Shown here: piece after piece, positions 1 to 54,700 of the stretch | How positions within the stretch are numbered: position 1 is the first letter of the stretch | How the letters are laid out: each line of letters opens with the position of its first letter | Source: a bacterium | Lineage (GTDB): Bacteria > Electryoneota > Electryoneia > Electryoneales > Electryoneaceae | DNA: 54,700 nt | Assembly: GCA_019912845.1 (NCBI GenBank) | Contig: JAIOHU010000136.1 | Span: forward strand, 1-54,700 | Reading direction: 5' to 3' | The notes under the pieces: generated by a model | Told to the model about the DNA's origin: nothing | The model's input: the letters and a program-made list of their open reading frames with translations, nothing else | Database searches by the model: none | Position numbers and translations under genes: made by a program

Positions 1-1259
1 AGTGCCTCATAAGTTTCATAGCCAAACTTCCGCACGACGATATCATAGGCGCCTTGCAGGAATGCGCGACGGTGTACGCCAAATGTTGCATCGGAGTAAC
101 GGGGCAGGAGATAGCCGTTATGACGTTCGGGGAACAACACCTCGGCAACCAGTGGATTCATTTCAGGATCGGTGACAGTAACTTTGATATGACCCTTATT
201 TCCCTGAAGATCATTGGCGTTTCGTGCACGGTTGATGCAATAGTACAACGCATCACGTGTATTAACGATAATTTCTTCAATTCCTATTGAGTCTGGTTGA
301 ATGCTGGAGGTCTCTGTCTCTACAGTAATCCATCCACCCCAGGCGTACGACCAGTCGTGCATCTTACCGTTACGACCACCGGAACGTCCCGGTGTAAAGT
401 GTCCACCGCCCTGTTTATCACACTTCAGAGCAAATTCTGTGGCAAAGTCATCAAGGATATCCTGATCAGGTGCCACTTTGTCACCATCTCCGCCCCAATC
501 CCAGGGATAATAAATCCACTCTGATAATTGACCCTGCCTTGAGGAGTGGATAGTCGTTCCAAACAAGGGTTGAGTTTCTTTAAAGGCTTTAACAACCGCT
601 TTTACTTCTGCTTCGCTGAACGGTGAATGTCCTTTGTAGTAGTCCAGCCATTCATTGTGTGGACGACCGGTATAAAGTGAGTCACCTTGAATCCAATTTG
701 GTTCAAAGTTTCTGTTCAAATCGACGCCCGAGGTGTCATTCCCTCCATCACCAGATATCTGGTAACGAAATCTCCCATCACCGACATTATCCCGTTTATT
801 TTTTCGATACGAATAATCAGCACCCAGGATTAACTCTTCCGGATCGCCGATACCGTGAACAACATTCAACCCTTCGGGATTCATGGTTGGGATGAAATAG
901 ATTTCCAGTTGCTGACGTGCGAGACGGTATTGTGGTCGTTCATTAGTAACCAGATCGTTGATAACATCCAACCCTATCTCAATACCAAGAATCTCCTCGC
1001 CATGGATGTGGGTCACGAACATGACTGTGGGACGGTCATGATCTACTTGAACCTCATCAGATATTTTCACAAGATAGATGGGTAGACTGTCCTGTTGACT
1101 ATGTCCTATGGAGTCCACAGCGATACGATAGGGATATTGCTGTTCAAGGTTGAAGAGCGTTTCCTGCAGTTCGGGAAAAGTGTGATAACGTGAATCCAAC
1201 TGGGCGTAAACAGTGGTGGTGGAAATAAGAAGTGCAAAGAGTATAAGCTGGTGCTTCAT
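1..1259 (-). CDS. Secreted M14 zinc carboxypeptidase, C-terminus cut by window edge
   Basis: I translated this frame directly; 419 codons are visible and it is open to the left edge, so the C-terminus is missing. Residues 1-19 form a signal peptide ending near VYA-Q, so the protein should be exported. The M14 metallocarboxypeptidase motifs are present: zinc ligands H86 and E89 (HGEE), a second zinc His at H238 (TTIHSS), the substrate-binding pair N182-R183 in VDLNRNF, and a catalytic Glu in VETE (E314 or E316). From about residue 356 a beta-rich segment resembles the carboxypeptidase regulatory-like domain often found after M14 domains. The likely role is removal of C-terminal amino acids from extracellular or periplasmic peptides. 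A POT peptide transporter lies nearby on the same strand, which fits peptide scavenging, but the 150-bp gap argues against one tight operon. The substrate cannot be read from sequence. Confidence 0.9.
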   Translation of the reverse strand, partial: MKHQLILFALLISTTTVYAQLDSRYHTFPELQETLFNLEQQYPYRIAVDSIGHSQQDSLPIYLVKISDEVQVDHDRPTVMFVTHIHGEEILGIEIGLDVINDLVTNERPQYRLARQQLEIYFIPTMNPEGLNVVHGIGDPEELILGADYSYRKNKRDNVGDGRFRYQISGDGGNDTSGVDLNRNFEPNWIQGDSLYTGRPHNEWLDYYKGHSPFSEAEVKAVVKAFKETQPLFGTTIHSSRQGQLSEWIYYPWDWGGDGDKVAPDQDILDDFATEFALKCDKQGGGHFTPGRSGGRNGKMHDWSYAWGGWITVETETSSIQPDSIGIEEIIVNTRDALYYCINRARNANDLQGNKGHIKVTVTDPEMNPLVAEVLFPERHNGYLLPRYSDATFGVHRRAFLQGAYDIVVRKFGYETYEA

Positions 1260-1409
1260 GGCAACCCCCTCAGGGAAAATCGATGTAAATCGTAACTATT
1301 TGGCTACCTCTAACAGTATAAAGTATAACCTATCAACGAGAATTGCAGTTAACAACAAGAAAAAGAAGAAATCTGACATTTTTGCCGAAGAGGGGAGACA
1401 GAAGAGAGA

Positions 1410-1979
1410 TCAGTGAAATGAATTTGAGGGGAGAATTTGTATTTCCTTGCCGTCCTGGCGCCAGTTTGTTCCGTCCCACAGATAGTGGAAGGTAATTGCG
1501 GTACCTCTCAATGTGCCATAAGTCCAATGATATTTGTCTTCAGGTGTCAGGAAGGTGTACTCAATATGAACATACGCTTCGTTGGAATGAATTCTGACCG
1601 TATTTAATTTGTAGTAAAATAATGGTTGCCCCAGCTCATTGGCAAGCTGCTGTATTTCTTCCATATCACAGTTTTTAACACGGAAGTTTCCAAGATCAAT
1701 GTAAAGTTCATGGGTGAGGAATTGAGTTGAAATCGTGTCTGTGATGAGGTCATAACGATGATGCCAGATGTTCACATTCGATGTGTCGGTAGAATACTCT
1801 GGAATTTGCCCTGCTTTCTTCTGATTATATGAACGCTCTATACTGTCACGGATCAAAAACGAGATATTTTCCTGACTGTCGGCTTTGTCGACAGAGAGAG
1901 TGAACATATTGCTCGTCAACCAGACGAGCAATATGATCATCAGTAGTATGACAGTAAATAGTAATCCGCGAAGAAGCAT
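1410..1979 (-). CDS. Hypothetical membrane-anchored protein
   Basis: The 189-residue product is not recognised. Residues 3-23 form one strongly hydrophobic helix (LLRGLLFTVILLMIILLVWL), and the rest is soluble, with many aromatic and polar residues in its second half (YHWTYGTLRGT, FHYLWDGTNWRQDG). That pattern suggests a single-pass anchor with an extracytoplasmic beta-rich domain. It starts 27 bp after the end of the POT transporter gene on the same strand, so the two are probably co-transcribed. No catalytic motif is visible. The C-terminal WDGTNWRQDG piece resembles SnoaL/NTF2-like or lumazine-binding-like folds in general style, but that is only an impression. Confidence 0.7.
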   Translation of the reverse strand: MLLRGLLFTVILLMIILLVWLTSNMFTLSVDKADSQENISFLIRDSIERSYNQKKAGQIPEYSTDTSNVNIWHHRYDLITDTISTQFLTHELYIDLGNFRVKNCDMEEIQQLANELGQPLFYYKLNTVRIHSNEAYVHIEYTFLTPEDKYHWTYGTLRGTAITFHYLWDGTNWRQDGKEIQILPSNSFH

Positions 1980-2006
1980 TGATGATTCACTTACTTTGTT
2001 CGACTA

Positions 2007-3383
2007 TTATACCTCCCTGTCGGCATATTTCCTCGCCATCTCTTCCGCATCCTTGATAACTGGTGTCAAGTATTTCAGCATAAGGAAGAGTAGTCCGGCA
2101 GCAGCCAGAGATGTTCCCACCAGGATAAAGAAGAAGCTACTGTGGGGGAGACGATCCCAGAATCCACCGATCAAACCTGCGCCGTAATTTCCGATGGCTG
2201 TCGCTGCGAACCAGCCACCCATCATCATTCCAAGCATTTTGGGAGGAGCCAGTTTGGAAACCAGTGAGAGTCCCATGGGTGATAGACAAAGTTCACCAAT
2301 TGTGATCGTTGCGTAGGCACTTACCAGCCAGCCCACGCTTACTTGTCCGGTATCGCCACCAATTAGACCGGCAGTCGCCATGATCAGATAAGCACCACCT
2401 GCCAGCAGCATCCCGATACCGAGCTTCGCGGCGGTCACAGGTTCTTTTCCTTTTTTACGCAATATCTGCCAGAAACGAACCAGCAGTGGGGTAAATATCA
2501 GGATGAAGAATGGATTAATCGACTGGAACAATTCCGGGGGAAGTGTTGTCCTTGTTGCCTTTTCCGCCCAGAAGGTCAAGGTTAATCCCTGTTGGGTGAA
2601 TGCCATCCAGAAGAAGATTACGACCGCAAAAATGATCAGCAGTGCTCGAACTCTTTCTTTTATCTGTTGCCTGGTCAGTTCAAGGTCAACCGGCAGTTTA
2701 TTCAGCGGATCAGCAGAAAGATTTTCCCCGATGATAACATGTTTGCGGAAAATCGTGAAGGTCGCAAGCGAAATAATCATCCCAAACCCTGCCGCCGCAA
2801 ACGCGTAATGCCAGCCATGAGTCGGGTGGAGGCTGCGAAGAGAAGAGGCAACAATTGGCGAAAGAAATGCACCAAGGTTGATGCCCATATAGAAGATGTT
2901 GTAACCGTCATCCTTTTTCTCGGGCATGTCACGGTAAAGATTCCCAAGCATGGTGGAGATGTTCGGTTTGAACATCCCATTGCCGATTACCAGGCAAACC
3001 AGTGCGCTGAAGAAAAAGGGGAGGGGGCGAAATGCGAGGAGGAAATGCCCTGCCATCATGAACAAACCACCGATGATAACAGTCTTGCGAATCCCCCAGA
3101 CACGGTCGGCAATCAAACCACCAAATATAGGAGTGAAATAGACAATTCCGGTGTAAAGTCCATAAATCTGTCCCGTTTGAAAAATAGAAAACCCGAGCCC
3201 ACCGCCATCAATTGTCTCTTTCATATAGAGAGCCAGAATTGAAAGCATGGTGTAAAAGCTGAAGCGTTCCCACATCTCAGTAAAAAAGAGGACAATCATT
3301 CCGCGTGGGTGTTTTTTCCTGCCAGACGTACTCACAGGGACTGTTGGTGTTACGACCATTGAGAGTCTCCCCTTGGATGACAT
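2007..3383 (-). CDS. POT/PTR2 family proton-coupled peptide transporter
   Basis: The 458-residue protein has the hallmark start of the proton-dependent oligopeptide transporter family within the major facilitator superfamily: FFTEMWERFSFY, which contains the ExxER-type motif on helix 1. About 12 hydrophobic helices follow. The family imports di- and tripeptides into the cytoplasm with protons. The typical POT loop FGGLIADRVWGIRKT is also present near residue 90. The length is somewhat short of the usual 480-500 for bacterial POT proteins but no helix is obviously missing. Upstream the gene faces cardiolipin synthase across a 400-bp intergenic region, so its promoter lies there. A membrane-anchored protein gene follows closely, and a secreted carboxypeptidase lies beyond it, which suggests peptide use. 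Confidence 0.92.
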   Translation of the reverse strand: MSSKGRLSMVVTPTVPVSTSGRKKHPRGMIVLFFTEMWERFSFYTMLSILALYMKETIDGGGLGFSIFQTGQIYGLYTGIVYFTPIFGGLIADRVWGIRKTVIIGGLFMMAGHFLLAFRPLPFFFSALVCLVIGNGMFKPNISTMLGNLYRDMPEKKDDGYNIFYMGINLGAFLSPIVASSLRSLHPTHGWHYAFAAAGFGMIISLATFTIFRKHVIIGENLSADPLNKLPVDLELTRQQIKERVRALLIIFAVVIFFWMAFTQQGLTLTFWAEKATRTTLPPELFQSINPFFILIFTPLLVRFWQILRKKGKEPVTAAKLGIGMLLAGGAYLIMATAGLIGGDTGQVSVGWLVSAYATITIGELCLSPMGLSLVSKLAPPKMLGMMMGGWFAATAIGNYGAGLIGGFWDRLPHSSFFFILVGTSLAAAGLLFLMLKYLTPVIKDAEEMARKYADREV

Positions 3384-3648
3384 TGAACTTGCGAGATTCG
3401 AGTGAAAATTAAAAGTGGATGTATTTTAACGTGAAAGTCAAGCCTGTATTCAATAATTGTAGGATAATTCAGCTAGACTGTTTTGATAGAATGTGAATCG
3501 TGTGATATGTCTCAGACTCAAATGAGCCTTATATTGTAATGAGCTTCAACGAAATATGCTTCCTATTGGAATCGTTCAGCAATATAAGTAGATATGAAAG
3601 CCGCAACATCTTCGGATCTTGCGAATAAAATTGAGCGATCAAAGGATT

Positions 3649-3725
3649 TATTAGACTTTGGATAAATCCAAAGCCAGGTAGCAAAACGAGAATTATTAGA
3701 CTTTGGATAAATCCAGAGCCAGGTA
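3649..3725. repeat. Two tandem copies of intergenic hairpin repeat family B
   Basis: Two nearly identical units lie at 3649-3680 and 3694-3725, 45 bp apart. Each contains the hairpin CTTTGGAT-AA-ATCCAAAG (second copy ATCCAGAG), flanked by TTAGA on the left and CCAGGTA on the right. Other family B copies in this window read CCCTGGAT-AA-ATCCAGGG, so both arms have changed together. The stretch 3384-3784 otherwise holds only the divergent upstream regions of the POT and cardiolipin synthase genes. Confidence 0.8.
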
Positions 3726-3784
3726 TCCGAACTTGAAGGTTGATCCGGTATTTCAATAGAGAATCTAGAAATCGTAAAACAGCT

Positions 3785-5212
3785 ATGAGCCTGTCCCTTA
3801 TATACATCATCCTCGAATGGATCGTTCGTATCATCATGCTTGGCGTAATCGTCTTCAAGCACAGGCGAAATCCTCAATCGCTTTCTGCCTGGTTGCTGGT
3901 TGTCATCTTTATGCCCTGGATCGGTTTACTGTTATACCTGGCTGTAGGAGAAAACCGTCTGCCCAAGAGACGTATCGAAACCCACGATAAGCTGAAACGA
4001 CGTTATGATGAACTGAGCCATGTGTTCCGTGAACTACCCTACCGTGTGGTTCCTGATCTGGGTGCTGAATTTAAATCTCTTGAGAAAATCGCTAAACATA
4101 TAGGGCAGATGCCAATCCTGGGTGCGGAGAGAGTTGAAATTATATCCGATTCTACTGAATCCATAGACAAGATGATTGCGGATATAGATAGGGCAGAACA
4201 TCATGTTCACCTGCTTTTTTATATCTACAGGGATGATGAGACGGGTACACGAATGAATGAAGCCCTTAAAAGAGCGGCTGATCGAGGGGTACAATGTCGA
4301 TTGTTGGTGGATTCAGTGGGGGCGAGTAGTTTTGTGAAATCCCATAAGAAATGGATGCGTGAAAATGGGATTGAATTTCATGAAGCGTTGCCAGTTCGCG
4401 CATACCGTAGAAAACTGCAGCGCTTTGACCTTCGCAACCACCGCAAACTGGTCATCATTGATGGCACAATCGCCTACACAGGTTCGCAAAATATTGCAGA
4501 TCGACATTATGGCTATAAAGACCGTTCCTGGTATGATGTCATGGCACGCATGAGTGGTTCGGTGGTCTTGAGCCTGCAGTGGATTTTTCTGGTCGATTGG
4601 TACTTTGAGAGTAAGAAGATGCTGTTTGGTTCAGATCTTTTTCCTATCGAAAAAATGTCGGGTACTATCCCTGTTCAGACCATCCCCAGCGGACCGAGTT
4701 ACCCCACTGGCAACTATAAAAAAATGGTCATTGATGGCATCAATTCCGCGCTCGAAGAAGTACTCATTACTTCACCCTATTTTGTTCCGGACATGCCAAT
4801 TATCGAAGCAATTGAGATTGCAATCCTGCGCGATGTAAAAATCAAGCTCATCCTCCCGGAAAAATCAGACCAGTTCTGGGTGGATACAGCATCTCGCTCC
4901 TTCTATCGTGAATTCCTGGAGATGGGAGTAGAAATCTACCGTTACCAGGGAGGCATCCCCCATGCCAAGATGCTGACAATCGATCAGACTATCGCCTTTT
5001 TCGGAACCAGTAATTTTGATACACGTTCCTTCGAATTAAACTACGAAGTCAACCTGATCTTTTACGATGAAGCCATCACCCGTTCCCTGATCGACATTCA
5101 GGAATCCTACATTCAGGGCTGTAAACTGCTGAGTCTTGATGAGTGGATCAAACGTCCGATCTACACTAAAGTTTTACAGAATGTAACAAAAATTATCAGC
5201 CCGCTACTTTAA
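3785..5212 (+). CDS. cls: Cardiolipin synthase (phospholipase D superfamily)
   Basis: The protein from this start has 475 residues, the normal length for bacterial cardiolipin synthase of the ClsA type. Two N-terminal membrane helices (LSLIYIILEWIVRIIMLGV and the LLVVIFMPWIGLLLYLAV stretch) are followed by two phospholipase D catalytic repeats. The first HKD motif is NHRKLVIIDGTIAYTGSQN, the second PHAKMLTIDQTIAFFGTSN. The enzyme condenses two phosphatidylglycerol molecules to cardiolipin at the inner membrane. I chose ATG 3785 because MSLSLIYIILEW gives the usual start just before the first helix. The frame stays open upstream to a TTG at 3740, but that would add 15 residues overlapping the hairpin-repeat boundary. 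No strong ribosome binding site decides between them. Confidence 0.93.
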   Translation: MSLSLIYIILEWIVRIIMLGVIVFKHRRNPQSLSAWLLVVIFMPWIGLLLYLAVGENRLPKRRIETHDKLKRRYDELSHVFRELPYRVVPDLGAEFKSLEKIAKHIGQMPILGAERVEIISDSTESIDKMIADIDRAEHHVHLLFYIYRDDETGTRMNEALKRAADRGVQCRLLVDSVGASSFVKSHKKWMRENGIEFHEALPVRAYRRKLQRFDLRNHRKLVIIDGTIAYTGSQNIADRHYGYKDRSWYDVMARMSGSVVLSLQWIFLVDWYFESKKMLFGSDLFPIEKMSGTIPVQTIPSGPSYPTGNYKKMVIDGINSALEEVLITSPYFVPDMPIIEAIEIAILRDVKIKLILPEKSDQFWVDTASRSFYREFLEMGVEIYRYQGGIPHAKMLTIDQTIAFFGTSNFDTRSFELNYEVNLIFYDEAITRSLIDIQESYIQGCKLLSLDEWIKRPIYTKVLQNVTKIISPLL

Positions 5213-5280
5213 GCTAGACACCAGCGAGAGAAAAATATGTTCTGAGCTTTCCACATTGGCTACAATAATTCATGTTTTTT

Positions 5281-5730
5281 TTAGTTATCACCTGCTTTTC
5301 TTCCGAGTCTATATAGAAACCACATTCCCCAGACACCATAGATCGTTATCGAAGGGAGAAGGATAGAATAGGATAGATATTTTTCAGGTGTTAGGGTAAT
5401 GGCAACTCTGTCAGAGAGTACTGCAAACAGGCAAACGAGTGGCCAATAAGCAGTGATAGCCAAGGCACCAAACATGGTGTAAAACCCCCACTTTTTGTGT
5501 TTCAGTAAACCGAAAATTCCAACGAACAGGAGAGGCAGATAAATAACAGTATCACCGAAGCCAAATCCCTTGGCGTACGCTATGCCTACTTTTCCGACTT
5601 CCGACTCCGACTCCTGCAAACCCATTGCAACTGTCAGATCGTATTCAAACAATGCCAGTGTCTGACCGGTTAAAAGCAGTATAGATAGTAAAATACCAGT
5701 AGTTATTAGAATCCAGAAACCAAATTTCAT
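5281..5730 (-). CDS. Small four-helix membrane protein, unknown function
   Basis: The product from this start has 149 residues and about four membrane helices, with a soluble loop around YDLTVAMGLQESESEVGK after the first helix. It ends in VWGMWFLYRLGRKAGDN. I do not recognise a named family. The start at 5730 is chosen because a clear GGAGG lies nine bases upstream; the frame is open to an ATG at 5775, but those extra residues (MCIEDRMQVMGRKRE) are polar and lack a binding site. It is convergent with cardiolipin synthase, and its upstream region is long, so it is probably a single-gene transcript. Membrane location is reasonably certain; function is not. Confidence 0.7.
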   Translation of the reverse strand: MKFGFWILITTGILLSILLLTGQTLALFEYDLTVAMGLQESESEVGKVGIAYAKGFGFGDTVIYLPLLFVGIFGLLKHKKWGFYTMFGALAITAYWPLVCLFAVLSDRVAITLTPEKYLSYSILLPSITIYGVWGMWFLYRLGRKAGDN

Positions 5731-6056
5731 TTCTCTCTTCCTCCCCATTACCTGCATTCTATCCTCAATACACATCTTCTACATACCTGTGAGTTTATGC
5801 AATTTGTTCTGAAGGAAAACATCTATCAATAAGGACTTCCACATAACGGCTCGATTTTTTTATTAGTTGAATAAGTTTATGCGTCCGTTTACTCATTTGC
5901 AACAATCCCATTAATCGAAAGCGTTGATTTTCTATAAAATTCTCAGTCTTTCTGATTAATTAGCTATCGTTAATATATGATAATAAAGAGATTGCTTCGT
6001 CGCTATGCGTCCTCGCAATGACGTAATCATGTCTTTATCAACTCACTCTAAATGTA
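5731..6056. other. Intergenic region without recognised gene
   Basis: This AT-rich stretch separates the small membrane protein from the terminator of the sulfurylase/APS kinase gene. It should hold the promoter of the membrane protein gene on the minus strand. The upstream ATG codons of that frame lie within 5731-5775 but appear untranslated. I see no RNA gene, repeat or convincing further ORF. Confidence 0.5.
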
Positions 6057-6085
6057 CAAAAAAGCACCTGAAACTGTCCAGGTGC
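6057..6085 (-). terminator. Rho-independent terminator of the sulfurylase/APS kinase gene
   Basis: Read on the minus strand, the stem GCACCTG / CAGGTGC encloses an 8-base loop and is followed at once by a run of six T residues. It lies 30 bp after the stop codon at 6115. This is the cleanest intrinsic terminator in the window. Confidence 0.9.
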
Positions 6086-6114
6086 CCTGCGTCGGATAGA
6101 TTTTATTTTCTGCG

Positions 6115-7800
6115 TCATTCAGGATCAGAGACGATATATCCACGTTTTTCCAGGTGGAGCAAGACACGTTGTACACCTTCTTCCGGAGAGATATCAGTTG
6201 TATCGAGGATGATATCTGCGTTCTCTGGCTCCTCATAGGGATCAGATATTCCGGTAAACTCTTTGATGATTCCCGCTCGTGCTTTGGCGTAAAGTCCTTT
6301 GCGGTCACGTTTCTCACAAACCTCCACCGGCGTTGAGACATGAACCAGAATAAAGCCTCCCAGGGATTCGATCATGTTTTTAACTTCCAGGCGGGTTTTA
6401 TTGTATGGGGCGATTGGAGCACAAACCGCTACACCAGCATTTTTGGTGATCTCAGAAGCAACATACCCGATTCGACGGATATTGATCGCACGATGTTCCT
6501 TTGAAAAGCCAAGTTCGCTGGAAAGATTCTTACGGACGATATCACCGTCCAATAAGGTTACCGGACGATCACCCATTTGCATCAACTTTACCATGAGGGC
6601 ATTTGCGAGGGTTGATTTTCCGGAACCTGATAGTCCTGTGAAGAAAACAGTGAATCCCTGCTTTGATCTCGGTGGATAGGCGCGTCTCAATTCATCAATG
6701 ACCTCGGGGAAACTGTACCAATCTGGGATACGTTTACCCGCCCAAAAGCGTTCTTTCAGTTCATATTCCGAAAGACGGCGTCCCAAGCCGGGCTCAAGAA
6801 GTTCATCAGCGGATTTATACTCGTCGCTCTCTTCGAGGTAGACGGGTGCCTGGAAACGCAGGACTTCAACATCAATTTCGTGAGTCTTCAAGATAGCAGT
6901 TGCGCTTTCAGCAATTCCCTGGGGTGCCTCTACGATGATATGAGTACAACCAAAATTTTTCCCAACAAGTGCCTGATGAATGATCTCACGTTCACGTGAA
7001 GCACGTGTGGTCAACGGCAGAAGAGCCATACGAGTGGTCTGGCTTGGATAACGTTTGAGCACTGCTTCATAACTGCGAATACGAGTGAAATAACTTCTTT
7101 CATTCGGCTGGGTAGTATCTGCAATGGCATGCAGAAGAAAGTTCGCTTCGACATTCTGGGAGAGTGATTTTGTCAGCTCGACTTCTGCACGATGCATCGG
7201 CTTACGTGGGAAAAAGGCAGCTACTCTGCGCCATCCGCGACGTGCGAATTCCGTTCGCATATCGGAAGGGGTCAGACGGTAGGTTGCGAAATCGTAATGG
7301 ATTGGTAGACGTACACCTTCGAGCTTCCCGCCGACATACCAGATTTTCTCCTCTGTCCTCTTGCTACGTTCTTTATCCTTCGGTTCTCGTCTGGAAACCT
7401 GCTGAAGTTCTAGATTCAAATCCGGCTCCCAGAAATCTTCAACCTCAAGCATCGCCAGCATGACACCCTCGGCATCACGAAGGGCAATTTGTTCGCCCTG
7501 TTCAAGTGAGTTTGCAAATTCTTCGCTTATGTCAAAGGTGACCGGAATCGCCCACAGGGTGCCATCTGTCAGTTTTTTGTCTGCACAAACCGACTCGTAA
7601 TCTTGCTTGTTCATGAAGCCAGAGAGTGGAGAATAGGCACCATTGAGCAGTAGCTCCAGATTGCATAGTTGAACATCATTTAGTGACCAGCTTTTACAAT
7701 CTCGTGATTTCTCTATGAGTTCTGCCTGACGTTCAATTCCGACAATTAAATTATTGAGTTTCCCGGTATGTGGTTGTATCAAATTACTTGTCATTTTCAT
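6115..7800 (-). CDS. Sulfate adenylyltransferase-like / adenylylsulfate kinase fusion, sulfurylase site degenerate
   Basis: The 561-residue protein has the layout of the bifunctional ATP sulfurylase-APS kinase family: a sulfurylase-like part at about 1-375 and an APS kinase at about 380-561. The kinase looks complete: P-loop GLSGSGKST at 389-397, DGD at 418-420, and the IAPYNKTR region. The kinase phosphorylates APS to PAPS in the cytoplasm. The sulfurylase part does not keep its usual catalytic motifs. QTRNPMHRAH is replaced by FFPRKPMHRAE (196-206), the GRDHAG loop by VEAPQG (290-295), and the SGTE motif by SEYE (344-347). The fold is clearly recognisable around these, so this is not a misalignment. 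I infer that ATP sulfurylase activity may be lost while kinase activity remains. The neighbouring glycan locus includes a sulfotransferase, a natural user of PAPS. A strong terminator follows. Confidence 0.88.
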   Translation of the reverse strand: MKMTSNLIQPHTGKLNNLIVGIERQAELIEKSRDCKSWSLNDVQLCNLELLLNGAYSPLSGFMNKQDYESVCADKKLTDGTLWAIPVTFDISEEFANSLEQGEQIALRDAEGVMLAMLEVEDFWEPDLNLELQQVSRREPKDKERSKRTEEKIWYVGGKLEGVRLPIHYDFATYRLTPSDMRTEFARRGWRRVAAFFPRKPMHRAEVELTKSLSQNVEANFLLHAIADTTQPNERSYFTRIRSYEAVLKRYPSQTTRMALLPLTTRASREREIIHQALVGKNFGCTHIIVEAPQGIAESATAILKTHEIDVEVLRFQAPVYLEESDEYKSADELLEPGLGRRLSEYELKERFWAGKRIPDWYSFPEVIDELRRAYPPRSKQGFTVFFTGLSGSGKSTLANALMVKLMQMGDRPVTLLDGDIVRKNLSSELGFSKEHRAINIRRIGYVASEITKNAGVAVCAPIAPYNKTRLEVKNMIESLGGFILVHVSTPVEVCEKRDRKGLYAKARAGIIKEFTGISDPYEEPENADIILDTTDISPEEGVQRVLLHLEKRGYIVSDPE

Positions 7801-7963
7801 GTTCCGATATCTAAATGTAATCTGTTGTGTGAAATTGCTGGAGTTCGTAAGGAAGTACCTCCACCTTCTAACTGCCAGGTTTCAATTTGCCTTCAGAAAA
7901 TAACTCCAACAATAGGAAGGGGGAATTAAATTGAATTATTGGTCAAAGTCAAGTCAGGGGTAA

Positions 7964-8060
7964 ATTGGTCTGGCAAATCTAGAACGGAACTGAGGCGCAA
8001 TGCTTGCTTGTGCTGTAGAGGCGAGCTAAATTCTGCCCGCGTTGAATTTACCAGACCAGT
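7964..8060. repeat. Imperfect inverted repeat ahead of the glycan locus
   Basis: Within the 415-bp gap 7801-8215, the 15-mer ATTGGTCTGGCAAAT at 7964-7978 is matched in inverted form at 8046-8060 with 13 of 15 positions identical. The two arms enclose 67 bases. The gap lies between the divergent sulfurylase/kinase and flippase genes, so promoters for both are expected here. It is not a JUMPstart element by sequence. A regulatory or structured leader role is possible but unproven. Confidence 0.5.
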
Positions 8061-8215
8061 TGAACGACTAATTCTACCTGGTGGTTTGTATTATAATATG
8101 AACCCGAATTTTCTGTAAAAAATGAACAAGAATAGTAAAGGTAAAATAGCTGTGAATTTATGTTTGATTGATAATCTCACGTTTGAGGATTTCTTTATTA
8201 CGACGTGGGAATCCC

Positions 8216-9685
8216 GTGCTTAGACGAATCAAAGAACTTGCTTCAGATTCTGCAACTTATGGTGCGAGTTCCGTTCTCAGTCAGTTCATTGGATTCTTTC
8301 TCCTTCCCGTTTACACAAGGTTTCTGACACCAAGTGATTATGGTATCCTTACCATGACCGATGTCGTCCTGATTGTGTTTATCCCTTTTGCTAATCTTGG
8401 TATCAGCAATGCCGTATTTCGCTTTTTTAACATGTCGAAAGAAGAAAGCGAACAGGAAATTGTGCTGGGTACCGGGCTTATAAGTGTCTATGTCACAGGC
8501 TTTCTGTTCTTTTTAGTCGGGCAATCCCTTGCGCAACTTCTCGCTACATCTATAATAGGAAAACCGGAAACAGTTCTAATAGTACGAATCACTCTTGTCA
8601 CCGCATTTTTTGCAGCTATAAACACCGGACCTACTCAAACCCTTAGAGCCTTAAGACGAGTGAAGACAGTTGCTTCTCTGAATGTCCTCAGGTTCACGAT
8701 AAATGTTCTCATCGCAATTCTACTTGTTGTCGTTTTCAAGTATGGTATCATTGGCGTCCTCATAGGTGCCTTGATTGCGGAATTTATATTTCACTTCGTT
8801 TCTCTTTATTTCATAAAGGATAAATTAAGGTTTACCTGGAGTCGCAAGTTTGCGGTTCGTATGTATAAATATGGCTTGCCCATTATGCCGCACCGTTTGA
8901 TGACTCAAGCGAATAATCAAGTGATAGCATACCTTATTCGAAAATTTCTCGGTCTAGCCACTGTAGGTTTATATGGAATCGCGTATCGATTTGCCAGCCC
9001 CCTGCACTTTTTGATTGGTGCGACCAGCCAGGCATGGGTTCCTCTAAAGTTTCAAATCTTCAGAGAAGAAGAGGACAATGCTGAACAAATTTTCTCGTCA
9101 ATGATGACTTATTATTTTGCATTCATGTTTTTTGTCTGGGTAGGTTTATCGGTTTGGGGTCCTCGCATCTTGATTTTGATGCTGCCTGCAGAATATCACA
9201 GTGCTTCCGTATATATTCCATGGCTTGGAGTGGTTCACCTTGCACGGGGGCTCTACCTGATGTCTGGCAGCGGTTTTGGCTTTAAACCTAAGACACATCT
9301 CTTCCCACTCATCAGTTTATCTGGATTTATTGTTGCGGTTGGGGGTTGTTACTTGTTTGTGCCCCAGTTTGGTTTATTCGGAGCTATTTTGCCGATGGCT
9401 GCCGGCTGGCTTATGCAAGCTCGGGTGATGCTGTTTCTTGCCAGATCACACATGAGGATTAAGTACGAGTGGAGAACAATAGCTCTATTTGGTTTTTCCG
9501 CAATTGGTTTGGTGTTTCTTGGAAATAACGCTGACTTTTCACTCCCCATTTTTATCACCCTCGCTACACTGGTATGTCTGCTTTACCCCGCATTTGTGAT
9601 TGGAGTGCTTTGGCTATCACCACGTGAGCGTCCGCGTATAAAGAACATCTTTGCACTCATCAAGAAAAAATTAAAACGTTCCTGA
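8216..9685 (+). CDS. Wzx-type polysaccharide flippase (MOP superfamily)
   Basis: The protein is 489 residues from GTG 8216 and has about 12-14 hydrophobic helices. Its N-terminus has the typical Wzx arrangement: a short basic amphipathic segment, ATYGASSVLSQFIGF as first helix, then LPVYTRFLTPSDYGIL. Such proteins flip undecaprenyl-linked sugar units from the inner to the outer face of the cytoplasmic membrane. The frame is open further upstream to a TTG at 8168, adding a basic MIISRLRISLLRRGNP segment. I prefer GTG 8216 because a weak GTGGGA lies just before it, but the longer start is not excluded. It heads a same-strand set of nucleotide-sugar genes, and a terminator-like hairpin follows at 9693. 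Confidence 0.88.
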   Translation: MLRRIKELASDSATYGASSVLSQFIGFFLLPVYTRFLTPSDYGILTMTDVVLIVFIPFANLGISNAVFRFFNMSKEESEQEIVLGTGLISVYVTGFLFFLVGQSLAQLLATSIIGKPETVLIVRITLVTAFFAAINTGPTQTLRALRRVKTVASLNVLRFTINVLIAILLVVVFKYGIIGVLIGALIAEFIFHFVSLYFIKDKLRFTWSRKFAVRMYKYGLPIMPHRLMTQANNQVIAYLIRKFLGLATVGLYGIAYRFASPLHFLIGATSQAWVPLKFQIFREEEDNAEQIFSSMMTYYFAFMFFVWVGLSVWGPRILILMLPAEYHSASVYIPWLGVVHLARGLYLMSGSGFGFKPKTHLFPLISLSGFIVAVGGCYLFVPQFGLFGAILPMAAGWLMQARVMLFLARSHMRIKYEWRTIALFGFSAIGLVFLGNNADFSLPIFITLATLVCLLYPAFVIGVLWLSPRERPRIKNIFALIKKKLKRS

Positions 9686-9692
9686 AGTTTGA

Positions 9693-9727
9693 CGCTTGCT
9701 GTTGAACTCCGATTCAAGCGCGTTTTT
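9693..9727 (+). terminator. Terminator-like hairpin after the flippase gene
   Basis: The stem CGCTTG (9693-9698) pairs with CAAGCG (9715-9720) and is followed by CGTTTTT. It lies 8 bp after the flippase stop codon. The loop is long (16 bases), so it may act as a partial terminator or as processing signal rather than a strong stop. Confidence 0.55.
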
Positions 9728-9831
9728 GACTGGTTGACTTCCTGTCTGGAAAAAAGTAGCTTTGCACGTCTATCAATTGAATTATAACCTATTGTGTATG
9801 CTGGATACGCACTAAACGGGTCAACTGAATA

Positions 9832-10881
9832 ATGAACAAAATTGAAAATCCAATCCTTGTAACCGGGACTGCGGGTTTTATCGGCTTCCATACAGCCAGA
9901 TATCTTCTTGAGGCTGGTTATGAGGTTGTTGGTGTTGATAATTTTGTGCCTTACTATGATGTTCGTTTGAAAGAAGCTCGCCAGAATATCCTGAATGAAT
10001 ATTCAAACCATCGATTTTTCAGGCTGGATTTGGCGGATACAAATGTCGTGAATAACCTTTTCGACAGATTTTCCTTCAAACATATCATTCACCTTGCGGC
10101 ACAACCAGGTGTACGTTATTCCCTGGAGAACCCCAGTGCCTATCTAACCGCCAATTTTGCAGGTTTTTTCAACATTCTTGAGGCGTGTCGGCATTTCTCA
10201 GTTGATCACTTGATCTATGCATCCTCAAGCTCTGTCTATGGTCTGAATACCAGGATGCCCTTCACCGTTCAGGATAATGTTGATCATCCAATTTCGCTGT
10301 ATGCTGCGAGTAAAAAATCCAATGAACTCATGGCGCACTCCTACTCACACCTCTATCGACTGCCAACTACAGGGCTGAGATTTTTTACGGTATATGGTCC
10401 CTGGGGAAGACCAGATATGGCACCCTTCAAATTCTGCCGAGCCATATTTGAAGGGAAAACGATTCAACTTTACAACTATGGGAATATGCAGCGCGACTTC
10501 ACATACATAGATGATATCGTAGAAGGGATCGTTGGAGTACTGAACAATCCAGCGGAACCGGATTTTGAGTGGAATGGTGATACTCCAAGCCCAGCAAGCA
10601 GTCCAGCTCCCTATCGCGTTTATAATATAGGTGCGGGATCTCCAGTTCAACTGGGTAGATTTCTTGAATTAATCGAAACCAATATGGGAAAAACCACAAA
10701 CGTTGAAAAGATTGAAATTCAGCCGGGGGATGTAGAAGCGACATTTGCAGATGTTACAGACTTATCCAGGGATACTGGTTATCAACCAAAGATTCAGATT
10801 GAAGAGGGTATTAAATCCTTTGCTGAGTGGTTTCTGGATTATTATGGGTCAGGAAGAGAATTACCAGATTATTATGGTTGA
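9832..10881 (+). CDS. UDP-glucuronate 4-epimerase-like NAD-dependent epimerase
   Basis: The 349-residue protein is an extended short-chain dehydrogenase/reductase. It has the NAD-binding GTAGFIG loop (G12, G15, G18), the catalytic YAASK (Y157, K161) with SSSSVYG ahead of it, and the VDNFVPYYDVRLKEAR segment typical of UDP-glucuronate 4-epimerases. The family interconverts UDP-glucuronate and UDP-galacturonate in the cytoplasm for capsule or O-antigen synthesis. Closely related enzymes act on UDP-GlcNAc or UDP-GlcNAcA, so substrate assignment is tentative; the next genes handle UDP-GlcNAcA derivatives. Two hairpins separate it from the following gene. Confidence 0.88.
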   Translation: MNKIENPILVTGTAGFIGFHTARYLLEAGYEVVGVDNFVPYYDVRLKEARQNILNEYSNHRFFRLDLADTNVVNNLFDRFSFKHIIHLAAQPGVRYSLENPSAYLTANFAGFFNILEACRHFSVDHLIYASSSSVYGLNTRMPFTVQDNVDHPISLYAASKKSNELMAHSYSHLYRLPTTGLRFFTVYGPWGRPDMAPFKFCRAIFEGKTIQLYNYGNMQRDFTYIDDIVEGIVGVLNNPAEPDFEWNGDTPSPASSPAPYRVYNIGAGSPVQLGRFLELIETNMGKTTNVEKIEIQPGDVEATFADVTDLSRDTGYQPKIQIEEGIKSFAEWFLDYYGSGRELPDYYG

Positions 10882-10929
10882 AATTGCTGCCCAGGGGGAC
10901 AGCAAATTTTTAGTGAGCAATATGCTCAC
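10881..10929 (+). terminator. Two tandem hairpins between sugar genes, the first terminator-like
   Basis: The first hairpin pairs AAATTGCTG (10881-10889) with CAGCAAATTT (10900-10909) and leads into TTTTT. The second pairs GTGAGCA (10913-10919) with TGCTCAC (10923-10929) around three bases. They lie between the epimerase and the WlbA-WlbB-like fusion gene, so transcription may be reduced or reset within the locus. Confidence 0.6.
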
Positions 10930-10951
10930 AATAAATTGAGAGGGTTCAAAG

Positions 10952-12625
10952 ATGTCTGTGTCGTTAGCCGTTCTTGGAATGGGATATTGGGGTAAAAACC
11001 TGGTGCGAAATTTTCACCAGCTAGGTGCCCTGAAAGTAATTTGTGATTCTAATCCCGACCGACAGGAACGGGTACAAAAAGAGTATCCGGAAGTTGAATT
11101 TACCACTGATATTCAATCAGTGTTGAGTAATTCCAACATTAACGCAGTCGCAATCTCCACTCCTGCTGCTACTCATTATACACTTGTAAAAGAAGCACTG
11201 GAAGCTGGCAAGGATGTTTTTGTCGAAAAACCATTAGCGTTGAATTATGCAGATGGCAAGGAACTGGTTGAGCTTGCAAAGCAGAAGAATCGTATTTTAA
11301 TGGTTGGTCATATCCTGCAGTATCATCCTGCAGTTAAAAAACTGAAGGAACTGATCAAATCAGGCGAACTGGGAAAGCTACAGTATATCTATTCCAACCG
11401 TCTCAGCATGGGGAAGATCAGAACAGAGGAAAATATCCTTTGGAGTTTTGCCCCGCATGATATCAGTGTGATCCTGGAATTATTGCAAGACAACCCGGAA
11501 AGTATAATTTGCCGTGGCGGAGCCTATCTTAATCATGATGTCGCTGATTCAACCCTCAGCTCATTTTCCTTCCCGGGTGGGGAACGTGCGCACATCTTTG
11601 TAAGCTGGTTGCATCCCTTCAAGGAGCAAAGATTGGTTGTGGTTGGTTCCGAAAAGATGGCTGTCTTTGAAGATACCGCGGCCGATAAGCTGGTACTATA
11701 TCCTCACAAGATCGAATGGAAAGATCGCGTTCCCACAGCAGTCAAAGCGGATTCGATCAAGATCGAGTTTGCCGCTGAAGAACCCTTAAAGAATGAATGC
11801 GCTCACTTCTTGAGTTCAGTTGAAACACGTGCTATTCCTCAAACTGATGGTGAAGAAGGGTTACGAGTGCTCCAGGTATTAAACCTCTGCCAGGAGAGCC
11901 TCGAAAAAGATGGTCAGCCTGTCAAGTTCAGCATGCCGAAAACACCTGTAAAAAAAGCCGAAGCTGATTATTTTGTGCATCCAACTGCTATCGTTGATGA
12001 ACCTGTCCAGATCGGTAAAGGGACAAAAATCTGGCATTTTTCGCACGTTATGAAAAACGCTGTTATCGGCGAACGCTGCATTTTCGGTCAGAATTGTAAT
12101 GTGGATGGTGGGGTCGTTGTTGGCGATAATGTCAAAGTACAGAATAATGTCAGTTTATATACTGGTCTTGTTGTTGAGGATGATGTTTTTCTGGGGCCGT
12201 CCTGTGTGTTGACAAATGTCACCAACCCGCGCAGCCAGGTGAACCGTCACAAGCTCTACGAGAAAACTGTCTTACGTCGTGGCTGTTCTATCGGTGCCAA
12301 TGCGACAATTGTCTGCGGTATTGAAATTGGAAGATATTCCTTCGTTGGTGCAGGATCAGTAGTTACTAAAAATGTACCTGATTATGCAATGATGATGGGT
12401 GTGCCCGCAAAGCAGGTTGGCTGGGTAAGCCGTCATGGACTACCGATGAAAGAGGCGGATGCGGAGGGGGTTTACACATGCCCGGAATCCAAATTACGCT
12501 ATAAAGAGGTTGAAGCGGGTATCTTACGTTGTCTGGATGTGAACGAAGATGCCGCCCTGCCGGAAAATCTCCGTGTCGGGGAACAGTTTTATGATGATAT
12601 CGTTCATGGAGAACGATTACAATAA
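10952..12625 (+). CDS. WlbA-WlbB-like fusion: Gfo/Idh oxidoreductase plus left-handed beta-helix N-acetyltransferase
   Basis: The 557-residue protein joins two enzymes that are usually separate. Residues 1 to about 330 are a Gfo/Idh/MocA oxidoreductase with the GMGYWG nucleotide loop (G9, G11, G14) and the conserved EKP at 92-94. From about residue 342 a left-handed beta-helix acyltransferase follows (hexapeptide repeats such as VQIGKG, AVIGER, VVVGDN), ending in a CPE-containing tail. By family, the first half oxidises C3 of UDP-GlcNAcA as WlbA/WbpB does. The second half acetylates the 3-amino group as WlbB/WbpD does. The intermediate aminotransferase step is encoded by the next gene, so the fusion joins steps one and three of the same pathway. 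Substrate assignment rests on family and context. ATG 10952 has GAGAGGG upstream. Confidence 0.88.
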   Translation: MSVSLAVLGMGYWGKNLVRNFHQLGALKVICDSNPDRQERVQKEYPEVEFTTDIQSVLSNSNINAVAISTPAATHYTLVKEALEAGKDVFVEKPLALNYADGKELVELAKQKNRILMVGHILQYHPAVKKLKELIKSGELGKLQYIYSNRLSMGKIRTEENILWSFAPHDISVILELLQDNPESIICRGGAYLNHDVADSTLSSFSFPGGERAHIFVSWLHPFKEQRLVVVGSEKMAVFEDTAADKLVLYPHKIEWKDRVPTAVKADSIKIEFAAEEPLKNECAHFLSSVETRAIPQTDGEEGLRVLQVLNLCQESLEKDGQPVKFSMPKTPVKKAEADYFVHPTAIVDEPVQIGKGTKIWHFSHVMKNAVIGERCIFGQNCNVDGGVVVGDNVKVQNNVSLYTGLVVEDDVFLGPSCVLTNVTNPRSQVNRHKLYEKTVLRRGCSIGANATIVCGIEIGRYSFVGAGSVVTKNVPDYAMMMGVPAKQVGWVSRHGLPMKEADAEGVYTCPESKLRYKEVEAGILRCLDVNEDAALPENLRVGEQFYDDIVHGERLQ

Positions 12626-12631
12626 TAACAT

Positions 12632-12651
12632 GACCGCCTCGTTGTGCGGTC
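12632..12651 (+). other. Intercistronic hairpin GACCGC/GCGGTC
   Basis: GACCGC (12632-12637) pairs with GCGGTC (12646-12651) around an eight-base loop in the 47-bp gap between the fusion gene and the aminotransferase gene. There is no T-run, so it is more likely an mRNA stability or processing element than a terminator. Confidence 0.5.
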
Positions 12652-12672
12652 TGGCTATATCAGGGAAAGAAA

Positions 12673-13842
12673 ATGAGTGTACCACTTTTAGATCTGAAAG
12701 CACAGTATGCCACTATCAAAGATGAGGTGAACGCTGCGGTGCTTGAGGTAATGGAATCCCAGTATTTTATACTTGGTCCCAAGGTAAAAGAACTGGAAAC
12801 AGCAGTAGCTGAGTATTCTCAGTCTAAATTTGCGATTGGTGTTTCATCGGGAACAGATGCATTACTGGTCTCCCTGATGGCAGCAGATGTCGGGCACGGT
12901 GATGAAGTGATCACCACACCCTATTCGTTTTTCGCAACTGCGGGTTGTATCAGTAGAACAGGTGCAACCCCGGTATTTGTGGATATCGATCCGGTCACCT
13001 TCAACATTGACCCAGCGAGAATAGAAGCAGCGATAACAAGCAAAACCAAAGCGATTATCCCAGTCCATCTCTATGGTCAAATGGCGGACATGGACCCAAT
13101 TATGGACATCGCACGCAAACACAACCTGGTCGTTATTGAAGATGGTGCACAGGCGATTGGTTCTGAGTACAAGGGAAAACGAGCCGGTTCTATTGGTCAC
13201 TATGGTTGCTTCAGTTTCTTCCCCTCTAAAAACCTCGGTGGTGCTGGTGATGGTGGCATGGTCGTCGCGAATGATGCCGACATTGCAGAACGGTTGGATA
13301 TCCTGAGAAAACATGGTTCCAAACCTAAATATTATCACAGGTTCATCGGTGGGAATTTCCGTCTCGATGCCATTCAGGCTGCAGTGCTGCAGGTTAAACT
13401 ACCTCATCTGGATTCCTGGACAGAAGGCAGACAGACGAATGCGGACAAATATCGAAAATTGTTCCGTGAAAAAGGAATTGTAGTCGATATGCCTCAGTCC
13501 GTGAAAACGGGATCATCAGATTGGATGAATGAACCGTTGAATGGTGTTGTCCTGCCGGAAGAGATGGACAATTGCCGTCACATTTATAACCAGTTTGTGA
13601 TCCGTGTGGACAAACGGGATGAATTGCGTGGTTTCCTGAATGAACGAAAGATTGGAAATGAAGTTTATTATCCGGTTTCCTTCCATCAACAGGATTGTTT
13701 CAGTGATCTTGGCTACAAAGAAGGTGAATTTCCGTTTAGTGAATGTGCCGCAGCAACAACACTCGCTGTGCCGATTTATCCTGAACTAACCGATGAGATG
13801 ATCCAGGAAGTCGTTGATGCCATCGCAGAATTTGTCAGTTAG
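12673..13842 (+). CDS. DegT/DnrJ/EryC1 aminotransferase, WlbC/WbpE-like
   Basis: The 389-residue protein is a PLP-dependent sugar aminotransferase. The PLP lysine is K186 in FFPSKNLGG, and the ring-nitrogen aspartate is D157 in IEDGAQAIGS. The N-terminal LDLKAQY is the standard start of the subfamily that makes 3-amino sugars. By context it should convert the UDP-3-keto-GlcNAcA made by the upstream oxidoreductase to the 3-amino sugar, with glutamate as amino donor, in the cytoplasm. It is 30 percent or more like the island aminotransferase at 25936-27030 by eye and has its lysine and aspartate at identical residue numbers. A GGGAAAG ribosome binding site precedes ATG 12673. Confidence 0.88.
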   Translation: MSVPLLDLKAQYATIKDEVNAAVLEVMESQYFILGPKVKELETAVAEYSQSKFAIGVSSGTDALLVSLMAADVGHGDEVITTPYSFFATAGCISRTGATPVFVDIDPVTFNIDPARIEAAITSKTKAIIPVHLYGQMADMDPIMDIARKHNLVVIEDGAQAIGSEYKGKRAGSIGHYGCFSFFPSKNLGGAGDGGMVVANDADIAERLDILRKHGSKPKYYHRFIGGNFRLDAIQAAVLQVKLPHLDSWTEGRQTNADKYRKLFREKGIVVDMPQSVKTGSSDWMNEPLNGVVLPEEMDNCRHIYNQFVIRVDKRDELRGFLNERKIGNEVYYPVSFHQQDCFSDLGYKEGEFPFSECAAATTLAVPIYPELTDEMIQEVVDAIAEFVS

Positions 13843-13854
13843 AGGTTTTATTCA

Positions 13855-14919
13855 GTGAAAATTGTAACACTTGTCGGGGCGCGCCCTCAGTTTATCAAGG
13901 CTGCGCCCCTTTCATTTGCATATCGTGACGCGGGAATCGAAGAGATCATGGTTCATAGTGGTCAGCATTATGACCATCGAATGAGCCAGGTTTTCTTTGA
14001 TGAGATGAAAATCCCCAAACCGGATGTGAATCTCCATGTCGGATCTGGTTCACAGGGAAAACAAACCGCCGAAATTTTAAGCCGTTTTGAGGAGGTGCTG
14101 GAAGAGCATACTCCTGATATGGTGATTGTTCATGGCGACACAAACACGACTATAGCGGGTGCACTGGCGGCTTGCAAACTGCAAATCCCAATTGCTCACA
14201 ATGAGTCTGGTTTACGGTCATTCAATCGTAGTATGCCGGAAGAGCATAATCGTGTTCTGACTGACCATTGCAGTGATATACTCTTTTGTCCTACGGAACG
14301 AGCTGTAGTACAACTGGCAAAGGAAGGCATCCAGAATAATGTTCATTTTGTCGGTGATGTCATGTATGATGCTACCCTGCTTTTCACTCCGGTAGCAAAG
14401 GAAAAGAGTAGAATTCTGGCTGAACACAAATTGAATCCGGGTGAGTATTACCTGTCGACAATGCATCGTCCCTACACCGTGGATAACAAAGAGCGATTGA
14501 ACAGTATCATCTCAACATTTGGCAAACTTGATAAGCAGATTGTCCTGCCGGTTCATCCTCGTACACAGAAAAAGATGGATGAGTTCAAAATTCCAGTACC
14601 AGAAAACCTGCTTCTCATCGATCCAATTGGTTACCTTGACATGGTTAACCTGACCCACAATTGCTGCATGGTGTTTACCGATAGTGGTGGACTGCAACGT
14701 GAGGCATTTTATCAATCCAAACCATGTGTCGTGCTCAGACCTGAAACAGAGTGGATGGAGATTATCGAGGCAGAGTGGGGAAGAATCGCAGATATCGACG
14801 AGAAAATCCTACTCAGTTCGATTGGCAATAAGTGGTGGAGCGACGAAAGACCAATTCTGCTGGGTGATGGGGATACTGCTGGTAAGATTGTGGAAATAAT
14901 CCGTACCAATTTTGTGTAG
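13855..14919 (+). CDS. UDP-N-acetylglucosamine 2-epimerase family, WbpI/WecB-like
   Basis: The 354-residue protein has the family hallmarks: GARPQFIKAAP at the N-terminus, HSGQHYDHRMS, VHGDTNTT, HNESGLRS and the late TDSGGLQREAF. WecB-type enzymes convert UDP-GlcNAc to UDP-ManNAc. The WbpI branch instead acts on UDP-GlcNAc3NAcA to give UDP-ManNAc3NAcA. The position after oxidoreductase/acetyltransferase and aminotransferase genes favours the WbpI role. The start is GTG at 13855, with AGAGG ten bases upstream, 12 bp after the aminotransferase stop. It is the last gene of this rightward run. Confidence 0.9.
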   Translation: MKIVTLVGARPQFIKAAPLSFAYRDAGIEEIMVHSGQHYDHRMSQVFFDEMKIPKPDVNLHVGSGSQGKQTAEILSRFEEVLEEHTPDMVIVHGDTNTTIAGALAACKLQIPIAHNESGLRSFNRSMPEEHNRVLTDHCSDILFCPTERAVVQLAKEGIQNNVHFVGDVMYDATLLFTPVAKEKSRILAEHKLNPGEYYLSTMHRPYTVDNKERLNSIISTFGKLDKQIVLPVHPRTQKKMDEFKIPVPENLLLIDPIGYLDMVNLTHNCCMVFTDSGGLQREAFYQSKPCVVLRPETEWMEIIEAEWGRIADIDEKILLSSIGNKWWSDERPILLGDGDTAGKIVEIIRTNFV

Positions 14920-14922
14920 TTG

Positions 14923-14970
14923 GCGCTTCCGAATGAAAGCGCGTCATTCCAGCATGTTTTTAGCTGGATT
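14923..14970 (+). repeat. Terminator-like hairpin followed by intergenic repeat family A
   Basis: GCGCTT (14923-14928) pairs with AAGCGC (14937-14942) directly after the epimerase stop codon. A family A repeat follows at 14945-14970: CATTCCAGC and GCTGGATT around a short T-rich loop. Neither is followed by a clean T-run on the plus strand beyond the loop Ts. Confidence 0.6.
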
Positions 14971-15082
14971 CGTAGAACCCGGCCGCAGGCAAAGAATCCG
15001 GGAGTTTTGTTTCATCCAAAAAGGTTAATGAACAGGAACCGGTATTTAACAGAACTAATTGATACCAGTTTCTCCCTTTGTC

Positions 15083-16048
15083 TTACTCCCAATCATCTTC
15101 ACTGTAAAATTCTTCCGCCACCCCCCTTGTTACATCAAAAATCATCCCGATTTCTTCAGAATCGAGACGTTTGCGCCAGCTTTTAATCGTAGCCTGGCTG
15201 TCGACATTCGTCTCATAAGGATTATTTTTAGAGGCTTCCAGTGGATTCTCTCTACTGCTTGAACGAATAATGCTTTTCTCTATAATTGCTGTGAAAGGCA
15301 GGTTCAATCGATAGAAAAGCTCTTTAAAACGATGCACCGGATTACGAGCAAAATCCTCCTGACGGACAAAATGCCAGTGCGGATTTTCACGCTGGTATTT
15401 CGCCACCACAGCATAGATACATTTCCAGGTTAACGCGTTCACCTGAATATCCGGCATCTGTGGACTAGCGTGTACAGCATTCTCAAGCTCACCCGAAAAT
15501 TTGCTCAGATGGTCACGGATCAATAAGGGCTGCTTCAAAAAGTCATTGAGATCAAATCGCCAACCTAATCGTTTCAAGCTGCTCACAAATCCTGCCGGGT
15601 GACGGATGGTTACCACAATATCCGCACTCAGTTTTTCATCAAACCAGGGTATCGAAAACACTGCAAATGGGTCTTTGAGTAGTGCACGATCTTTTCTGAA
15701 GTGAGCATTGGCGTAACGGATATACTCATTAATAAACTTCATCTCAGCCGGACTATAATTTCCGCCAGCGGGGTTTTCCAATCCCAACTCTTTCAAGCCA
15801 CGCACCGGATGAAACCTGAAATTGACTATATCACGAAATGCCTGCTCATAACCACGATCATTTGCGTCACAAATATAAGTATACCAATACTTCGCACGTC
15901 TGGCGAAGGTGCCGGGACGATGTTTGTGCAGGTTCACATTCAACGGCTCGTGAACATACTCCACTCCCTCAGCTTCGCTCAGGATTTTCCCTATCCAGGT
16001 TGTCCCTGAACGGTGTGCGCCGGTTACCAGTATTGGTGGTTTGCTCAT
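15083..16048 (-). CDS. Sulfotransferase family protein
   Basis: The 321-residue protein has the PAPS-binding loop of sulfotransferases at its N-terminus, TGAHRSGTTWIGKIL (about residues 10-24), which cradles the 5'-phosphosulfate. The later VTIRHPAGFVSSLKRLGWR segment holds the 3'-phosphate-binding Arg and Ser. The family moves sulfate from PAPS to hydroxyl or amino groups, here most likely on a sugar. It is convergent with the glycan genes. Together with the APS kinase at 6115-7800 it suggests that the surface polysaccharide made here is sulfated. The acceptor is unknown, and a lipid or peptide acceptor cannot be excluded. Confidence 0.82.
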   Translation of the reverse strand: MSKPPILVTGAHRSGTTWIGKILSEAEGVEYVHEPLNVNLHKHRPGTFARRAKYWYTYICDANDRGYEQAFRDIVNFRFHPVRGLKELGLENPAGGNYSPAEMKFINEYIRYANAHFRKDRALLKDPFAVFSIPWFDEKLSADIVVTIRHPAGFVSSLKRLGWRFDLNDFLKQPLLIRDHLSKFSGELENAVHASPQMPDIQVNALTWKCIYAVVAKYQRENPHWHFVRQEDFARNPVHRFKELFYRLNLPFTAIIEKSIIRSSSRENPLEASKNNPYETNVDSQATIKSWRKRLDSEEIGMIFDVTRGVAEEFYSEDDWE

Positions 16049-16105
16049 ATAAAGTTCTAATGTAGTTCTATTTCAAGTACTGAATTTCTTAAAGTTTCCC
16101 TGCTT

Positions 16106-16274
16106 CATTCCAGCATGCTTTTGCTGGAATCCAGGAGGATCAATCACGAGCAAACTGTTTTTGAATAGTCATTAGTGCTCTGTCACTCATGCTTTGACTG
16201 CTGGCATCGGACTTTTCAAATGTCAAAAAAAACATTTGATGGCTCTATTAGACCCTGGATAAATCCAGGGCCAA
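16106..16274. repeat. Family A and family B intergenic repeats between sulfotransferase and rlmN
   Basis: A family A copy at 16106-16137 has ATTCCAGCA pairing with TGCTGGAAT, a nine-base stem, followed by CCAGGA. A family B copy at 16246-16274 has CCCTGGAT-AA-ATCCAGGG with TTAGA before and CCAA after it. They lie in the 252-bp gap between the sulfotransferase and rlmN genes. The gap also holds an AAATGT / ACATTT inverted pair around 16218-16237. Confidence 0.8.
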
Positions 16275-16300
16275 TCACTGGTTCCAGGTGAAACGATCTT

Positions 16301-17368
16301 CTATTCTATAGAATCTTCTGATTTCTGTTTTGTAATCTGACGCGCTGCCAGTTGCCCGCAGGCAGCAGCGATATCTCGTCCACGACTGGTTCGCAACACG
16401 ACAGTCCGTCCCAGACGAACCAATTCTGCAGCGACCTCTTCCACTTTCTCTTCCGATGGTCTACGAAAATCACCAACAGCTTCGTTATAACGCAGCATGT
16501 TTATCTTGGCAGGCAGGTCACGCAGCCAACGATCCAGTTTCCTGGCTTCTTCGATAGTATCATTCAAACCATCAGCGACTAAATAGGCGACTGTAATCCT
16601 GTTTCGAGTCCGATTGGCATAGTCCATCAAGGCTTCATAGTTTTCATCGAGGGTAAATCGTCCCGCAACGGGTAGCAGCTCACGTCTCCTCTCTTCATCC
16701 GCCGAACAGATCGAAAATACGAGCTTTGGAGGATATTCACGTTCCGCCAGCAAACGTATCTTCGGAGGCAATCCGACAGTCGAGATAGTAACTTTCCGTC
16801 TTGAAAGTCCGATCCCATCCGGATCGGTCAAACGATCCCACGCTTCAGTCACCGGTTTCAAGTTCGCCAATGGTTCGCCCATGCCCATGAAGACGACATT
16901 GCTGATACGTTTCTCTGAGTTTGCACGTATCATCAGGAAGGTTCCCATGATTTCTGCAGTGGTCATATTACGTGCCAGACCAAGCAGTCCGGTAGCACAG
17001 AACTTGCATCCGAACGCGCATCCCACCTGGCTTGAAAGACAGACAGTCACACGATCTTCTGATGGGATATAGACCGCCTCCACACGTGCGCCATCGGAAA
17101 GTTCAAAGAGGTATTTCGTCGCGCTGTTCTCACCCTCACCAGTGACCACTTCGACAATTTTTGGTACCTTGACCTCGAACTCATCCCTGAGTGATGCTCG
17201 AAGCTCTTTTGAGAGGTCGGTCATCTCATCAATCTCGAACACACCTTTACGCCATATCCAGGCGTCGAGTTGACGTCCATGAAACGCCCGTTTTCCCCTT
17301 GCCTGCAATAGCTCTTCCAGTTCCGTACGGGAGCAGGTGAGCAGGTCTTGTTTCTGATTCTCATTCAT
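16301..17368 (-). CDS. rlmN: Dual-specificity 23S rRNA/tRNA adenine C2-methyltransferase RlmN
   Basis: The 355-residue radical-SAM protein has the RlmN cluster motif CAFGCKFC (C117, C121, C124) followed by ATGLLGLARN, the SQVGC lead-in and FMGMGEPL, all diagnostic for RlmN. The late RGRDIAAACGQLA holds the cysteine that forms the methylated intermediate. The enzyme methylates C2 of A2503 in 23S rRNA and A37 of some tRNAs. It starts at ATG 17368 and is divergent from ssrA, with 470 bp between them. It belongs to the chromosomal backbone at the border of the inserted element. Confidence 0.95.
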   Translation of the reverse strand: MNENQKQDLLTCSRTELEELLQARGKRAFHGRQLDAWIWRKGVFEIDEMTDLSKELRASLRDEFEVKVPKIVEVVTGEGENSATKYLFELSDGARVEAVYIPSEDRVTVCLSSQVGCAFGCKFCATGLLGLARNMTTAEIMGTFLMIRANSEKRISNVVFMGMGEPLANLKPVTEAWDRLTDPDGIGLSRRKVTISTVGLPPKIRLLAEREYPPKLVFSICSADEERRRELLPVAGRFTLDENYEALMDYANRTRNRITVAYLVADGLNDTIEEARKLDRWLRDLPAKINMLRYNEAVGDFRRPSEEKVEEVAAELVRLGRTVVLRTSRGRDIAAACGQLAARQITKQKSEDSIE

Positions 17369-17761
17369 AGGGAGTGAAGGTAACTGTAAAAACAGGGAAG
17401 TTCAAATGACAATGAGAATCAGATTGTATCTGTTTGATATTTATAAGCAGTTCAGAATGGTATTTCCACATAACTTCATCCCAGTGATGAAGAGTGCAGG
17501 GATCTAATAGACATTTGCTCTCATAAGTCAGGCGGGGTGTTACCTGGCATGGAGGTATTATTTTCAAACGGTCATCTCATTGACAGCCATCCTACTCCCT
17601 GTTGAAATCAGTTTCTTCCGCAAAAATTCGATATTTTTTTATTCGCAGACAGACTGAGAAGTGAATACCATAAGGAGAGGTTCGGGAACTAATTCGATTG
17701 GATGGTTGTACTTATATTAGGAGTAGATTTTGCTTCTGGTTTAGAATACATTTATGTTGAG
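17369..17761. other. Intergenic region between rlmN and ssrA
   Basis: This stretch holds the upstream region of rlmN on the minus strand and, towards the right, the ssrA promoter. I see no convincing gene, repeat or RNA in it. Short minus-strand frames near 17400-17560 have no binding site and no protein-like composition. Confidence 0.5.
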
Positions 17762-17790
17762 TTGCTTTTTGAGATTTGTATAAGTACAAT
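17762..17790 (+). promoter_or_regulatory. Candidate sigma70-type promoter of ssrA
   Basis: TTGCTT (17762-17767) and TACAAT (17785-17790) are separated by 17 bp. The mature tmRNA begins 47 bp after the -10 box, leaving a 5' leader that RNase P would remove. No better pair lies closer to the gene. Confidence 0.5.
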
Positions 17791-17836
17791 TTCACTGCAT
17801 GCTATCATCAACGTTTCGCGAACTTTGTAACCTATT

Positions 17837-18201
17837 GGGGACGATTGGTTTCGACGGGACGTCCAGGTGGTGGTACTTGCGCGTCGGGGTGGTTCACAGC
17901 CCCGTACCCCTGTGGACACATTTCAAATGCCGATGATTATGGCTATGCACTCGCAGCCTAACTAAGTTAGGTTAGAGCGTTCCCTCCACACAGCGTCTGT
18001 CCGGTGTGGTTGCGAACGACGATCTGGACGGACTGCCCCGAAGGTAATGCTCGTGCGCCTCCGGTTAAGACTTTACGAGATAACGTTTGCTCGCCTGGCG
18101 GTTGGCAACGGGTGAACGTGAACTTTCAAATAGACCGCCTACACGCGTAGAGGGTATCAGTGCCTCGTATCCGGACCCGGGTTCGACTCCCGGCGTCTCC
18201 A
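17837..18201 (+). ncRNA. ssrA: Transfer-messenger RNA (ssrA, one-piece form)
   Basis: The 5' end GGGGACGATTGGTTTCGACGGG and the 3' end GGTTCGACTCCCGGCGTCTCC are standard tmRNA termini. The acceptor stem pairs GGGGACG with CGTCTCC, with one G-U wobble. The discriminator A at 18201 is followed by CGA, so CCA is not encoded and must be added. The tag frame is readable at 17926-17961: NADDYGYALAA then TAA, possibly with one more resume codon in front. The ALAA end is the usual degradation signal for ClpXP. tmRNA rescues ribosomes stalled on broken messages with SmpB. Its 3' end is the insertion site of a 20.8-kb element. Confidence 0.95.
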
Positions 18202-18240
18202 CGACATAACCCCCAAGCCTTGTATCCACAGGGTTTGGGG
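18192..18240 (+). other. attL: left attachment repeat within ssrA 3' end
   Basis: The repeat begins at GGCGTCTCC in the ssrA acceptor stem and runs through the terminator hairpin. It matches 39008-39056 at 47 of 49 positions. The tmRNA gene upstream is complete, so this is the copy that keeps ssrA functional. Confidence 0.85.
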
Positions 18241-18249
18241 GTTAACTTT
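18207..18249 (+). terminator. ssrA terminator hairpin
   Basis: TAACCCCCAA (18207-18216) pairs perfectly with TTGGGGGTTA (18235-18244), followed by ACTTTT. The ancestral or partner copy at attR has ATAGCCCC pairing with GGGGCTAT, so the arms differ in a compensated way. Confidence 0.85.
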
Positions 18250-18316
18250 TAAGTGAAAGTAACACAGAAGTAACATGGTGATTGCTAGTATCTACTAAAA
18301 TCAGGGAAAATTTATC

Positions 18317-19405
18317 ATGATTGATAAAGAACCACCTCCCCCAAAAGTAAAACAACGAAAATATAAGTCTGGATTTAAATCCTGGTACGTTAGGTATAAG
18401 GATTTGGAAAAAGGGGAATGGGTGGCGTCCTCAGCAATCGATAATGAATCTGACGCCTATCTCAAAGCCACACAAATTCGGAAAGAGCAAATGAGAGCAT
18501 GGCGTGGGGAGGAGCCAATACGCGAAGAAGACATTTTGCTTTCGGAACTATTAATAAGATTCTTTAGAAATAGAGAAGCGTCTCTCAAACAATCATCACT
18601 TTCACGCTATCGGATATATGAAAAAAACCTTAATGAATTTTTAAATGAACTTTACCCCAATGGAATCTACTGTCGGAAGATTAAAGCAGTATATCTGGAA
18701 GAATGCCTCGAATATTTAAAACGAAAAGGGCAAAATGAAAGAACCCTAAATGGACAGTTGCGATTTTTGAGGGCTTTATTTAATTATGCGGTTCAGGAAG
18801 ATATTCTTGAAAAGAATCCTGCCAGAAATATTCGTAAAAGAAAAGAAAATGATCGTGCACAACCCTTAAAAAGCTGGAATCGAACACAAGTGGATAATAT
18901 TTTATCGACCCTTTCTCCTCATTGGGCAAAGATTCATGAGTTTTACCTTCACACCGGGCTGCGTAAGATGGAACTAGTAAACTTGAAGTGGAATGCTGTC
19001 TTTCTTGATGCTACACCACCTCATATTCGAATACAAGCCACTGATAATTGGGAACCCAAAACTTCAGAAATACGATTGATTCCACTTTCAGATCGGGCAA
19101 TAGAGCTGATTAAATCTCAGATTAAACAGGAAGATCATGATTTTGTGTTTTCTGGTCCAATGGGAAATAAAATTCATGAAAATCGAGTATATGATGTTTT
19201 GAAGAAAGTCTTGGATGAATTAGGTTATGAAGGTACTCTTCACTGGTGGCGTCACACTTTTGCGTCTAGATTAGGGGAAAATGGGTATAGTCCTGATGCT
19301 ATAAGGAAATTGCTGGGGCATACAACAACGGAAATGACCGCACGATACACACATTTCCAGGATACTTTTCTTGTTGAAATGGTTAAAAGCTTAGATGAGC
19401 GGTAA
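18317..19405 (+). CDS. int: Tyrosine recombinase/integrase of the ssrA-inserted element
   Basis: The 362-residue protein has all residues of the tyrosine recombinase active site: R216 (TGLRKMEL), K248 (EPKTSEIR), H309 and R312 (LHWWRHTF), H335 (LLGHTT) and nucleophile Y344 (ARYTHF). An N-terminal AT-hook-like or arm-binding segment (1-60) and a SAM-like core-binding domain (about 70-165) precede the catalytic domain, as in phage and island integrases. It lies just inside attL with ATCAGGGAAAA as ribosome binding site before ATG 18317. It should catalyse integration at, and with a directionality factor excision from, the ssrA 3' end. It appears intact. I see no obvious excisionase unless the small HTH protein at 19856 serves. 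Confidence 0.95.
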   Translation: MIDKEPPPPKVKQRKYKSGFKSWYVRYKDLEKGEWVASSAIDNESDAYLKATQIRKEQMRAWRGEEPIREEDILLSELLIRFFRNREASLKQSSLSRYRIYEKNLNEFLNELYPNGIYCRKIKAVYLEECLEYLKRKGQNERTLNGQLRFLRALFNYAVQEDILEKNPARNIRKRKENDRAQPLKSWNRTQVDNILSTLSPHWAKIHEFYLHTGLRKMELVNLKWNAVFLDATPPHIRIQATDNWEPKTSEIRLIPLSDRAIELIKSQIKQEDHDFVFSGPMGNKIHENRVYDVLKKVLDELGYEGTLHWWRHTFASRLGENGYSPDAIRKLLGHTTTEMTARYTHFQDTFLVEMVKSLDER

Positions 19406-19409
19406 TAGT

Positions 19410-19438
19410 TTGACAAATGAAATCCATCTTGTTATACT
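19410..19438 (+). promoter_or_regulatory. Near-consensus sigma70-type promoter after the integrase gene
   Basis: TTGACA (19410-19415), a 17-bp spacer and TATACT (19433-19438) make the best promoter match in the window. It begins five bases after the integrase stop and points right into a stretch without an ORF for about 400 bp. The first product is therefore either a non-coding RNA or a long leader of the HTH/primase operon. Confidence 0.65.
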
Positions 19439-19530
19439 ATAACAGATAGATATATTTTATCCACAATTAAAATTGTCCTTTACTACCTAGAGTCAAACCC
19501 TTCAAGTGCAGTAACGACAACAATTTAATT

Positions 19531-19643
19531 TTGGCACGATAATTGCTACATTCATTATAGCCTGACGTATTCGATGGGATATGTCGATTTAGCAAGTAAG
19601 TCATCAGGATACATGTTGTATGTAAGGTATCCTAAGCATTTTT
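19531..19643 (+). ncRNA. Candidate small RNA unit: promoter-like boxes and terminator
   Basis: TTGGCA (19531-19536) and TTATAG (19555-19560) form a promoter-like pair with an 18-bp spacer. About 45 bases after it, AGGATAC (19606-19612) pairs with GTATCCT (19627-19633), followed by AAGCATTTTT, a terminator-like ending. A transcript of roughly 75 bases with no start codon and binding site would result. No known RNA family is recognised. It could equally be an attenuated leader of the downstream genes. Confidence 0.4.
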
Positions 19644-19701
19644 AAGTAGTTAGAAGTAATGTGTACCTTCTTTCCGTTTGGGAATTGATTGATAGATCGC
19701 A

Positions 19702-19729
19702 GGAGAGCTGTCAGTATGGCAGCTTTTCC
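19702..19729 (+). terminator. Terminator-like hairpin upstream of the HTH gene
   Basis: AGCTGTC (19706-19712) pairs with GGCAGCT (19718-19724, one T-G pair) around AGTAT, and TTTTCC follows. Flanking GGA and TCC extend the stem. It can end transcripts from the two upstream promoter-like sites before the operator region. Confidence 0.6.
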
Positions 19730-19763
19730 TGGGTCATTAGCGTGACAAAAAATGCTACACTTG

Positions 19764-19822
19764 TGTGCCAAAATGGCACAGGTCAGACCAAATAGTCGAA
19801 TCTATCCGACCAAATGGTCGAA
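19764..19822. promoter_or_regulatory. Palindrome plus two tandem operator-like repeats
   Basis: TGTGCCA-AAA-TGGCACA (19764-19780) is a perfect palindrome with seven-base arms. Two copies of a 15-mer follow, GACCAAATAGTCGAA (19786-19800) and GACCAAATGGTCGAA (19808-19822). Each is itself near-palindromic (GACCA/TGGTC), and they are spaced 22 bp apart, about two helical turns. Such a stack just ahead of a small HTH-like gene suggests repressor binding, perhaps autoregulation of the replication operon. Confidence 0.65.
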
Positions 19823-19855
19823 GGTATGGAACAAACCAAACAGGAGAAAATGCCT

Positions 19856-20068
19856 ATGCACGTAAAAACTGCTGAGATTCTTGAAGACAAGGAACTCTGC
19901 AATAAAGTAAGCCAGGCGTACAAGCTTGGATATCCAAAACGATACATACAACAAAAGTTTGATGTATCGCGTCGACAATTAGAACACATTGTCAGAATTT
20001 TTACTCGTACCACACCCTATGTGGGTAGTGGATCTTCAATTATAACCATAGAGAAGGATGAAGATTAA
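19856..20068 (+). CDS. Small HTH-like DNA-binding protein, putative regulator or excisionase
   Basis: The product from this start has 70 residues. The centre, YKLGYPKRYIQQKFDVSRRQ followed by LEHIV, reads as a helix-turn-helix of the kind that recognises DNA (a KFDVSRRQL-type recognition helix). I chose ATG 19856 because AGGAG lies nine bases upstream. In-frame ATG codons at 19814, 19826 and 19850 are earlier, but 19814 falls inside the operator-like repeats. It overlaps the next gene by 11 bp, so the two are translationally linked. Its position ahead of a primase-helicase and behind operator-like repeats suggests an element regulator, but an excisionase role is also possible. Confidence 0.65.
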   Translation: MHVKTAEILEDKELCNKVSQAYKLGYPKRYIQQKFDVSRRQLEHIVRIFTRTTPYVGSGSSIITIEKDED

Positions 20069-22181
20069 TCTATCTATCAATTCAAAAAAACGGATTGAAC
20101 AAAAGAAGGAAGGTAACACAGTAGTTGATATTCCAATTCAGGAGCTAAATCTTAAGGACAGGGATCAGGTAAATAAAACCTTCCGAAACTATGTCCACAG
20201 TACAAATGTGTGGAAAAAAGGAACCACAGCATCAAAGGATAACTACCGTGGTATGGTAGGGATTCCGTTGGATTATGATGATGGAATAATTTCTCTGAAA
20301 CTCGCGAGAGAATATTTCGCCGACTACAAACATATTTTGTACACCTCTTCCAGTCATCAGGAAGACAAACCAGATCACAATGGTATTCAGGATCGATTTC
20401 GTGTAATATTACTCTTCGATCCATCCGAGGGATTGCACTATACAGATTTTGATGAGGCTGATCGTGTATTCTCTTGGGCAAAACGTCAGTTTGATGGTAT
20501 TGATGCAGCGATACTGCATCGGGGTTCAAAGTTATTTCCGAATGCGAATCCTGACGAATCCAAGTATCTTGTTGAAGTTAACGACAAAGGTGAGTGGTTC
20601 AGCATACCCCCGGAAGATCTTGATAGGATCGAAAAGCAGCCTGAATTAGATCATTCCGAAGGTAAAAAGTACATCAATTATGACACCCAGATCGTCTTAA
20701 AGAATGGGAACAAGATCATATTGGAAACACTACGACGATTCCTACCAACACAACCAAATAATAAGGCGATTTGCTACTGCCCATTCTGTGATGATATAAA
20801 TTCAGATGGTCCATCTGCTTTTGTTCAGATGACACCTGCTGGATTTATTGGACTGTACTGCTCGCACTGTAAATCTGAATATGAAAAAGGTACTGACAGC
20901 GACAGGAAATCGTCACAGTACTATTATTCTGAAGATCCAGTTGAACCAGGGATGTTCATGCTGGAAGATAAACTGATGCGTGTACAGAAATCACGCTATG
21001 ACGCACACATTGTACGATTGCCAATTGACTATGTACATGAACGCCAGCAGAAATTTGTGAAAACATATCTGGCTCGTAGACGAAATATAGCTTCGGCTAA
21101 GTTGACTGTTGAACGCTATTGCAATGTAGTATACCCGAGAGTCGATTTCGTTCTTGAATACTCGGAATCGAAACTTATGATTCAGATACCATCACCAATT
21201 AAACCCACTATCAATGACAACAAATTTGTTGATGCTTGGTTAGAGGAATTATTTGGAGAGTACAATGAATTCATCAAGCAATGGTTGGCAGTCTATTGCT
21301 TCACAAATTTCAAACGACTACCGGTAATAGTGCTTACAGGTGAACGTGGTGTTGGAAAGACAACATTTGCTGAAGTAGTCTCAGCAATATTCCCTGATCA
21401 ATCTGCTGATTGGTCGGGAGAACATACATCATTCAACTCTTACTTCGAAAAGAAGTTGTTGGTTGTTGATGAAAATAACGTCAGTAGGAAGGAACAGTAT
21501 ACACAGCTAAAAGCAGTTACTGGAAATGACTATCTGACAGTAAACCAAAAATTCAAACCTGAATATCGGGTGCGAAATAACACACACATTATTCTTACTA
21601 CGAATGAAAAACGTCCGTTGTATCTGACCAAAGATGAAATGCCTGTGAACGAACACAACAACAACTTTTTCATTTATGAGATTAATCGTGCGAATACCAT
21701 TAATCCACATATCAAAGAACAATTGCTGGAAAGATTGGGGACATATATCCATACTGAACTAAGAAAACAGTATAAAGTGTGGAACTCCGATCTGAATAAA
21801 AACAAGTCACGGTACAGTATACCTTGCCCGATTACACAACTGGAAAAACATTTGTTTGAAAGTGCGAGTACGAGTGTGGAATCAGATGCTGATCTCGTTG
21901 CTGAGGCGATTGTTCGGGGTTATCCCCTCTACGGTGAACGTTTTGGGGGAGGTGATCACATAAAAAAACTTGAATTCCAACGAATCTGCAAGGGATTAGG
22001 AATGAAACAAGCCACTCATCAAAACGCAATCTTTCATCGTTTGCAGGATATCAAAGTATTGTCCGCAGGTGATGAAATTCGTGAATCTGACAAGCGGTTT
22101 GGATGGAAGATCCTTCGCCGTAAAGATTACTATGGTGAAGATGGTAATCGAAACGTAGGATCTGATACCTTGTATCACTAA
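20058..22181 (+). CDS. Primase-helicase replication protein (AEP-like primase, zinc finger, SF3-type helicase)
   Basis: The 707-residue protein has three parts. About 40-180 resembles an archaeo-eukaryotic-type primase: acidic pair in LDYDD (72-75), SSSH at 97-100 and RFRVILLF at 113-120. A zinc-binding segment follows with C241-x2-C244 and C268-x2-C271. About 400-600 is a helicase of the phage/plasmid D5 or VirE-like type: Walker A GERGVGKTT (428-436), Walker B LLVVDE (467-472) and IILTTNE (511-517). Proteins of this layout open and prime origins of phages, satellites and plasmids. A cluster of hexamer repeats lies just downstream, which could be its origin. The gene is intact and overlaps the HTH gene. 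Exact family names would need a profile search. Confidence 0.85.
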   Translation: MKINLSINSKKRIEQKKEGNTVVDIPIQELNLKDRDQVNKTFRNYVHSTNVWKKGTTASKDNYRGMVGIPLDYDDGIISLKLAREYFADYKHILYTSSSHQEDKPDHNGIQDRFRVILLFDPSEGLHYTDFDEADRVFSWAKRQFDGIDAAILHRGSKLFPNANPDESKYLVEVNDKGEWFSIPPEDLDRIEKQPELDHSEGKKYINYDTQIVLKNGNKIILETLRRFLPTQPNNKAICYCPFCDDINSDGPSAFVQMTPAGFIGLYCSHCKSEYEKGTDSDRKSSQYYYSEDPVEPGMFMLEDKLMRVQKSRYDAHIVRLPIDYVHERQQKFVKTYLARRRNIASAKLTVERYCNVVYPRVDFVLEYSESKLMIQIPSPIKPTINDNKFVDAWLEELFGEYNEFIKQWLAVYCFTNFKRLPVIVLTGERGVGKTTFAEVVSAIFPDQSADWSGEHTSFNSYFEKKLLVVDENNVSRKEQYTQLKAVTGNDYLTVNQKFKPEYRVRNNTHIILTTNEKRPLYLTKDEMPVNEHNNNFFIYEINRANTINPHIKEQLLERLGTYIHTELRKQYKVWNSDLNKNKSRYSIPCPITQLEKHLFESASTSVESDADLVAEAIVRGYPLYGERFGGGDHIKKLEFQRICKGLGMKQATHQNAIFHRLQDIKVLSAGDEIRESDKRFGWKILRRKDYYGEDGNRNVGSDTLYH

Positions 22182-22199
22182 ACCTTAAACCACTTCAGG

Positions 22200-22492
22200 A
22201 TGACAATGCTGACGAAATATGACAGACAGATTTCAAGGTTTTGTCATCCTTTATTTGTTTACAGGACTAGGTTTCAGCGATTTATGACAAAATGACAAGA
22301 GAAATTAAAAAGTGGTATGGATGAAAAATATATGAGTTCTGTGAAATACGAAGAGGAGTAATAAATACACACAAAAATAGTTTTGAAAATACTTTGTCAT
22401 TTTGTCATTAGTGCTTAAATACAGTTATAATTGGAATATACGTCTGATCTGATGTTGTCATTGAACTGTCATGAGCGTTTGAGCTTTGTCAT
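22200..22492. repeat. Ten-copy ATGACA/TGTCAT cluster, candidate iteron origin of the element
   Basis: The hexamer starts at 22200, 22219, 22284 and 22292 as ATGACA, and at 22242, 22395, 22403, 22456, 22467 and 22487 as TGTCAT. Ten copies in 293 bp is far above the roughly 0.15-0.3 expected by chance. The left copies point mainly one way and the right copies all the other way. Two of them form a perfect 15-bp inverted repeat: ATGACAAAATGACAA at 22284-22298 and TTGTCATTTTGTCAT at 22394-22408. The stretch is AT-rich, non-coding and begins 19 bp after the primase-helicase gene. A replication origin with initiator sites is the most natural reading; a multi-site operator is the alternative. Confidence 0.6.
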
Positions 22493-22994
22493 AAATACCC
22501 ACGATCACCTAAACATCCTGAATACTATTACTACCTCGAGATCGGTATACTGCTTCGGAGTATTTTTCTACTCAAAATAACCGAATCTGACTCCTGGGTT
22601 TCCAACAACAGAGCAATCTGAAATACGGAGATACTATAGGAAGAAAAAGAATGCTTATTCCGACCCCCACACCCTTTCAGGAAGTATGCCCGGGTTAGAG
22701 ATAGCCGTCTCAATACTTGGGTGAGAGAAGAGAGTCCCTGAATCGCCCTTCACAAAACGCGGTTCTAAAAAATTGGGGGGTATATTTTTTGGGAACCCCT
22801 TAGAAAAAGTATCCCAGTTTCAGGAGCTGGTATACTAAAAGAACCAACAGTACCACTGTCAGTTCTTTGTTTACATCAAGTATGCAATCACTGATGATTA
22901 CGATTTCGCCAGGGGTTAGGTGCATTGGAAATAGCAATGACCCAGTATACCACATGACGAACTACCCTTACTACCCTTTTTGCGGTTTCAAGGT
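22493..22994. other. Non-coding stretch between the candidate origin and a convergent gene
   Basis: No gene is convincing here. There is a small hairpin with T-run at 22546-22567 (ATACT/AGTAT then TTTTTCT). An imperfect inverted repeat of GGTTC...AAAAAAT and ATTTTTTGGGAACC lies around 22761-22799. Short frames here lack binding sites. It may be part of the origin or the terminator zone between convergent transcripts. Confidence 0.45.
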
Positions 22995-23756
22995 TCATGC
23001 TGCTTCCCCCTGTTGCTTCTGTTTACGATCACCGGGATCATCAAAATCGGACTCAGTGATACCAACACCAAACACAGCTTTGCATTCTTCACGTACCTGC
23101 ATGGCAAGGTTCAGTTCATCCTGTGATACCACACGATCTACCTTGCATTCAACTTCTGCCCAACGAAAACCGTTACGTGCGACATCAGCCAGGGTAAACC
23201 GTGTAACCACTGCAATGGAAGGTGCTTTGGAACGCGCTAACCGTGCAACATGATTACGCCAGTGTTTGATACTGGTAGGCGACAGGTTGAATACGATCAA
23301 CTGATAACGATCATCCATGTTGGTCAGCACAAACAACCGTATCTTGTCCTTGGCATCCTTCGCATGGATGGTACTTTCAGGTGAACTGGTCACACGTCCA
23401 TCAACTGCTGTGTATCGTGGAACTTGTTCCCCTTCAACCCAGAAAGCACTTACCTTTTGATGGTATACAACGATACCTGCAAAGGTGTTGCCTTCCAGAT
23501 CAACCTGTGCTTCCTGATCATCAGAATAGGATTCACCCAGATCAAGGAACATACGGTGTCTTCCACTCGGGCTATGATCAATACGTACACGAGGGAATAC
23601 CGGTTGCAGGTTTTCAGTCATGATTGCAACTTCAGTGTCCAGATCAAGTCCCTGAAGGGATGAAAGTTCATCTTCAGAAATGATCGCCGATCCCTTATCA
23701 CCATTTACTTTTGATGGGGTAAATCCGTTGCTGTTTGTAGTTCTTTTCCTTGTCAC
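22995..23756 (-). CDS. Hypothetical protein of the element's nuclease operon
   Basis: The 253-residue product is not recognised. It has no membrane segment and no clear enzyme motif. The middle (about 50-190) is beta-rich and protein-like, and the C-terminus is rich in charged residues (ESDFDDPGDRKQKQQGEAA). The acidic tail and its company with a nuclease and DUF932 protein would suit a single-strand DNA-binding or recombination-accessory protein, but that is inference only. GTG 23756 overlaps the nuclease stop as GTGA with GAGGAGG just upstream, so translation is coupled to the nuclease frame. This coupling matters because the nuclease gene carries an internal stop. Confidence 0.75.
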   Translation of the reverse strand: MTRKRTTNSNGFTPSKVNGDKGSAIISEDELSSLQGLDLDTEVAIMTENLQPVFPRVRIDHSPSGRHRMFLDLGESYSDDQEAQVDLEGNTFAGIVVYHQKVSAFWVEGEQVPRYTAVDGRVTSSPESTIHAKDAKDKIRLFVLTNMDDRYQLIVFNLSPTSIKHWRNHVARLARSKAPSIAVVTRFTLADVARNGFRWAEVECKVDRVVSQDELNLAMQVREECKAVFGVGITESDFDDPGDRKQKQQGEAA

Positions 23757-24676
23757 GCCGCCTCCTCAAGGTTTTGTACAAGTTGTTGAATCTGTGACTT
23801 CTGATTACGGTTCAAACCCATACCACAACTATCTTTTGCACACATTTCCGCGTACGGGCATAACGGACAAGTGTGATAAGACGGATTTCTTGGAAAGACA
23901 CCACGTCTTATGTTGGTTGCGACCTTGCTAAGGTCTTGTTTTAGAGATTTAATTTGCTCTTCAGATCTTGCTGTGGTTCTTCTTGGATCACCACGTTCAT
24001 CACCGATCTGATTGTTCTTGGTCTTCCGTTTGTAAGGAATGTGATCACGCAAATGATACCAGGTGATCTTCAATCTGTCCGGTGGGATATCCAGCAAACG
24101 GAGCGTACCATCAGATGATTTGAACGTTGCATCAGCACAAGCTAACGCATACAGACCGAACTGATAATCTACATCCAGAAACGCTTGTGATGGTGCAAAC
24201 TTCGATGTTTTGAAGTCCAAGAGTTCATACATCCCATCTGGATGTTTGCGGATCTGATCAACTGTACCACGGAAGATACCTGCACGTCCTACCTACAGAA
24301 CAAATGTGGATTCATTCAGAATCACATGTGCATCCCAGTTGTAGTCCTTATCCCGATAGTTATCCAGCATTTCAATAGCTTCTTTAACCAGTTTATCCAC
24401 TACCTTATCACGATCTTCTTTCCAGAACACAGGAGTAACTGCTTCTTCGCTATCGAATTCGTGATACTGCAACACTTCACGATATCTTTCTTCGATATTC
24501 AGTTCCCAGTTGTGTTGGTGCATTTCTGATAGTAGTTGATGGATAATGGTTCCATGTAATGCTGCTGAACTGCGGAAAGTGGGTAGGATTTCATCTACAT
24601 AACGATACTGGAAGTTTTTGGGACACCACAGGTAGGACTTAATCATCGATTGCCTTAAGTAATCGATCTGAACCAC
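23753..24676 (-). pseudogene. Cas4/RecB-like PD-(D/E)XK nuclease interrupted by an in-frame TAG
   Basis: Both halves lie in one frame (308 codons from GTG 24676), split only by a TAG at 24295-24293, codon 128. The first half has the SxxxxxxCPKNFQYRY motif of Cas4/AddB/RecB-like nucleases. The second has GTVDQIRKHPDG and LLDFKTSK (motif II-III D and K) and a C-terminal CPLCPYAEMC with another Cys. Four cysteines in these positions suggest a 4Fe-4S cluster, as in Cas4 and AddB. The family resects DNA ends or acts in phage recombination. The rest of the sequence shows no decay. It may be a recent nonsense mutation, a sequencing error, or two fragments translated separately from ATG 24232. TAG ends neighbouring genes normally, so general recoding is unlikely. 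Confidence 0.8.
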
Positions 24677-24683
24677 CCCCTTT

Positions 24684-25439
24684 CTAGTTTGGTGTCAGGA
24701 AATACTGGCTGACACGTTTGTTCAAATTGTCTGCACTGAAGGATTCTGCACGGGTAAGTACATCAGTTGCTGCATTGTATACACCCCACTGTGAATCCTC
24801 TTCAATCGCATGGAAAATTCTTGCACGTGTTGTCCACGGCATATCAGTTTCCGTGAAGAATTTCTGGACATCAGAACGTTTCATCCGTTTCTTCGTCATC
24901 TGTGATAGCATCGGAAGAACCAGGTGAAGACGATTGCCAAGCAGTTCCAACTGTTGTGCAGCATATCGCAGTTCCTGATCGAAGTTGGTATCACCCCAAT
25001 GTTTGAAGCGAAATCCACCGAGCAGGAAGGACAGCATCATACCGTTTTCACAGACCAGACGTACCGCATTGAATTCCAATCCGAATGTTGTGCTTCCATC
25101 ATACGAATTGACTGCATCCAGTGTCACCGCAACCAGATCACCAACCTTCACTTCACCACATACATCATTCAACACATACCGCTGTCGAAACTTCTTGCCG
25201 TTGAACATCGGTGTTTGCTCTGCAAAACGAAGCCTTGTACCCTCGAGCAATTCTTCAGCAACACCAACCACTTCACGATTGGGTACCAGCTTGTAATCCC
25301 CGCTAACCACACCCACTTCCTGGCTGTGTCCATTGGGATCAAGCACAACCGATTTACGGCTGCTGACTTTCCCTTCAGGTGTGCGGAGAGCTTGAAGCTG
25401 TACATCCAGGAAAGGACCTAACACATCTGTTTGTTTCAT
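24684..25439 (-). CDS. DUF932 family phage/plasmid-like protein
   Basis: The 251-residue protein matches the DUF932 (phage/plasmid-like, TIGR03299-type) family by its NSYDGSTTFGLEFNAVRLVCENGM segment and the N-terminal VVSGDYKLVPNREV. The molecular role of this family is not established; members occur in phages, plasmids and islands. It heads the leftward operon with the nuclease and the 253-residue protein. ATG 25439 has GGAGG four bases upstream. The gap to the nuclease gene is 7 bp and includes GGGGGTGG as its likely binding site. Confidence 0.85.
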   Translation of the reverse strand: MKQTDVLGPFLDVQLQALRTPEGKVSSRKSVVLDPNGHSQEVGVVSGDYKLVPNREVVGVAEELLEGTRLRFAEQTPMFNGKKFRQRYVLNDVCGEVKVGDLVAVTLDAVNSYDGSTTFGLEFNAVRLVCENGMMLSFLLGGFRFKHWGDTNFDQELRYAAQQLELLGNRLHLVLPMLSQMTKKRMKRSDVQKFFTETDMPWTTRARIFHAIEEDSQWGVYNAATDVLTRAESFSADNLNKRVSQYFLTPN

Positions 25440-25935
25440 ACTTCCTCCAGAATAAGATTAAATGGCTATATGTTCTTATTCCAGAGAATCCGGTCGTTCC
25501 ATAAAAGGGAGTGGGCAGGAAGGAGATTAAAGCGGAGATAAATCTGGTACCGAAATTGTTTGTTTACTTTTGATTTCTTAGCTCCCCAGAAAATCCCATA
25601 TATAATGACTCTATTATTGTAAGTTACTGTTATATATAGGGATGATATAGAGTTGTACTGAATCCTTAATAACTTCTTAATTGCTATAATATTTATTGGA
25701 AAAACATTTTATCGACTCTTTAAAATTCTTCTCAATGTATCAGTCTCTTGAAAGGATTTCCTTGATCCTATTGATATTGAATCGGATTCAACAAAGACCA
25801 CACATAGACGATTCAGAATCAGTTTGAATGACGAAAAAACCTCTCTTCATCCTAACAAGGATTTAGCTGGAACCATGCGGCAACTATTCGAACCCGGCGT
25901 TATGGAACTGGCAATAGGGAGGAACAATTCACCTA
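25440..25935. other. Intergenic stretch with a partial family A repeat
   Basis: This roughly 500-bp AT-rich gap separates the replication/recombination module from the glycan operon. It should hold the promoter of the DUF932 operon on the minus strand near 25440-25560. A degenerate family A copy lies at 25847-25875 (CATCCTAACAAGGATTTAGC then TGGAACC). No ORF or RNA is convincing. Confidence 0.5.
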
Positions 25936-27030
25936 TTAAAAGTTCCTTAAAGAATCAACAACATATTTGACCTGTTCTTCGTTCATTTCTGGGAAAAGGG
26001 GTAGAGATAAGGTTTTAGATGCGTAGCTTTCAGTAATTGGAAAGTTTCCACTTTGATATCCCAAAAACTCGAATCCCGGATGCATATGTAATGGAATTGG
26101 ATAATGCATGTTTGCATTCACTCCATTGCTTTTTAAGCTAGCAAACAGCTCATCACGTTTCTCATAAGTGACAGCAAAGACATGGTAATTGCTCTTGTAC
26201 CCGTCTGGTATTTTTTGAAGTGCCAAGTCAAACTGGGAGAGTTCCTCACGATAAATTGCCGCGATTTTTAGTCTGGCATCATTCCAGTTGTCCAAATAAG
26301 GTAGTTTTACACGGAGAAATGCCGCCTGCAATCCATCCATCCTAGCATTTTGACCAATGAGATCGTGGACGAACTTTTCAGTGGAACCATGATCACGATA
26401 TTTACGGCAGCGTTCAGCGACATCATTATCGTTAGTTGCAATTGCACCCGCTTCACCGAGCGCGCCCAGATTTTTCCCTGGATATAATGAAAATGCAGCA
26501 GTATTTCCAAGTGCCCCTGTCTTTTTACCATGAAAGGTTGATCCTGGGGAGTGTGCGCAGTCCTCAAGAACCCATAAATTATAATTTACTGCAATGCCAT
26601 GGATTTTTTCCATATCCGCAGGAAGTCCAAGCAGATGAACAGGAAGTATTCCAACAGTTTTTGATGTAATTGCTTGCTCGATCTGATTTGGATCAATGCA
26701 CCATGTACTCCTATCTATATCCACGAATACAGGTGTCCCACCTGCCAGGATAACAGCTTCAGCGGTAGCATAAAAGGTCATTGCCGGTACAATTACCTCA
26801 TCACCTTCGCCGACTCCCAGTGCTTGGAGAGCGATATGCAGTGCAGCAGTCCCGCTTGATACACCAATTACGTTATCAACTCCAAGATATTGAGCAAATT
26901 CTGTTTCAAATGCTGAAACCTCTTTTCCCAGAACAAATGAGGAATCTTGGAGTACCCGTTCAAATGCAGCTATAAGTTCAGGTTTCAGATTGACATGTTG
27001 AGCGTGTAAATCAAGATTGGGGATATTCAT
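25936..27030 (-). CDS. DegT/DnrJ/EryC1 sugar aminotransferase (island)
   Basis: The 364-residue PLP enzyme has its lysine at K186 (YPGKNLGALG) and the aspartate D157 (LEDCAHSPGS), like the chromosomal aminotransferase at 12673-13842. The family transfers an amino group to keto sugars bound to UDP or dTDP; FdtB- and WlbC-type 3-aminotransferases are the closest in motif style. It is the last gene of the nine-gene leftward operon, 24 bp after the radical-SAM gene. A ketosugar could come from the Gfo/Idh oxidoreductase of the same operon. No acetyltransferase is encoded in the operon, so either the amino group stays free or the chromosomal beta-helix enzyme acetylates it. Confidence 0.88.
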   Translation of the reverse strand: MNIPNLDLHAQHVNLKPELIAAFERVLQDSSFVLGKEVSAFETEFAQYLGVDNVIGVSSGTAALHIALQALGVGEGDEVIVPAMTFYATAEAVILAGGTPVFVDIDRSTWCIDPNQIEQAITSKTVGILPVHLLGLPADMEKIHGIAVNYNLWVLEDCAHSPGSTFHGKKTGALGNTAAFSLYPGKNLGALGEAGAIATNDNDVAERCRKYRDHGSTEKFVHDLIGQNARMDGLQAAFLRVKLPYLDNWNDARLKIAAIYREELSQFDLALQKIPDGYKSNYHVFAVTYEKRDELFASLKSNGVNANMHYPIPLHMHPGFEFLGYQSGNFPITESYASKTLSLPLFPEMNEEQVKYVVDSLRNF

Positions 27031-27054
27031 TTTGCGCCCGTAGAGATTAGAAAT

Positions 27055-28479
27055 TTAATGTTTAAGTTTCAGGTTTTGGAAATAGTTCGATAAATGCGAA
27101 AAACCAACCTTATCCCAGCCCTGAATTATATTTATCAAACGAGATAATCCGACAAGAATCGTGAAAGAAGGTATTCTTAACACCCTGTGAATTTTTTTAT
27201 CAACCAAATAGCGTATCAGCCATTCTGGGAGATGAGGAAGAAAGGCAAGTATAAACTGTACCCCAAGCCATTGCTGACTTTTTTTATCTGATGGAAATAG
27301 ATAAGAATGTTCTCCAAATCCAATACCGTGCGAATACTCTTCAATTTTTTCAGATGTGAGTAAGTTCTTTTCAGAGGCGATCCTCATCCACTCAGATCCA
27401 GGCAAAGGCGTAAACCAGTACACTTTTATCGCATCCGGTTTGTTCTTCAAATAGAAATCTGCCGTTTCATCGATTTCTTCAGGGTGCTCGTTTGGTATAT
27501 TGATAATGTGGTCTACCTCAACTCTGATGCCACTTTCTTTGGCAGCCCTGATTGCCTCTGATGCAGTAAGATTCGATTCGAGCCGATTCAGCATTTTTCT
27601 CGATTCGGGATTTATTGTCTGAACCCCTAGTCTAATCGAAAAACACCCTGCTTTTTGGAGTATAATTGCTGTTTCCCCATCCATCAATTCGGGGTGAGTG
27701 ATACAATGAAACGGCAGGTCTATCCACCTGGAATAGTCAAGAAGAAATTTGCGTAACCAGGGTTTTGACAGTGTAAACACATCGTCAACAAAATAAACGG
27801 ATTCCACTGGATAATTTCGGACTGCCCATTCCAGTTCTTTTATTACATGGTCTACTGAACGCTGTCGAACCCTACTACCATTATTTCTTGCTCCAGCGCA
27901 AAAAGCACATGTGAAAGGACATCCACGTGAAGTTGAAATAAGATAATCTCTTGCCATTTCTGGATGATCAAGGTAAAAAAGATGTTTTGCCGGAATAGGG
28001 AGATCATTTATATTTGAAAGTGGCGGCGAAGTCGTAGCAGGATTGTTATTTCCGTAAAGCCAGTCTGGTGTAATGTCATTTCGCACAGTTCTTTCCAATG
28101 CCTCGCAAAAAACGGAATCCGCTTCACCACACACAACTGCATCAAATCGACCATCCTGCAGTGCAATCCTTGGAAGTGCTGTAGCATGTGCACCACCTGC
28201 AATAGTAGTGATCCCTCGTTCCTTTAATGCTCGTGCTATCATAGCCATGGACTGAAAAGTTGGGCTGACTAGTGAAAAGCAAACGATATCGGGTTTGAGA
28301 GTGAGTACTTTTTCTACTGCCTCTGATTTTTGTTGCAAAGTCAGCGGTCTATACCCTTTGATATAATTGCCAATATCTATCTCTGCGAGGGCTACTGAAT
28401 GCCCGGAGTTTTCAGCCAGGGCAGCGAGGATGGAAATTCCGAGGTGTTCGTACCCATCGTATGGAAAGACAACGTTCAA
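27055..28479 (-). CDS. B12-binding-domain radical-SAM protein (island, first)
   Basis: The 474-residue protein has an N-terminal cobalamin-binding-like Rossmann domain (about 1-135) and the radical-SAM cluster motif CPFTCAFC (C187, C191, C194) preceded by STSRG. The C-terminal about 90 residues are hydrophobic and not recognised. Class B radical-SAM proteins of this layout include methyltransferases and other enzymes acting on unactivated carbons of sugars, lipids or peptides. In a glycan operon, C-methylation of a sugar or a lipid-linked intermediate is a reasonable guess, but the substrate cannot be read. It overlaps the preceding gene by four bases (ATGA). Confidence 0.85.
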   Translation of the reverse strand: MNVVFPYDGYEHLGISILAALAENSGHSVALAEIDIGNYIKGYRPLTLQQKSEAVEKVLTLKPDIVCFSLVSPTFQSMAMIARALKERGITTIAGGAHATALPRIALQDGRFDAVVCGEADSVFCEALERTVRNDITPDWLYGNNNPATTSPPLSNINDLPIPAKHLFYLDHPEMARDYLISTSRGCPFTCAFCAGARNNGSRVRQRSVDHVIKELEWAVRNYPVESVYFVDDVFTLSKPWLRKFLLDYSRWIDLPFHCITHPELMDGETAIILQKAGCFSIRLGVQTINPESRKMLNRLESNLTASEAIRAAKESGIRVEVDHIINIPNEHPEEIDETADFYLKNKPDAIKVYWFTPLPGSEWMRIASEKNLLTSEKIEEYSHGIGFGEHSYLFPSDKKSQQWLGVQFILAFLPHLPEWLIRYLVDKKIHRVLRIPSFTILVGLSRLINIIQGWDKVGFSHLSNYFQNLKLKH

Positions 28480-29792
28480 GAGGAATCTCCTCTTAAATTA
28501 CTGAGTTGGTTGTCTGCATTTCTGTTTATTGGGTAGCTGGCTTTCAGACTCAATAGTGATTTTATCAAGACACGGATCATATATGCAGCATTCCAGATGC
28601 ATTTCTGGCACAAGGTAAATGTATACAACAATCCTTGTCGTAGCTGACGGATTTTCACATTAACCTGACCATCCAGTGATGCCGCCACTGTTCCGGGTCG
28701 AGGATTAAATGCATGTACTTGAACATTGTTGAAATAATTCTCTGCGAAGAAACGGAGGGTTGTTACAAAGTCGAACCAAGTTTCGCCGGGAAATCCAGTG
28801 ATAACCTGGGTTTGCAGGACAGTTCCAGGGCTGACTCTGCGGATCGATTTTGCAAGATGCCTGAACTCAGTAAGAGAATAACCACGTCTCATACCATTCA
28901 GAACCCTATCACTACCACCATTCAACGCAAGATGGATAAATTTAATTCTCCCGGCCGCCAGGAGAGGTATCAACTTATCCAACCTTTCAATCAGCCAGCG
29001 GGGGTGTGCATAAAAGAGTAGTAAATCAAAGTTGCCAGGTATTTCGAATATTTTTTTGAGCAATGTTGTAATATCGTCTCCGTTATCCCGACCCCAAGCT
29101 GAGAGTTCTGTTGCAGTTAATAAAATTTCATCATGACCGGAATCCACACCTTTCTTGACTTCGTTGATAATCTTATCCATGGGACGGCTTTTCAGCTTAC
29201 CCCGCGAGAATCGGATCGCGCAGTAGGTACATGCACCCAGGCACCCTTCAGCAATACGGACGACATAACTATCAGGTGAGTGGTCATACATCAACAATCG
29301 ATCCAGATGATTTCGTTTATCTCTATCAAGGTGTTTCCGCAAATTTGTCAGATGACGAGCTATTAGGCGACGAAATGGTTTTTCATACTTGAAAAATGGT
29401 TCAGCAATTTGATTCGGTCTGAATTGATCCCAGCTTTTTCCATCAAGAGGAAAAAAGTTTGAAAGGTGTTCTATATCGGTCGCGGGAATAATAATGTTAT
29501 CAGGGAAATACTGTTTGCATTTTTCTGGGGCAATTTTCGGAAGACAACCAGACAGAACAACAATTCCCCTGCCACTAAGTTGTTTATCAATTTCCAGTGT
29601 TTTTTGAACAGATTCAGTCTCTTTTTCTGAGTGATAGGCACAACTGTTTATGAGGACGACATCTGATTCTTCGATGGAATTAGTCCAGAGAAATCCTGCT
29701 TGTTCAAGCCAGGCTGCAGCGTGGCTGCCATCCAACTGGTTTTGCGGACAACCACCTGAATTTGCCCATATATGATAACGACGATTACCCAT
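28476..29792 (-). CDS. MiaB-like methylthiotransferase, CDKAL1/archaeal MtaB-style clade, no TRAM domain
   Basis: The 438-residue protein has the UPF0004 domain with three cysteines (C15, C51, C83) that bind the second cluster, and the radical-SAM motif CLGACTYC (C184, C188, C191). The AIRFSRGKLKSRP and ALNGGSDRVLNGMRRGY segments resemble the CDKAL1 / archaeal e-MtaB branch more than bacterial MiaB or RimO. The usual C-terminal TRAM domain is missing; after about residue 380 comes an unrelated hydrophobic stretch. Classic members add methylthio groups to tRNA adenosines. The context in a glycan operon, between two other radical-SAM genes, suggests a changed substrate. The start overlaps the upstream gene by eight bases. 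Confidence 0.82.
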   Translation of the reverse strand: MGNRRYHIWANSGGCPQNQLDGSHAAAWLEQAGFLWTNSIEESDVVLINSCAYHSEKETESVQKTLEIDKQLSGRGIVVLSGCLPKIAPEKCKQYFPDNIIIPATDIEHLSNFFPLDGKSWDQFRPNQIAEPFFKYEKPFRRLIARHLTNLRKHLDRDKRNHLDRLLMYDHSPDSYVVRIAEGCLGACTYCAIRFSRGKLKSRPMDKIINEVKKGVDSGHDEILLTATELSAWGRDNGDDITTLLKKIFEIPGNFDLLLFYAHPRWLIERLDKLIPLLAAGRIKFIHLALNGGSDRVLNGMRRGYSLTEFRHLAKSIRRVSPGTVLQTQVITGFPGETWFDFVTTLRFFAENYFNNVQVHAFNPRPGTVAASLDGQVNVKIRQLRQGLLYTFTLCQKCIWNAAYMIRVLIKSLLSLKASYPINRNADNQLSNLRGDSS

Positions 29793-30885
29793 TCCTAATT
29801 CCAGCCAGTGCTGTTTTTATCAATTTCGATGCTATCTTTCTTTGAGTGCTGCGTGATTTCATCATAGAGGCACTTAGAAAGCACTGATGCCAGCAATAAC
29901 ACTCTTCTTCATCGACTTTTCTCATGGAATCTTTCAAAACTGAGCTTTGCCATATATTTCTGAAATCATATCCTGCACTACGAACATTTCCAATGACTTC
30001 TCCTCTAAGTTCACATATTGGTACATCACCATTGGGATATAGCACTGCTGTTTCACTCAATGCACTGCAACGAATAGGCATTTTATCTGACCTCGCAATC
30101 TCAGCGATCAGTTCTTTCTGAACGAAATCCTTTGAGTTTACAATTTTCGTAAAATTGCTGTAGCCTCTAAGTTTTTCAGTCTTCAGCTGTTGCTCAGCAA
30201 ATTCTGAAATTTTCAAAAACACATCTGTATACTTTTTCGCAGCTTCTGGTTCCCTTGTTTGACCACGTACAAGGATTGGGGTAAGATTGTCAAGATCAAG
30301 ATTTTCTACAGCCCATTTTGCGGTATCGAAACTAGAATTGTAATTCAATCCGGAAACACAAATTCCACATCCAAGACGTAAATTTGGGAAATCTGATTTT
30401 AACCTGCTTACTACCTCAAATGAGGAAACAGCTCGTTTAAATAAACCTTGAACCCCCCTGATTTCATCACACTCTTCTCCAAGTGCATCAAGAGAGATAT
30501 CGACTGTCAAAGCTGCATCAGGGTGTTCTCCAAGATATGATATTAGAATATTTTCAAGTTTAAATGGATGATTTCCATTACTGCAGAAGGTGATATTCAA
30601 TGGATTATTGTAGCGATGTACCAGTTTTAAAATATCCGAAACATGATTTTGGAGTTCAGGGCTGCCACCAGTGATCGTAACTTGAACCATTGATCCAAGC
30701 GATTTCAACACGGATTCTATTTCTTCCAGGCTTAATTCATCCGTGTTGCTGTTTATCTGACGCCAGTAAAAACAGTGCCCGCACATTGCTTCACATCGAT
30801 TTGTAACAAAGAAAATCAAATATGAGGGAAGTGTCGGCATTGGGGAGGCCAACCGCGCAAGTGATTTTACCTGGCTGATTTTCAT
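29785..30885 (-). CDS. Radical-SAM protein with SPASM-like C-terminus
   Basis: The 366-residue protein has CEAMCGHC (C31, C35, C38), the canonical radical-SAM cluster motif, and TITGGSPEL as the glycine-rich motif. A C-terminal region with further cysteines (VLYPNGDVPICELRGEVIGN, then CYCWHQC) fits a SPASM or twitch domain that holds auxiliary clusters. Such proteins mature peptides or oxidise sugar and alcohol substrates, as in dehydrogenases of aminoglycoside synthesis. The substrate is unknown. It starts one base after the end of the sugar transferase gene. Confidence 0.85.
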   Translation of the reverse strand: MKISQVKSLARLASPMPTLPSYLIFFVTNRCEAMCGHCFYWRQINSNTDELSLEEIESVLKSLGSMVQVTITGGSPELQNHVSDILKLVHRYNNPLNITFCSNGNHPFKLENILISYLGEHPDAALTVDISLDALGEECDEIRGVQGLFKRAVSSFEVVSRLKSDFPNLRLGCGICVSGLNYNSSFDTAKWAVENLDLDNLTPILVRGQTREPEAAKKYTDVFLKISEFAEQQLKTEKLRGYSNFTKIVNSKDFVQKELIAEIARSDKMPIRCSALSETAVLYPNGDVPICELRGEVIGNVRSAGYDFRNIWQSSVLKDSMRKVDEEECYCWHQCFLSASMMKSRSTQRKIASKLIKTALAGIRNG

Positions 30886-30886
30886 C

Positions 30887-31492
30887 TTACCAACTTCTTC
30901 GATTTATCAGTGAACGTGGAGTAATGAGAAGTATAAGAGTATCCAGTAATAGAGTATGATGTTGAACGTAAAACATATCAAGGCGACGCATAACCTTATC
31001 AGAGTTGGCATTCTGACGAAAAACCTGCCAATAACCCGTAATTCCTGGTGGAATACTCAATAGCTGATGAACATCATTGCCATACAAGTACAGCTCTTCA
31101 GGCAATTTGGGTCGTGGACCTACAAGGCTCATATCACCTTTAATAACGTTAAATAACTGTGGGAGTTCATCCAGGTTAGTTTTGCGCAATACCATTCCAA
31201 AAGGAGTAACACGTGGATCATTATCAAGTTTAAAGTTGGTTCGAAACAAATCCTTCTGGTTAGTGTCTAGAAACTCATCATTGTTCAAATGCATGGTTCT
31301 GAACTTCAGCATGTTGAATGAAATGCCATTTATTCCAATTCGTCGGCTGCGGTAGAACACTGGTCTTCCATCTTTGACTATTATCAGAAGTGAGATAATC
31401 AACATTAAGGGCAGGAATAAGATCACAAAAAGGGAACTTAAGATGATGTCCAGTATACGTTTTGCTGAATTCTCATCTTGAAAACCATTCAT
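30887..31492 (-). CDS. Initiating sugar-phosphate transferase (PglC/WcaJ family)
   Basis: The 201-residue protein is the short monotopic form of the bacterial sugar transferase family. One N-terminal hydrophobic helix (ILSSLFVILFLPLMLIISLL) is followed by FYRSRRIG, FNMLKFRTM, the catalytic Asp-Glu dyad in TNLDELPQ, and SLVGPRP. It transfers sugar-1-phosphate from a UDP-sugar to undecaprenyl phosphate at the cytoplasmic face, the first step of glycan assembly. The N-terminal four-helix domain of the WcaJ type is absent, as in PglC. The gene overlaps the Gfo/Idh gene by four bases (ATGA). Confidence 0.93.
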   Translation of the reverse strand: MNGFQDENSAKRILDIILSSLFVILFLPLMLIISLLIIVKDGRPVFYRSRRIGINGISFNMLKFRTMHLNNDEFLDTNQKDLFRTNFKLDNDPRVTPFGMVLRKTNLDELPQLFNVIKGDMSLVGPRPKLPEELYLYGNDVHQLLSIPPGITGYWQVFRQNANSDKVMRRLDMFYVQHHTLLLDTLILLITPRSLINRRSW

Positions 31493-32538
31493 TTATTCAA
31501 CTCCACAGTCATACCCTGATTTTCAAGTGATGCACGCGCAGCTTCAAGTATTTTTACCACTTTCCTGCCAAATTCCAAGTCGACAATAGGATTTCGTTTT
31601 TCTTTTATGGATGCCAGGAATTCATAAATTTCTGCTTTCAAAGGTTCGCCATTTTTCAGTGGAATTTCACTAGTTGACAATGCAGAATTAACCAGTTTTT
31701 GAGATTTTCCATTTCTTAACATTTGAAGTGGTGGAGCTTCAGTGAAGTGAGTCAGTTTTTCTGATCCATAGTCTGACTGCAGAACCAGTGTGCCTTCCAT
31801 GCCTTCGGCAAGAATACGACGTCGTCTCACTCCACTTGACCAGGCAACTTCAACCTTGCAAATGAGCCCATTTTTCCAGGCGAGTACGAGTATAGCGCGA
31901 TCGGGAGTGTTGAACTGTAATCTCTCTATCCCCCAAGCATTTACGCGAACCGGAAGCGTATCGACAACTGAGAGCATAATCGCAATATCATGCGCAGCGA
32001 CCTCTGTTAGAACATCAGTTGAACGGTAAATGGGGCCTAAATGAGTTCTACGGAGTGAAAGGTGACGCAATTCTCCGATCTCACCTCTCTTTATACGAGA
32101 TGTAAGTTCAATGATGCCAGGGCTGAAAGAAGTTATATGCCCTACCATTAAAACATAGCCGTTCTTATGATTGCTCAGTTCCTCGGCCTCCACAGTTGAC
32201 CAGCAAAGTGGCTTTTCAACAAATACATGCTTTCCAGAATCCAGACATTTTCTCACCAGCTCAAAATGATCGGGTAACGGCACAGCAATAACTACAGTTT
32301 CAATTGAATCATCTGAAAGGATCGATTGCAAATTCTTCATTATTTTAGAATCAGGATATTGTTCCAGTATCAACCGTGATCGATTTTCATCTTTGTCGTA
32401 TACGTGAACCCTGCAACCCAATTCATGCAGCACCCGAACCAGGTTGGGTCCCCAATACCCCACACCAATCACAGCAACATCAATGCTATCTAACGCAACC
32501 GAAGAAGTGTTTCGTCCAATATCCATATCCGCACCCAC
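31489..32538 (-). CDS. Gfo/Idh/MocA family sugar oxidoreductase (island)
   Basis: The 349-residue protein has the NAD-binding loop GVGYWGPNLVR near residue 21 and the EKPLCW motif near 112. It resembles the oxidoreductase half of the fusion protein at 10952-12625 in the loop and EKP regions. The family oxidises or reduces sugar hydroxyls and keto groups. With the aminotransferase at the end of the operon it forms a keto/amino pair for an amino sugar. Unlike the chromosomal relative it carries no acetyltransferase domain. Confidence 0.88.
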   Translation of the reverse strand: MGADMDIGRNTSSVALDSIDVAVIGVGYWGPNLVRVLHELGCRVHVYDKDENRSRLILEQYPDSKIMKNLQSILSDDSIETVVIAVPLPDHFELVRKCLDSGKHVFVEKPLCWSTVEAEELSNHKNGYVLMVGHITSFSPGIIELTSRIKRGEIGELRHLSLRRTHLGPIYRSTDVLTEVAAHDIAIMLSVVDTLPVRVNAWGIERLQFNTPDRAILVLAWKNGLICKVEVAWSSGVRRRRILAEGMEGTLVLQSDYGSEKLTHFTEAPPLQMLRNGKSQKLVNSALSTSEIPLKNGEPLKAEIYEFLASIKEKRNPIVDLEFGRKVVKILEAARASLENQGMTVELNK

Positions 32539-32544
32539 TTTAAT

Positions 32545-33564
32545 TCACTTTTTCTGAAATGGTTTTACTGATCCATTGGTCAAGATTTCTAGATGGTATA
32601 GCGAAGAACCTAGAAATACTGCGATTCCACGAGTAAAATCTAATATCAATGTTGTGACTGTTATTTGTACAACATTTGACCTGAATCGATCGGTTAGAAA
32701 GTTTATCAACTTGATTCGGAGAATAAACCAAGTTGTAACAGAGACAATTAACCATTTAAGTTCTCTCATCAAGAGAAATAGTCCAATTAATCCACACACC
32801 AGAACTGCGGCAATGCTTGTCGATCCCGCGTGGCGATTATTAGTCAGACGAACCCTGTTTTTCCAGTGGATATAAACATCCTCGCTACCTTTGCGAAGAT
32901 CATTCAGGATCAGTTCTTTATAATTCAAATGTGCCAGATGCTGCGCAGTTGCCTCAGGAACAGCATACACTTTGTAACCGTTTTTTGTAAGTCGAATTCC
33001 CAGATCGATATCCTCAGGTCCAGCACCTGCGAATGTTTCTGAAAAACCATTTAGTGACCGAAACAAATCAAATCTGACAGCACCCAGGGCTGTCCAGAAT
33101 TGATCCTTTTGCAAACTGGCACTTTTGCTGTATGTATACGCCAGGTATTTCTGCTTATATGCTTCAGAAAATCGTTTTCCATAAACATTTTGAGAGTACC
33201 TGCCCATTGTCGCATCAGCGACACCCTCACGAATTGGCTGGACTAAATAGTGAATAGCGTTATTATCAACGATTACATCTGCATCAATAAAAATCAGGAT
33301 GTCACCGGTAAAACCTTCTGCACCAATGTTTCTTGCCCTCCCTGCACCTGCACTGCCATCTGTTTTACGTATGTTCACATTAAAGGGTTTAGCCAATTCC
33401 GCAAGAATAGCATTTTCCCCGTCATCAACCAGTACAATTTCCGTTTCCCATCCTACGGCTTTCCTCAGGGCGGAAAGGCATTTTTCAATTGTTTGGCTGG
33501 CTTTTCGGCAGGGTACGATGATACGCACTTCCTGTTTTCGAATTTCCCAATTCACTGTCTTCAC
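32545..33564 (-). CDS. Family 2 glycosyltransferase (first in operon order after radical-SAM)
   Basis: The 339-residue protein has a GT-A fold typical of family 2: VRIIVPCRKASQTIEKCLS at the start, VLVDDGE, the DXD-type IFIDADVIV and GAGPEDIDLGIRL. A hydrophobic stretch near the C-terminus (SIAAVLVCGLIGLFLLM) suggests membrane association. It adds a sugar to the lipid-linked glycan in the cytoplasm. The frame opens at GTG 33564, overlapping the upstream radical-SAM gene by 80 bp. An internal GTG at 33528 just before RIIVPC could be the real start, reducing the overlap to 44 bp. Confidence 0.88.
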   Translation of the reverse strand: MKTVNWEIRKQEVRIIVPCRKASQTIEKCLSALRKAVGWETEIVLVDDGENAILAELAKPFNVNIRKTDGSAGAGRARNIGAEGFTGDILIFIDADVIVDNNAIHYLVQPIREGVADATMGRYSQNVYGKRFSEAYKQKYLAYTYSKSASLQKDQFWTALGAVRFDLFRSLNGFSETFAGAGPEDIDLGIRLTKNGYKVYAVPEATAQHLAHLNYKELILNDLRKGSEDVYIHWKNRVRLTNNRHAGSTSIAAVLVCGLIGLFLLMRELKWLIVSVTTWFILRIKLINFLTDRFRSNVVQITVTTLILDFTRGIAVFLGSSLYHLEILTNGSVKPFQKK

Positions 33565-34933
33565 TTAATCCTTTTCCTGATAGCAGACGTACAACAGCTC
33601 CAATCTTTGGTTTCAAATAGTTAAACATTCCACGAAATTTACCATTCATAAGGAAAAACGAGAGATACCCGATAATCTGATAGATCATCAAAACACGTCT
33701 GGGTAGTCTCTTGATCTTCAGCGCACTTCCGCCGTACCGATCATAAGCATCCCAGTCTTTTTCCAGGTTCAATTTGTATCCAAACTTTCCTTCACTTGCG
33801 TAGTCGTATATTTTTGTCCCAGGATACGGAACCATGACTCCCAATCCGATCTCGAATGGATTTATTCTCACCGCTGCACGAATGGTATCCCATATAGATT
33901 TATGTGTTTCTCCCGGGTGACCCAGAATAAAAAAGGTAAAAGGTTTAATCCCCGCTCTCTTTATTTTCTGCACTGCCTGATCAGCTTCTTCGATTTTGTA
34001 GTTCCGACCACTATTTTTTAACACCCTGTTGTTACCTGATTCAACACCGATGCAAATCAAATTGCAATTTGCTCGTTTTGCCTTTTCAAGCAACTCCTCA
34101 TCAACCAGTTTCGGATGAGTCATACAATTGAAATAGGATATTTGGGGGATGTTTGTTCTCAGAATAGCATCGAGAATCTGATGTGTCGTTTCATTTTTAT
34201 AGAGGAAAATTTCGTCGTGCAGGAACACTTTTTCAGCACCATAATACCTGACAGCCTTCTCCCATTCTTCAACTACTGCTTCCGGATCCCGCCAACGTAC
34301 ACGGTCGCCCAGAACACGCATGCAGTACCCACATTTAAATGGACAGCCTCGACTAGCAAAAAGTCGGTACTCACTATCTGGATGAGTTTTGAACCAGTCT
34401 TTTTTGTAGTACAAATCGACAGCTGGTTGTGGTATTGTTTTGAGGTCAAGAAAATCGCTCTGTCTTCCGTTGAAGTGGGTATCTCCATTTCTACGGAAAG
34501 CCAGCCCCTTTATCTTTTCAAAATCACAGGTGCCATCCAACTGTGCTAATAGCTCTGTGAAGGGTACTTCTCCTTCACCTGCAATCGAAAAATCAAGCTG
34601 AGGGATTTCCTTCAGCGTCTCTTCAGGGCGTGCACTGGTGTGCGGTCCTCCTAATATGGTATGGATAGACGGCTTATTCTCTTTGACAACTTCAAAGATT
34701 TCTTTTGCACGAACCATCTCATGTGTCATTGCTGTTACACCGACAACGTCACATTTCCTCTGTGTGATTTCGGAAAGTAAATCTCCCGCACCCATCCGAT
34801 GGAAAGCAGCATCCAGAATTTCCACTTTATGACCTTGTCCGCGTACGTAACCCGCAACATAGGCTAATCCAAGCATATGGGAATGATACCAGTTAAAGGC
34901 ATCACCCCAGGGTTTCACCAGGAGAACATTCAT
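33485..34933 (-). CDS. B12-binding-domain radical-SAM protein (island, second)
   Basis: The 482-residue protein has an N-terminal cobalamin-binding-like domain (about 1-135; ILGGPHTSARPEETL) and the radical-SAM motif CPFKCGYC (C197, C201, C204). The later IGVESGNNRVLKNSGRNY and FILGHPGET motifs are typical of class B radical-SAM enzymes. It is distinct from the protein at 27055-28479. The C-terminal tail, from about residue 410, has a hydrophobic segment and is not recognised. The chemistry is probably methylation or another carbon-centred step on a lipid or glycan. It overlaps the upstream glycosyltransferase by four bases and the downstream one by 80 bp. Confidence 0.85.
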   Translation of the reverse strand: MNVLLVKPWGDAFNWYHSHMLGLAYVAGYVRGQGHKVEILDAAFHRMGAGDLLSEITQRKCDVVGVTAMTHEMVRAKEIFEVVKENKPSIHTILGGPHTSARPEETLKEIPQLDFSIAGEGEVPFTELLAQLDGTCDFEKIKGLAFRRNGDTHFNGRQSDFLDLKTIPQPAVDLYYKKDWFKTHPDSEYRLFASRGCPFKCGYCMRVLGDRVRWRDPEAVVEEWEKAVRYYGAEKVFLHDEIFLYKNETTHQILDAILRTNIPQISYFNCMTHPKLVDEELLEKAKRANCNLICIGVESGNNRVLKNSGRNYKIEEADQAVQKIKRAGIKPFTFFILGHPGETHKSIWDTIRAAVRINPFEIGLGVMVPYPGTKIYDYASEGKFGYKLNLEKDWDAYDRYGGSALKIKRLPRRVLMIYQIIGYLSFFLMNGKFRGMFNYLKPKIGAVVRLLSGKGLSEDSELGNSKTGSAYHRTLPKSQPNN

Positions 34934-35967
34934 TCACTGTCCTCCTGTTTTGAACCGAATCTGATCAGCAAACCATTAACAATACCTGCCAGGGAACCCA
35001 GAAAATGGGCGGTATGATATGTGATTATGGAAAGTGCAGTTAATGAGGTGAATGCAAACGACCGTTTTTGAATTGTCGCAGCATAGGCTGCGAGAAAAGA
35101 AATCAATGTGTAGATACATGCAGCTTTGGCGAAAATGGAAAAGGACTTTCGAAATATTGAGTATACTACGATGCCCAGTCCAGAAAACAAGGGAATGGTA
35201 TGCCTTTTATTCAAGCATGCGTTATGTCTAATTGAAGCGATCATCCGGTGTCTGGCATTCTGGAATCCCTTGCTGAAAAGTAAGGGGAAAGATTCAATAG
35301 TGCGGTATCTGGATACAATAGTTGGCGAAAAACAGGAACGCGCTCCGGTGTCAATCAACCGTTTATACCAGTCACAGTCTTCACCTCGAACCAGGGATTC
35401 GTTGAAAAAACCTGCTTTATCTACGTACTCACGTTTTACTGAATGCCAGTGCCCTATTGTATCAGCTTTAAATTTTCGACGAGTGAATGAATTGGTGCCG
35501 ACAGCAAAACGAGAAGAAAAAGCTTGAATGATTGTGTTTGGGATTAAATCCCTGGAGGGTGTCCAAGGAACCACACGTCCGCACACCATATCCCACTCAC
35601 CTGACAAGAGGATACGAACAACATTTTCAATGTATGTTTTGCTGGGAATCGCGTGACCAATATACAATGCAACAATATCGCCCTTACATTTTTTCAGCGC
35701 GATGTTTAATCCCTGCGCAATGCCACCATGTGGATTTTCATACATACGAAGCCAGGTAGGTTGCGAGGACTGGTAGGATTCTAGGGTCGAACGCGTACCA
35801 TCATTTCCACTGACGGCAAGGACCACTTCAATTTTATCTTTGGGATAGCTTTGATTCAAGAAGGAATCGAGACAATCCTTAATTACCTTTTCTTCGTTTC
35901 GAACCGCCATGAAAACGGATACTACTGGAAAATATTGATTTGCAATATCTTGTGTTGAGTCAATCAT
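34930..35967 (-). CDS. Family 2 glycosyltransferase heading the island glycan operon
   Basis: The 345-residue protein begins VVSVFMAVRNEEKVIKDCLD, a classic family 2 start, and has ALYIGHAIPS in the metal-site region and VRGEDCDWYKRLIDTG as the acceptor-site ED motif. In the metal-site region the usual DXD is replaced by GHA, as also seen in some members. C-terminal hydrophobic helices (about 245-335) anchor it at the membrane. It is the first gene of the nine-gene operon. Its start at ATG 35967 lacks a strong binding site. Confidence 0.87.
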   Translation of the reverse strand: MIDSTQDIANQYFPVVSVFMAVRNEEKVIKDCLDSFLNQSYPKDKIEVVLAVSGNDGTRSTLESYQSSQPTWLRMYENPHGGIAQGLNIALKKCKGDIVALYIGHAIPSKTYIENVVRILLSGEWDMVCGRVVPWTPSRDLIPNTIIQAFSSRFAVGTNSFTRRKFKADTIGHWHSVKREYVDKAGFFNESLVRGEDCDWYKRLIDTGARSCFSPTIVSRYRTIESFPLLFSKGFQNARHRMIASIRHNACLNKRHTIPLFSGLGIVVYSIFRKSFSIFAKAACIYTLISFLAAYAATIQKRSFAFTSLTALSIITYHTAHFLGSLAGIVNGLLIRFGSKQEDSE

Positions 35968-36610
35968 CCAGAAATACTTCCATTATAGAGTCCACAATCT
36001 CGAGGTTTCTTTGAGGAAAGCAAGATCAGTGCCAGTAAGGTAAATGATTGCATAAGTAATCTCAATTTGTTTGGAGAGCCTATATCTGTGATCTATATGC
36101 ACTGCATGGGAATATTATTCAAGAGGTTCGCGATGGGAGGTAACTGGCATATTTCCACTTCTTACTGAAAACACAGTAAGTTAATTTGGGGTAGTTTTAC
36201 AGCTATTGATTAAAGATTTGCGGTTGTATGGACGTGGGTTGCCTGTAAAGAATAGGTTTGATTTATGGAATTGTTCAGTTTCATCCCAGGGTGCTTTCAG
36301 CTGGAATCCAGGAGGCATCCGAAGGTGCCGGATTTATAAAAGGGTTCTGGTATTATTATGCATTGAACTATTTTAATGCCATCAGTCAACGCATCAGAGT
36401 CGATACGCCCTCCCAATTTCAGTAACAAATATGAATCACTTGTGGTTTCTGAAGCCAATTGATTGTATTACTCTTATCAACTAAAAATAGGTCCGAGGAG
36501 AAAAGATCAACTGTAGTAAAAACTGTTCGTTGTAACAATTTGATCTATCCTATGCGTACTCCTATTTTCATCCAGATAAAACTTTTACTTCAGGAGAAAT
36601 TGGGACTAAA
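35968..36610. other. Divergent intergenic region with a family A repeat
   Basis: This 640-bp region lies between the leftward glycan operon and the rightward acyltransferase gene and should hold both promoters. A family A repeat occupies 36282-36315 (CATCCCAGGGTGCTTTCAGC then TGGAATCCAGGAGG). I see no protein-coding frame of note. Confidence 0.6.
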
Positions 36611-37747
36611 GTGAACTGGCAATCTTACCGACGAATAACCAGTACAGGAAATTTTATCAATGAGATTGACAGTATTCGTTTCATTGCTATCATTGCTGTC
36701 GTTCTTTTTCATCTGACAGGTTACTTTGCTATAAAAGCACCTTCCTCAGTACCATCTGATTTAATCAGCACATTCCTCATTAGTGTAATAAGAAAAGGTT
36801 CGATTGGAGTAGAACTCTTTTTTGTGATTAGTGGATTTATCCTTGGTCTTCCATTTGCCAACCAGCATATCAATCGTGGTAAGAAGGTAAACCTCAGGCA
36901 ATATTTTGTTCGACGATTTACTAGACTGGTACCCCCTTACATCACTGTTATGTCCTCCCTTCTACTTGCACATATCTATATTTTTAACAACTACAGCCCA
37001 GAAGTTGCAATTTTCGACTACTTGGCATCCATTGTATTTTTGAATAATATTATATTTCCAGATCACCTCCCATATATGACCGGGGTCGCATGGAGTCTTG
37101 AAATCGAAGTACAATTCTATTTCATGGCTCCTCTACTTGCCATTGCATTTAGACTTCCCCGTTTTAGAAGGATTTCAGTTTATGTATTTGCGGTAATCCT
37201 GATTATAACGGCAAACCACTTTATCCAATACCCATTTAAATTTCTGGCTGAATGGCTGCACTTTTTCTTGATTGGTTTTCTGCTTGCAGAAATCTATGTT
37301 GTTAGAAAGGAGATTCCTGCTCAAAACATTTTTCCACCCATGTTTTATGCTATAACCGGGATAATTGCGTTTATTGTATTGTGGTTTACCACGAATACTG
37401 AATATCTATTGCTGGAATTTATCCAAGCCGCATCCATTTTCTATTTCTACTATGTCGTATTATTCTGTAATGTCTTCTTATTCTTTTTCAAAAATCCGCT
37501 TGTTGCAATCCTCGGTGGGATGTGCTATACGATTTACTTAATTCACTATGTGCTAATTTCGCTAACAACAAGGTTCATTCTTCCAAGTCTATTACAAATG
37601 CCTGATGCATCAGCATATTTTGGATTTCTTATCCTGATGACTGTGTTTATAGTTGTGATATCCGCAGTTGTCTTTAGAAGAATTGAACGACCTTTTATGG
37701 CTAAAAACTGGCATCTTAAACTTATTCATACCCTTCGTCAATTGTGA
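36611..37747 (+). CDS. Acyltransferase 3 family membrane protein
   Basis: The 378-residue protein begins with the OafA/NodX-type signature: IDSIRFIAIIAVVLFHLTGYF (split here across about 20 residues), with the catalytic His in that helix, and GVELFFVISGFILG. Around ten membrane helices follow. The family O-acylates sugars of O-antigen, peptidoglycan or exopolysaccharide at the membrane, usually with acetyl groups. The start is GTG 36611; AGGAGA lies 15 or more bases upstream, which is long. It is divergent from the glycan operon and probably decorates its product. Confidence 0.88.
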   Translation: MNWQSYRRITSTGNFINEIDSIRFIAIIAVVLFHLTGYFAIKAPSSVPSDLISTFLISVIRKGSIGVELFFVISGFILGLPFANQHINRGKKVNLRQYFVRRFTRLVPPYITVMSSLLLAHIYIFNNYSPEVAIFDYLASIVFLNNIIFPDHLPYMTGVAWSLEIEVQFYFMAPLLAIAFRLPRFRRISVYVFAVILIITANHFIQYPFKFLAEWLHFFLIGFLLAEIYVVRKEIPAQNIFPPMFYAITGIIAFIVLWFTTNTEYLLLEFIQAASIFYFYYVVLFCNVFLFFFKNPLVAILGGMCYTIYLIHYVLISLTTRFILPSLLQMPDASAYFGFLILMTVFIVVISAVVFRRIERPFMAKNWHLKLIHTLRQL

Positions 37748-38199
37748 AAGGGACGCCTTGTAACGATCATACCTGTCTAAAGTCTTTATTCCAACGGACA
37801 TTCACACAGAAAGTTGTGATGATGCGATAAAGTATTGATCGGGGAGCAATGGAAAAGTCAGAAAGCAATATCTCAAGAATCAATTGATTGTGAGATTGGA
37901 AAGAATATCATCTTCATCCGCCACATTCCTATTGGCTTTCAGCGTTTTCAATGATACCATTATTTTTATGATGAACACACTTAAAATACAGTTGAATATC
38001 GTCCTAAATTGGTGTTGTTCTTGTAACCAAATAATCCTTGAAAATCTGTTCTATGATATCCTTCGTCTTCATTCGTATTCATACCAGTTGTGTTGTCATG
38101 AATGAATGCTCTTTTCGATTCTATTTTGTCAGCAACCCTTGAAGTGAACTTTTCAGGTTCTATAAAACTGTAAAATCCAATAAAACTTGCGCTTCTATA
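37748..38199. other. Intergenic stretch, no gene seen
   Basis: This AT-rich stretch between the acyltransferase and the convergent small gene shows no convincing ORF, RNA or repeat. Short plus-strand frames near 37880-38105 have no ribosome binding site and biased residue content. Confidence 0.45.
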
Positions 38200-38559
38200 T
38201 CAACCTTGTGTTTGAGGAGTAAGACCAGTAATCCACTTTTCATCCAATTCCAATCTTACTTGTCGTTTGATTCCCCCAATAATCCCAGTAACATCCATAT
38301 ACGACATATGCTTACTTTTGATATTTGTTATCGACAATGGATCGTACCCAATTTTTTTAAGACGATCTTGAATTATCTCAGGAATTGAAAATCTTACACG
38401 GAACCAGTTTTCATCATCTTCACTAAAATCAGTCGGTTCAAAATACCATTCATCCGCGCTATAACCATACAGTTTGCATTTAACAGAATCCTCTTGAAAT
38501 GCACCCTCGGGCAATTCCTTAGAAGATAATAAGTGCACCTGATATTGACCCTGCAACAT
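38200..38559 (-). CDS. Small hypothetical protein near the right end of the island
   Basis: The 119-residue product is not recognised. It is acidic in the middle (EPTDFSEDDENWFRVRF) and has no signal peptide or membrane helix. The composition looks like a genuine soluble protein, but no strong ribosome binding site precedes ATG 38559. It is isolated between two non-coding stretches. If real, it is island cargo of unknown role. Confidence 0.55.
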   Translation of the reverse strand: MLQGQYQVHLLSSKELPEGAFQEDSVKCKLYGYSADEWYFEPTDFSEDDENWFRVRFSIPEIIQDRLKKIGYDPLSITNIKSKHMSYMDVTGIIGGIKRQVRLELDEKWITGLTPQTQG

Positions 38560-38926
38560 GCCTAAATATGAACCTTTTAATCTCTTAGCGGTTTAATTCC
38601 TCGAAGCTTGCTTCGACCAGCTAAATTTGTTTTTTTGTTGCCATGAGCGACTATATCCATAAGAACATAATGTATCGGTACTACCCATCACATTGTTAGC
38701 AAGTGAAATATCGCAAATCGTTATTTTCACAAGAAATAGATCATGCTCTTTGTGATGTTTGCCTTGAGATTTCACAACGCTATGCTCCAGATTAGCGTTT
38801 CAGATGGGAAAATTGCGACAGATTCAATAAAGGTGAGATCAATATTCCGAATGAAGACGATAATAATATGTGCCAATGTCTTTGTTGAATCATGCGAACT
38901 GGAGGTAAAAGTGACAAACGACGAAT
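38560..38926. other. Non-coding right end of the island
   Basis: This holds a small hairpin around 38602-38617 (CGAAG-CTTG-CTTCG) and otherwise no feature that I recognise. A 66-codon open frame at 38743-38943 has no binding site and is probably chance. Confidence 0.45.
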
Positions 38927-38955
38927 TTTACAATTTGATGTAAGTACTATATTAT
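38927..38955 (+). promoter_or_regulatory. Outward-facing promoter candidate at the island's right end
   Basis: TTTACA (38927-38932), a 17-bp spacer and TATTAT (38950-38955) point rightward through attR toward the cobalamin-sensor gene. Only about 37 bp lie between the attR hairpin and that gene, so its promoter must be in or left of attR. This is the best pair I see. Confidence 0.4.
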
Positions 38956-39007
38956 TTATGATGTTATAGATGTATGTTGATGATTGGAAATTGTTTCCCA
39001 GGATCTG

Positions 39008-39060
39008 GGCGTCTCCACGACATAGCCCCCAAGCCTTGTATTCACAGGGTTTGGGGCTAT
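39008..39060 (+). other. attR: right attachment repeat with displaced ssrA end and terminator
   Basis: Positions 39008-39056 match attL 18192-18240 at 47 of 49 positions, starting with GGCGTCTCCACGACATA. The hairpin ATAGCCCC (39022-39029) / GGGGCTAT (39053-39060) is a second version of the ssrA terminator, followed by CTTTATT. No tmRNA body lies to its left, so this is the displaced copy. Confidence 0.85.
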
Positions 39061-39096
39061 CTTTATTCAGATGTGATAACTAGGAGGTTAATAAAA

Positions 39097-40173
39097 ATGA
39101 TTGATTCGAACCCCCCAGTTAAAATTTCGAAGCAGGCATTAGATTCTCTTATTGAGAAACAGAATCTACTTGTCAGCCTGGTAGACTCAGAATTAGCAGC
39201 TCTGGCGAATATAAATGTTCTGCTGGGCAATAATCCCTTCTCGATTGCACATACCAACCATGAAAACCACATTAGATTTATTTCTACTGTGCTATCGTTT
39301 GGTGCTAAAGATTTATTGATTAATATGTTACCCTGGGTCTATAGATCTTATCATTCACACGGCGTTTCTTATGATTATTTTCCTGTAGTCTTGAAGGCGT
39401 GGGAAAAGGTTATTTCTGCTACACTCACGCAGGAAGAATCAAAAGAAATCATACCACTTTACCACTGGATGAGAGCTCAGCATTCCAACGTAATCATTGA
39501 AGCCGAGTCATCTTCAAATAAATCAAGCATTCAAGACAATCCGGGTGGAATAATCAATAGTGACTTTCTTGCTGCAATTTTACAAGGTGATCATCGGACA
39601 GCAACACAACTGGCATTTGACTATGTTCAGGATCCAAGCTACTTAGCTGGTTTTTACATTAAAACGATACAGAGTAGTTTGTGGAATGTTGGTGAAATGT
39701 GGGAGCACGGCTTGATTACTGTAGCTCAGGAGCATTTGGCAAGCGCTACAGTTGGAAATGTGATGGCAAATCTTTACAGCCGTACACGCTTTACAAAAAA
39801 ACAAATGGGCGTAGCCATCGTGACTACTGCTTCAGGTGAGTTTCATGAGATTTGTAGCCGAATGGTAGCAGACCTTTTGGAAACAGATGGATGGGAAGTT
39901 AAATATTTAGGTGCAAATACTCCACCTGAAGATGTAGCATCACTCTGTGCATCAATGAATGCTAAATTCGCAGCAATATCAGTTACCATGCATTTTAACC
40001 TGCCATCTGCAGGAAAAATTATTGAGGCGATTCGCCAGCATTCAGACAAAACACGGATTTTGGTTGGAGGTCAAGCCTTCGCCAATCCAAGTGAGCTCTG
40101 GCGCACGATCGGTGCTGATGCATATGGTGCCGATGTGGCAACTTCAGTTGATTTGGCTCGTAGTTGGGTATGA
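39097..40173 (+). CDS. Cobalamin-binding sensor protein, CarH/AerR-like B12 module
   Basis: The 358-residue protein from this start has an N-terminal helical region (about 1-135) and a two-part cobalamin-binding unit. The helical cap has the Trp and EH residues seen in CarH-type modules (VGEMWEHGLITVAQEHLASA). The Rossmann part has the likely cobalt-ligand His in TTASGEFHEICSRM followed by VKYLGANTPPEDV and VGGQAF. No DNA-binding or catalytic domain is present, so it is likely a sensor that signals to a partner, perhaps through light or B12 status. AGGAGG sits seven bases before ATG 39097. The frame stays open through attR to ATG 38974, but that extension lacks a binding site. The next gene follows after 10 bp. 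Confidence 0.85.
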   Translation: MIDSNPPVKISKQALDSLIEKQNLLVSLVDSELAALANINVLLGNNPFSIAHTNHENHIRFISTVLSFGAKDLLINMLPWVYRSYHSHGVSYDYFPVVLKAWEKVISATLTQEESKEIIPLYHWMRAQHSNVIIEAESSSNKSSIQDNPGGIINSDFLAAILQGDHRTATQLAFDYVQDPSYLAGFYIKTIQSSLWNVGEMWEHGLITVAQEHLASATVGNVMANLYSRTRFTKKQMGVAIVTTASGEFHEICSRMVADLLETDGWEVKYLGANTPPEDVASLCASMNAKFAAISVTMHFNLPSAGKIIEAIRQHSDKTRILVGGQAFANPSELWRTIGADAYGADVATSVDLARSWV

Positions 40174-40183
40174 GGGAAGCACA

Positions 40184-40819
40184 ATGGCACTTGATCAATT
40201 TTGGACAATTTGCACAGATATCCTCAGGACTCATTTTCAGTTAAAGGATGCTCCACCAACCGCAGTTGTGAATCGAAAGGGCATAGTACAAGAATGCAAT
40301 CCCTCTTTTCATGAATTAATGAGCTTATCTGAAAATATGGATGCTCTTTATATACCTGAGTTGGATGAGACCAATGATTCTAAAGTATTATTGAAAGTGA
40401 GCGATGGAAAAATTGTTCTTCGTCCCAAAGCTGAATCGAAACAGACTTATCTATTCCAGATATATCAATCTGAGGAAGTAAAGGTAATCATCTGCAATCG
40501 AGTACAATACACTGATACACTCATTTTGAGTAAGTTATCTGCTATGCATGAAGAACTGATTAATTCTTCAAGGGAACTACATAAGAAGAATCTCGAACTA
40601 GAGGAAGCCTATGCACAAATCCGAACGTTAGGTGCAATTCTTCCCATTTGTTCAAGTTGCAAAAAGATCAGGAATGATGAGGGGTATTGGAAAGAAGTAG
40701 AATCGTACATAAGCGAACATACAGATACGCAGTTCAGTCACAGTATCTGCCAAGACTGTATGGAAAAAGAATATCCTCGTGAAGAATATCCATACCTATA
40801 TACGGATTCAGAGAAGTGA
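40184..40819 (+). CDS. PAS-like protein with coiled coil and C-terminal four-cysteine module
   Basis: The 211-residue protein has a PAS-like N-terminal part (about 25-115; PPTAVVNRKGIVQECNPSFH), a coiled coil (about 120-150; LHKKNLELEEAYAQIRTLG) and a C-terminal module ICSSCKKIRNDEGYW ... ICQDCMEKEYP with two CxxC pairs. This module is often found at the end of bacterial receiver and PAS proteins and may bind zinc; its role is not established. No kinase or cyclase domain is visible. It starts at ATG 40184 with GAGGGA upstream, 10 bp after the cobalamin-sensor stop, so the two are most likely one operon and a signalling pair. Confidence 0.8.
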   Translation: MALDQFWTICTDILRTHFQLKDAPPTAVVNRKGIVQECNPSFHELMSLSENMDALYIPELDETNDSKVLLKVSDGKIVLRPKAESKQTYLFQIYQSEEVKVIICNRVQYTDTLILSKLSAMHEELINSSRELHKKNLELEEAYAQIRTLGAILPICSSCKKIRNDEGYWKEVESYISEHTDTQFSHSICQDCMEKEYPREEYPYLYTDSEK

Positions 40820-40918
40820 TATCATTGCAGGTGTCAAAACATTATCGCTATTGAGAAGGTTACCATTTCAGGTTGAATAAGTGTTGCTTTCTTCCAAAAT
40901 TATAGAAATCACCAAGGC

Positions 40919-42064
40919 TCACTCACGATCCAGTATTTTTTGAATACGGGTTAGTAACATTTTCAAATTGAAGGGTTTTACGATAAAATCAACAATATCC
41001 AGTGTTAATGCTTCTTCAAGAATTTCCTTGCTATGATGTCCACTCACAATAATGAAGGGCGTTAAATGCAATTCGCGGTATTGCTTCAACTGGCGGATGG
41101 TATCAAATCCAGATATTCCAGGCATTGATATATCCATTATCACCAGGTCGGGATGAACATTTTTTATCAAACGAATTGCAGCGTAACCATCAATGGCATC
41201 TACTGTTCGGTAACCAGCATGATTTAACAGCTTTACCAGAAGTGTTCTCATTTGAATGTCATCATCGGCAATCAAGATCAGTTGATCACTCTTTTCCTTT
41301 TTACGTTCTGGCTGCTGCTCGAGTAGTTTTCTCTCCTTACTTCTTGCCACTGATTCTTGTTGATAATCATTGTGCAGGTATTTCTCCAGCTTCGCTTTTG
41401 ATTCCTTATCCTTAAGATCGAATTCGATCTGGACATTCTCTGGATCTTTATTACTCTGTTTTATTAATCCATCTGCGACCAGTTCCCCAAGATCAAACAG
41501 GTTCAGCTTCATTCCTTTGATTCGTTTACGTTCGAGTGTCCCTTTCTGAATGTTGGGAATGTTTGCTTTCAGTTTGCCAAGACTGATTTCAAGCACTCGA
41601 ACCTGTGGTGGGGCTCCCTCAATAGGAATCTCCAAATAGACCGGCTTCTTCTTACTGGGTATGGAGATATACAGGTTTGATACTCGATGTAATGGTGTCA
41701 ATACTTCAGCCAATACATCAACAATATCTTTTCGCTTCAGTGTTTTGATCAGCTTAATCTTGAAGGAAACCCTGTGGAGTAAGCCATCGAGGTAATACTG
41801 CGAACGTGCCAGATATATTTTATGAAGGTAGGGTTTCATAGACTTTTTAAATGGGATCAACAGTATAGCGGAGGTCCCATCTGAAAGCAATACACGGTGC
41901 ACAATTTCACTTTGGAAATCTTGGTTGCCATTAAACATATTTATAGCTGGTGAATCACGGAGAATTCGCTTGAAGCAATCTTCCTGCTCTTCTTTGCTTG
42001 CAACAATTTTACCAAATGGTTCTGGTAATTTACCTTGAGTGTCATTTTCTTTGTTCATGGACAA
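40919..42064 (-). CDS. PilZ-like/YcgR-like N-terminal part fused to a receiver domain
   Basis: The 381-residue protein ends in a complete receiver domain (about 262-381): acidic DDD near LILIADDD, phospho-acceptor Asp in LVIMDISMPG, and the conserved Lys in DFIVKPF. Residues about 20-235 resemble a YcgR-N/PilZ pair by their strand pattern, and the FDLKDKESKAKLEKYLHNDYQQ segment looks like the end of a PilZ domain. The RxxxR di-GMP motif is incomplete (HRVSNLYIS) and the D/NxSxxG motif reads EISLGKL. Binding of c-di-GMP is therefore doubtful. It is convergent with the B12-sensor pair and follows the hybrid kinase on the same strand after 119 bp. Confidence 0.7.
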   Translation of the reverse strand: MSMNKENDTQGKLPEPFGKIVASKEEQEDCFKRILRDSPAINMFNGNQDFQSEIVHRVLLSDGTSAILLIPFKKSMKPYLHKIYLARSQYYLDGLLHRVSFKIKLIKTLKRKDIVDVLAEVLTPLHRVSNLYISIPSKKKPVYLEIPIEGAPPQVRVLEISLGKLKANIPNIQKGTLERKRIKGMKLNLFDLGELVADGLIKQSNKDPENVQIEFDLKDKESKAKLEKYLHNDYQQESVARSKERKLLEQQPERKKEKSDQLILIADDDIQMRTLLVKLLNHAGYRTVDAIDGYAAIRLIKNVHPDLVIMDISMPGISGFDTIRQLKQYRELHLTPFIIVSGHHSKEILEEALTLDIVDFIVKPFNLKMLLTRIQKILDRE

Positions 42065-42159
42065 ATAAGATAATCCGTTTTAGTATCTAGAATTGATAAT
42101 ATGCTAAAAAAACAAAAAGTAATATACGTTTCTTCGCAGTTCATAACAATGGAACTTTG

Positions 42160-42196
42160 ACTTGATTCCCGATAAACAATCTATCAGGAATCAAGT
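42160..42196 (-). terminator. Long hairpin at the end of the hybrid kinase gene
   Basis: ACTTGATTCC (42160-42169) pairs with GGAATCAAGT (42187-42196), with GATA/TATC extending it inside after one mismatch. The kinase stop codon lies within the right arm. No T-run follows on the minus strand, so it may stabilise the transcript end or attenuate read-through into the next gene. Confidence 0.55.
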
Positions 42197-45100
42197 ACTT
42201 CTCGGACTTTTTTCTCTAGTTCCACTGCCCGAAATGGTTTCTGAAGGAAATTAACACCTTCCTCAAGAACTCCACGATGGGCAATCACATTTGCAGTATA
42301 CCCTGACATGTAAATTGCTTTTAATCCAGGAATAATTTCAGATATCTTTGCCGCAAGTTCTTTTCCGTTCATTGACGGCATGATAACATCAGTGATGAGT
42401 AAATCAACCTCATCTTCATGACTACTTGCAAACTGAATCGCTTCTTCAGGTGATAAAAAAGTATGCACTGAATACCCATAGTTGGAAAGAATAGCATCAG
42501 CCAGCTTCAGAACGGTTACTTCATCTTCAACAACAACAATGGTTTCGGTCCCACGCAGATCAATTTCTTTGCTTTTTTCATTTTCATCGGTCTTCACATC
42601 ACCATGGTAACGAGGCAGATAAATTTTAAAAGTTGTTCCCTCACCTGGTTCGCTGTAAACATTGATAAAACCATTATTCTGTTTCACAATACCGTAGATT
42701 GTAGACAATCCCAACCCGGTACCTTCTCCAGATTCTTTTGTAGTGAAGAAGGGTTCAAATATCTTTTCCACCAATTCCTTGTCCATTCCCGAACCATCAT
42801 CACTCACAGCGAGCATGACAAATTCACCCTGATGAAACACTGGATGATCGCTTACATAAGCCTCGTCAATTGAAATGTTGCGTGTTTCAACGGTAATTTT
42901 CCCCTGACCTGAAATCGCATCACGAGCATTTACAGTGAGATTGGCGAGAATCTGATCAACCTGCGTAGGGTCAATATACACTGACCCGATTTCCGAACCC
43001 GGCATCCAGGCGAGATTGATATCTTCACCAATCAACCGTTTCAACATTTTCAACATACCAGAAATAGAGTCATTTATGTCCACTACTTTAGGAGAAATAG
43101 TCTGTTTCCGGGCAAAAGCAAGCAGTTGCCCTGTCAGGTTCGCGGAACGTTTCGCCGCTTTTTCTATTTCAGTCAAGGCAACATCCATGTGATGATCCAG
43201 TTTACTCATCATCCTTGCCAGTTCGCAATTGCCTAGAATCGCTTGCAGCATGTTGTTGAAGTCGTGTGCGACACCACCTGCCAGCCTGCCGACAGACTCC
43301 ATCTTTTGCGCCTGGTTTAACTGGTCTTGCAGGTTATTTCTCTCTTCCTCTGCCACCTTACGTTCGGTGATATCCATTACAATACCACTCAAACGTAACG
43401 GCTTACCCTCTGCATCATTTTCAAGCTCACCAGCCTCAGCATATACATGACGAACCTCCTCATCCGGGCGTACAATTCTATACACAACTGGTACTGGAAT
43501 ACCTTTTTCTATCACTGACCTATTTGAAGCTTCTACGATTTCCCTGTCTTCAGGGTGAATCGCCAAGTCAATAACTTCCGATAATTTCCCAGTAAAAGTT
43601 CTTTGGTCTATCCCGAAAATTCGATACATCTGCTCCGACCAGTATAGACTATCGGATTCAATCTCCCATCTCCAGCTTCCTAGATTCGCAGTTTGTTGTG
43701 CCATCATCAGATTTTGCTGGGATTGACGGAGCGCCTGTTCAGCCTTCTTTCTTTCTGTGATTTCTCGTGTAACACCCTGAAGCGCAATTGGAGCACCATC
43801 TTCATCGACTAAAATTTTCCCAGTGATTTCAACATCAATGGTTACGCCATCACGTCTGATCATCTCCGCTTCAAAGAGTGCCCTTTCAAAATTCGGGAGA
43901 GCAACTATGGCTTGATGAATAACATTTTCCATCAATTGATAGTTTTTTTCATCGCAATGCTCACTCAGATGAGTCCCCACCATCTCTTCCGCTGAATAAC
44001 CAAGTAACTTTTCGATGGCTGGATTGATATACGTAAATCTACCATCAAGTGTCATCTGCCAGATCGAATCGACTGTATTTTCTGCAAGTAAACGATATTT
44101 CTTAAGGTTTTCCTCCAGTTCTCTTTCGGCAATTATCTTTGCTGTGATATCAATAATCAGCCCTTCAATGAGAGTGCTACCTTTGTCATCCTTAACAGCC
44201 CTACCACGCTCATATACCCATTTCTCCTCTTGAGAACTGGTAAGAATACGATATTCTATCTCGAAGACTTTATTTTGTTTTACTTTTTCCTGAATGGTTT
44301 CCCAGACTCTTTCGCGATCATCCTTGTGGATCACATCCAGAAAGGATTTTTCTCCGTTGATGAAGATATCAGGTTCGTATCCAAGTAATTTCCTGGTACC
44401 TTTGCTCATCATCAACATTGACCATTCGGGTTTATTCTCGCAACGGTAGGCGATTCCGGGAAGATTGTCCATCAGGGTTCTAAGTTGACGATCTCTCTCA
44501 ACCAGTGCACTTCTGGCAGTCCTTAGTTGAGTAACATCCTGAAAAGTGCCACGTAGTCCAACACACTCACCATTGACAATAATACTCTCACCTTTCACTC
44601 GACACCAGATTTGTTTTTTCTGTTTTGTAATTACTTGCAATTCAAGGTCGAAAGGTTCTCCAGTATTTATTGCGTTCTCATACGCTACTTCAAGCATTTG
44701 AGCGTAGGGTTGCGGGTAAAATTCAAGATGCTCATTTACACCGGGAGGTTCTTCATCATGCGGAATTTCAACTATATCATACAGTGCTTTTGTCCAGACA
44801 GCTTTTCCAGTCTTCAGGTTATGCTCCCAACCACCAATTTTTGCGATTGTTCCAGTCGAATCGAGGATACGTTTGCTTTCCAGCAGAGCATTCTGAACCT
44901 CCACCATGCTGGTTACGTCCTGGAAAGTTCCATAGGTGGAAAGTGCACGACCATCCTCATCAAATGTGTTTTTGCCAATAGAATGGATGTGTCGAATTTC
45001 GCCGTCGGGACGAATTATCCTGAAGTCAAATTCCGTACTTTCCCGATTTTCAAGACTGTTTTTTAGCTGTTCCTCAACAAAGTCTCGATCATCGGGGTGA

Positions 45101-47352
45101 ACATACTGCAAAGTTAATTCGTGGGAATTTTCGCCTTCAGGTTCCAAACCCATTAGATGATAGTATCCTTCTGACCAGTATCCTTTTCCGGTCTGCCAGT
45201 TTCGTTCATAATAACCTGTATTGGATATCTCTTCAGCCAGTTCGAGGGACATTAATGAACGTTTGAGTTCCTGTTCGGCAATTTTAGACTCAGTGATATC
45301 AATATGTGTGCCCAGCATTCTGGTAGATTTGCCATCGTCATTCTTGAAAACTGCACCACGAGCCGAAATCCAACGATAGGAACCGTCCTTATGTTTCAAT
45401 CTTAATTGCGGTGAAAATGTATGGTTGGGATTTTCTATTGTTAAATTAACTTCTTTGGAAATTCGTTCCCTGTCATCGGGGTGCATCAGGTTTTCGAAAG
45501 TTGTGAAATTGTCTTCAAGTTCATCGGGTTCATACCCCAGTTGAGCCTTCCACTCTTTTGAATAGAAAACTTCATTGGTTTCCAGGTTCCAATCCCAGAG
45601 TCCGATGTTCCCTGCTTCTACTGCCAGAGAGAGTCTTTTATTCAATTCAAGTATTTCTATTTCTGTCTCGCGAAGCTTTGTGATATCCTCGAACGTGGCA
45701 AAGACCTGATAAGGTTTTTTTTCACCGTTATGAAAATCTGGAATCGCATAGACTCTGATCCAATGGTGACTATTATCCCTGGGATTATATACACCCATTA
45801 CTCCGCTACAAGTTTTTCCGGTTTTTAGTGCCTTCATGGAATAATGATCTTCACCCGGGAAGTCTGATCCATCGGTATGAATGGTTTTCCAACCAGGATC
45901 AATCGACTTTCGACCCTGCATCTGCTCAAAACTTAAACCGAGAATTTCTTCAGCAGCAGCATTGGCGGCTGTGATTTTTCCTTCTATATCCTGATACACG
46001 ACACCTTGTGCCATAGTCTCATACAGAGCATGAAATTTTTTCTCACTTTCTCTGAGTGCATTTTCTGAACGAATGCGATCAGAAATATCAATGAAAATGG
46101 TACCAAATTTATTGTCTTCGATTTTGAAAGCGTTAGTAGAAAAATGACGATCAAGCGGCTTGGAGTATGATTCAAAGGTAATCGGTTTTCCACTTTTTAC
46201 AACCTCGCCGTACCGCTGGATATAATCTGTTTTGGTAATCTCTGGTATTACTTCAGTTACTCTTTTTCCAATAATATCTTTAGATGACAAGCCAGTATGT
46301 AATTCAAAGGCAGGATTTGCGGAAAGAAAGATATAGTCAATGGGAGTATCATTTTCGTCGAATATCATCTCATGGATGGCAATTGCTGAAATGGAATTAT
46401 CCACAAGGAGCGTATTCCGTCTTTCGACAGCTTCTTTCTGTTTTTCAGACTCAATGAAATAGAGCGCGAAAGCAATATCCCCCTCAACCTCCAAAATAAG
46501 TTCAATCTCCTCGTACGAATCGAGGAATTTATCGGAGCTGTAAACACCTAAAAAACCATATACTTGCCCATTTGCTTCAAGTTTGCAAATAATTTCACGT
46601 GATGCAGGACTCTCGTCTTTCAACTGGCAATCCTTGCAGATATCTTCAATATACTCTGTTGATATATATTTCTGTTTTGACTCCAATAATCTGTGTGCAC
46701 ATGGTGGTAATTTTTTATCGCTGTAAATATCCGTAAACTCAGCATCGACATTCTTTCCACCAGCAGTTACAGTCTCGCTAAAACTTCCGTCTTCATTCCG
46801 CAGGATTATCCAGACAAAATCGAAACCGCCCGAATGATAAAGGAGATCACACGCTTGCTGAGCAAGAACCCTGGGATCTTTCTCTCTAACAATTAGCTGG
46901 TTAATATTTCTGATGGAGGAGAGAATACGGTTGATCTGGTCAAGCCGGATACTCTGAGATTTTCTCTCAATGGCATGACGAATAGTTCGAGCTAACAAAT
47001 CTGGTGTAAAGTTCCCCTTTACAAGGTAATCCTGCGCTCCTGCACGTATCGCTTTTTGCGAAAGTTCATCATCATCGTTACCGGTAAGGACAATTATCGG
47101 GACACTAACGGCGGCATCAAGAACACCCTCAGCCGTTTTTATACCCTGGCTGTCGGGAAGACCCAAATCAACAAATATCAGGGATAATGTGTTATCTTTA
47201 AGAATTTTCAGTGAGTCAGAGAGTCTTTCTGCAGTTTCTATCTTGAATTTCAAATTAGTCATTTCAAGATATTCAATAAGAAGATCACGGTCACCGGGAT
47301 TATCTTCGATAATTAAAATGCTGGCGAGCTCAACATTTTTCTGAGAACCCAT
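42184..47352 (-). CDS. Very large hybrid histidine kinase: REC, GAF, about eight PAS, HisKA, HATPase, REC
   Basis: The 1722-residue cytoplasmic protein has, in order and approximately: receiver 10-130 (LILIIEDNPGD-type start, VDLGLPD), GAF-like 140-310 with a Cys-rich CKDCQL segment, eight PAS/PAC units 315-1345, HisKA 1360-1425 with H-box GVAHDFNNMLQ, HATPase 1465-1580 (NLTVNARDAI, DDGSGMD, GTGLGLSTIYG), and a final receiver 1600-1720 (LLITDVIMPSMNG, LQKPFR). There are no membrane segments, so it senses intracellular signals. A receiver at both ends with so many PAS units suggests it integrates several inputs and relays phosphate inward and outward. It is followed by the PilZ-like/receiver gene on the same strand. 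Confidence 0.92.
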   Translation of the reverse strand: MGSQKNVELASILIIEDNPGDRDLLIEYLEMTNLKFKIETAERLSDSLKILKDNTLSLIFVDLGLPDSQGIKTAEGVLDAAVSVPIIVLTGNDDDELSQKAIRAGAQDYLVKGNFTPDLLARTIRHAIERKSQSIRLDQINRILSSIRNINQLIVREKDPRVLAQQACDLLYHSGGFDFVWIILRNEDGSFSETVTAGGKNVDAEFTDIYSDKKLPPCAHRLLESKQKYISTEYIEDICKDCQLKDESPASREIICKLEANGQVYGFLGVYSSDKFLDSYEEIELILEVEGDIAFALYFIESEKQKEAVERRNTLLVDNSISAIAIHEMIFDENDTPIDYIFLSANPAFELHTGLSSKDIIGKRVTEVIPEITKTDYIQRYGEVVKSGKPITFESYSKPLDRHFSTNAFKIEDNKFGTIFIDISDRIRSENALRESEKKFHALYETMAQGVVYQDIEGKITAANAAAEEILGLSFEQMQGRKSIDPGWKTIHTDGSDFPGEDHYSMKALKTGKTCSGVMGVYNPRDNSHHWIRVYAIPDFHNGEKKPYQVFATFEDITKLRETEIEILELNKRLSLAVEAGNIGLWDWNLETNEVFYSKEWKAQLGYEPDELEDNFTTFENLMHPDDRERISKEVNLTIENPNHTFSPQLRLKHKDGSYRWISARGAVFKNDDGKSTRMLGTHIDITESKIAEQELKRSLMSLELAEEISNTGYYERNWQTGKGYWSEGYYHLMGLEPEGENSHELTLQYVHPDDRDFVEEQLKNSLENRESTEFDFRIIRPDGEIRHIHSIGKNTFDEDGRALSTYGTFQDVTSMVEVQNALLESKRILDSTGTIAKIGGWEHNLKTGKAVWTKALYDIVEIPHDEEPPGVNEHLEFYPQPYAQMLEVAYENAINTGEPFDLELQVITKQKKQIWCRVKGESIIVNGECVGLRGTFQDVTQLRTARSALVERDRQLRTLMDNLPGIAYRCENKPEWSMLMMSKGTRKLLGYEPDIFINGEKSFLDVIHKDDRERVWETIQEKVKQNKVFEIEYRILTSSQEEKWVYERGRAVKDDKGSTLIEGLIIDITAKIIAERELEENLKKYRLLAENTVDSIWQMTLDGRFTYINPAIEKLLGYSAEEMVGTHLSEHCDEKNYQLMENVIHQAIVALPNFERALFEAEMIRRDGVTIDVEITGKILVDEDGAPIALQGVTREITERKKAEQALRQSQQNLMMAQQTANLGSWRWEIESDSLYWSEQMYRIFGIDQRTFTGKLSEVIDLAIHPEDREIVEASNRSVIEKGIPVPVVYRIVRPDEEVRHVYAEAGELENDAEGKPLRLSGIVMDITERKVAEEERNNLQDQLNQAQKMESVGRLAGGVAHDFNNMLQAILGNCELARMMSKLDHHMDVALTEIEKAAKRSANLTGQLLAFARKQTISPKVVDINDSISGMLKMLKRLIGEDINLAWMPGSEIGSVYIDPTQVDQILANLTVNARDAISGQGKITVETRNISIDEAYVSDHPVFHQGEFVMLAVSDDGSGMDKELVEKIFEPFFTTKESGEGTGLGLSTIYGIVKQNNGFINVYSEPGEGTTFKIYLPRYHGDVKTDENEKSKEIDLRGTETIVVVEDEVTVLKLADAILSNYGYSVHTFLSPEEAIQFASSHEDEVDLLITDVIMPSMNGKELAAKISEIIPGLKAIYMSGYTANVIAHRGVLEEGVNFLQKPFRAVELEKKVREVLDS

Positions 47353-47462
47353 GAGTTTTTCCTTTGGTTACTGTTGCCTGATTTAGTGGTTCCTAACAGA
47401 TTCCAGTCGGTAAATTTGTGCACGCTTCATAGTCTGTCCCAGAACACTGAATCCGCCCGCGT

Positions 47463-47586
47463 CATTGCAGCAGGGTTTTAGCTGGAATCCAGGAATAGTT
47501 CTGGCAGTGGCGCTATTATACCCTTTCTAAATCCAGGAATAGTTCTGGTAGTGATTCTATTAAACCCTGGATAAATCCAGGGCCAA
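47463..47586. repeat. Family A and family B repeats between two-component genes
   Basis: A family A copy at 47463-47497 (CATTGCAGCAGGGTTTTAGC then TGGAATCCAGGA) is followed by degenerate pieces (AAATCCAGGAATAGTTCTGG) and a family B copy at 47558-47586 (CCCTGG-ATAA-ATCCAGGG). The gap lies between the hybrid kinase and an Rcp1-like regulator. Confidence 0.75.
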
Positions 47587-47607
47587 CGCTAAATCCACGG
47601 CCAATGA

Positions 47608-48054
47608 TCATCCCGCAGTTGGGTATTTTACAACGGTCAACCAGAAATGGTCTATCCCTCTGATGATTTCTCCAAACCCATACAAATCAACAGGTTTAAC
47701 AACATAAGCGTTTGCTTTCAAATCATACGATCTGGCAATATCAATCTCTGCTGCAGAAGAGGTTAATATTACAACTGGAATTTTATGTAATACTTCATCT
47801 GACTTAATATCTTTCAACACTTCCAAACCGGATTTTTTCGGTAGATTCAAATCCAGCAAAATCAAATCCGGAGTCACTGAGTCAAGATATTTCCCCTCTT
47901 TTCGTAGAAATGAAATTGCTTCAATGCCGTTTTGAACCACATGAAGCTCATTCAATACCTTACTCTCACGCAATTTTTCCTGTGTAAGTTCAATATCCCC
48001 TTTGTTGTCTTCCACCAGGAGAATTTGAATGGCACTGATTGCAGGACTATCCAT
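47608..48054 (-). CDS. Rcp1-like stand-alone response regulator (second of pair)
   Basis: The 148-residue protein is a single receiver domain with the Rcp1 style of phytochrome-associated regulators: VEDNKGDIELTQEKL, phospho-Asp in ILLDLNLPKKSGLEVL, TSSAAE and VKPVDLYGFGEII. No output domain follows, so it likely acts as a phosphate carrier or allosteric partner. It lies 12 bp after a close paralogue, and together they look like a recent duplication. They form an operon with the PAS histidine kinase upstream. Confidence 0.9.
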   Translation of the reverse strand: MDSPAISAIQILLVEDNKGDIELTQEKLRESKVLNELHVVQNGIEAISFLRKEGKYLDSVTPDLILLDLNLPKKSGLEVLKDIKSDEVLHKIPVVILTSSAAEIDIARSYDLKANAYVVKPVDLYGFGEIIRGIDHFWLTVVKYPTAG

Positions 48055-48066
48055 AGTACTTTTCCC

Positions 48067-48498
48067 CTATTCAGGTGGATACCTTACAACTGAAAACCAG
48101 AAATCATTTATTCCACGTACAATTTCGCCAAATCCAACCAGATCTACGGGTTTGACAACGTATGCACTGGCGTGGAGATCATACGATTTTACGATATCAA
48201 TTTCAGCGTTAGATAAAGTAAGGACTACGATTGGAATTCGTCTAAGCTGCGGATCGTCTTTTATTTCTTTTAACACTTGCCGTCCATCTTTGCGCGGCAT
48301 ATTCAAATCCATCAAAATCAAATCTGGTCTTGGTTTATCACTAAACTCACCCTCTTTACGAAGGAAATCCATTGCCTGCTGACCATCCATAGCGACATAG
48401 AGATCGTGAATTATTTTACATGCATCCAGATTTTCACGCGTAAGCTCAACATCAGCGGGATTGTCCTCAACCAATAGGATTTTGATTTTTTCTCTCAC
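48067..48498 (-). CDS. Rcp1-like stand-alone response regulator (first of pair)
   Basis: From GTG 48498 the protein has 143 residues and is a single receiver: LLVEDNPADVELTREN, ILMDLNMPRKDGRQVL, TLSNAEID, VKPVDLVGFGEIVRG. GTG 48498 is chosen because GGAGAA precedes it, overlapping the end of the kinase gene. An earlier in-frame ATG at 48546 would add 16 residues from inside the kinase gene. The kinase stop is at 48501, so regulator and kinase are tightly linked and should work together. Confidence 0.88.
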   Translation of the reverse strand: MREKIKILLVEDNPADVELTRENLDACKIIHDLYVAMDGQQAMDFLRKEGEFSDKPRPDLILMDLNMPRKDGRQVLKEIKDDPQLRRIPIVVLTLSNAEIDIVKSYDLHASAYVVKPVDLVGFGEIVRGINDFWFSVVRYPPE

Positions 48499-48500
48499 TA

Positions 48501-51446
48501 TTATTCTCCTCTTCCATTCATGATCGGCAAAGTGAAATAAAAACAACTACCATTTCCAGGTACAGATTCAACCCATAGTTTTCCATCGTGACGTTCAACA
48601 ATCTTTTTCACAATTGAGAGACCGATTCCGCTCCCTGCATATTTATCCCTCTCATTGAGTCTTTGGAATACTTGAAATATACGATCCTTATATTCCATCT
48701 CGAAGCCGATACCATTATCTTTCACAGAAAATTCCCAGAATGCTCCCATCTCTTTAGCATTTATGACGATAGAGGGCGGATCATTACCCCTGAATTTTAT
48801 CGCGTTTGAGATTAGATTTTGAAAGACTTGAACCAATTGTGAAACATCGCAGTAGATTTCGGGTAACTCATCGACAGTAATTATTGCGTTTGATTCTTCG
48901 ATGCTCTTCTGGAGGTTTTCCAGTGCCATATCTACGACGATACCACCATCAGATATTTCAAACGGTTTTCCTTTAGTACCTACACGTGACAATAGCAATA
49001 AATCGTTTATCAATCCCTGCATCCGTTTTGCGCCATCAACTGCATACTTGATGTATACCCCGGCTTTTTCATCCAGCTTATCTTTATATTTCAGTTCTAA
49101 TAGTTGAGTGTAGCTGGCGACCATTCGTAAGGGTTCCTGGAGGTCATGGGAAGCTACATAGGCAAATTGTTCCAGCTCTTTATTCGATTTATCCAGTGCA
49201 TCATTAAGTCTTACCAGATCATTGATATTTAAAATGCTGGTGATGAAATAGACAGGTGCTCCAGCCGAATCTCTGAGTAGATATGTTCCCACCGATGCCC
49301 AAATATACTCGCCGTTTTTGTGCATATACCTTTTTTTCATGGTATAATCGTCTCGTTCGCCCGCAAGAAGGGTTTGTATGCAATGTTTTGATTCCGCGAT
49401 ATCATCCGGGTGCGTGATCTCCGCAAAGTTTATATTCTCCATCTCCTCTTTTGTATAACCCAGCATCTCAGCGAAGGTCGTGTTGATCTGTAATAATCGT
49501 CCATCTGGTGTTGTGAGCGATTTTCCTACTCTGGACTTTTCAAAAATTTTGCGGAATTTATCTTCGCTCTGTTTCAGTTGTTCCTCTGATTTCTTCAATT
49601 CACTGATATCTGTCAATGCGACAATTACTCTGCCGGAATTGTCATTTTCATCAGGAAAAGTCATGGACAAAAGAAAAGTTATCAAATTGCCTGTAACCGT
49701 ATTTAAATCCATTTCGGTTTTATAGAGTGTTTTTCCATTTGCCAGAGCCACAAGCTCACCGATAAAGCCTGGATAAGTATCAGGGGTATTGAAAACAGTT
49801 GCAAGTGATTGAAGCATATCTTCTTTGGATTTTGCTTCGAACATCACCAATGTTTCATCGTTAACATCAGTTATCTTCACCTTTGAAAGACATTCATTTA
49901 CAAAATCATGGTGGCTTTCAAAGTACTCCTTGTAATTCGATATATTTTCTTTTTTCAAACTATTCACAAGTTCGATGACTTCTGTCCAGTCCTCATCCCA
50001 AATCGATGCAGGAACAGCACGATACAAACTTTCGAAGTTTAACTTACTCTGTCGTAATTCCTCTTCCGCTTTTCTTCGTTCGGTCATATCAGCAAAGGTC
50101 GCCAGGAATGAATCACCGATAGTAACACCTGAAATTTCGGCGATGAGTACTGATCCATCTTTGCGGGTAACGTTGTATTCAATGGGTTTGATCGCTGTAT
50201 TATTTTTGGCAGCATGTTCAATCGCTTCGTTCCAATTTCCCAAAACCCACTTCCGATATTTTTCATCTGGATATGCCAATAACCACCATTCTTCGAGAGT
50301 CGGGATATCTTCATGAGTGTAACCGAACATCTGCTGAAAACTGTCATTCCAATAAACCAATTTCCCCGATCCGTCAATAAATGCTTGCGGAACTGGTGAT
50401 GCTTCTATGAGTTGAGTGAAACGCGCTTCGCTTTCACTCTTCTCAACTTCCATATCCAATAACGTTTTATAATACTTGGATTCTCTTCTCTGAATAATGA
50501 GTTTTATAGCAACAATGAATAAAATGAGCACACCGATCAACATGCTGAAAACAAGCATAGCTCCATGTCGCCAGGTTTGTAAGGCTTCACTTTTATCTAT
50601 TTTGGTAATTAGAAACCATGGAGAATTTGGCACGGGATACAGATATGCGTAGACCTCGATATTTCTGTAGTCCTTTCCTTCAACAAATCCTGTCTGCCCT
50701 TTAATTGCCTTCGCTGCTGGAAGATCCTGATTCGCTAAAGGAATCTGAATCAGACTGTTTTCTCTTTCCTGGAAACGCAATTGTGTAAGGAATTGTACCT
50801 GATCTCCTTTTTTCCTGACCATCAATGCTTCTGCGCTTTCAGTTGTGACAGGCCAGGAACTTAAAAGATTGTCAATAAATATACTTGCCTCCAACTGCAT
50901 TACAATCCCGTAATTTTCAGCATTATTGTCCTCCAGCTCGCCCAATAACGGGACTATTACGCCAAAATGAGGATCTCCTGCCTGGTCTAAATGTATTGGT
51001 GTTAGCAGTGGTTTTCGCTCATTAATGGATTTGTGTAATGTCAGAAGTGCTTCTTCTTCCAATTCAATGGTTTCATGGTTCAAGCCAAATACCTGCTTAC
51101 CGGAGAAGTCTGCAATAAAAATATTGTGATAGTTGTAATAAGAAATAAGAGAGGTGAATCTGTTGCTGATTTGGCTCTTCAGTGCTTGATCATTGTTCTT
51201 GAGATGGTCTCGCACAATACGAGTGAATACCTTGTCCTCAATCAACAACACATTTGCATCCGCAAGACGTTCACTCCGCCAGAAGTCAAGTTGCTCCACT
51301 TTTCCGGAGGCGACGCTCTTCAGGTCAAATTCGATTTGAGATTTGGTGGTTCGTAAAGAGGTAATAAAATAAAAGATGCTGAGGATTACCAGGACTAACA
51401 GTCCAGCACTTCCGAGAAGGAAATTAGATTTCGTTATAATCTTCAC
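48501..51446 (-). CDS. Membrane histidine kinase with extracytoplasmic sensor and three PAS domains
   Basis: The protein has about 981 residues from GTG 51446. Two membrane helices (about 9-29 and 296-318) flank a Cache-like extracytoplasmic sensor region. Three PAS units follow (about 340-770), then HisKA with H-box ASHDLQEPLRM and HATPase (NLISNAIKFRG, DNGIGF, GSGIGLSIVKKI). The H-box style with DLQEP is typical of kinases paired with Rcp1-like regulators, two of which follow. The longest frame starts with TTG at 51458; GTG 51446 is preferred because GAGGG sits five bases before it. It should sense a small external ligand and phosphorylate the downstream regulators. Confidence 0.9.
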   Translation of the reverse strand: MKIITKSNFLLGSAGLLVLVILSIFYFITSLRTTKSQIEFDLKSVASGKVEQLDFWRSERLADANVLLIEDKVFTRIVRDHLKNNDQALKSQISNRFTSLISYYNYHNIFIADFSGKQVFGLNHETIELEEEALLTLHKSINERKPLLTPIHLDQAGDPHFGVIVPLLGELEDNNAENYGIVMQLEASIFIDNLLSSWPVTTESAEALMVRKKGDQVQFLTQLRFQERENSLIQIPLANQDLPAAKAIKGQTGFVEGKDYRNIEVYAYLYPVPNSPWFLITKIDKSEALQTWRHGAMLVFSMLIGVLILFIVAIKLIIQRRESKYYKTLLDMEVEKSESEARFTQLIEASPVPQAFIDGSGKLVYWNDSFQQMFGYTHEDIPTLEEWWLLAYPDEKYRKWVLGNWNEAIEHAAKNNTAIKPIEYNVTRKDGSVLIAEISGVTIGDSFLATFADMTERRKAEEELRQSKLNFESLYRAVPASIWDEDWTEVIELVNSLKKENISNYKEYFESHHDFVNECLSKVKITDVNDETLVMFEAKSKEDMLQSLATVFNTPDTYPGFIGELVALANGKTLYKTEMDLNTVTGNLITFLLSMTFPDENDNSGRVIVALTDISELKKSEEQLKQSEDKFRKIFEKSRVGKSLTTPDGRLLQINTTFAEMLGYTKEEMENINFAEITHPDDIAESKHCIQTLLAGERDDYTMKKRYMHKNGEYIWASVGTYLLRDSAGAPVYFITSILNINDLVRLNDALDKSNKELEQFAYVASHDLQEPLRMVASYTQLLELKYKDKLDEKAGVYIKYAVDGAKRMQGLINDLLLLSRVGTKGKPFEISDGGIVVDMALENLQKSIEESNAIITVDELPEIYCDVSQLVQVFQNLISNAIKFRGNDPPSIVINAKEMGAFWEFSVKDNGIGFEMEYKDRIFQVFQRLNERDKYAGSGIGLSIVKKIVERHDGKLWVESVPGNGSCFYFTLPIMNGRGE

Positions 51447-51701
51447 AACCACCCTCAAAATAATTTTGATTATCTTTCAGATTACGAAAAATCTGTAGAA
51501 ATCCATTTATCGCTTATGAAAGAAGTTAAATAGAGCAACTTCTAATAATATGAAATATAATCACTTCTATGAAAAACAGGAACGAAAGAATAATAATTAT
51601 TGAGAGTCGTTTGAAACTTGAAATTCATTTTAATTATCCTAAGTCGCTGATTCATGTTGAATTTTGTATGGAGGTATGATTTTGCTTCAATAAAAGCGGG
51701 A

Positions 51702-53165
51702 CTATCGTTTCCAGTAGGTTTTGGTTAGCAGGATAAGCACGGTATAAATTTCTAGTCTTCCTACGATCATCAGCATGGAGAGCAGCCATTTTCCAAGCAG
51801 TGGGATACCTGAAAAGTTCTCGGCAGGTCCGACATTCCCCAAGCCCGGACCGATATTGCTCAAGCAGGCGATTACACTTGTTAACGCTGTGATGTGATCC
51901 ACTCCCAGCAGGCTCATGACCAAAGTGCCGAACAACATGATCAGGAAATAGAGCAGGATGAACGCCATTATATGTCCGACAATATCACGGTGGACGATGT
52001 TTTTACCAATCCGTAATGGATAGAGTGTTTGGGGATGGATCATCTTGTGCAGTTCAACTCTCGCTTGTTTGATCAGCACCATGATACGGATCACCTTCAT
52101 TCCACCACCTGTCGAGCCTGCCATTCCGCCCATGAACATCAGACTGACCAGAATCAATTGCGACAAAGGATGCCAGAGTTCAAAATTGGCAGTTGCATAT
52201 CCGGTTGTGGTTGTTATGGAGACTACTTGAAATGCTGATTCACGGAAGGATTCTTCGATTGGATTTCCACGCAGGAGTTGTGATAATGTGATCATTCCAA
52301 TCGCTGCGAGAGTGACATAAGTATAATATTTGAATTCCGGACTACTCCAGTAGTTTTTCAAATCACCACGCATGGCACGAAAATGCATGCTGAAATTTAC
52401 CCCGGCAACGAACATGAAAAAAGTGATCACATAATGGATGTAGGGTGATGAATAATAGGCGATAGAGGTGTTTTTAGTAGAAAACCCACCGGTTGCCAAT
52501 GTACCGAATGAATGGCAGGCACTATCGAACCAGGTCATCCCACCTACTTTTAGAAGCAATATCTCTGCGATAGTGATAACAACATAGACCACCCAGAGAA
52601 TCTCAGCGGTGCCTTTAATGCGTGGTGTCAATTTATCCGCAGTTGGACCGGGGGATTCCGCTTTGAACATCTGCATCCCACCTACTCCAAGAAATGGCAG
52701 GATCGCAATGGAAAACACGATAATTCCCATTCCGCCAATCCAGTGAGTGAAACTGCGCCAGAATAATATCCCTCTCGGTAAGCCTTCTATATCGGAGAGG
52801 ATGGATGATCCTGTCGTAGTAAAACCGCTGGCTGATTCAAAAAAGGCATCGGTGAAAGAGGGAATTGCGCCGGTTAAAAGATAGGGAATCGCACCAAAGA
52901 GACTCATCGCCAGCCAGCCGAAGGTAACAACAGCAAAACCATCCCTGAAGGAGAGGTCGGAGGGATTGCGGGTGAACCAATACATCCCAAGCCCAACCAG
53001 GAGTACAATTCCAGCAGAAATGGCAAGACCGCTGCTGTCACCATCTCGGAAGAAAAGGGAGATCAGAAAAGACAATCCGATACTCAAACTGACCAGAATC
53101 AGGATGGCAGCGATAACATGAAACACCGCCTTCGGATTATGTATTTGACGTTTGCTGTTATTCAA
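51702..53165 (-). CDS. trkH: Trk-type potassium uptake channel subunit TrkH
   Basis: The 487-residue protein has about 10-12 membrane helices and the repeated pore segments of the Trk/Ktr family, such as ASGFTTTGSSIL and TATTGYATANFEL-like stretches, and ends in YTVLILLTKTYWKR, the usual TrkH C-terminus. It moves potassium into the cell in concert with TrkA. It overlaps the end of trkA by eight bases, confirming an operon. The [12 protein letters not shown] start is plausible for the cytoplasmic N-terminus. Confidence 0.93.
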   Translation of the reverse strand: MNNSKRQIHNPKAVFHVIAAILILVSLSIGLSFLISLFFRDGDSSGLAISAGIVLLVGLGMYWFTRNPSDLSFRDGFAVVTFGWLAMSLFGAIPYLLTGAIPSFTDAFFESASGFTTTGSSILSDIEGLPRGILFWRSFTHWIGGMGIIVFSIAILPFLGVGGMQMFKAESPGPTADKLTPRIKGTAEILWVVYVVITIAEILLLKVGGMTWFDSACHSFGTLATGGFSTKNTSIAYYSSPYIHYVITFFMFVAGVNFSMHFRAMRGDLKNYWSSPEFKYYTYVTLAAIGMITLSQLLRGNPIEESFRESAFQVVSITTTTGYATANFELWHPLSQLILVSLMFMGGMAGSTGGGMKVIRIMVLIKQARVELHKMIHPQTLYPLRIGKNIVHRDIVGHIMAFILLYFLIMLFGTLVMSLLGVDHITALTSVIACLSNIGPGLGNVGPAENFSGIPLLGKWLLSMLMIVGRLEIYTVLILLTKTYWKR

Positions 53166-54504
53166 AGAGTTTCATCGTCGCTTGTACAGCTTGGGGAAGG
53201 CAGAAGATAACCACACTGTCGCCAACGAACATTTTCGTGTCTCCGATAGGAATCTCACAGCCATGGGAATGTTCCACCGCAACCACAATCGATCCCTCTG
53301 GAAATTTAATATCCTTTATTTGTTTACCTACGACTTTAGAATTCGCACTAACTGAAAATTCTATAGTTTCGGCATCAACACTGACCATGTGACGTAAGCT
53401 GCGTATCTTGCCCGTTCGTATGTATTTGAAAATGGCATTACTGGTAAGTTGACGAGTGTTAACTGCAAGGTCGAGTCCGATGGTTTTCACAATTGGAATA
53501 TAATCTGCCTTGCCGATCAAGGTGATAGTTTTATTGACTTCCAGATGACGTGCGAGCAGTGAGGTGACGATATTATCTTCATCATCATCGGTTACAGCGA
53601 CAAAAACATCCTGGTCGCCAATTCCTTCACGTGCGAGCAGATCGATATCCGACGCTTCACCAATAACAACTGTTGAATGGGGTAATTCTTCCGCCGCTTC
53701 CCAACCATGCTCTTTGTCACGTTCGATCAATTTGACTTCAATTTCTTTAACCCTGCCAAGCTCTTCCGCTACCATCATACCAATTGAAGTTGCACCATAA
53801 ATCATCACATGACGAGTTGCACCTTCTTTGTGACCGGTCAACTCAAAAATACGAGGAAGATGATTATGCATGCAGGAGACAAAAATCTCATCGCCAATTT
53901 CAAGTGAATGGTTCCCTCGTGGAATAATTGTCTTAAAATTACGGTTGATGGCTACAATGCGGAAATCCAGCTTTTCCTGTGTCTGAGCGATTTCCATCAG
54001 TTTTTTGCCGATAAAAGGTGATCCCTCTAAGAGCTTGATCCCGGCAATAACAATTTCTTCTTCACAAAATGTGATGATTTCCATCGCTTGAGGATAACGA
54101 ATGAGGCGTACAATTTCACGCATTGCTTCCAGCTCTGGGTGTATAATTTGATCGATACCCAGTAGGTCTGAACTTAGAAATCCGCCTTCATCGGAAAACT
54201 CACGATTACGTACCCTCGCAATTTTGGTTTTTACATTGAAACGATTGGCTATCATTCCCACCAGGATATTCACTTCATCAACTGCGGTCACAGCGATCAC
54301 CATATCCGCTTTTTCTATGCCAGCTTCACGCAGCAGGGTTGGACTGCTCGCCCAGCCTTCCAATGCCATAACATCGAGGGATTCAGATATCCTCGCGATC
54401 TTGGCAGGATCCTTGTCGATGACAGTGATATCGTGTTTCTCACGTGAGAGTAACTTTGCCAGATGACCACCTACTTCACCGGCACCGACGATCAGAATAT
54501 TCAC
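53158..54504 (-). CDS. trkA: Trk potassium system regulatory protein TrkA
   Basis: The 448-residue protein has two RCK modules. Each has an NAD-binding half: [11 protein letters not shown] at about residue 6, and [15 protein letters not shown] near 235. Each is followed by a TrkA-C half; the last one ends near [11 protein letters not shown]. It binds NAD(H) or ATP and gates TrkH. The start is GTG 54504, overlapping the serS stop codon as GTGA, so serS, trkA and trkH are one transcript. The GAGGTC eight bases upstream is a fair binding site. Confidence 0.94.
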
Positions 54505-54700
54505 CTGTCAAGACCTCGAATCTGATCCAGTCCACTGAGATAGGGTTGCAACACACGGGGAATACGAATACGTCCTTCCGGGGTTTGATACTGTTCGATC
54601 AACGCTACCATTAGACGGCTGGTCGCCAGTGCAGACCCATTTAAGGTGTGTGGAAATTCAGGTTTTGCCCCTTTTTCGGGACGATAGCGCAGGTTCATCC
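54501..54700 (-). CDS. serS: Seryl-tRNA synthetase, C-terminal end only
   Basis: The visible 66 codons are the end of Ser[22 protein letters not shown] and [17 protein letters not shown] (motif 3) followed by [17 protein letters not shown] match the conserved C-terminus of bacterial SerRS. The start lies outside the window. The gene charges tRNA-Ser. Its stop overlaps the trkA start. Confidence 0.93.

Follow-up and report, generated by a model that had tools for sequence, protein, structure and literature searches.

Organisation of the operon

The window, that is, the whole stretch of DNA analysed, is 54,700 nucleotides long and comprises positions 1-54,700 of contig JAIOHU010000136.1 (assembly GCA_019912845.1, from an uncultured member of the Electryoneaceae). 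The operon under study lies at 25936-35967 and consists of nine intact open reading frames, given here from the first gene to the last:

34930..35967, minus strand: g9, membrane-associated GT2 glycosyltransferase, 345 aa (PF00535, 67.8 bits)
33485..34933, minus strand: g8, B12-binding radical-SAM protein, 482 aa (PF04055, 97.8 bits; PF02310, 95.6 bits)
32545..33564, minus strand: g7, membrane-associated GT2 glycosyltransferase, 339 aa, GTG start (PF00535, 71.2 bits)
31489..32538, minus strand: g6, Gfo/Idh/MocA dehydrogenase, GTG start (PF01408, 67.4 bits)
30887..31492, minus strand: g5, initiating monotopic phosphoglycosyl transferase (PGT), 201 aa (PF02397, 199.6 bits)
29785..30885, minus strand: g4, radical-SAM protein with a C-terminal SPASM-type auxiliary-cluster domain (PF04055 and PF13186)
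28476..29792, minus strand: g3, methylthiotransferase-family radical-SAM protein without a TRAM domain (PF00919 and PF04055)
27055..28479, minus strand: g2, B12-binding radical-SAM protein, 474 aa, TTG start (PF04055, 83.9 bits; PF02310, 57.7 bits)
25936..27030, minus strand: g1, DegT-family sugar aminotransferase (PF01041, 401 bits)

The genes overlap by 4 nt (g9/g8, g6/g5 and g3/g2), 8 nt (g4/g3) and 80 nt (g8/g7), or are separated by 1 nt (g5/g4), 6 nt (g7/g6) and 24 nt (g2/g1). The nine overlapping or near-touching genes described in a first-pass annotation were thus recovered with the same coordinates. Several starts are preceded by clear Shine-Dalgarno sequences, such as AGGAGGA (g8), AGGAAAAGG (g7) and GAGGAG (g2). 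Genes g1-g9 are treated as a transcription unit on the basis of their packing, since scans for sigma-70-type promoters and terminators yielded no more candidates than shuffled sequence did.

Profile searches of the nine proteins indicated that every named domain scored above its curated Pfam cut-off: DegT (401 bits), Bac_transf (200), GFO_IDH_MocA (67), GT2 (71 and 68), UPF0004 (51), SPASM (27), Radical_SAM (84, 60.5, 42 and 98) and B12-binding (58 and 96). The two GT2 enzymes, the sugar transferase, the Gfo/Idh and aminotransferase genes and the four radical-SAM types named earlier were all confirmed in this way, and the glycan context that had been proposed is supported. Each of the four radical-SAM proteins (g2, g3, g4 and g8) has a CxxxCxxC motif, and each scores below all curated NCBIfam cut-offs. 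Genes for an N-acetyltransferase, a flippase or a polymerase are absent from the operon.

The mobile element

The operon is the cargo of a 20.8-kb element integrated at the tmRNA gene, with the following features:

17837-18202: tmRNA, overlapping attL
18192..18240, plus strand: attL (tmRNA 3' end and flank), a 49-bp direct repeat with 39008-39056, 47/49 identical
18317..19405, plus strand: tyrosine integrase (PF00589, 91.4 bits)
20058..22181, plus strand: backbone DUF5906 protein with a helicase-like domain (PF19263, 60.6 bits)
22995..25439, minus strand: backbone 253-aa protein, PD-(D/E)XK nuclease and DUF932 protein (open reading frames and Pfam)
36611..37747, plus strand: Acyltransferase_3 protein (OafA-type), divergent neighbour of the operon (PF01757, 110.9 bits)
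39008..39056, plus strand: attR, the right element end, a 49-bp direct repeat of the tmRNA 3' end

A 49-50% relative of the integrase is located at the tmRNA of a related genus (G002), where a sister element carries different cargo, and 47-48% relatives of the DUF5906 protein adjoin related integrases. At another locus (L120) the order 253-aa protein, nuclease, DUF932 is kept, with identities of 60%, 56-60% and 67%, respectively. The integrase at the tmRNA, the direct att repeats and the related element elsewhere identify a tmRNA-integrated mobile element, so that carriage on a mobile element, previously an inference, is now shown. The nuclease gene is split by an in-frame stop, its L120 counterpart being intact, whereas none of the nine operon genes is a pseudogene. 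The Acyltransferase_3 gene may possibly provide O-acyl decoration.

Glycan genes

The PDB relatives of g5 are WbaP and PglC. The protein has a single strong N-terminal hydrophobic segment (residues 21-39) and, as in PGTs of the PglC/WbaP C-terminal type, combines the Bac_transf domain with a membrane segment and the DE catalytic pair; it has the motifs NLDELPQL and GPRP. A hydrophobic segment is found near residue 276 of g9.

The best NCBIfam model for g6 is NF040723, UDP-GlcNAc 3-dehydrogenase, at 119.5 bits, which is below the cut-off of 450; g6 is probably a sugar-nucleotide 3-dehydrogenase. The PDB relatives of g1 include QdtB (1e-98), DesV (2oga, 1e-89) and WbpE (4e-73), all C3-aminotransferases. 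The best plasmid matches of g1 and g6 coincide in a single adjacent Gfo/Idh-DegT gene pair of a Gloeothece polysaccharide cluster, flanked by acyltransferases; this pair is the first among the matches listed for g1 and has the best plasmid E-value for g6. Because they match a known adjacent 3-amino-sugar pair, g6 and g1 are predicted to be an ordinary pair of this kind. Pairs of the GnnA-GnnB and WbpB-WbpE type are UDP-GlcNAc 3-dehydrogenases and 3-aminotransferases and likewise join Gfo/Idh to DegT proteins for a 3-amino sugar, but in the operon four genes lie between g6 and g1 and the usual partner acyltransferase is missing. GnnA/GnnB are mentioned in PMC5644692 and PMC7663294.

B12-binding and SPASM-type radical-SAM proteins

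Both g2 and g8 carry an N-terminal B12-binding domain followed by a radical-SAM core, each above its Pfam cut-off, which places them in class B. The best PDB match of g2 is the diol-dehydratase AprD4 (E 1e-16), also listed for g8. Domain order and fold family are shared with AprD4 and the B12 radical-SAM methylases, but scores are far under every cut-off of their curated families, and no equivalog model of NCBIfam was reached by either protein. The best NCBIfam matches of g8, far below cut-off, are BchE/HpnJ and include ladderane-type lipid enzymes. Within its order g8 had no match at E<=1e-60, and its phylum gave only 32-33% matches at E<=1e-50. The B12 radical-SAM genes of the host phylum are an unlikely source (25-33% identity, tandem arrays). 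Those of genome G039 were rejected as orthologues: one locus (L103) adjoins EamA/ispF-type genes, named by eye, and the other (L104) belongs to an unrelated glycosyltransferase cluster.

In g4, PF13186 scores 26.8 bits against a cut-off of 21.5. Cysteines C31, C35, C38, C273, C291, C329, C331 and C335 are invariant in relatives from G001 (46% identity) and Parabacteroides (23%); the GX4C and CxCxxxC blocks typical of SPASM domains are present, and C273, C291, C329, C331 and C335 are invariant in three relatives. A weak match of g4 to the tetraether lipid synthase Tes was also obtained.

These matches bear on what the proteins act upon. The radical-SAM proteins of a surface-glycan operon could be directed mainly at the lipid carrier or acyl chain, as HpnJ-, HpnR- or Tes-type enzymes, a reading to which the HpnJ and ladderane-type matches of g8, the Tes match of g4 and the amphipathic C-terminal segments of g2, g3 and g8 would lend themselves. 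We consider it unlikely, given that the sugar enzyme AprD4 is a match of g2 and g8 as well, that the operon holds no lipid-synthesis gene and that the recurring partners are glycosyltransferases. The AprD4 matches, and the typical use of Gfo/Idh, DegT and B12 radical-SAM enzymes in aminoglycoside pathways, could suggest that the product is a small glycosylated natural product, secreted or intracellular, instead of a surface glycan. A PGT and two membrane-anchored GT2 enzymes, on the contrary, indicate a polyprenyl-linked product, and a carrier protein, an exporter and a resistance gene are absent among the nine genes, which makes a natural product very improbable.

The MiaB-like protein g3

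The unusual part of the operon is g3. Its cluster cysteines C15, C51, C83, C184, C188 and C191 are invariant in 28 sequences, and like MiaB, MtaB and RimO it has the UPF0004 and radical-SAM domains, all six cluster cysteines and the overall fold. Unlike these proteins, it lacks TRAM, the domain with which such enzymes usually bind their substrate, in profile searches (PF01938, PF18693), falls in a separate clade (support 97/95) and has a longer spacing between the third methylthiotransferase cysteine and the radical-SAM motif (96-111 residues in the g3 clade vs 59-80 in MiaB/MtaB/RimO). A 30-aa interdomain insert is present, and in the AF2 model the C-terminal end is a single predicted helix (379-419). 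All NCBIfam scores are below cut-off: TIGR00089 (242.9/251), MiaB-like-B (208/314.7), MtaB (187/357), RimO (178/357) and MiaB (162/355). The host genome also encodes MiaB, MtaB and RimO, each above its own cut-off, which makes g3 redundant for the known roles and says only that about its function.

Members of the methylthiotransferase family are known to modify tRNA or, in the case of RimO, ribosomal protein S12 (PMC10702137). The modified sugar had been suggested to be C-methylated, deoxygenated, thiolated or dehydrogenated; thiolation becomes somewhat more plausible, as g3 keeps every catalytic cysteine and has lost TRAM. Tentatively, g3 might be placed in a fifth, TRAM-less methylthiotransferase clade and might methylthiolate a carbohydrate or its lipid carrier, within a mobile operon for a surface glycan that also encodes three other radical-SAM modifying enzymes. 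The clade is not dedicated to glycans, since TRAM-less members at two other loci (L070, L094) have no recognised glycan genes alongside.

The scan of the genome collection used a g3-motif pattern, and the rarity of g3 covers g3-like genes with that motif. In alignments A1 and A3 the guide rows are motif strings composed to direct the choice of pattern, not natural sequences; every match was confirmed by tblastn with g3.

Occurrence elsewhere and comparison with known systems

The complete nine-gene set was absent from every other genome searched, and only two pairs recurred, g9 with g3 (L020) and g7 with g4 (L146). At L020, in a Bacteroidota MAG, the g3-like gene adjoins a GT2 gene whose product is 36-37% identical to g9, and another glycosyltransferase gene. 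Genes of the g4 type adjoin a GT2 gene in G001 (L146, immediately 5', product 38% identical to g7), a nucleotide-sugar-binding glycosyltransferase gene in Parabacteroides and a Wzx/pyruvyl-transferase operon in G019; G039 has no g4 relative. Among viral contigs no relative was obtained with g3-based queries, the g3/L020 pair or the g9/L020 pair, and no g4 relative occurs in the phages collection. The plasmid matches listed include only 22-30% relatives of g2, g3, g4 and g8.

This distribution would suit a loose recombination mixture in a gene-swapping glycan locus, with some radical-SAM genes as passengers outside any joint pathway: no second complete copy was found in the genomes searched, partial relatives retain only glycosyltransferase/radical-SAM pairs, G039 is without a g4 relative and other glycan loci of the host phylum also contain radical-SAM genes. 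Nine intact, overlapping genes beside a broken nuclease gene argue against it, and we regard it as unlikely.

No characterised pathway with this gene set was found, in agreement with the earlier remark that none is known among glycan pathways. The description of the system as undescribed needs qualification, since earlier work already documents glycan clusters on mobile DNA that contain several radical-SAM genes. A report on the glycan region of a 36-kb plasmid of Brachyspira hyodysenteriae gives several radical-SAM domain genes among glycosyltransferase and nucleotide-sugar genes and suggests that they serve in LOS synthesis or surface glycosylation (PMC4267127). That region resembles the operon as a multi-radical-SAM glycan cluster on mobile DNA but is plasmid-borne and has rfb/rhamnose genes, and neither a MiaB-like gene nor a Gfo/Idh-DegT pair is named in the accessible part of its table (PMC4267127). 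Similarly, in the glycan region of plasmid 1 of Lawsonia intracellularis, GT2, GalE and sugar-kinase genes are accompanied by two radical-SAM genes, the product of one of which shares about 25% identity with g2 across 364 aa; the region differs in having five ordinary methyltransferases, no annotated PGT and no MiaB-like gene.

Proposed pathway and implications

Probably, the operon, carried as exchangeable cargo, builds an undecaprenyl-linked amino-sugar oligosaccharide that undergoes radical modification and is completed by enzymes of the host. Tight packing, intact domains, the PGT with its WbaP/PglC relatives, the Gloeothece pair, the glycosyltransferase-neighbouring g3- and g4-like genes, the att-bounded element, its G002 sister and four host Wzy_C proteins above cut-off point to this lipid-linked glycan; the lack of a complete second copy in the genomes searched, the missing N-acetyltransferase, flippase and polymerase and the sub-cut-off NCBIfam scores weaken the case.

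The reactions that we infer would run as follows. From its family and the conserved gene pair, g6 would oxidise a nucleotide sugar at C3, UDP-GlcNAc being the most likely substrate, and g1 would transaminate the product to a 3-amino sugar. Family membership strongly suggests that g5 would then load undecaprenyl phosphate, at the inner membrane, with a sugar-1-phosphate donated by a nucleotide sugar. Judged by their family, the membrane GT2 enzymes g7 and g9 would attach further sugars. The sugars would be modified by g8, g2, g4 and g3, probably on the lipid-linked glycan since the C-termini of g2, g3 and g8 are amphipathic. More speculatively, both in chemistry and in order, g8 and g2 might perform C-methylation or deoxygenation, g4 oxidation, coupling or epimerisation, and g3 sulfur insertion or methylthiolation of a C-H bond. 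A host flippase and Wzy_C-family ligases or polymerases would complete and attach the glycan, these being invoked because the operon has no flippase and no ligase or polymerase. Gain, loss or swap of the element would alter the cell surface.

If g3 does act as proposed, a carbohydrate or its lipid carrier would be a new substrate class for methylthiotransferases, and the TRAM-less clade, with intact catalytic cysteines and one branch in a glycan operon, is a testable candidate for it. The repeated pairing of a single glycosyltransferase gene with a single radical-SAM gene points to radical chemistry as a possible regular route to bacterial surface-sugar diversity, spread as swappable cargo.

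Organisation of the operon

Analysis of positions 25936-35967 confirmed the nine open reading frames proposed in the first-pass annotation (g9 first, g1 last), all on the minus strand, and every domain named for g1-g9 scored above its Pfam cut-off. The genes are spaced by gaps of 1-24 nt or overlap by 4-80 nt, and several have good ribosome-binding sites, among them g7, which starts within the 3' end of g8. The CxxxCxxC motif was found in each of the four radical-SAM proteins (g2, g3, g4 and g8).

The tmRNA element and its sister

The operon had been said to travel on a mobile element, and it does lie, together with an integrase, between att direct repeats next to the tmRNA gene. This gene ends at 18202; its last bases and flank (18192-18240, attL) are repeated at 39008-39056 (attR) with 47 of 49 bases identical. 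The repeats enclose the integrase, a DUF5906 protein, a PD-(D/E)XK nuclease gene, a DUF932 protein, the glycan operon and, divergent from it, an acyltransferase gene. Both operon and element are established. A sister element, likewise at a tmRNA gene, was found in G002, a genome from another genus of the host's family.

Window 23753-24676: PD-(D/E)XK nuclease gene, split by an in-frame stop; intact relative in the sister element
G002, contig C49, 7657-13709: sister tmRNA element (L120); its cargo, in place of the glycan operon, is two large proteins of secreted type bearing C-terminal Por-like sorting motifs

Identities between the two elements are 49-50% for the integrase, 67% for DUF932, 56-60% for the nuclease and 60% for a 253-aa protein. 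Since the related element carries other genes, the operon is cargo of a family of elements.

Adjoining attR, a B12-binding sensor-like ORF (38974-40173) is followed by an overlapping ORF in another frame (39959-40819), the two possibly being one frameshifted gene; the neighbouring genes encode a response regulator and a 1722-aa multi-PAS kinase.

Predicted glycan product

The DegT aminotransferase g1 has QdtB, DesV and WbpE among its closest solved structures, and the top NCBIfam model of the Gfo/Idh protein g6 is UDP-GlcNAc 3-dehydrogenase, with a score below cut-off. In the plasmid search both led to one adjacent gene pair, flanked by acyltransferases, in a Gloeothece polysaccharide cluster. 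The natural reading of these matches is that g1 and g6 would make a 3-amino sugar. The short phosphoglycosyl transferase g5 is kin of WbaP and PglC, and the GT2s g7 and g9 both have membrane segments. No flippase, polymerase or ligase was found among the nine genes; four Wzy_C proteins over cut-off are encoded elsewhere in the host genome. A lipid-linked amino-sugar glycan is, on family evidence, a well-supported prediction for the product.

A literature search of open-access PMC papers likewise turned up no characterised cluster that has this gene set. The further suggestion of an undescribed system is weakened, since systems of this kind are known in outline, chemistry apart, from plasmid glycan regions: the Brachyspira hyodysenteriae plasmid (PMC4267127) bears several radical-SAM genes amid glycosyltransferase and rfb genes, resembling the operon in having multiple such genes within a glycan region, and a Lawsonia plasmid has two with methyltransferases and GTs as neighbours.

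B12 and SPASM radical-SAM genes

The class B (B12) proteins g2 and g8 showed low-level kinship to AprD4, BchE and HpnJ. Eight cysteines of g4 are invariant with a 46% relative in G001, adjoining a g7-like GT2, and a 23% relative in Parabacteroides, adjoining a nucleotide-sugar-binding GT. Further g4-like genes occur in several genomes of family f3 of the host's phylum.

L147-L150 (G019, G017, G021 and G018): g4-like SPASM genes, 23-28% identity to g4

The G019 gene shares its operon with a Wzx flippase, a polysaccharide pyruvyl transferase, an AMP-binding enzyme and an M14 carboxypeptidase. Any reaction assigned to the four radical-SAM proteins is one that we infer.

At G001 locus L146 (contig C122), positions 1-130 look like sequencing-adapter sequence, judged by eye on the translation; the upstream part of the cluster is therefore probably missing, not absent. 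In families f3 and f7 of the host's phylum, three loci (L012, L013 and L014, in G037, G021 and G016) each hold about 7 or 8 B12-binding radical-SAM genes within 20 kb, many in tandem.

Among the genomes searched, the complete set was found once only, and two partial relatives each combine one GT2 with one radical-SAM gene. Whether the four radical-SAM genes all work together is neither proved nor refuted by this distribution.

A TRAM-less methylthiotransferase clade

The MiaB-like g3 has both catalytic methylthiotransferase (MTTase) domains without the TRAM domain. Its AlphaFold2 model (pLDDT 84, pTM 0.81) ends C-terminally in one long helix and is nearest to the solved structures of MtaB, MiaB and RimO. 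The host genome also encodes MiaB, MtaB and RimO proper, each scoring over its equivalog cut-off.

A motif-pattern scan of 84,980 species genomes, covering g3-like genes with the g3 motif, gave one relative above 34% identity, L020 (52%, Bacteroidota MAG), whose contig terminates inside the gene and whose neighbours are a g9-like GT2 and a Glyco_trans_1_2-family GT. The search of the host's phylum (39 genomes) yielded nothing comparable, nor did samples of 294 and 396 genomes from the class and phylum of L020.

TRAM-less-clade MTTases in Staskawiczbacteria and Aminicenantes
L070, 9968-11188: no recognised glycan genes alongside
L073, 9920-11131: acyl-CoA carboxylase genes alongside; glycan genes on the opposite strand
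L094, 9923-10864: no recognised glycan genes alongside

The phylogenetic tree placed g3, L020, L070, L073 and L094 in a single clade (support 97/95) as against MiaB, MtaB, RimO and archaeal MTTases. The six cluster cysteines are invariant in all 28 aligned sequences, and the interval from the third MTTase cysteine to the radical-SAM motif is 96-111 residues in these five and 59-80 in the 23 remaining relatives of the alignment and in MiaB, MtaB and RimO of the host. TRAM loss is directly visible only in g3, L070 and L073, because contig ends cut L020 and L094. The only MTTase substrates known so far are tRNA and S12 (PMC10702137). We regard this TRAM-less clade as the most valuable lead of the analysis.

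Follow-up and report, generated by a model that had tools for sequence, protein, structure and literature searches.

Gene content of the locus

The window, by which we mean the whole stretch of 54,700 nucleotides analysed here, carries on its minus strand a tight operon of nine genes that spans 35967 to 25936 and in which no gap exceeds 24 bases. Its first gene encodes a family 2 glycosyltransferase (GT2; 34930..35967) that shares 36% identity with the GT2 lying immediately upstream of a 52%-identical methylthiotransferase (MTTase)-like gene in a Bacteroidetes genome (L048). It is followed by a B12-binding radical SAM protein (33485..34933), which scores far below the cut-off of its nearest NCBIfam models, BchE/HpnJ; a second family 2 glycosyltransferase (32545..33564), whose listed GTG start may be too early given its 80-base overlap with the preceding gene; a Gfo/Idh/MocA sugar oxidoreductase (31489..32538); a bacterial sugar transferase of the polyprenyl-phosphate sugar-1-phosphate transferase family (30887..31492; PF02397); and a radical SAM protein with a SPASM domain (29785..30885). 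The seventh gene, 28476..29792, encodes the MTTase-like protein studied here and overlaps the SPASM gene by 8 bases. A second B12-binding radical SAM protein (27055..28479) begins in a TTGA overlap with the MTTase-like gene, whose last codons carry its ribosome-binding site, and a DegT/DnrJ/EryC1/StrS sugar aminotransferase (25936..27030) ends the operon. This content, with two glycosyltransferases, a sugar-phosphate transferase, an aminotransferase and a sugar oxidoreductase next to four radical SAM enzymes among the nine genes, bears out the sugar operon that the first-pass annotation had proposed. A RiPP precursor was ruled out, as the gaps leave no room for one in the operon and the flanking gaps hold none that is convincing.

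Several other features of the window are worth recording. The protein encoded at 38974-40173, near the operon and its two B12-binding radical SAM enzymes, has B12-binding domains of two types (PF02310, PF02607). A second glycan cluster, at 6115-16048, contains a flippase, a GDP-mannose dehydratase-like protein, a DegT protein and a UDP-GlcNAc 2-epimerase, and is adjoined by an ATP-sulfurylase/APS-kinase fusion and a sulfotransferase, so that sulfated surface sugars may also be made. Between 17837 and 25439 lie a tmRNA gene (17837-18202) and, after it, genes for a phage-type integrase (18317-19405), a primase-like DUF5906 protein and a DUF932 protein, together with exonuclease pieces, as would be expected of an integrative element adjoining the glycan operon. 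The PD-(D/E)XK exonuclease (phrog_1218) of this region is split across two reading frames (24293-24676 and 23753-24232), which suggests a broken gene.

A methylthiotransferase-like protein without TRAM

The MTTase-like gene is an intact reading frame of 438 amino acids that fills 28476-29792 exactly; the first-pass annotation had these coordinates right and left the strand, minus, unstated. The UPF0004 (MTTase N-terminal; residues ~10-98) and Radical_SAM (core ~180-348) domains both score above the Pfam gathering thresholds. All six cluster cysteines are in place, as had been claimed: the three of the UPF0004 domain (C15, C51 and C83) and those of the radical SAM CxxxCxxC motif (C184/C188/C191). 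An AlphaFold model built from a 33-sequence alignment (mean pLDDT 86.5, pTM 0.84) has MtaB, MiaB and RimO as its best Foldseek matches in the PDB. Compared with its homologue in L048, the gene differs by 0.42/0.32/0.69 at the three codon positions, as expected with selection on the protein; together with the cysteines, which are invariant across the relatives described below, this rules out a decayed gene.

The protein lacks the C-terminal TRAM domain of the MTTase family, and neither Pfam TRAM nor TRAM_2 was found in it. A six-frame search of the locus with a TRAM profile derived from the tails of e-MtaB proteins gave no TRAM remnant, and the same profile detects TRAM in the MiaB, MtaB and RimO of the source genome. 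Loss through a frameshift is ruled out by this search and by the overlap with the next gene. Structure prediction of the C-terminus, a check proposed by the first-pass annotation, places a single long helix (residues 379-419) where TRAM would be, followed by 19 final residues that are disordered in the model. The tail from residue 379 is hydrophobic, amphipathic and cationic (9 K/R, 2 D/E). It is not a transmembrane segment, its highest 19-residue Kyte-Doolittle mean of 1.33 being too low. The earlier description of a missing TRAM and a short hydrophobic tail is therefore upheld by Pfam, the six-frame profile and the predicted helix. The loss of TRAM is genuine and common to the whole clade to which the protein belongs.

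None of the NCBIfam models accepts the protein. Its best model, TIGR00089, is a near miss: the score of 242.9 bits falls short of the cut-off of 251, which two relatives, L006 and L049, exceed (251.6 and 273.1 bits). It reaches 208 bits against 314.7 for TIGR01578 (e-MtaB), 187 against 357 for TIGR01579 (bacterial MtaB), 178 against 357 for TIGR01125 (RimO) and 161.6 against 355.3 for TIGR01574 (MiaB). Ordinary MiaB, MtaB and RimO are present elsewhere in the source genome, all above their cut-offs, so the window protein is an additional, fourth family member.

A fifth clade and its neighbourhoods

Searching about 1,500 genomes and also the species-representative contigs, we found around 12 relatives without TRAM in several bacterial phyla. 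They come from the Bacteroidetes genome L048 (52% identity, on a contig that ends before the C-terminus), three LCP-89-type genomes (L006, L008 and L009, the last cut at its 5' end), Ca. Tariuqbacter arcticus (L007; NCBI phylum Ca. Electryoneota), a Falkowbacteria (L049) and a Nealsonbacteria genome (L075), these named organisms all being metagenome-assembled, and from genomes G279, G456, G569 (two tandem copies) and G953. The relatives are sparse even where they occur, with 3 in 391 genomes of the class of L048 and 1 in 7 of that of G279; in the phylum of L049, 4 of 380 genomes had a match at the threshold used, two of which (L160, L161) have frames long enough for TRAM. The viral collection held no relatives, and matches in plasmid and phage records were all below 60% identity, the annotated ones among the matches listed being MiaB or RimO.

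In an unrooted tree built without the TRAM columns, 13 TRAM-less proteins group together in a single clade with support of 100/98, which is still 100/99 after removal of the longest branches. The e-MtaB (100/99), RimO (100/100) and MiaB (100/100) clades and that containing the MtaB of the source genome (100/99) are likewise well supported, and the window protein lies outside both the MiaB and the bacterial MtaB clades. AU tests, for which the groups were named and both questions posed after a first tree was known, reject placing the window protein and its L048 homologue inside e-MtaB (p=0.017) or inside RimO (p=0.035). Membership of either is ruled out by the separate clades and these tests. 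The first-pass annotation had assigned the protein to the CDKAL1/archaeal branch and had proposed a phylogeny against MiaB, RimO, MtaB and CDKAL1. That phylogeny gives a separate clade, with archaeal e-MtaB standing for the branch and CDKAL1 itself absent from the tree. The GCLGxCxYC motif does resemble that of e-MtaB, and among the named clades this one is the closest in path length, which in an unrooted tree does not imply sisterhood; as nesting within e-MtaB is rejected, the assignment was only nearly right. The case that the annotation had named against itself, an ordinary tRNA-modifying enzyme that had lost TRAM by a frameshift, is not what we found, given the separate clade and the absence of a TRAM remnant. 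Judged from their sequences, the TRAM-less proteins are a real, conserved fifth clade of MTTase-like proteins, rare and spread across several bacterial phyla.

The clade is also distinguished by individual residues, which we compared in 83 sequences grouped by the tree. The six cysteines occur without exception in the 12 complete members (L009 lacks its N-terminus), unlike the residues fixed in e-MtaB, which are not kept across the clade. The 56 MiaB, MtaB and e-MtaB sequences all have Asp at position 329, where the 14 RimO sequences all have Ser or Thr and the 13 TRAM-less proteins, without exception, His, Gln or Glu; the window protein has Gln. We would like to point out that Asp at 329 as a mark of the tRNA-acting enzymes was defined in the present analysis from these 56 sequences and is not a published criterion. 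At position 53, the tRNA-acting groups have Val or Ile and RimO has Phe; 11 of 12 TRAM-less members have Phe or Tyr there. Arg258, kept in nearly all sampled MiaB, MtaB, e-MtaB and RimO, is missing from all 13, and the GFPGE region is present in nearly all of them.

Of 12 TRAM-less loci, 7 have genes for glycan or envelope functions within 5 kb, compared with 2 of 28 e-MtaB and none of 11 ordinary MTTase loci; the contrast is descriptive, and 7/12 against 2/39 overstates it, because the neighbourhood queries were drawn partly from the TRAM-less loci and so favour them. In a polysaccharide cluster (L162), two tandem TRAM-less copies stand beside carbamoyltransferase, DegT, PglF-like and sugar-transfer ATP-grasp genes; a SAM methyltransferase follows the two copies there (L162:8112-10791). 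Two LCP-89-type genomes (L035, L037) share the gene order SGNH hydrolase, TRAM-less MTTase, LptD and OPT transporter, which is an envelope link independent of glycosyltransferases. A GT-C protein neighbours the locus of L036 and a GT4 that of L165. The comparison showed no glycan neighbours for the patescibacterial members L049, L075 and L164.

Shortened proteins also occur elsewhere in the family. Two MiaB-clade proteins of one family (f101; L131 and L145) end soon after the radical SAM core, at 378-379 residues, possibly through an independent loss of TRAM.

Possible substrates and relation to known systems

The tRNA is contacted by all three domains of MTTases, and what separates MiaB from MtaB in specificity is not set by TRAM (PMC10702137), so the loss of TRAM alone does not exclude an RNA substrate. 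Taken together, however, the clade-wide loss of TRAM, the presence of the protein in addition to MiaB, MtaB and RimO, the linkage to glycan and envelope genes and the absence of Asp329 make a substrate other than tRNA likely, as the first-pass annotation had proposed.

The reading that we favour, and to which we would give an even chance, is that this fifth clade applies MiaB-type chemistry to an envelope glycan, a glycolipid or a related small molecule. The family chemistry and the conserved motifs suggest how the reaction may proceed. SAM would methylate a sulfide on the auxiliary [4Fe-4S] cluster bound by C15/C51/C83; a second SAM at the CxxxCxxC cluster would give a 5'-deoxyadenosyl radical, which would abstract hydrogen from an unactivated carbon; and the resulting substrate radical would gain a methylthio group, or sulfur only. 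The gene neighbours point to the class of acceptor, which would most likely be an envelope glycan, glycolipid or sugar precursor from the same operon; an envelope sugar or lipid is our best single guess, and the methylthiolation of a sugar or lipid that the first-pass annotation had thought possible stays an inference. From its sequence alone, the cationic amphipathic helix at the C-terminus may hold the enzyme at the inner face of the membrane, where polyprenyl-linked sugars are assembled. The narrower proposal, that the clade puts methylthio groups on the sugars of surface polysaccharides or glycolipids by radical chemistry and would be the first MTTase to act beyond tRNA or S12, is more tentative and falls somewhat short of an even chance.

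It is conceivable, if rather unlikely, that the acceptor is neither RNA nor glycan, and that a peptide, lipid or other secondary metabolite is (methyl)thiolated, with the sugar genes serving to decorate that molecule as well. Peptides are frequent substrates of SPASM enzymes, and the SPASM gene lies directly upstream of the MTTase-like gene; RimO offers the precedent of a protein substrate. SAM methyltransferase genes near three clade members (L049, L162 and L165), and a SPASM radical SAM gene that together with GT4 gives the L165 locus the look of a natural-product cluster, are also consistent with such an acceptor. Against this reading, no precursor-like small reading frame fits into the operon and none in the flanks convinces, and the LptD and polysaccharide neighbours at other loci point to the envelope instead.

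It is quite improbable that the iron-sulfur chemistry is kept for a reaction other than methylthiolation, such as a C-S crosslink, a methyl-free insertion of sulfur or another use of the auxiliary cluster. The lack of Arg258 throughout the clade and the apparently large changes on the substrate side would fit such a reaction, which is opposed by the three auxiliary-cluster cysteines kept across the clade and by the GFPGE region kept in nearly all members.

The least probable reading is that the protein, despite the loss of TRAM, is still an ordinary tRNA methylthiotransferase, one that forms ms2A in some special tRNA: a fold like that of MtaB and MiaB, the proximity of e-MtaB among the named clades, the RNA contacts outside TRAM (PMC10702137) and the two MiaB-clade proteins that likewise end before TRAM speak for it, but the genome already has MiaB and MtaB, the clade is very patchily distributed, the gene sits in a glycan operon, and none of the 13 members has the Asp329 that all sampled tRNA-acting enzymes share.

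If action on an envelope glycan or glycolipid is correct, radical SAM sulfur chemistry would extend to carbohydrates or lipids, and the clade would supply candidates for assay. The absence of TRAM and the loss of one Asp could serve as a sequence test for non-tRNA MTTases among proteins annotated as tRNA enzymes. Our searches of the open-access literature brought up neither TRAM-less MTTases nor MTTases located in glycan clusters. Four MTTase clades have been described, of which only RimO is known not to act on tRNA (PMC10702137).

The window protein shares the order of UPF0004 and radical SAM domains and the six cysteines with MiaB and bacterial MtaB, which differ in having a TRAM-type C-terminal domain and a fixed Asp329. 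With e-MtaB (archaeal/eukaryotic MtaB, the CDKAL1 branch) it has the GCLGxCxYC motif and the overall fold in common, whereas it lacks TRAM and the V53, R258, G260, M261 and D329 fixed in the sampled e-MtaB, and belongs to a separate clade. An e-MtaB once suspected of cofactor modification proved to act on tRNA (PMC10702137); this, like the patescibacterial loci that showed no glycan neighbours, weighs against the reading that we favour. Like RimO, the window protein probably does not act on tRNA, and it has an aromatic residue at position 53 and no Asp at 329; RimO, however, has TRAM_2 and Ser/Thr329, acts on ribosomal protein S12 and is rejected as a grouping by the AU test. Among methylthiolated small molecules, the 17(2)-methylthio-F430 of ANME-1 archaea is one without a known enzyme (PMC10702137). 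A methylthio-sugar already known from bacteria is the methylthioxylose (MTX) of mycobacterial lipoarabinomannan, an envelope polysaccharide; its pathway, according to the account of Angala 2017 given in PMC11127046, starts from 5'-methylthioadenosine rather than from a radical SAM methylthiotransferase.
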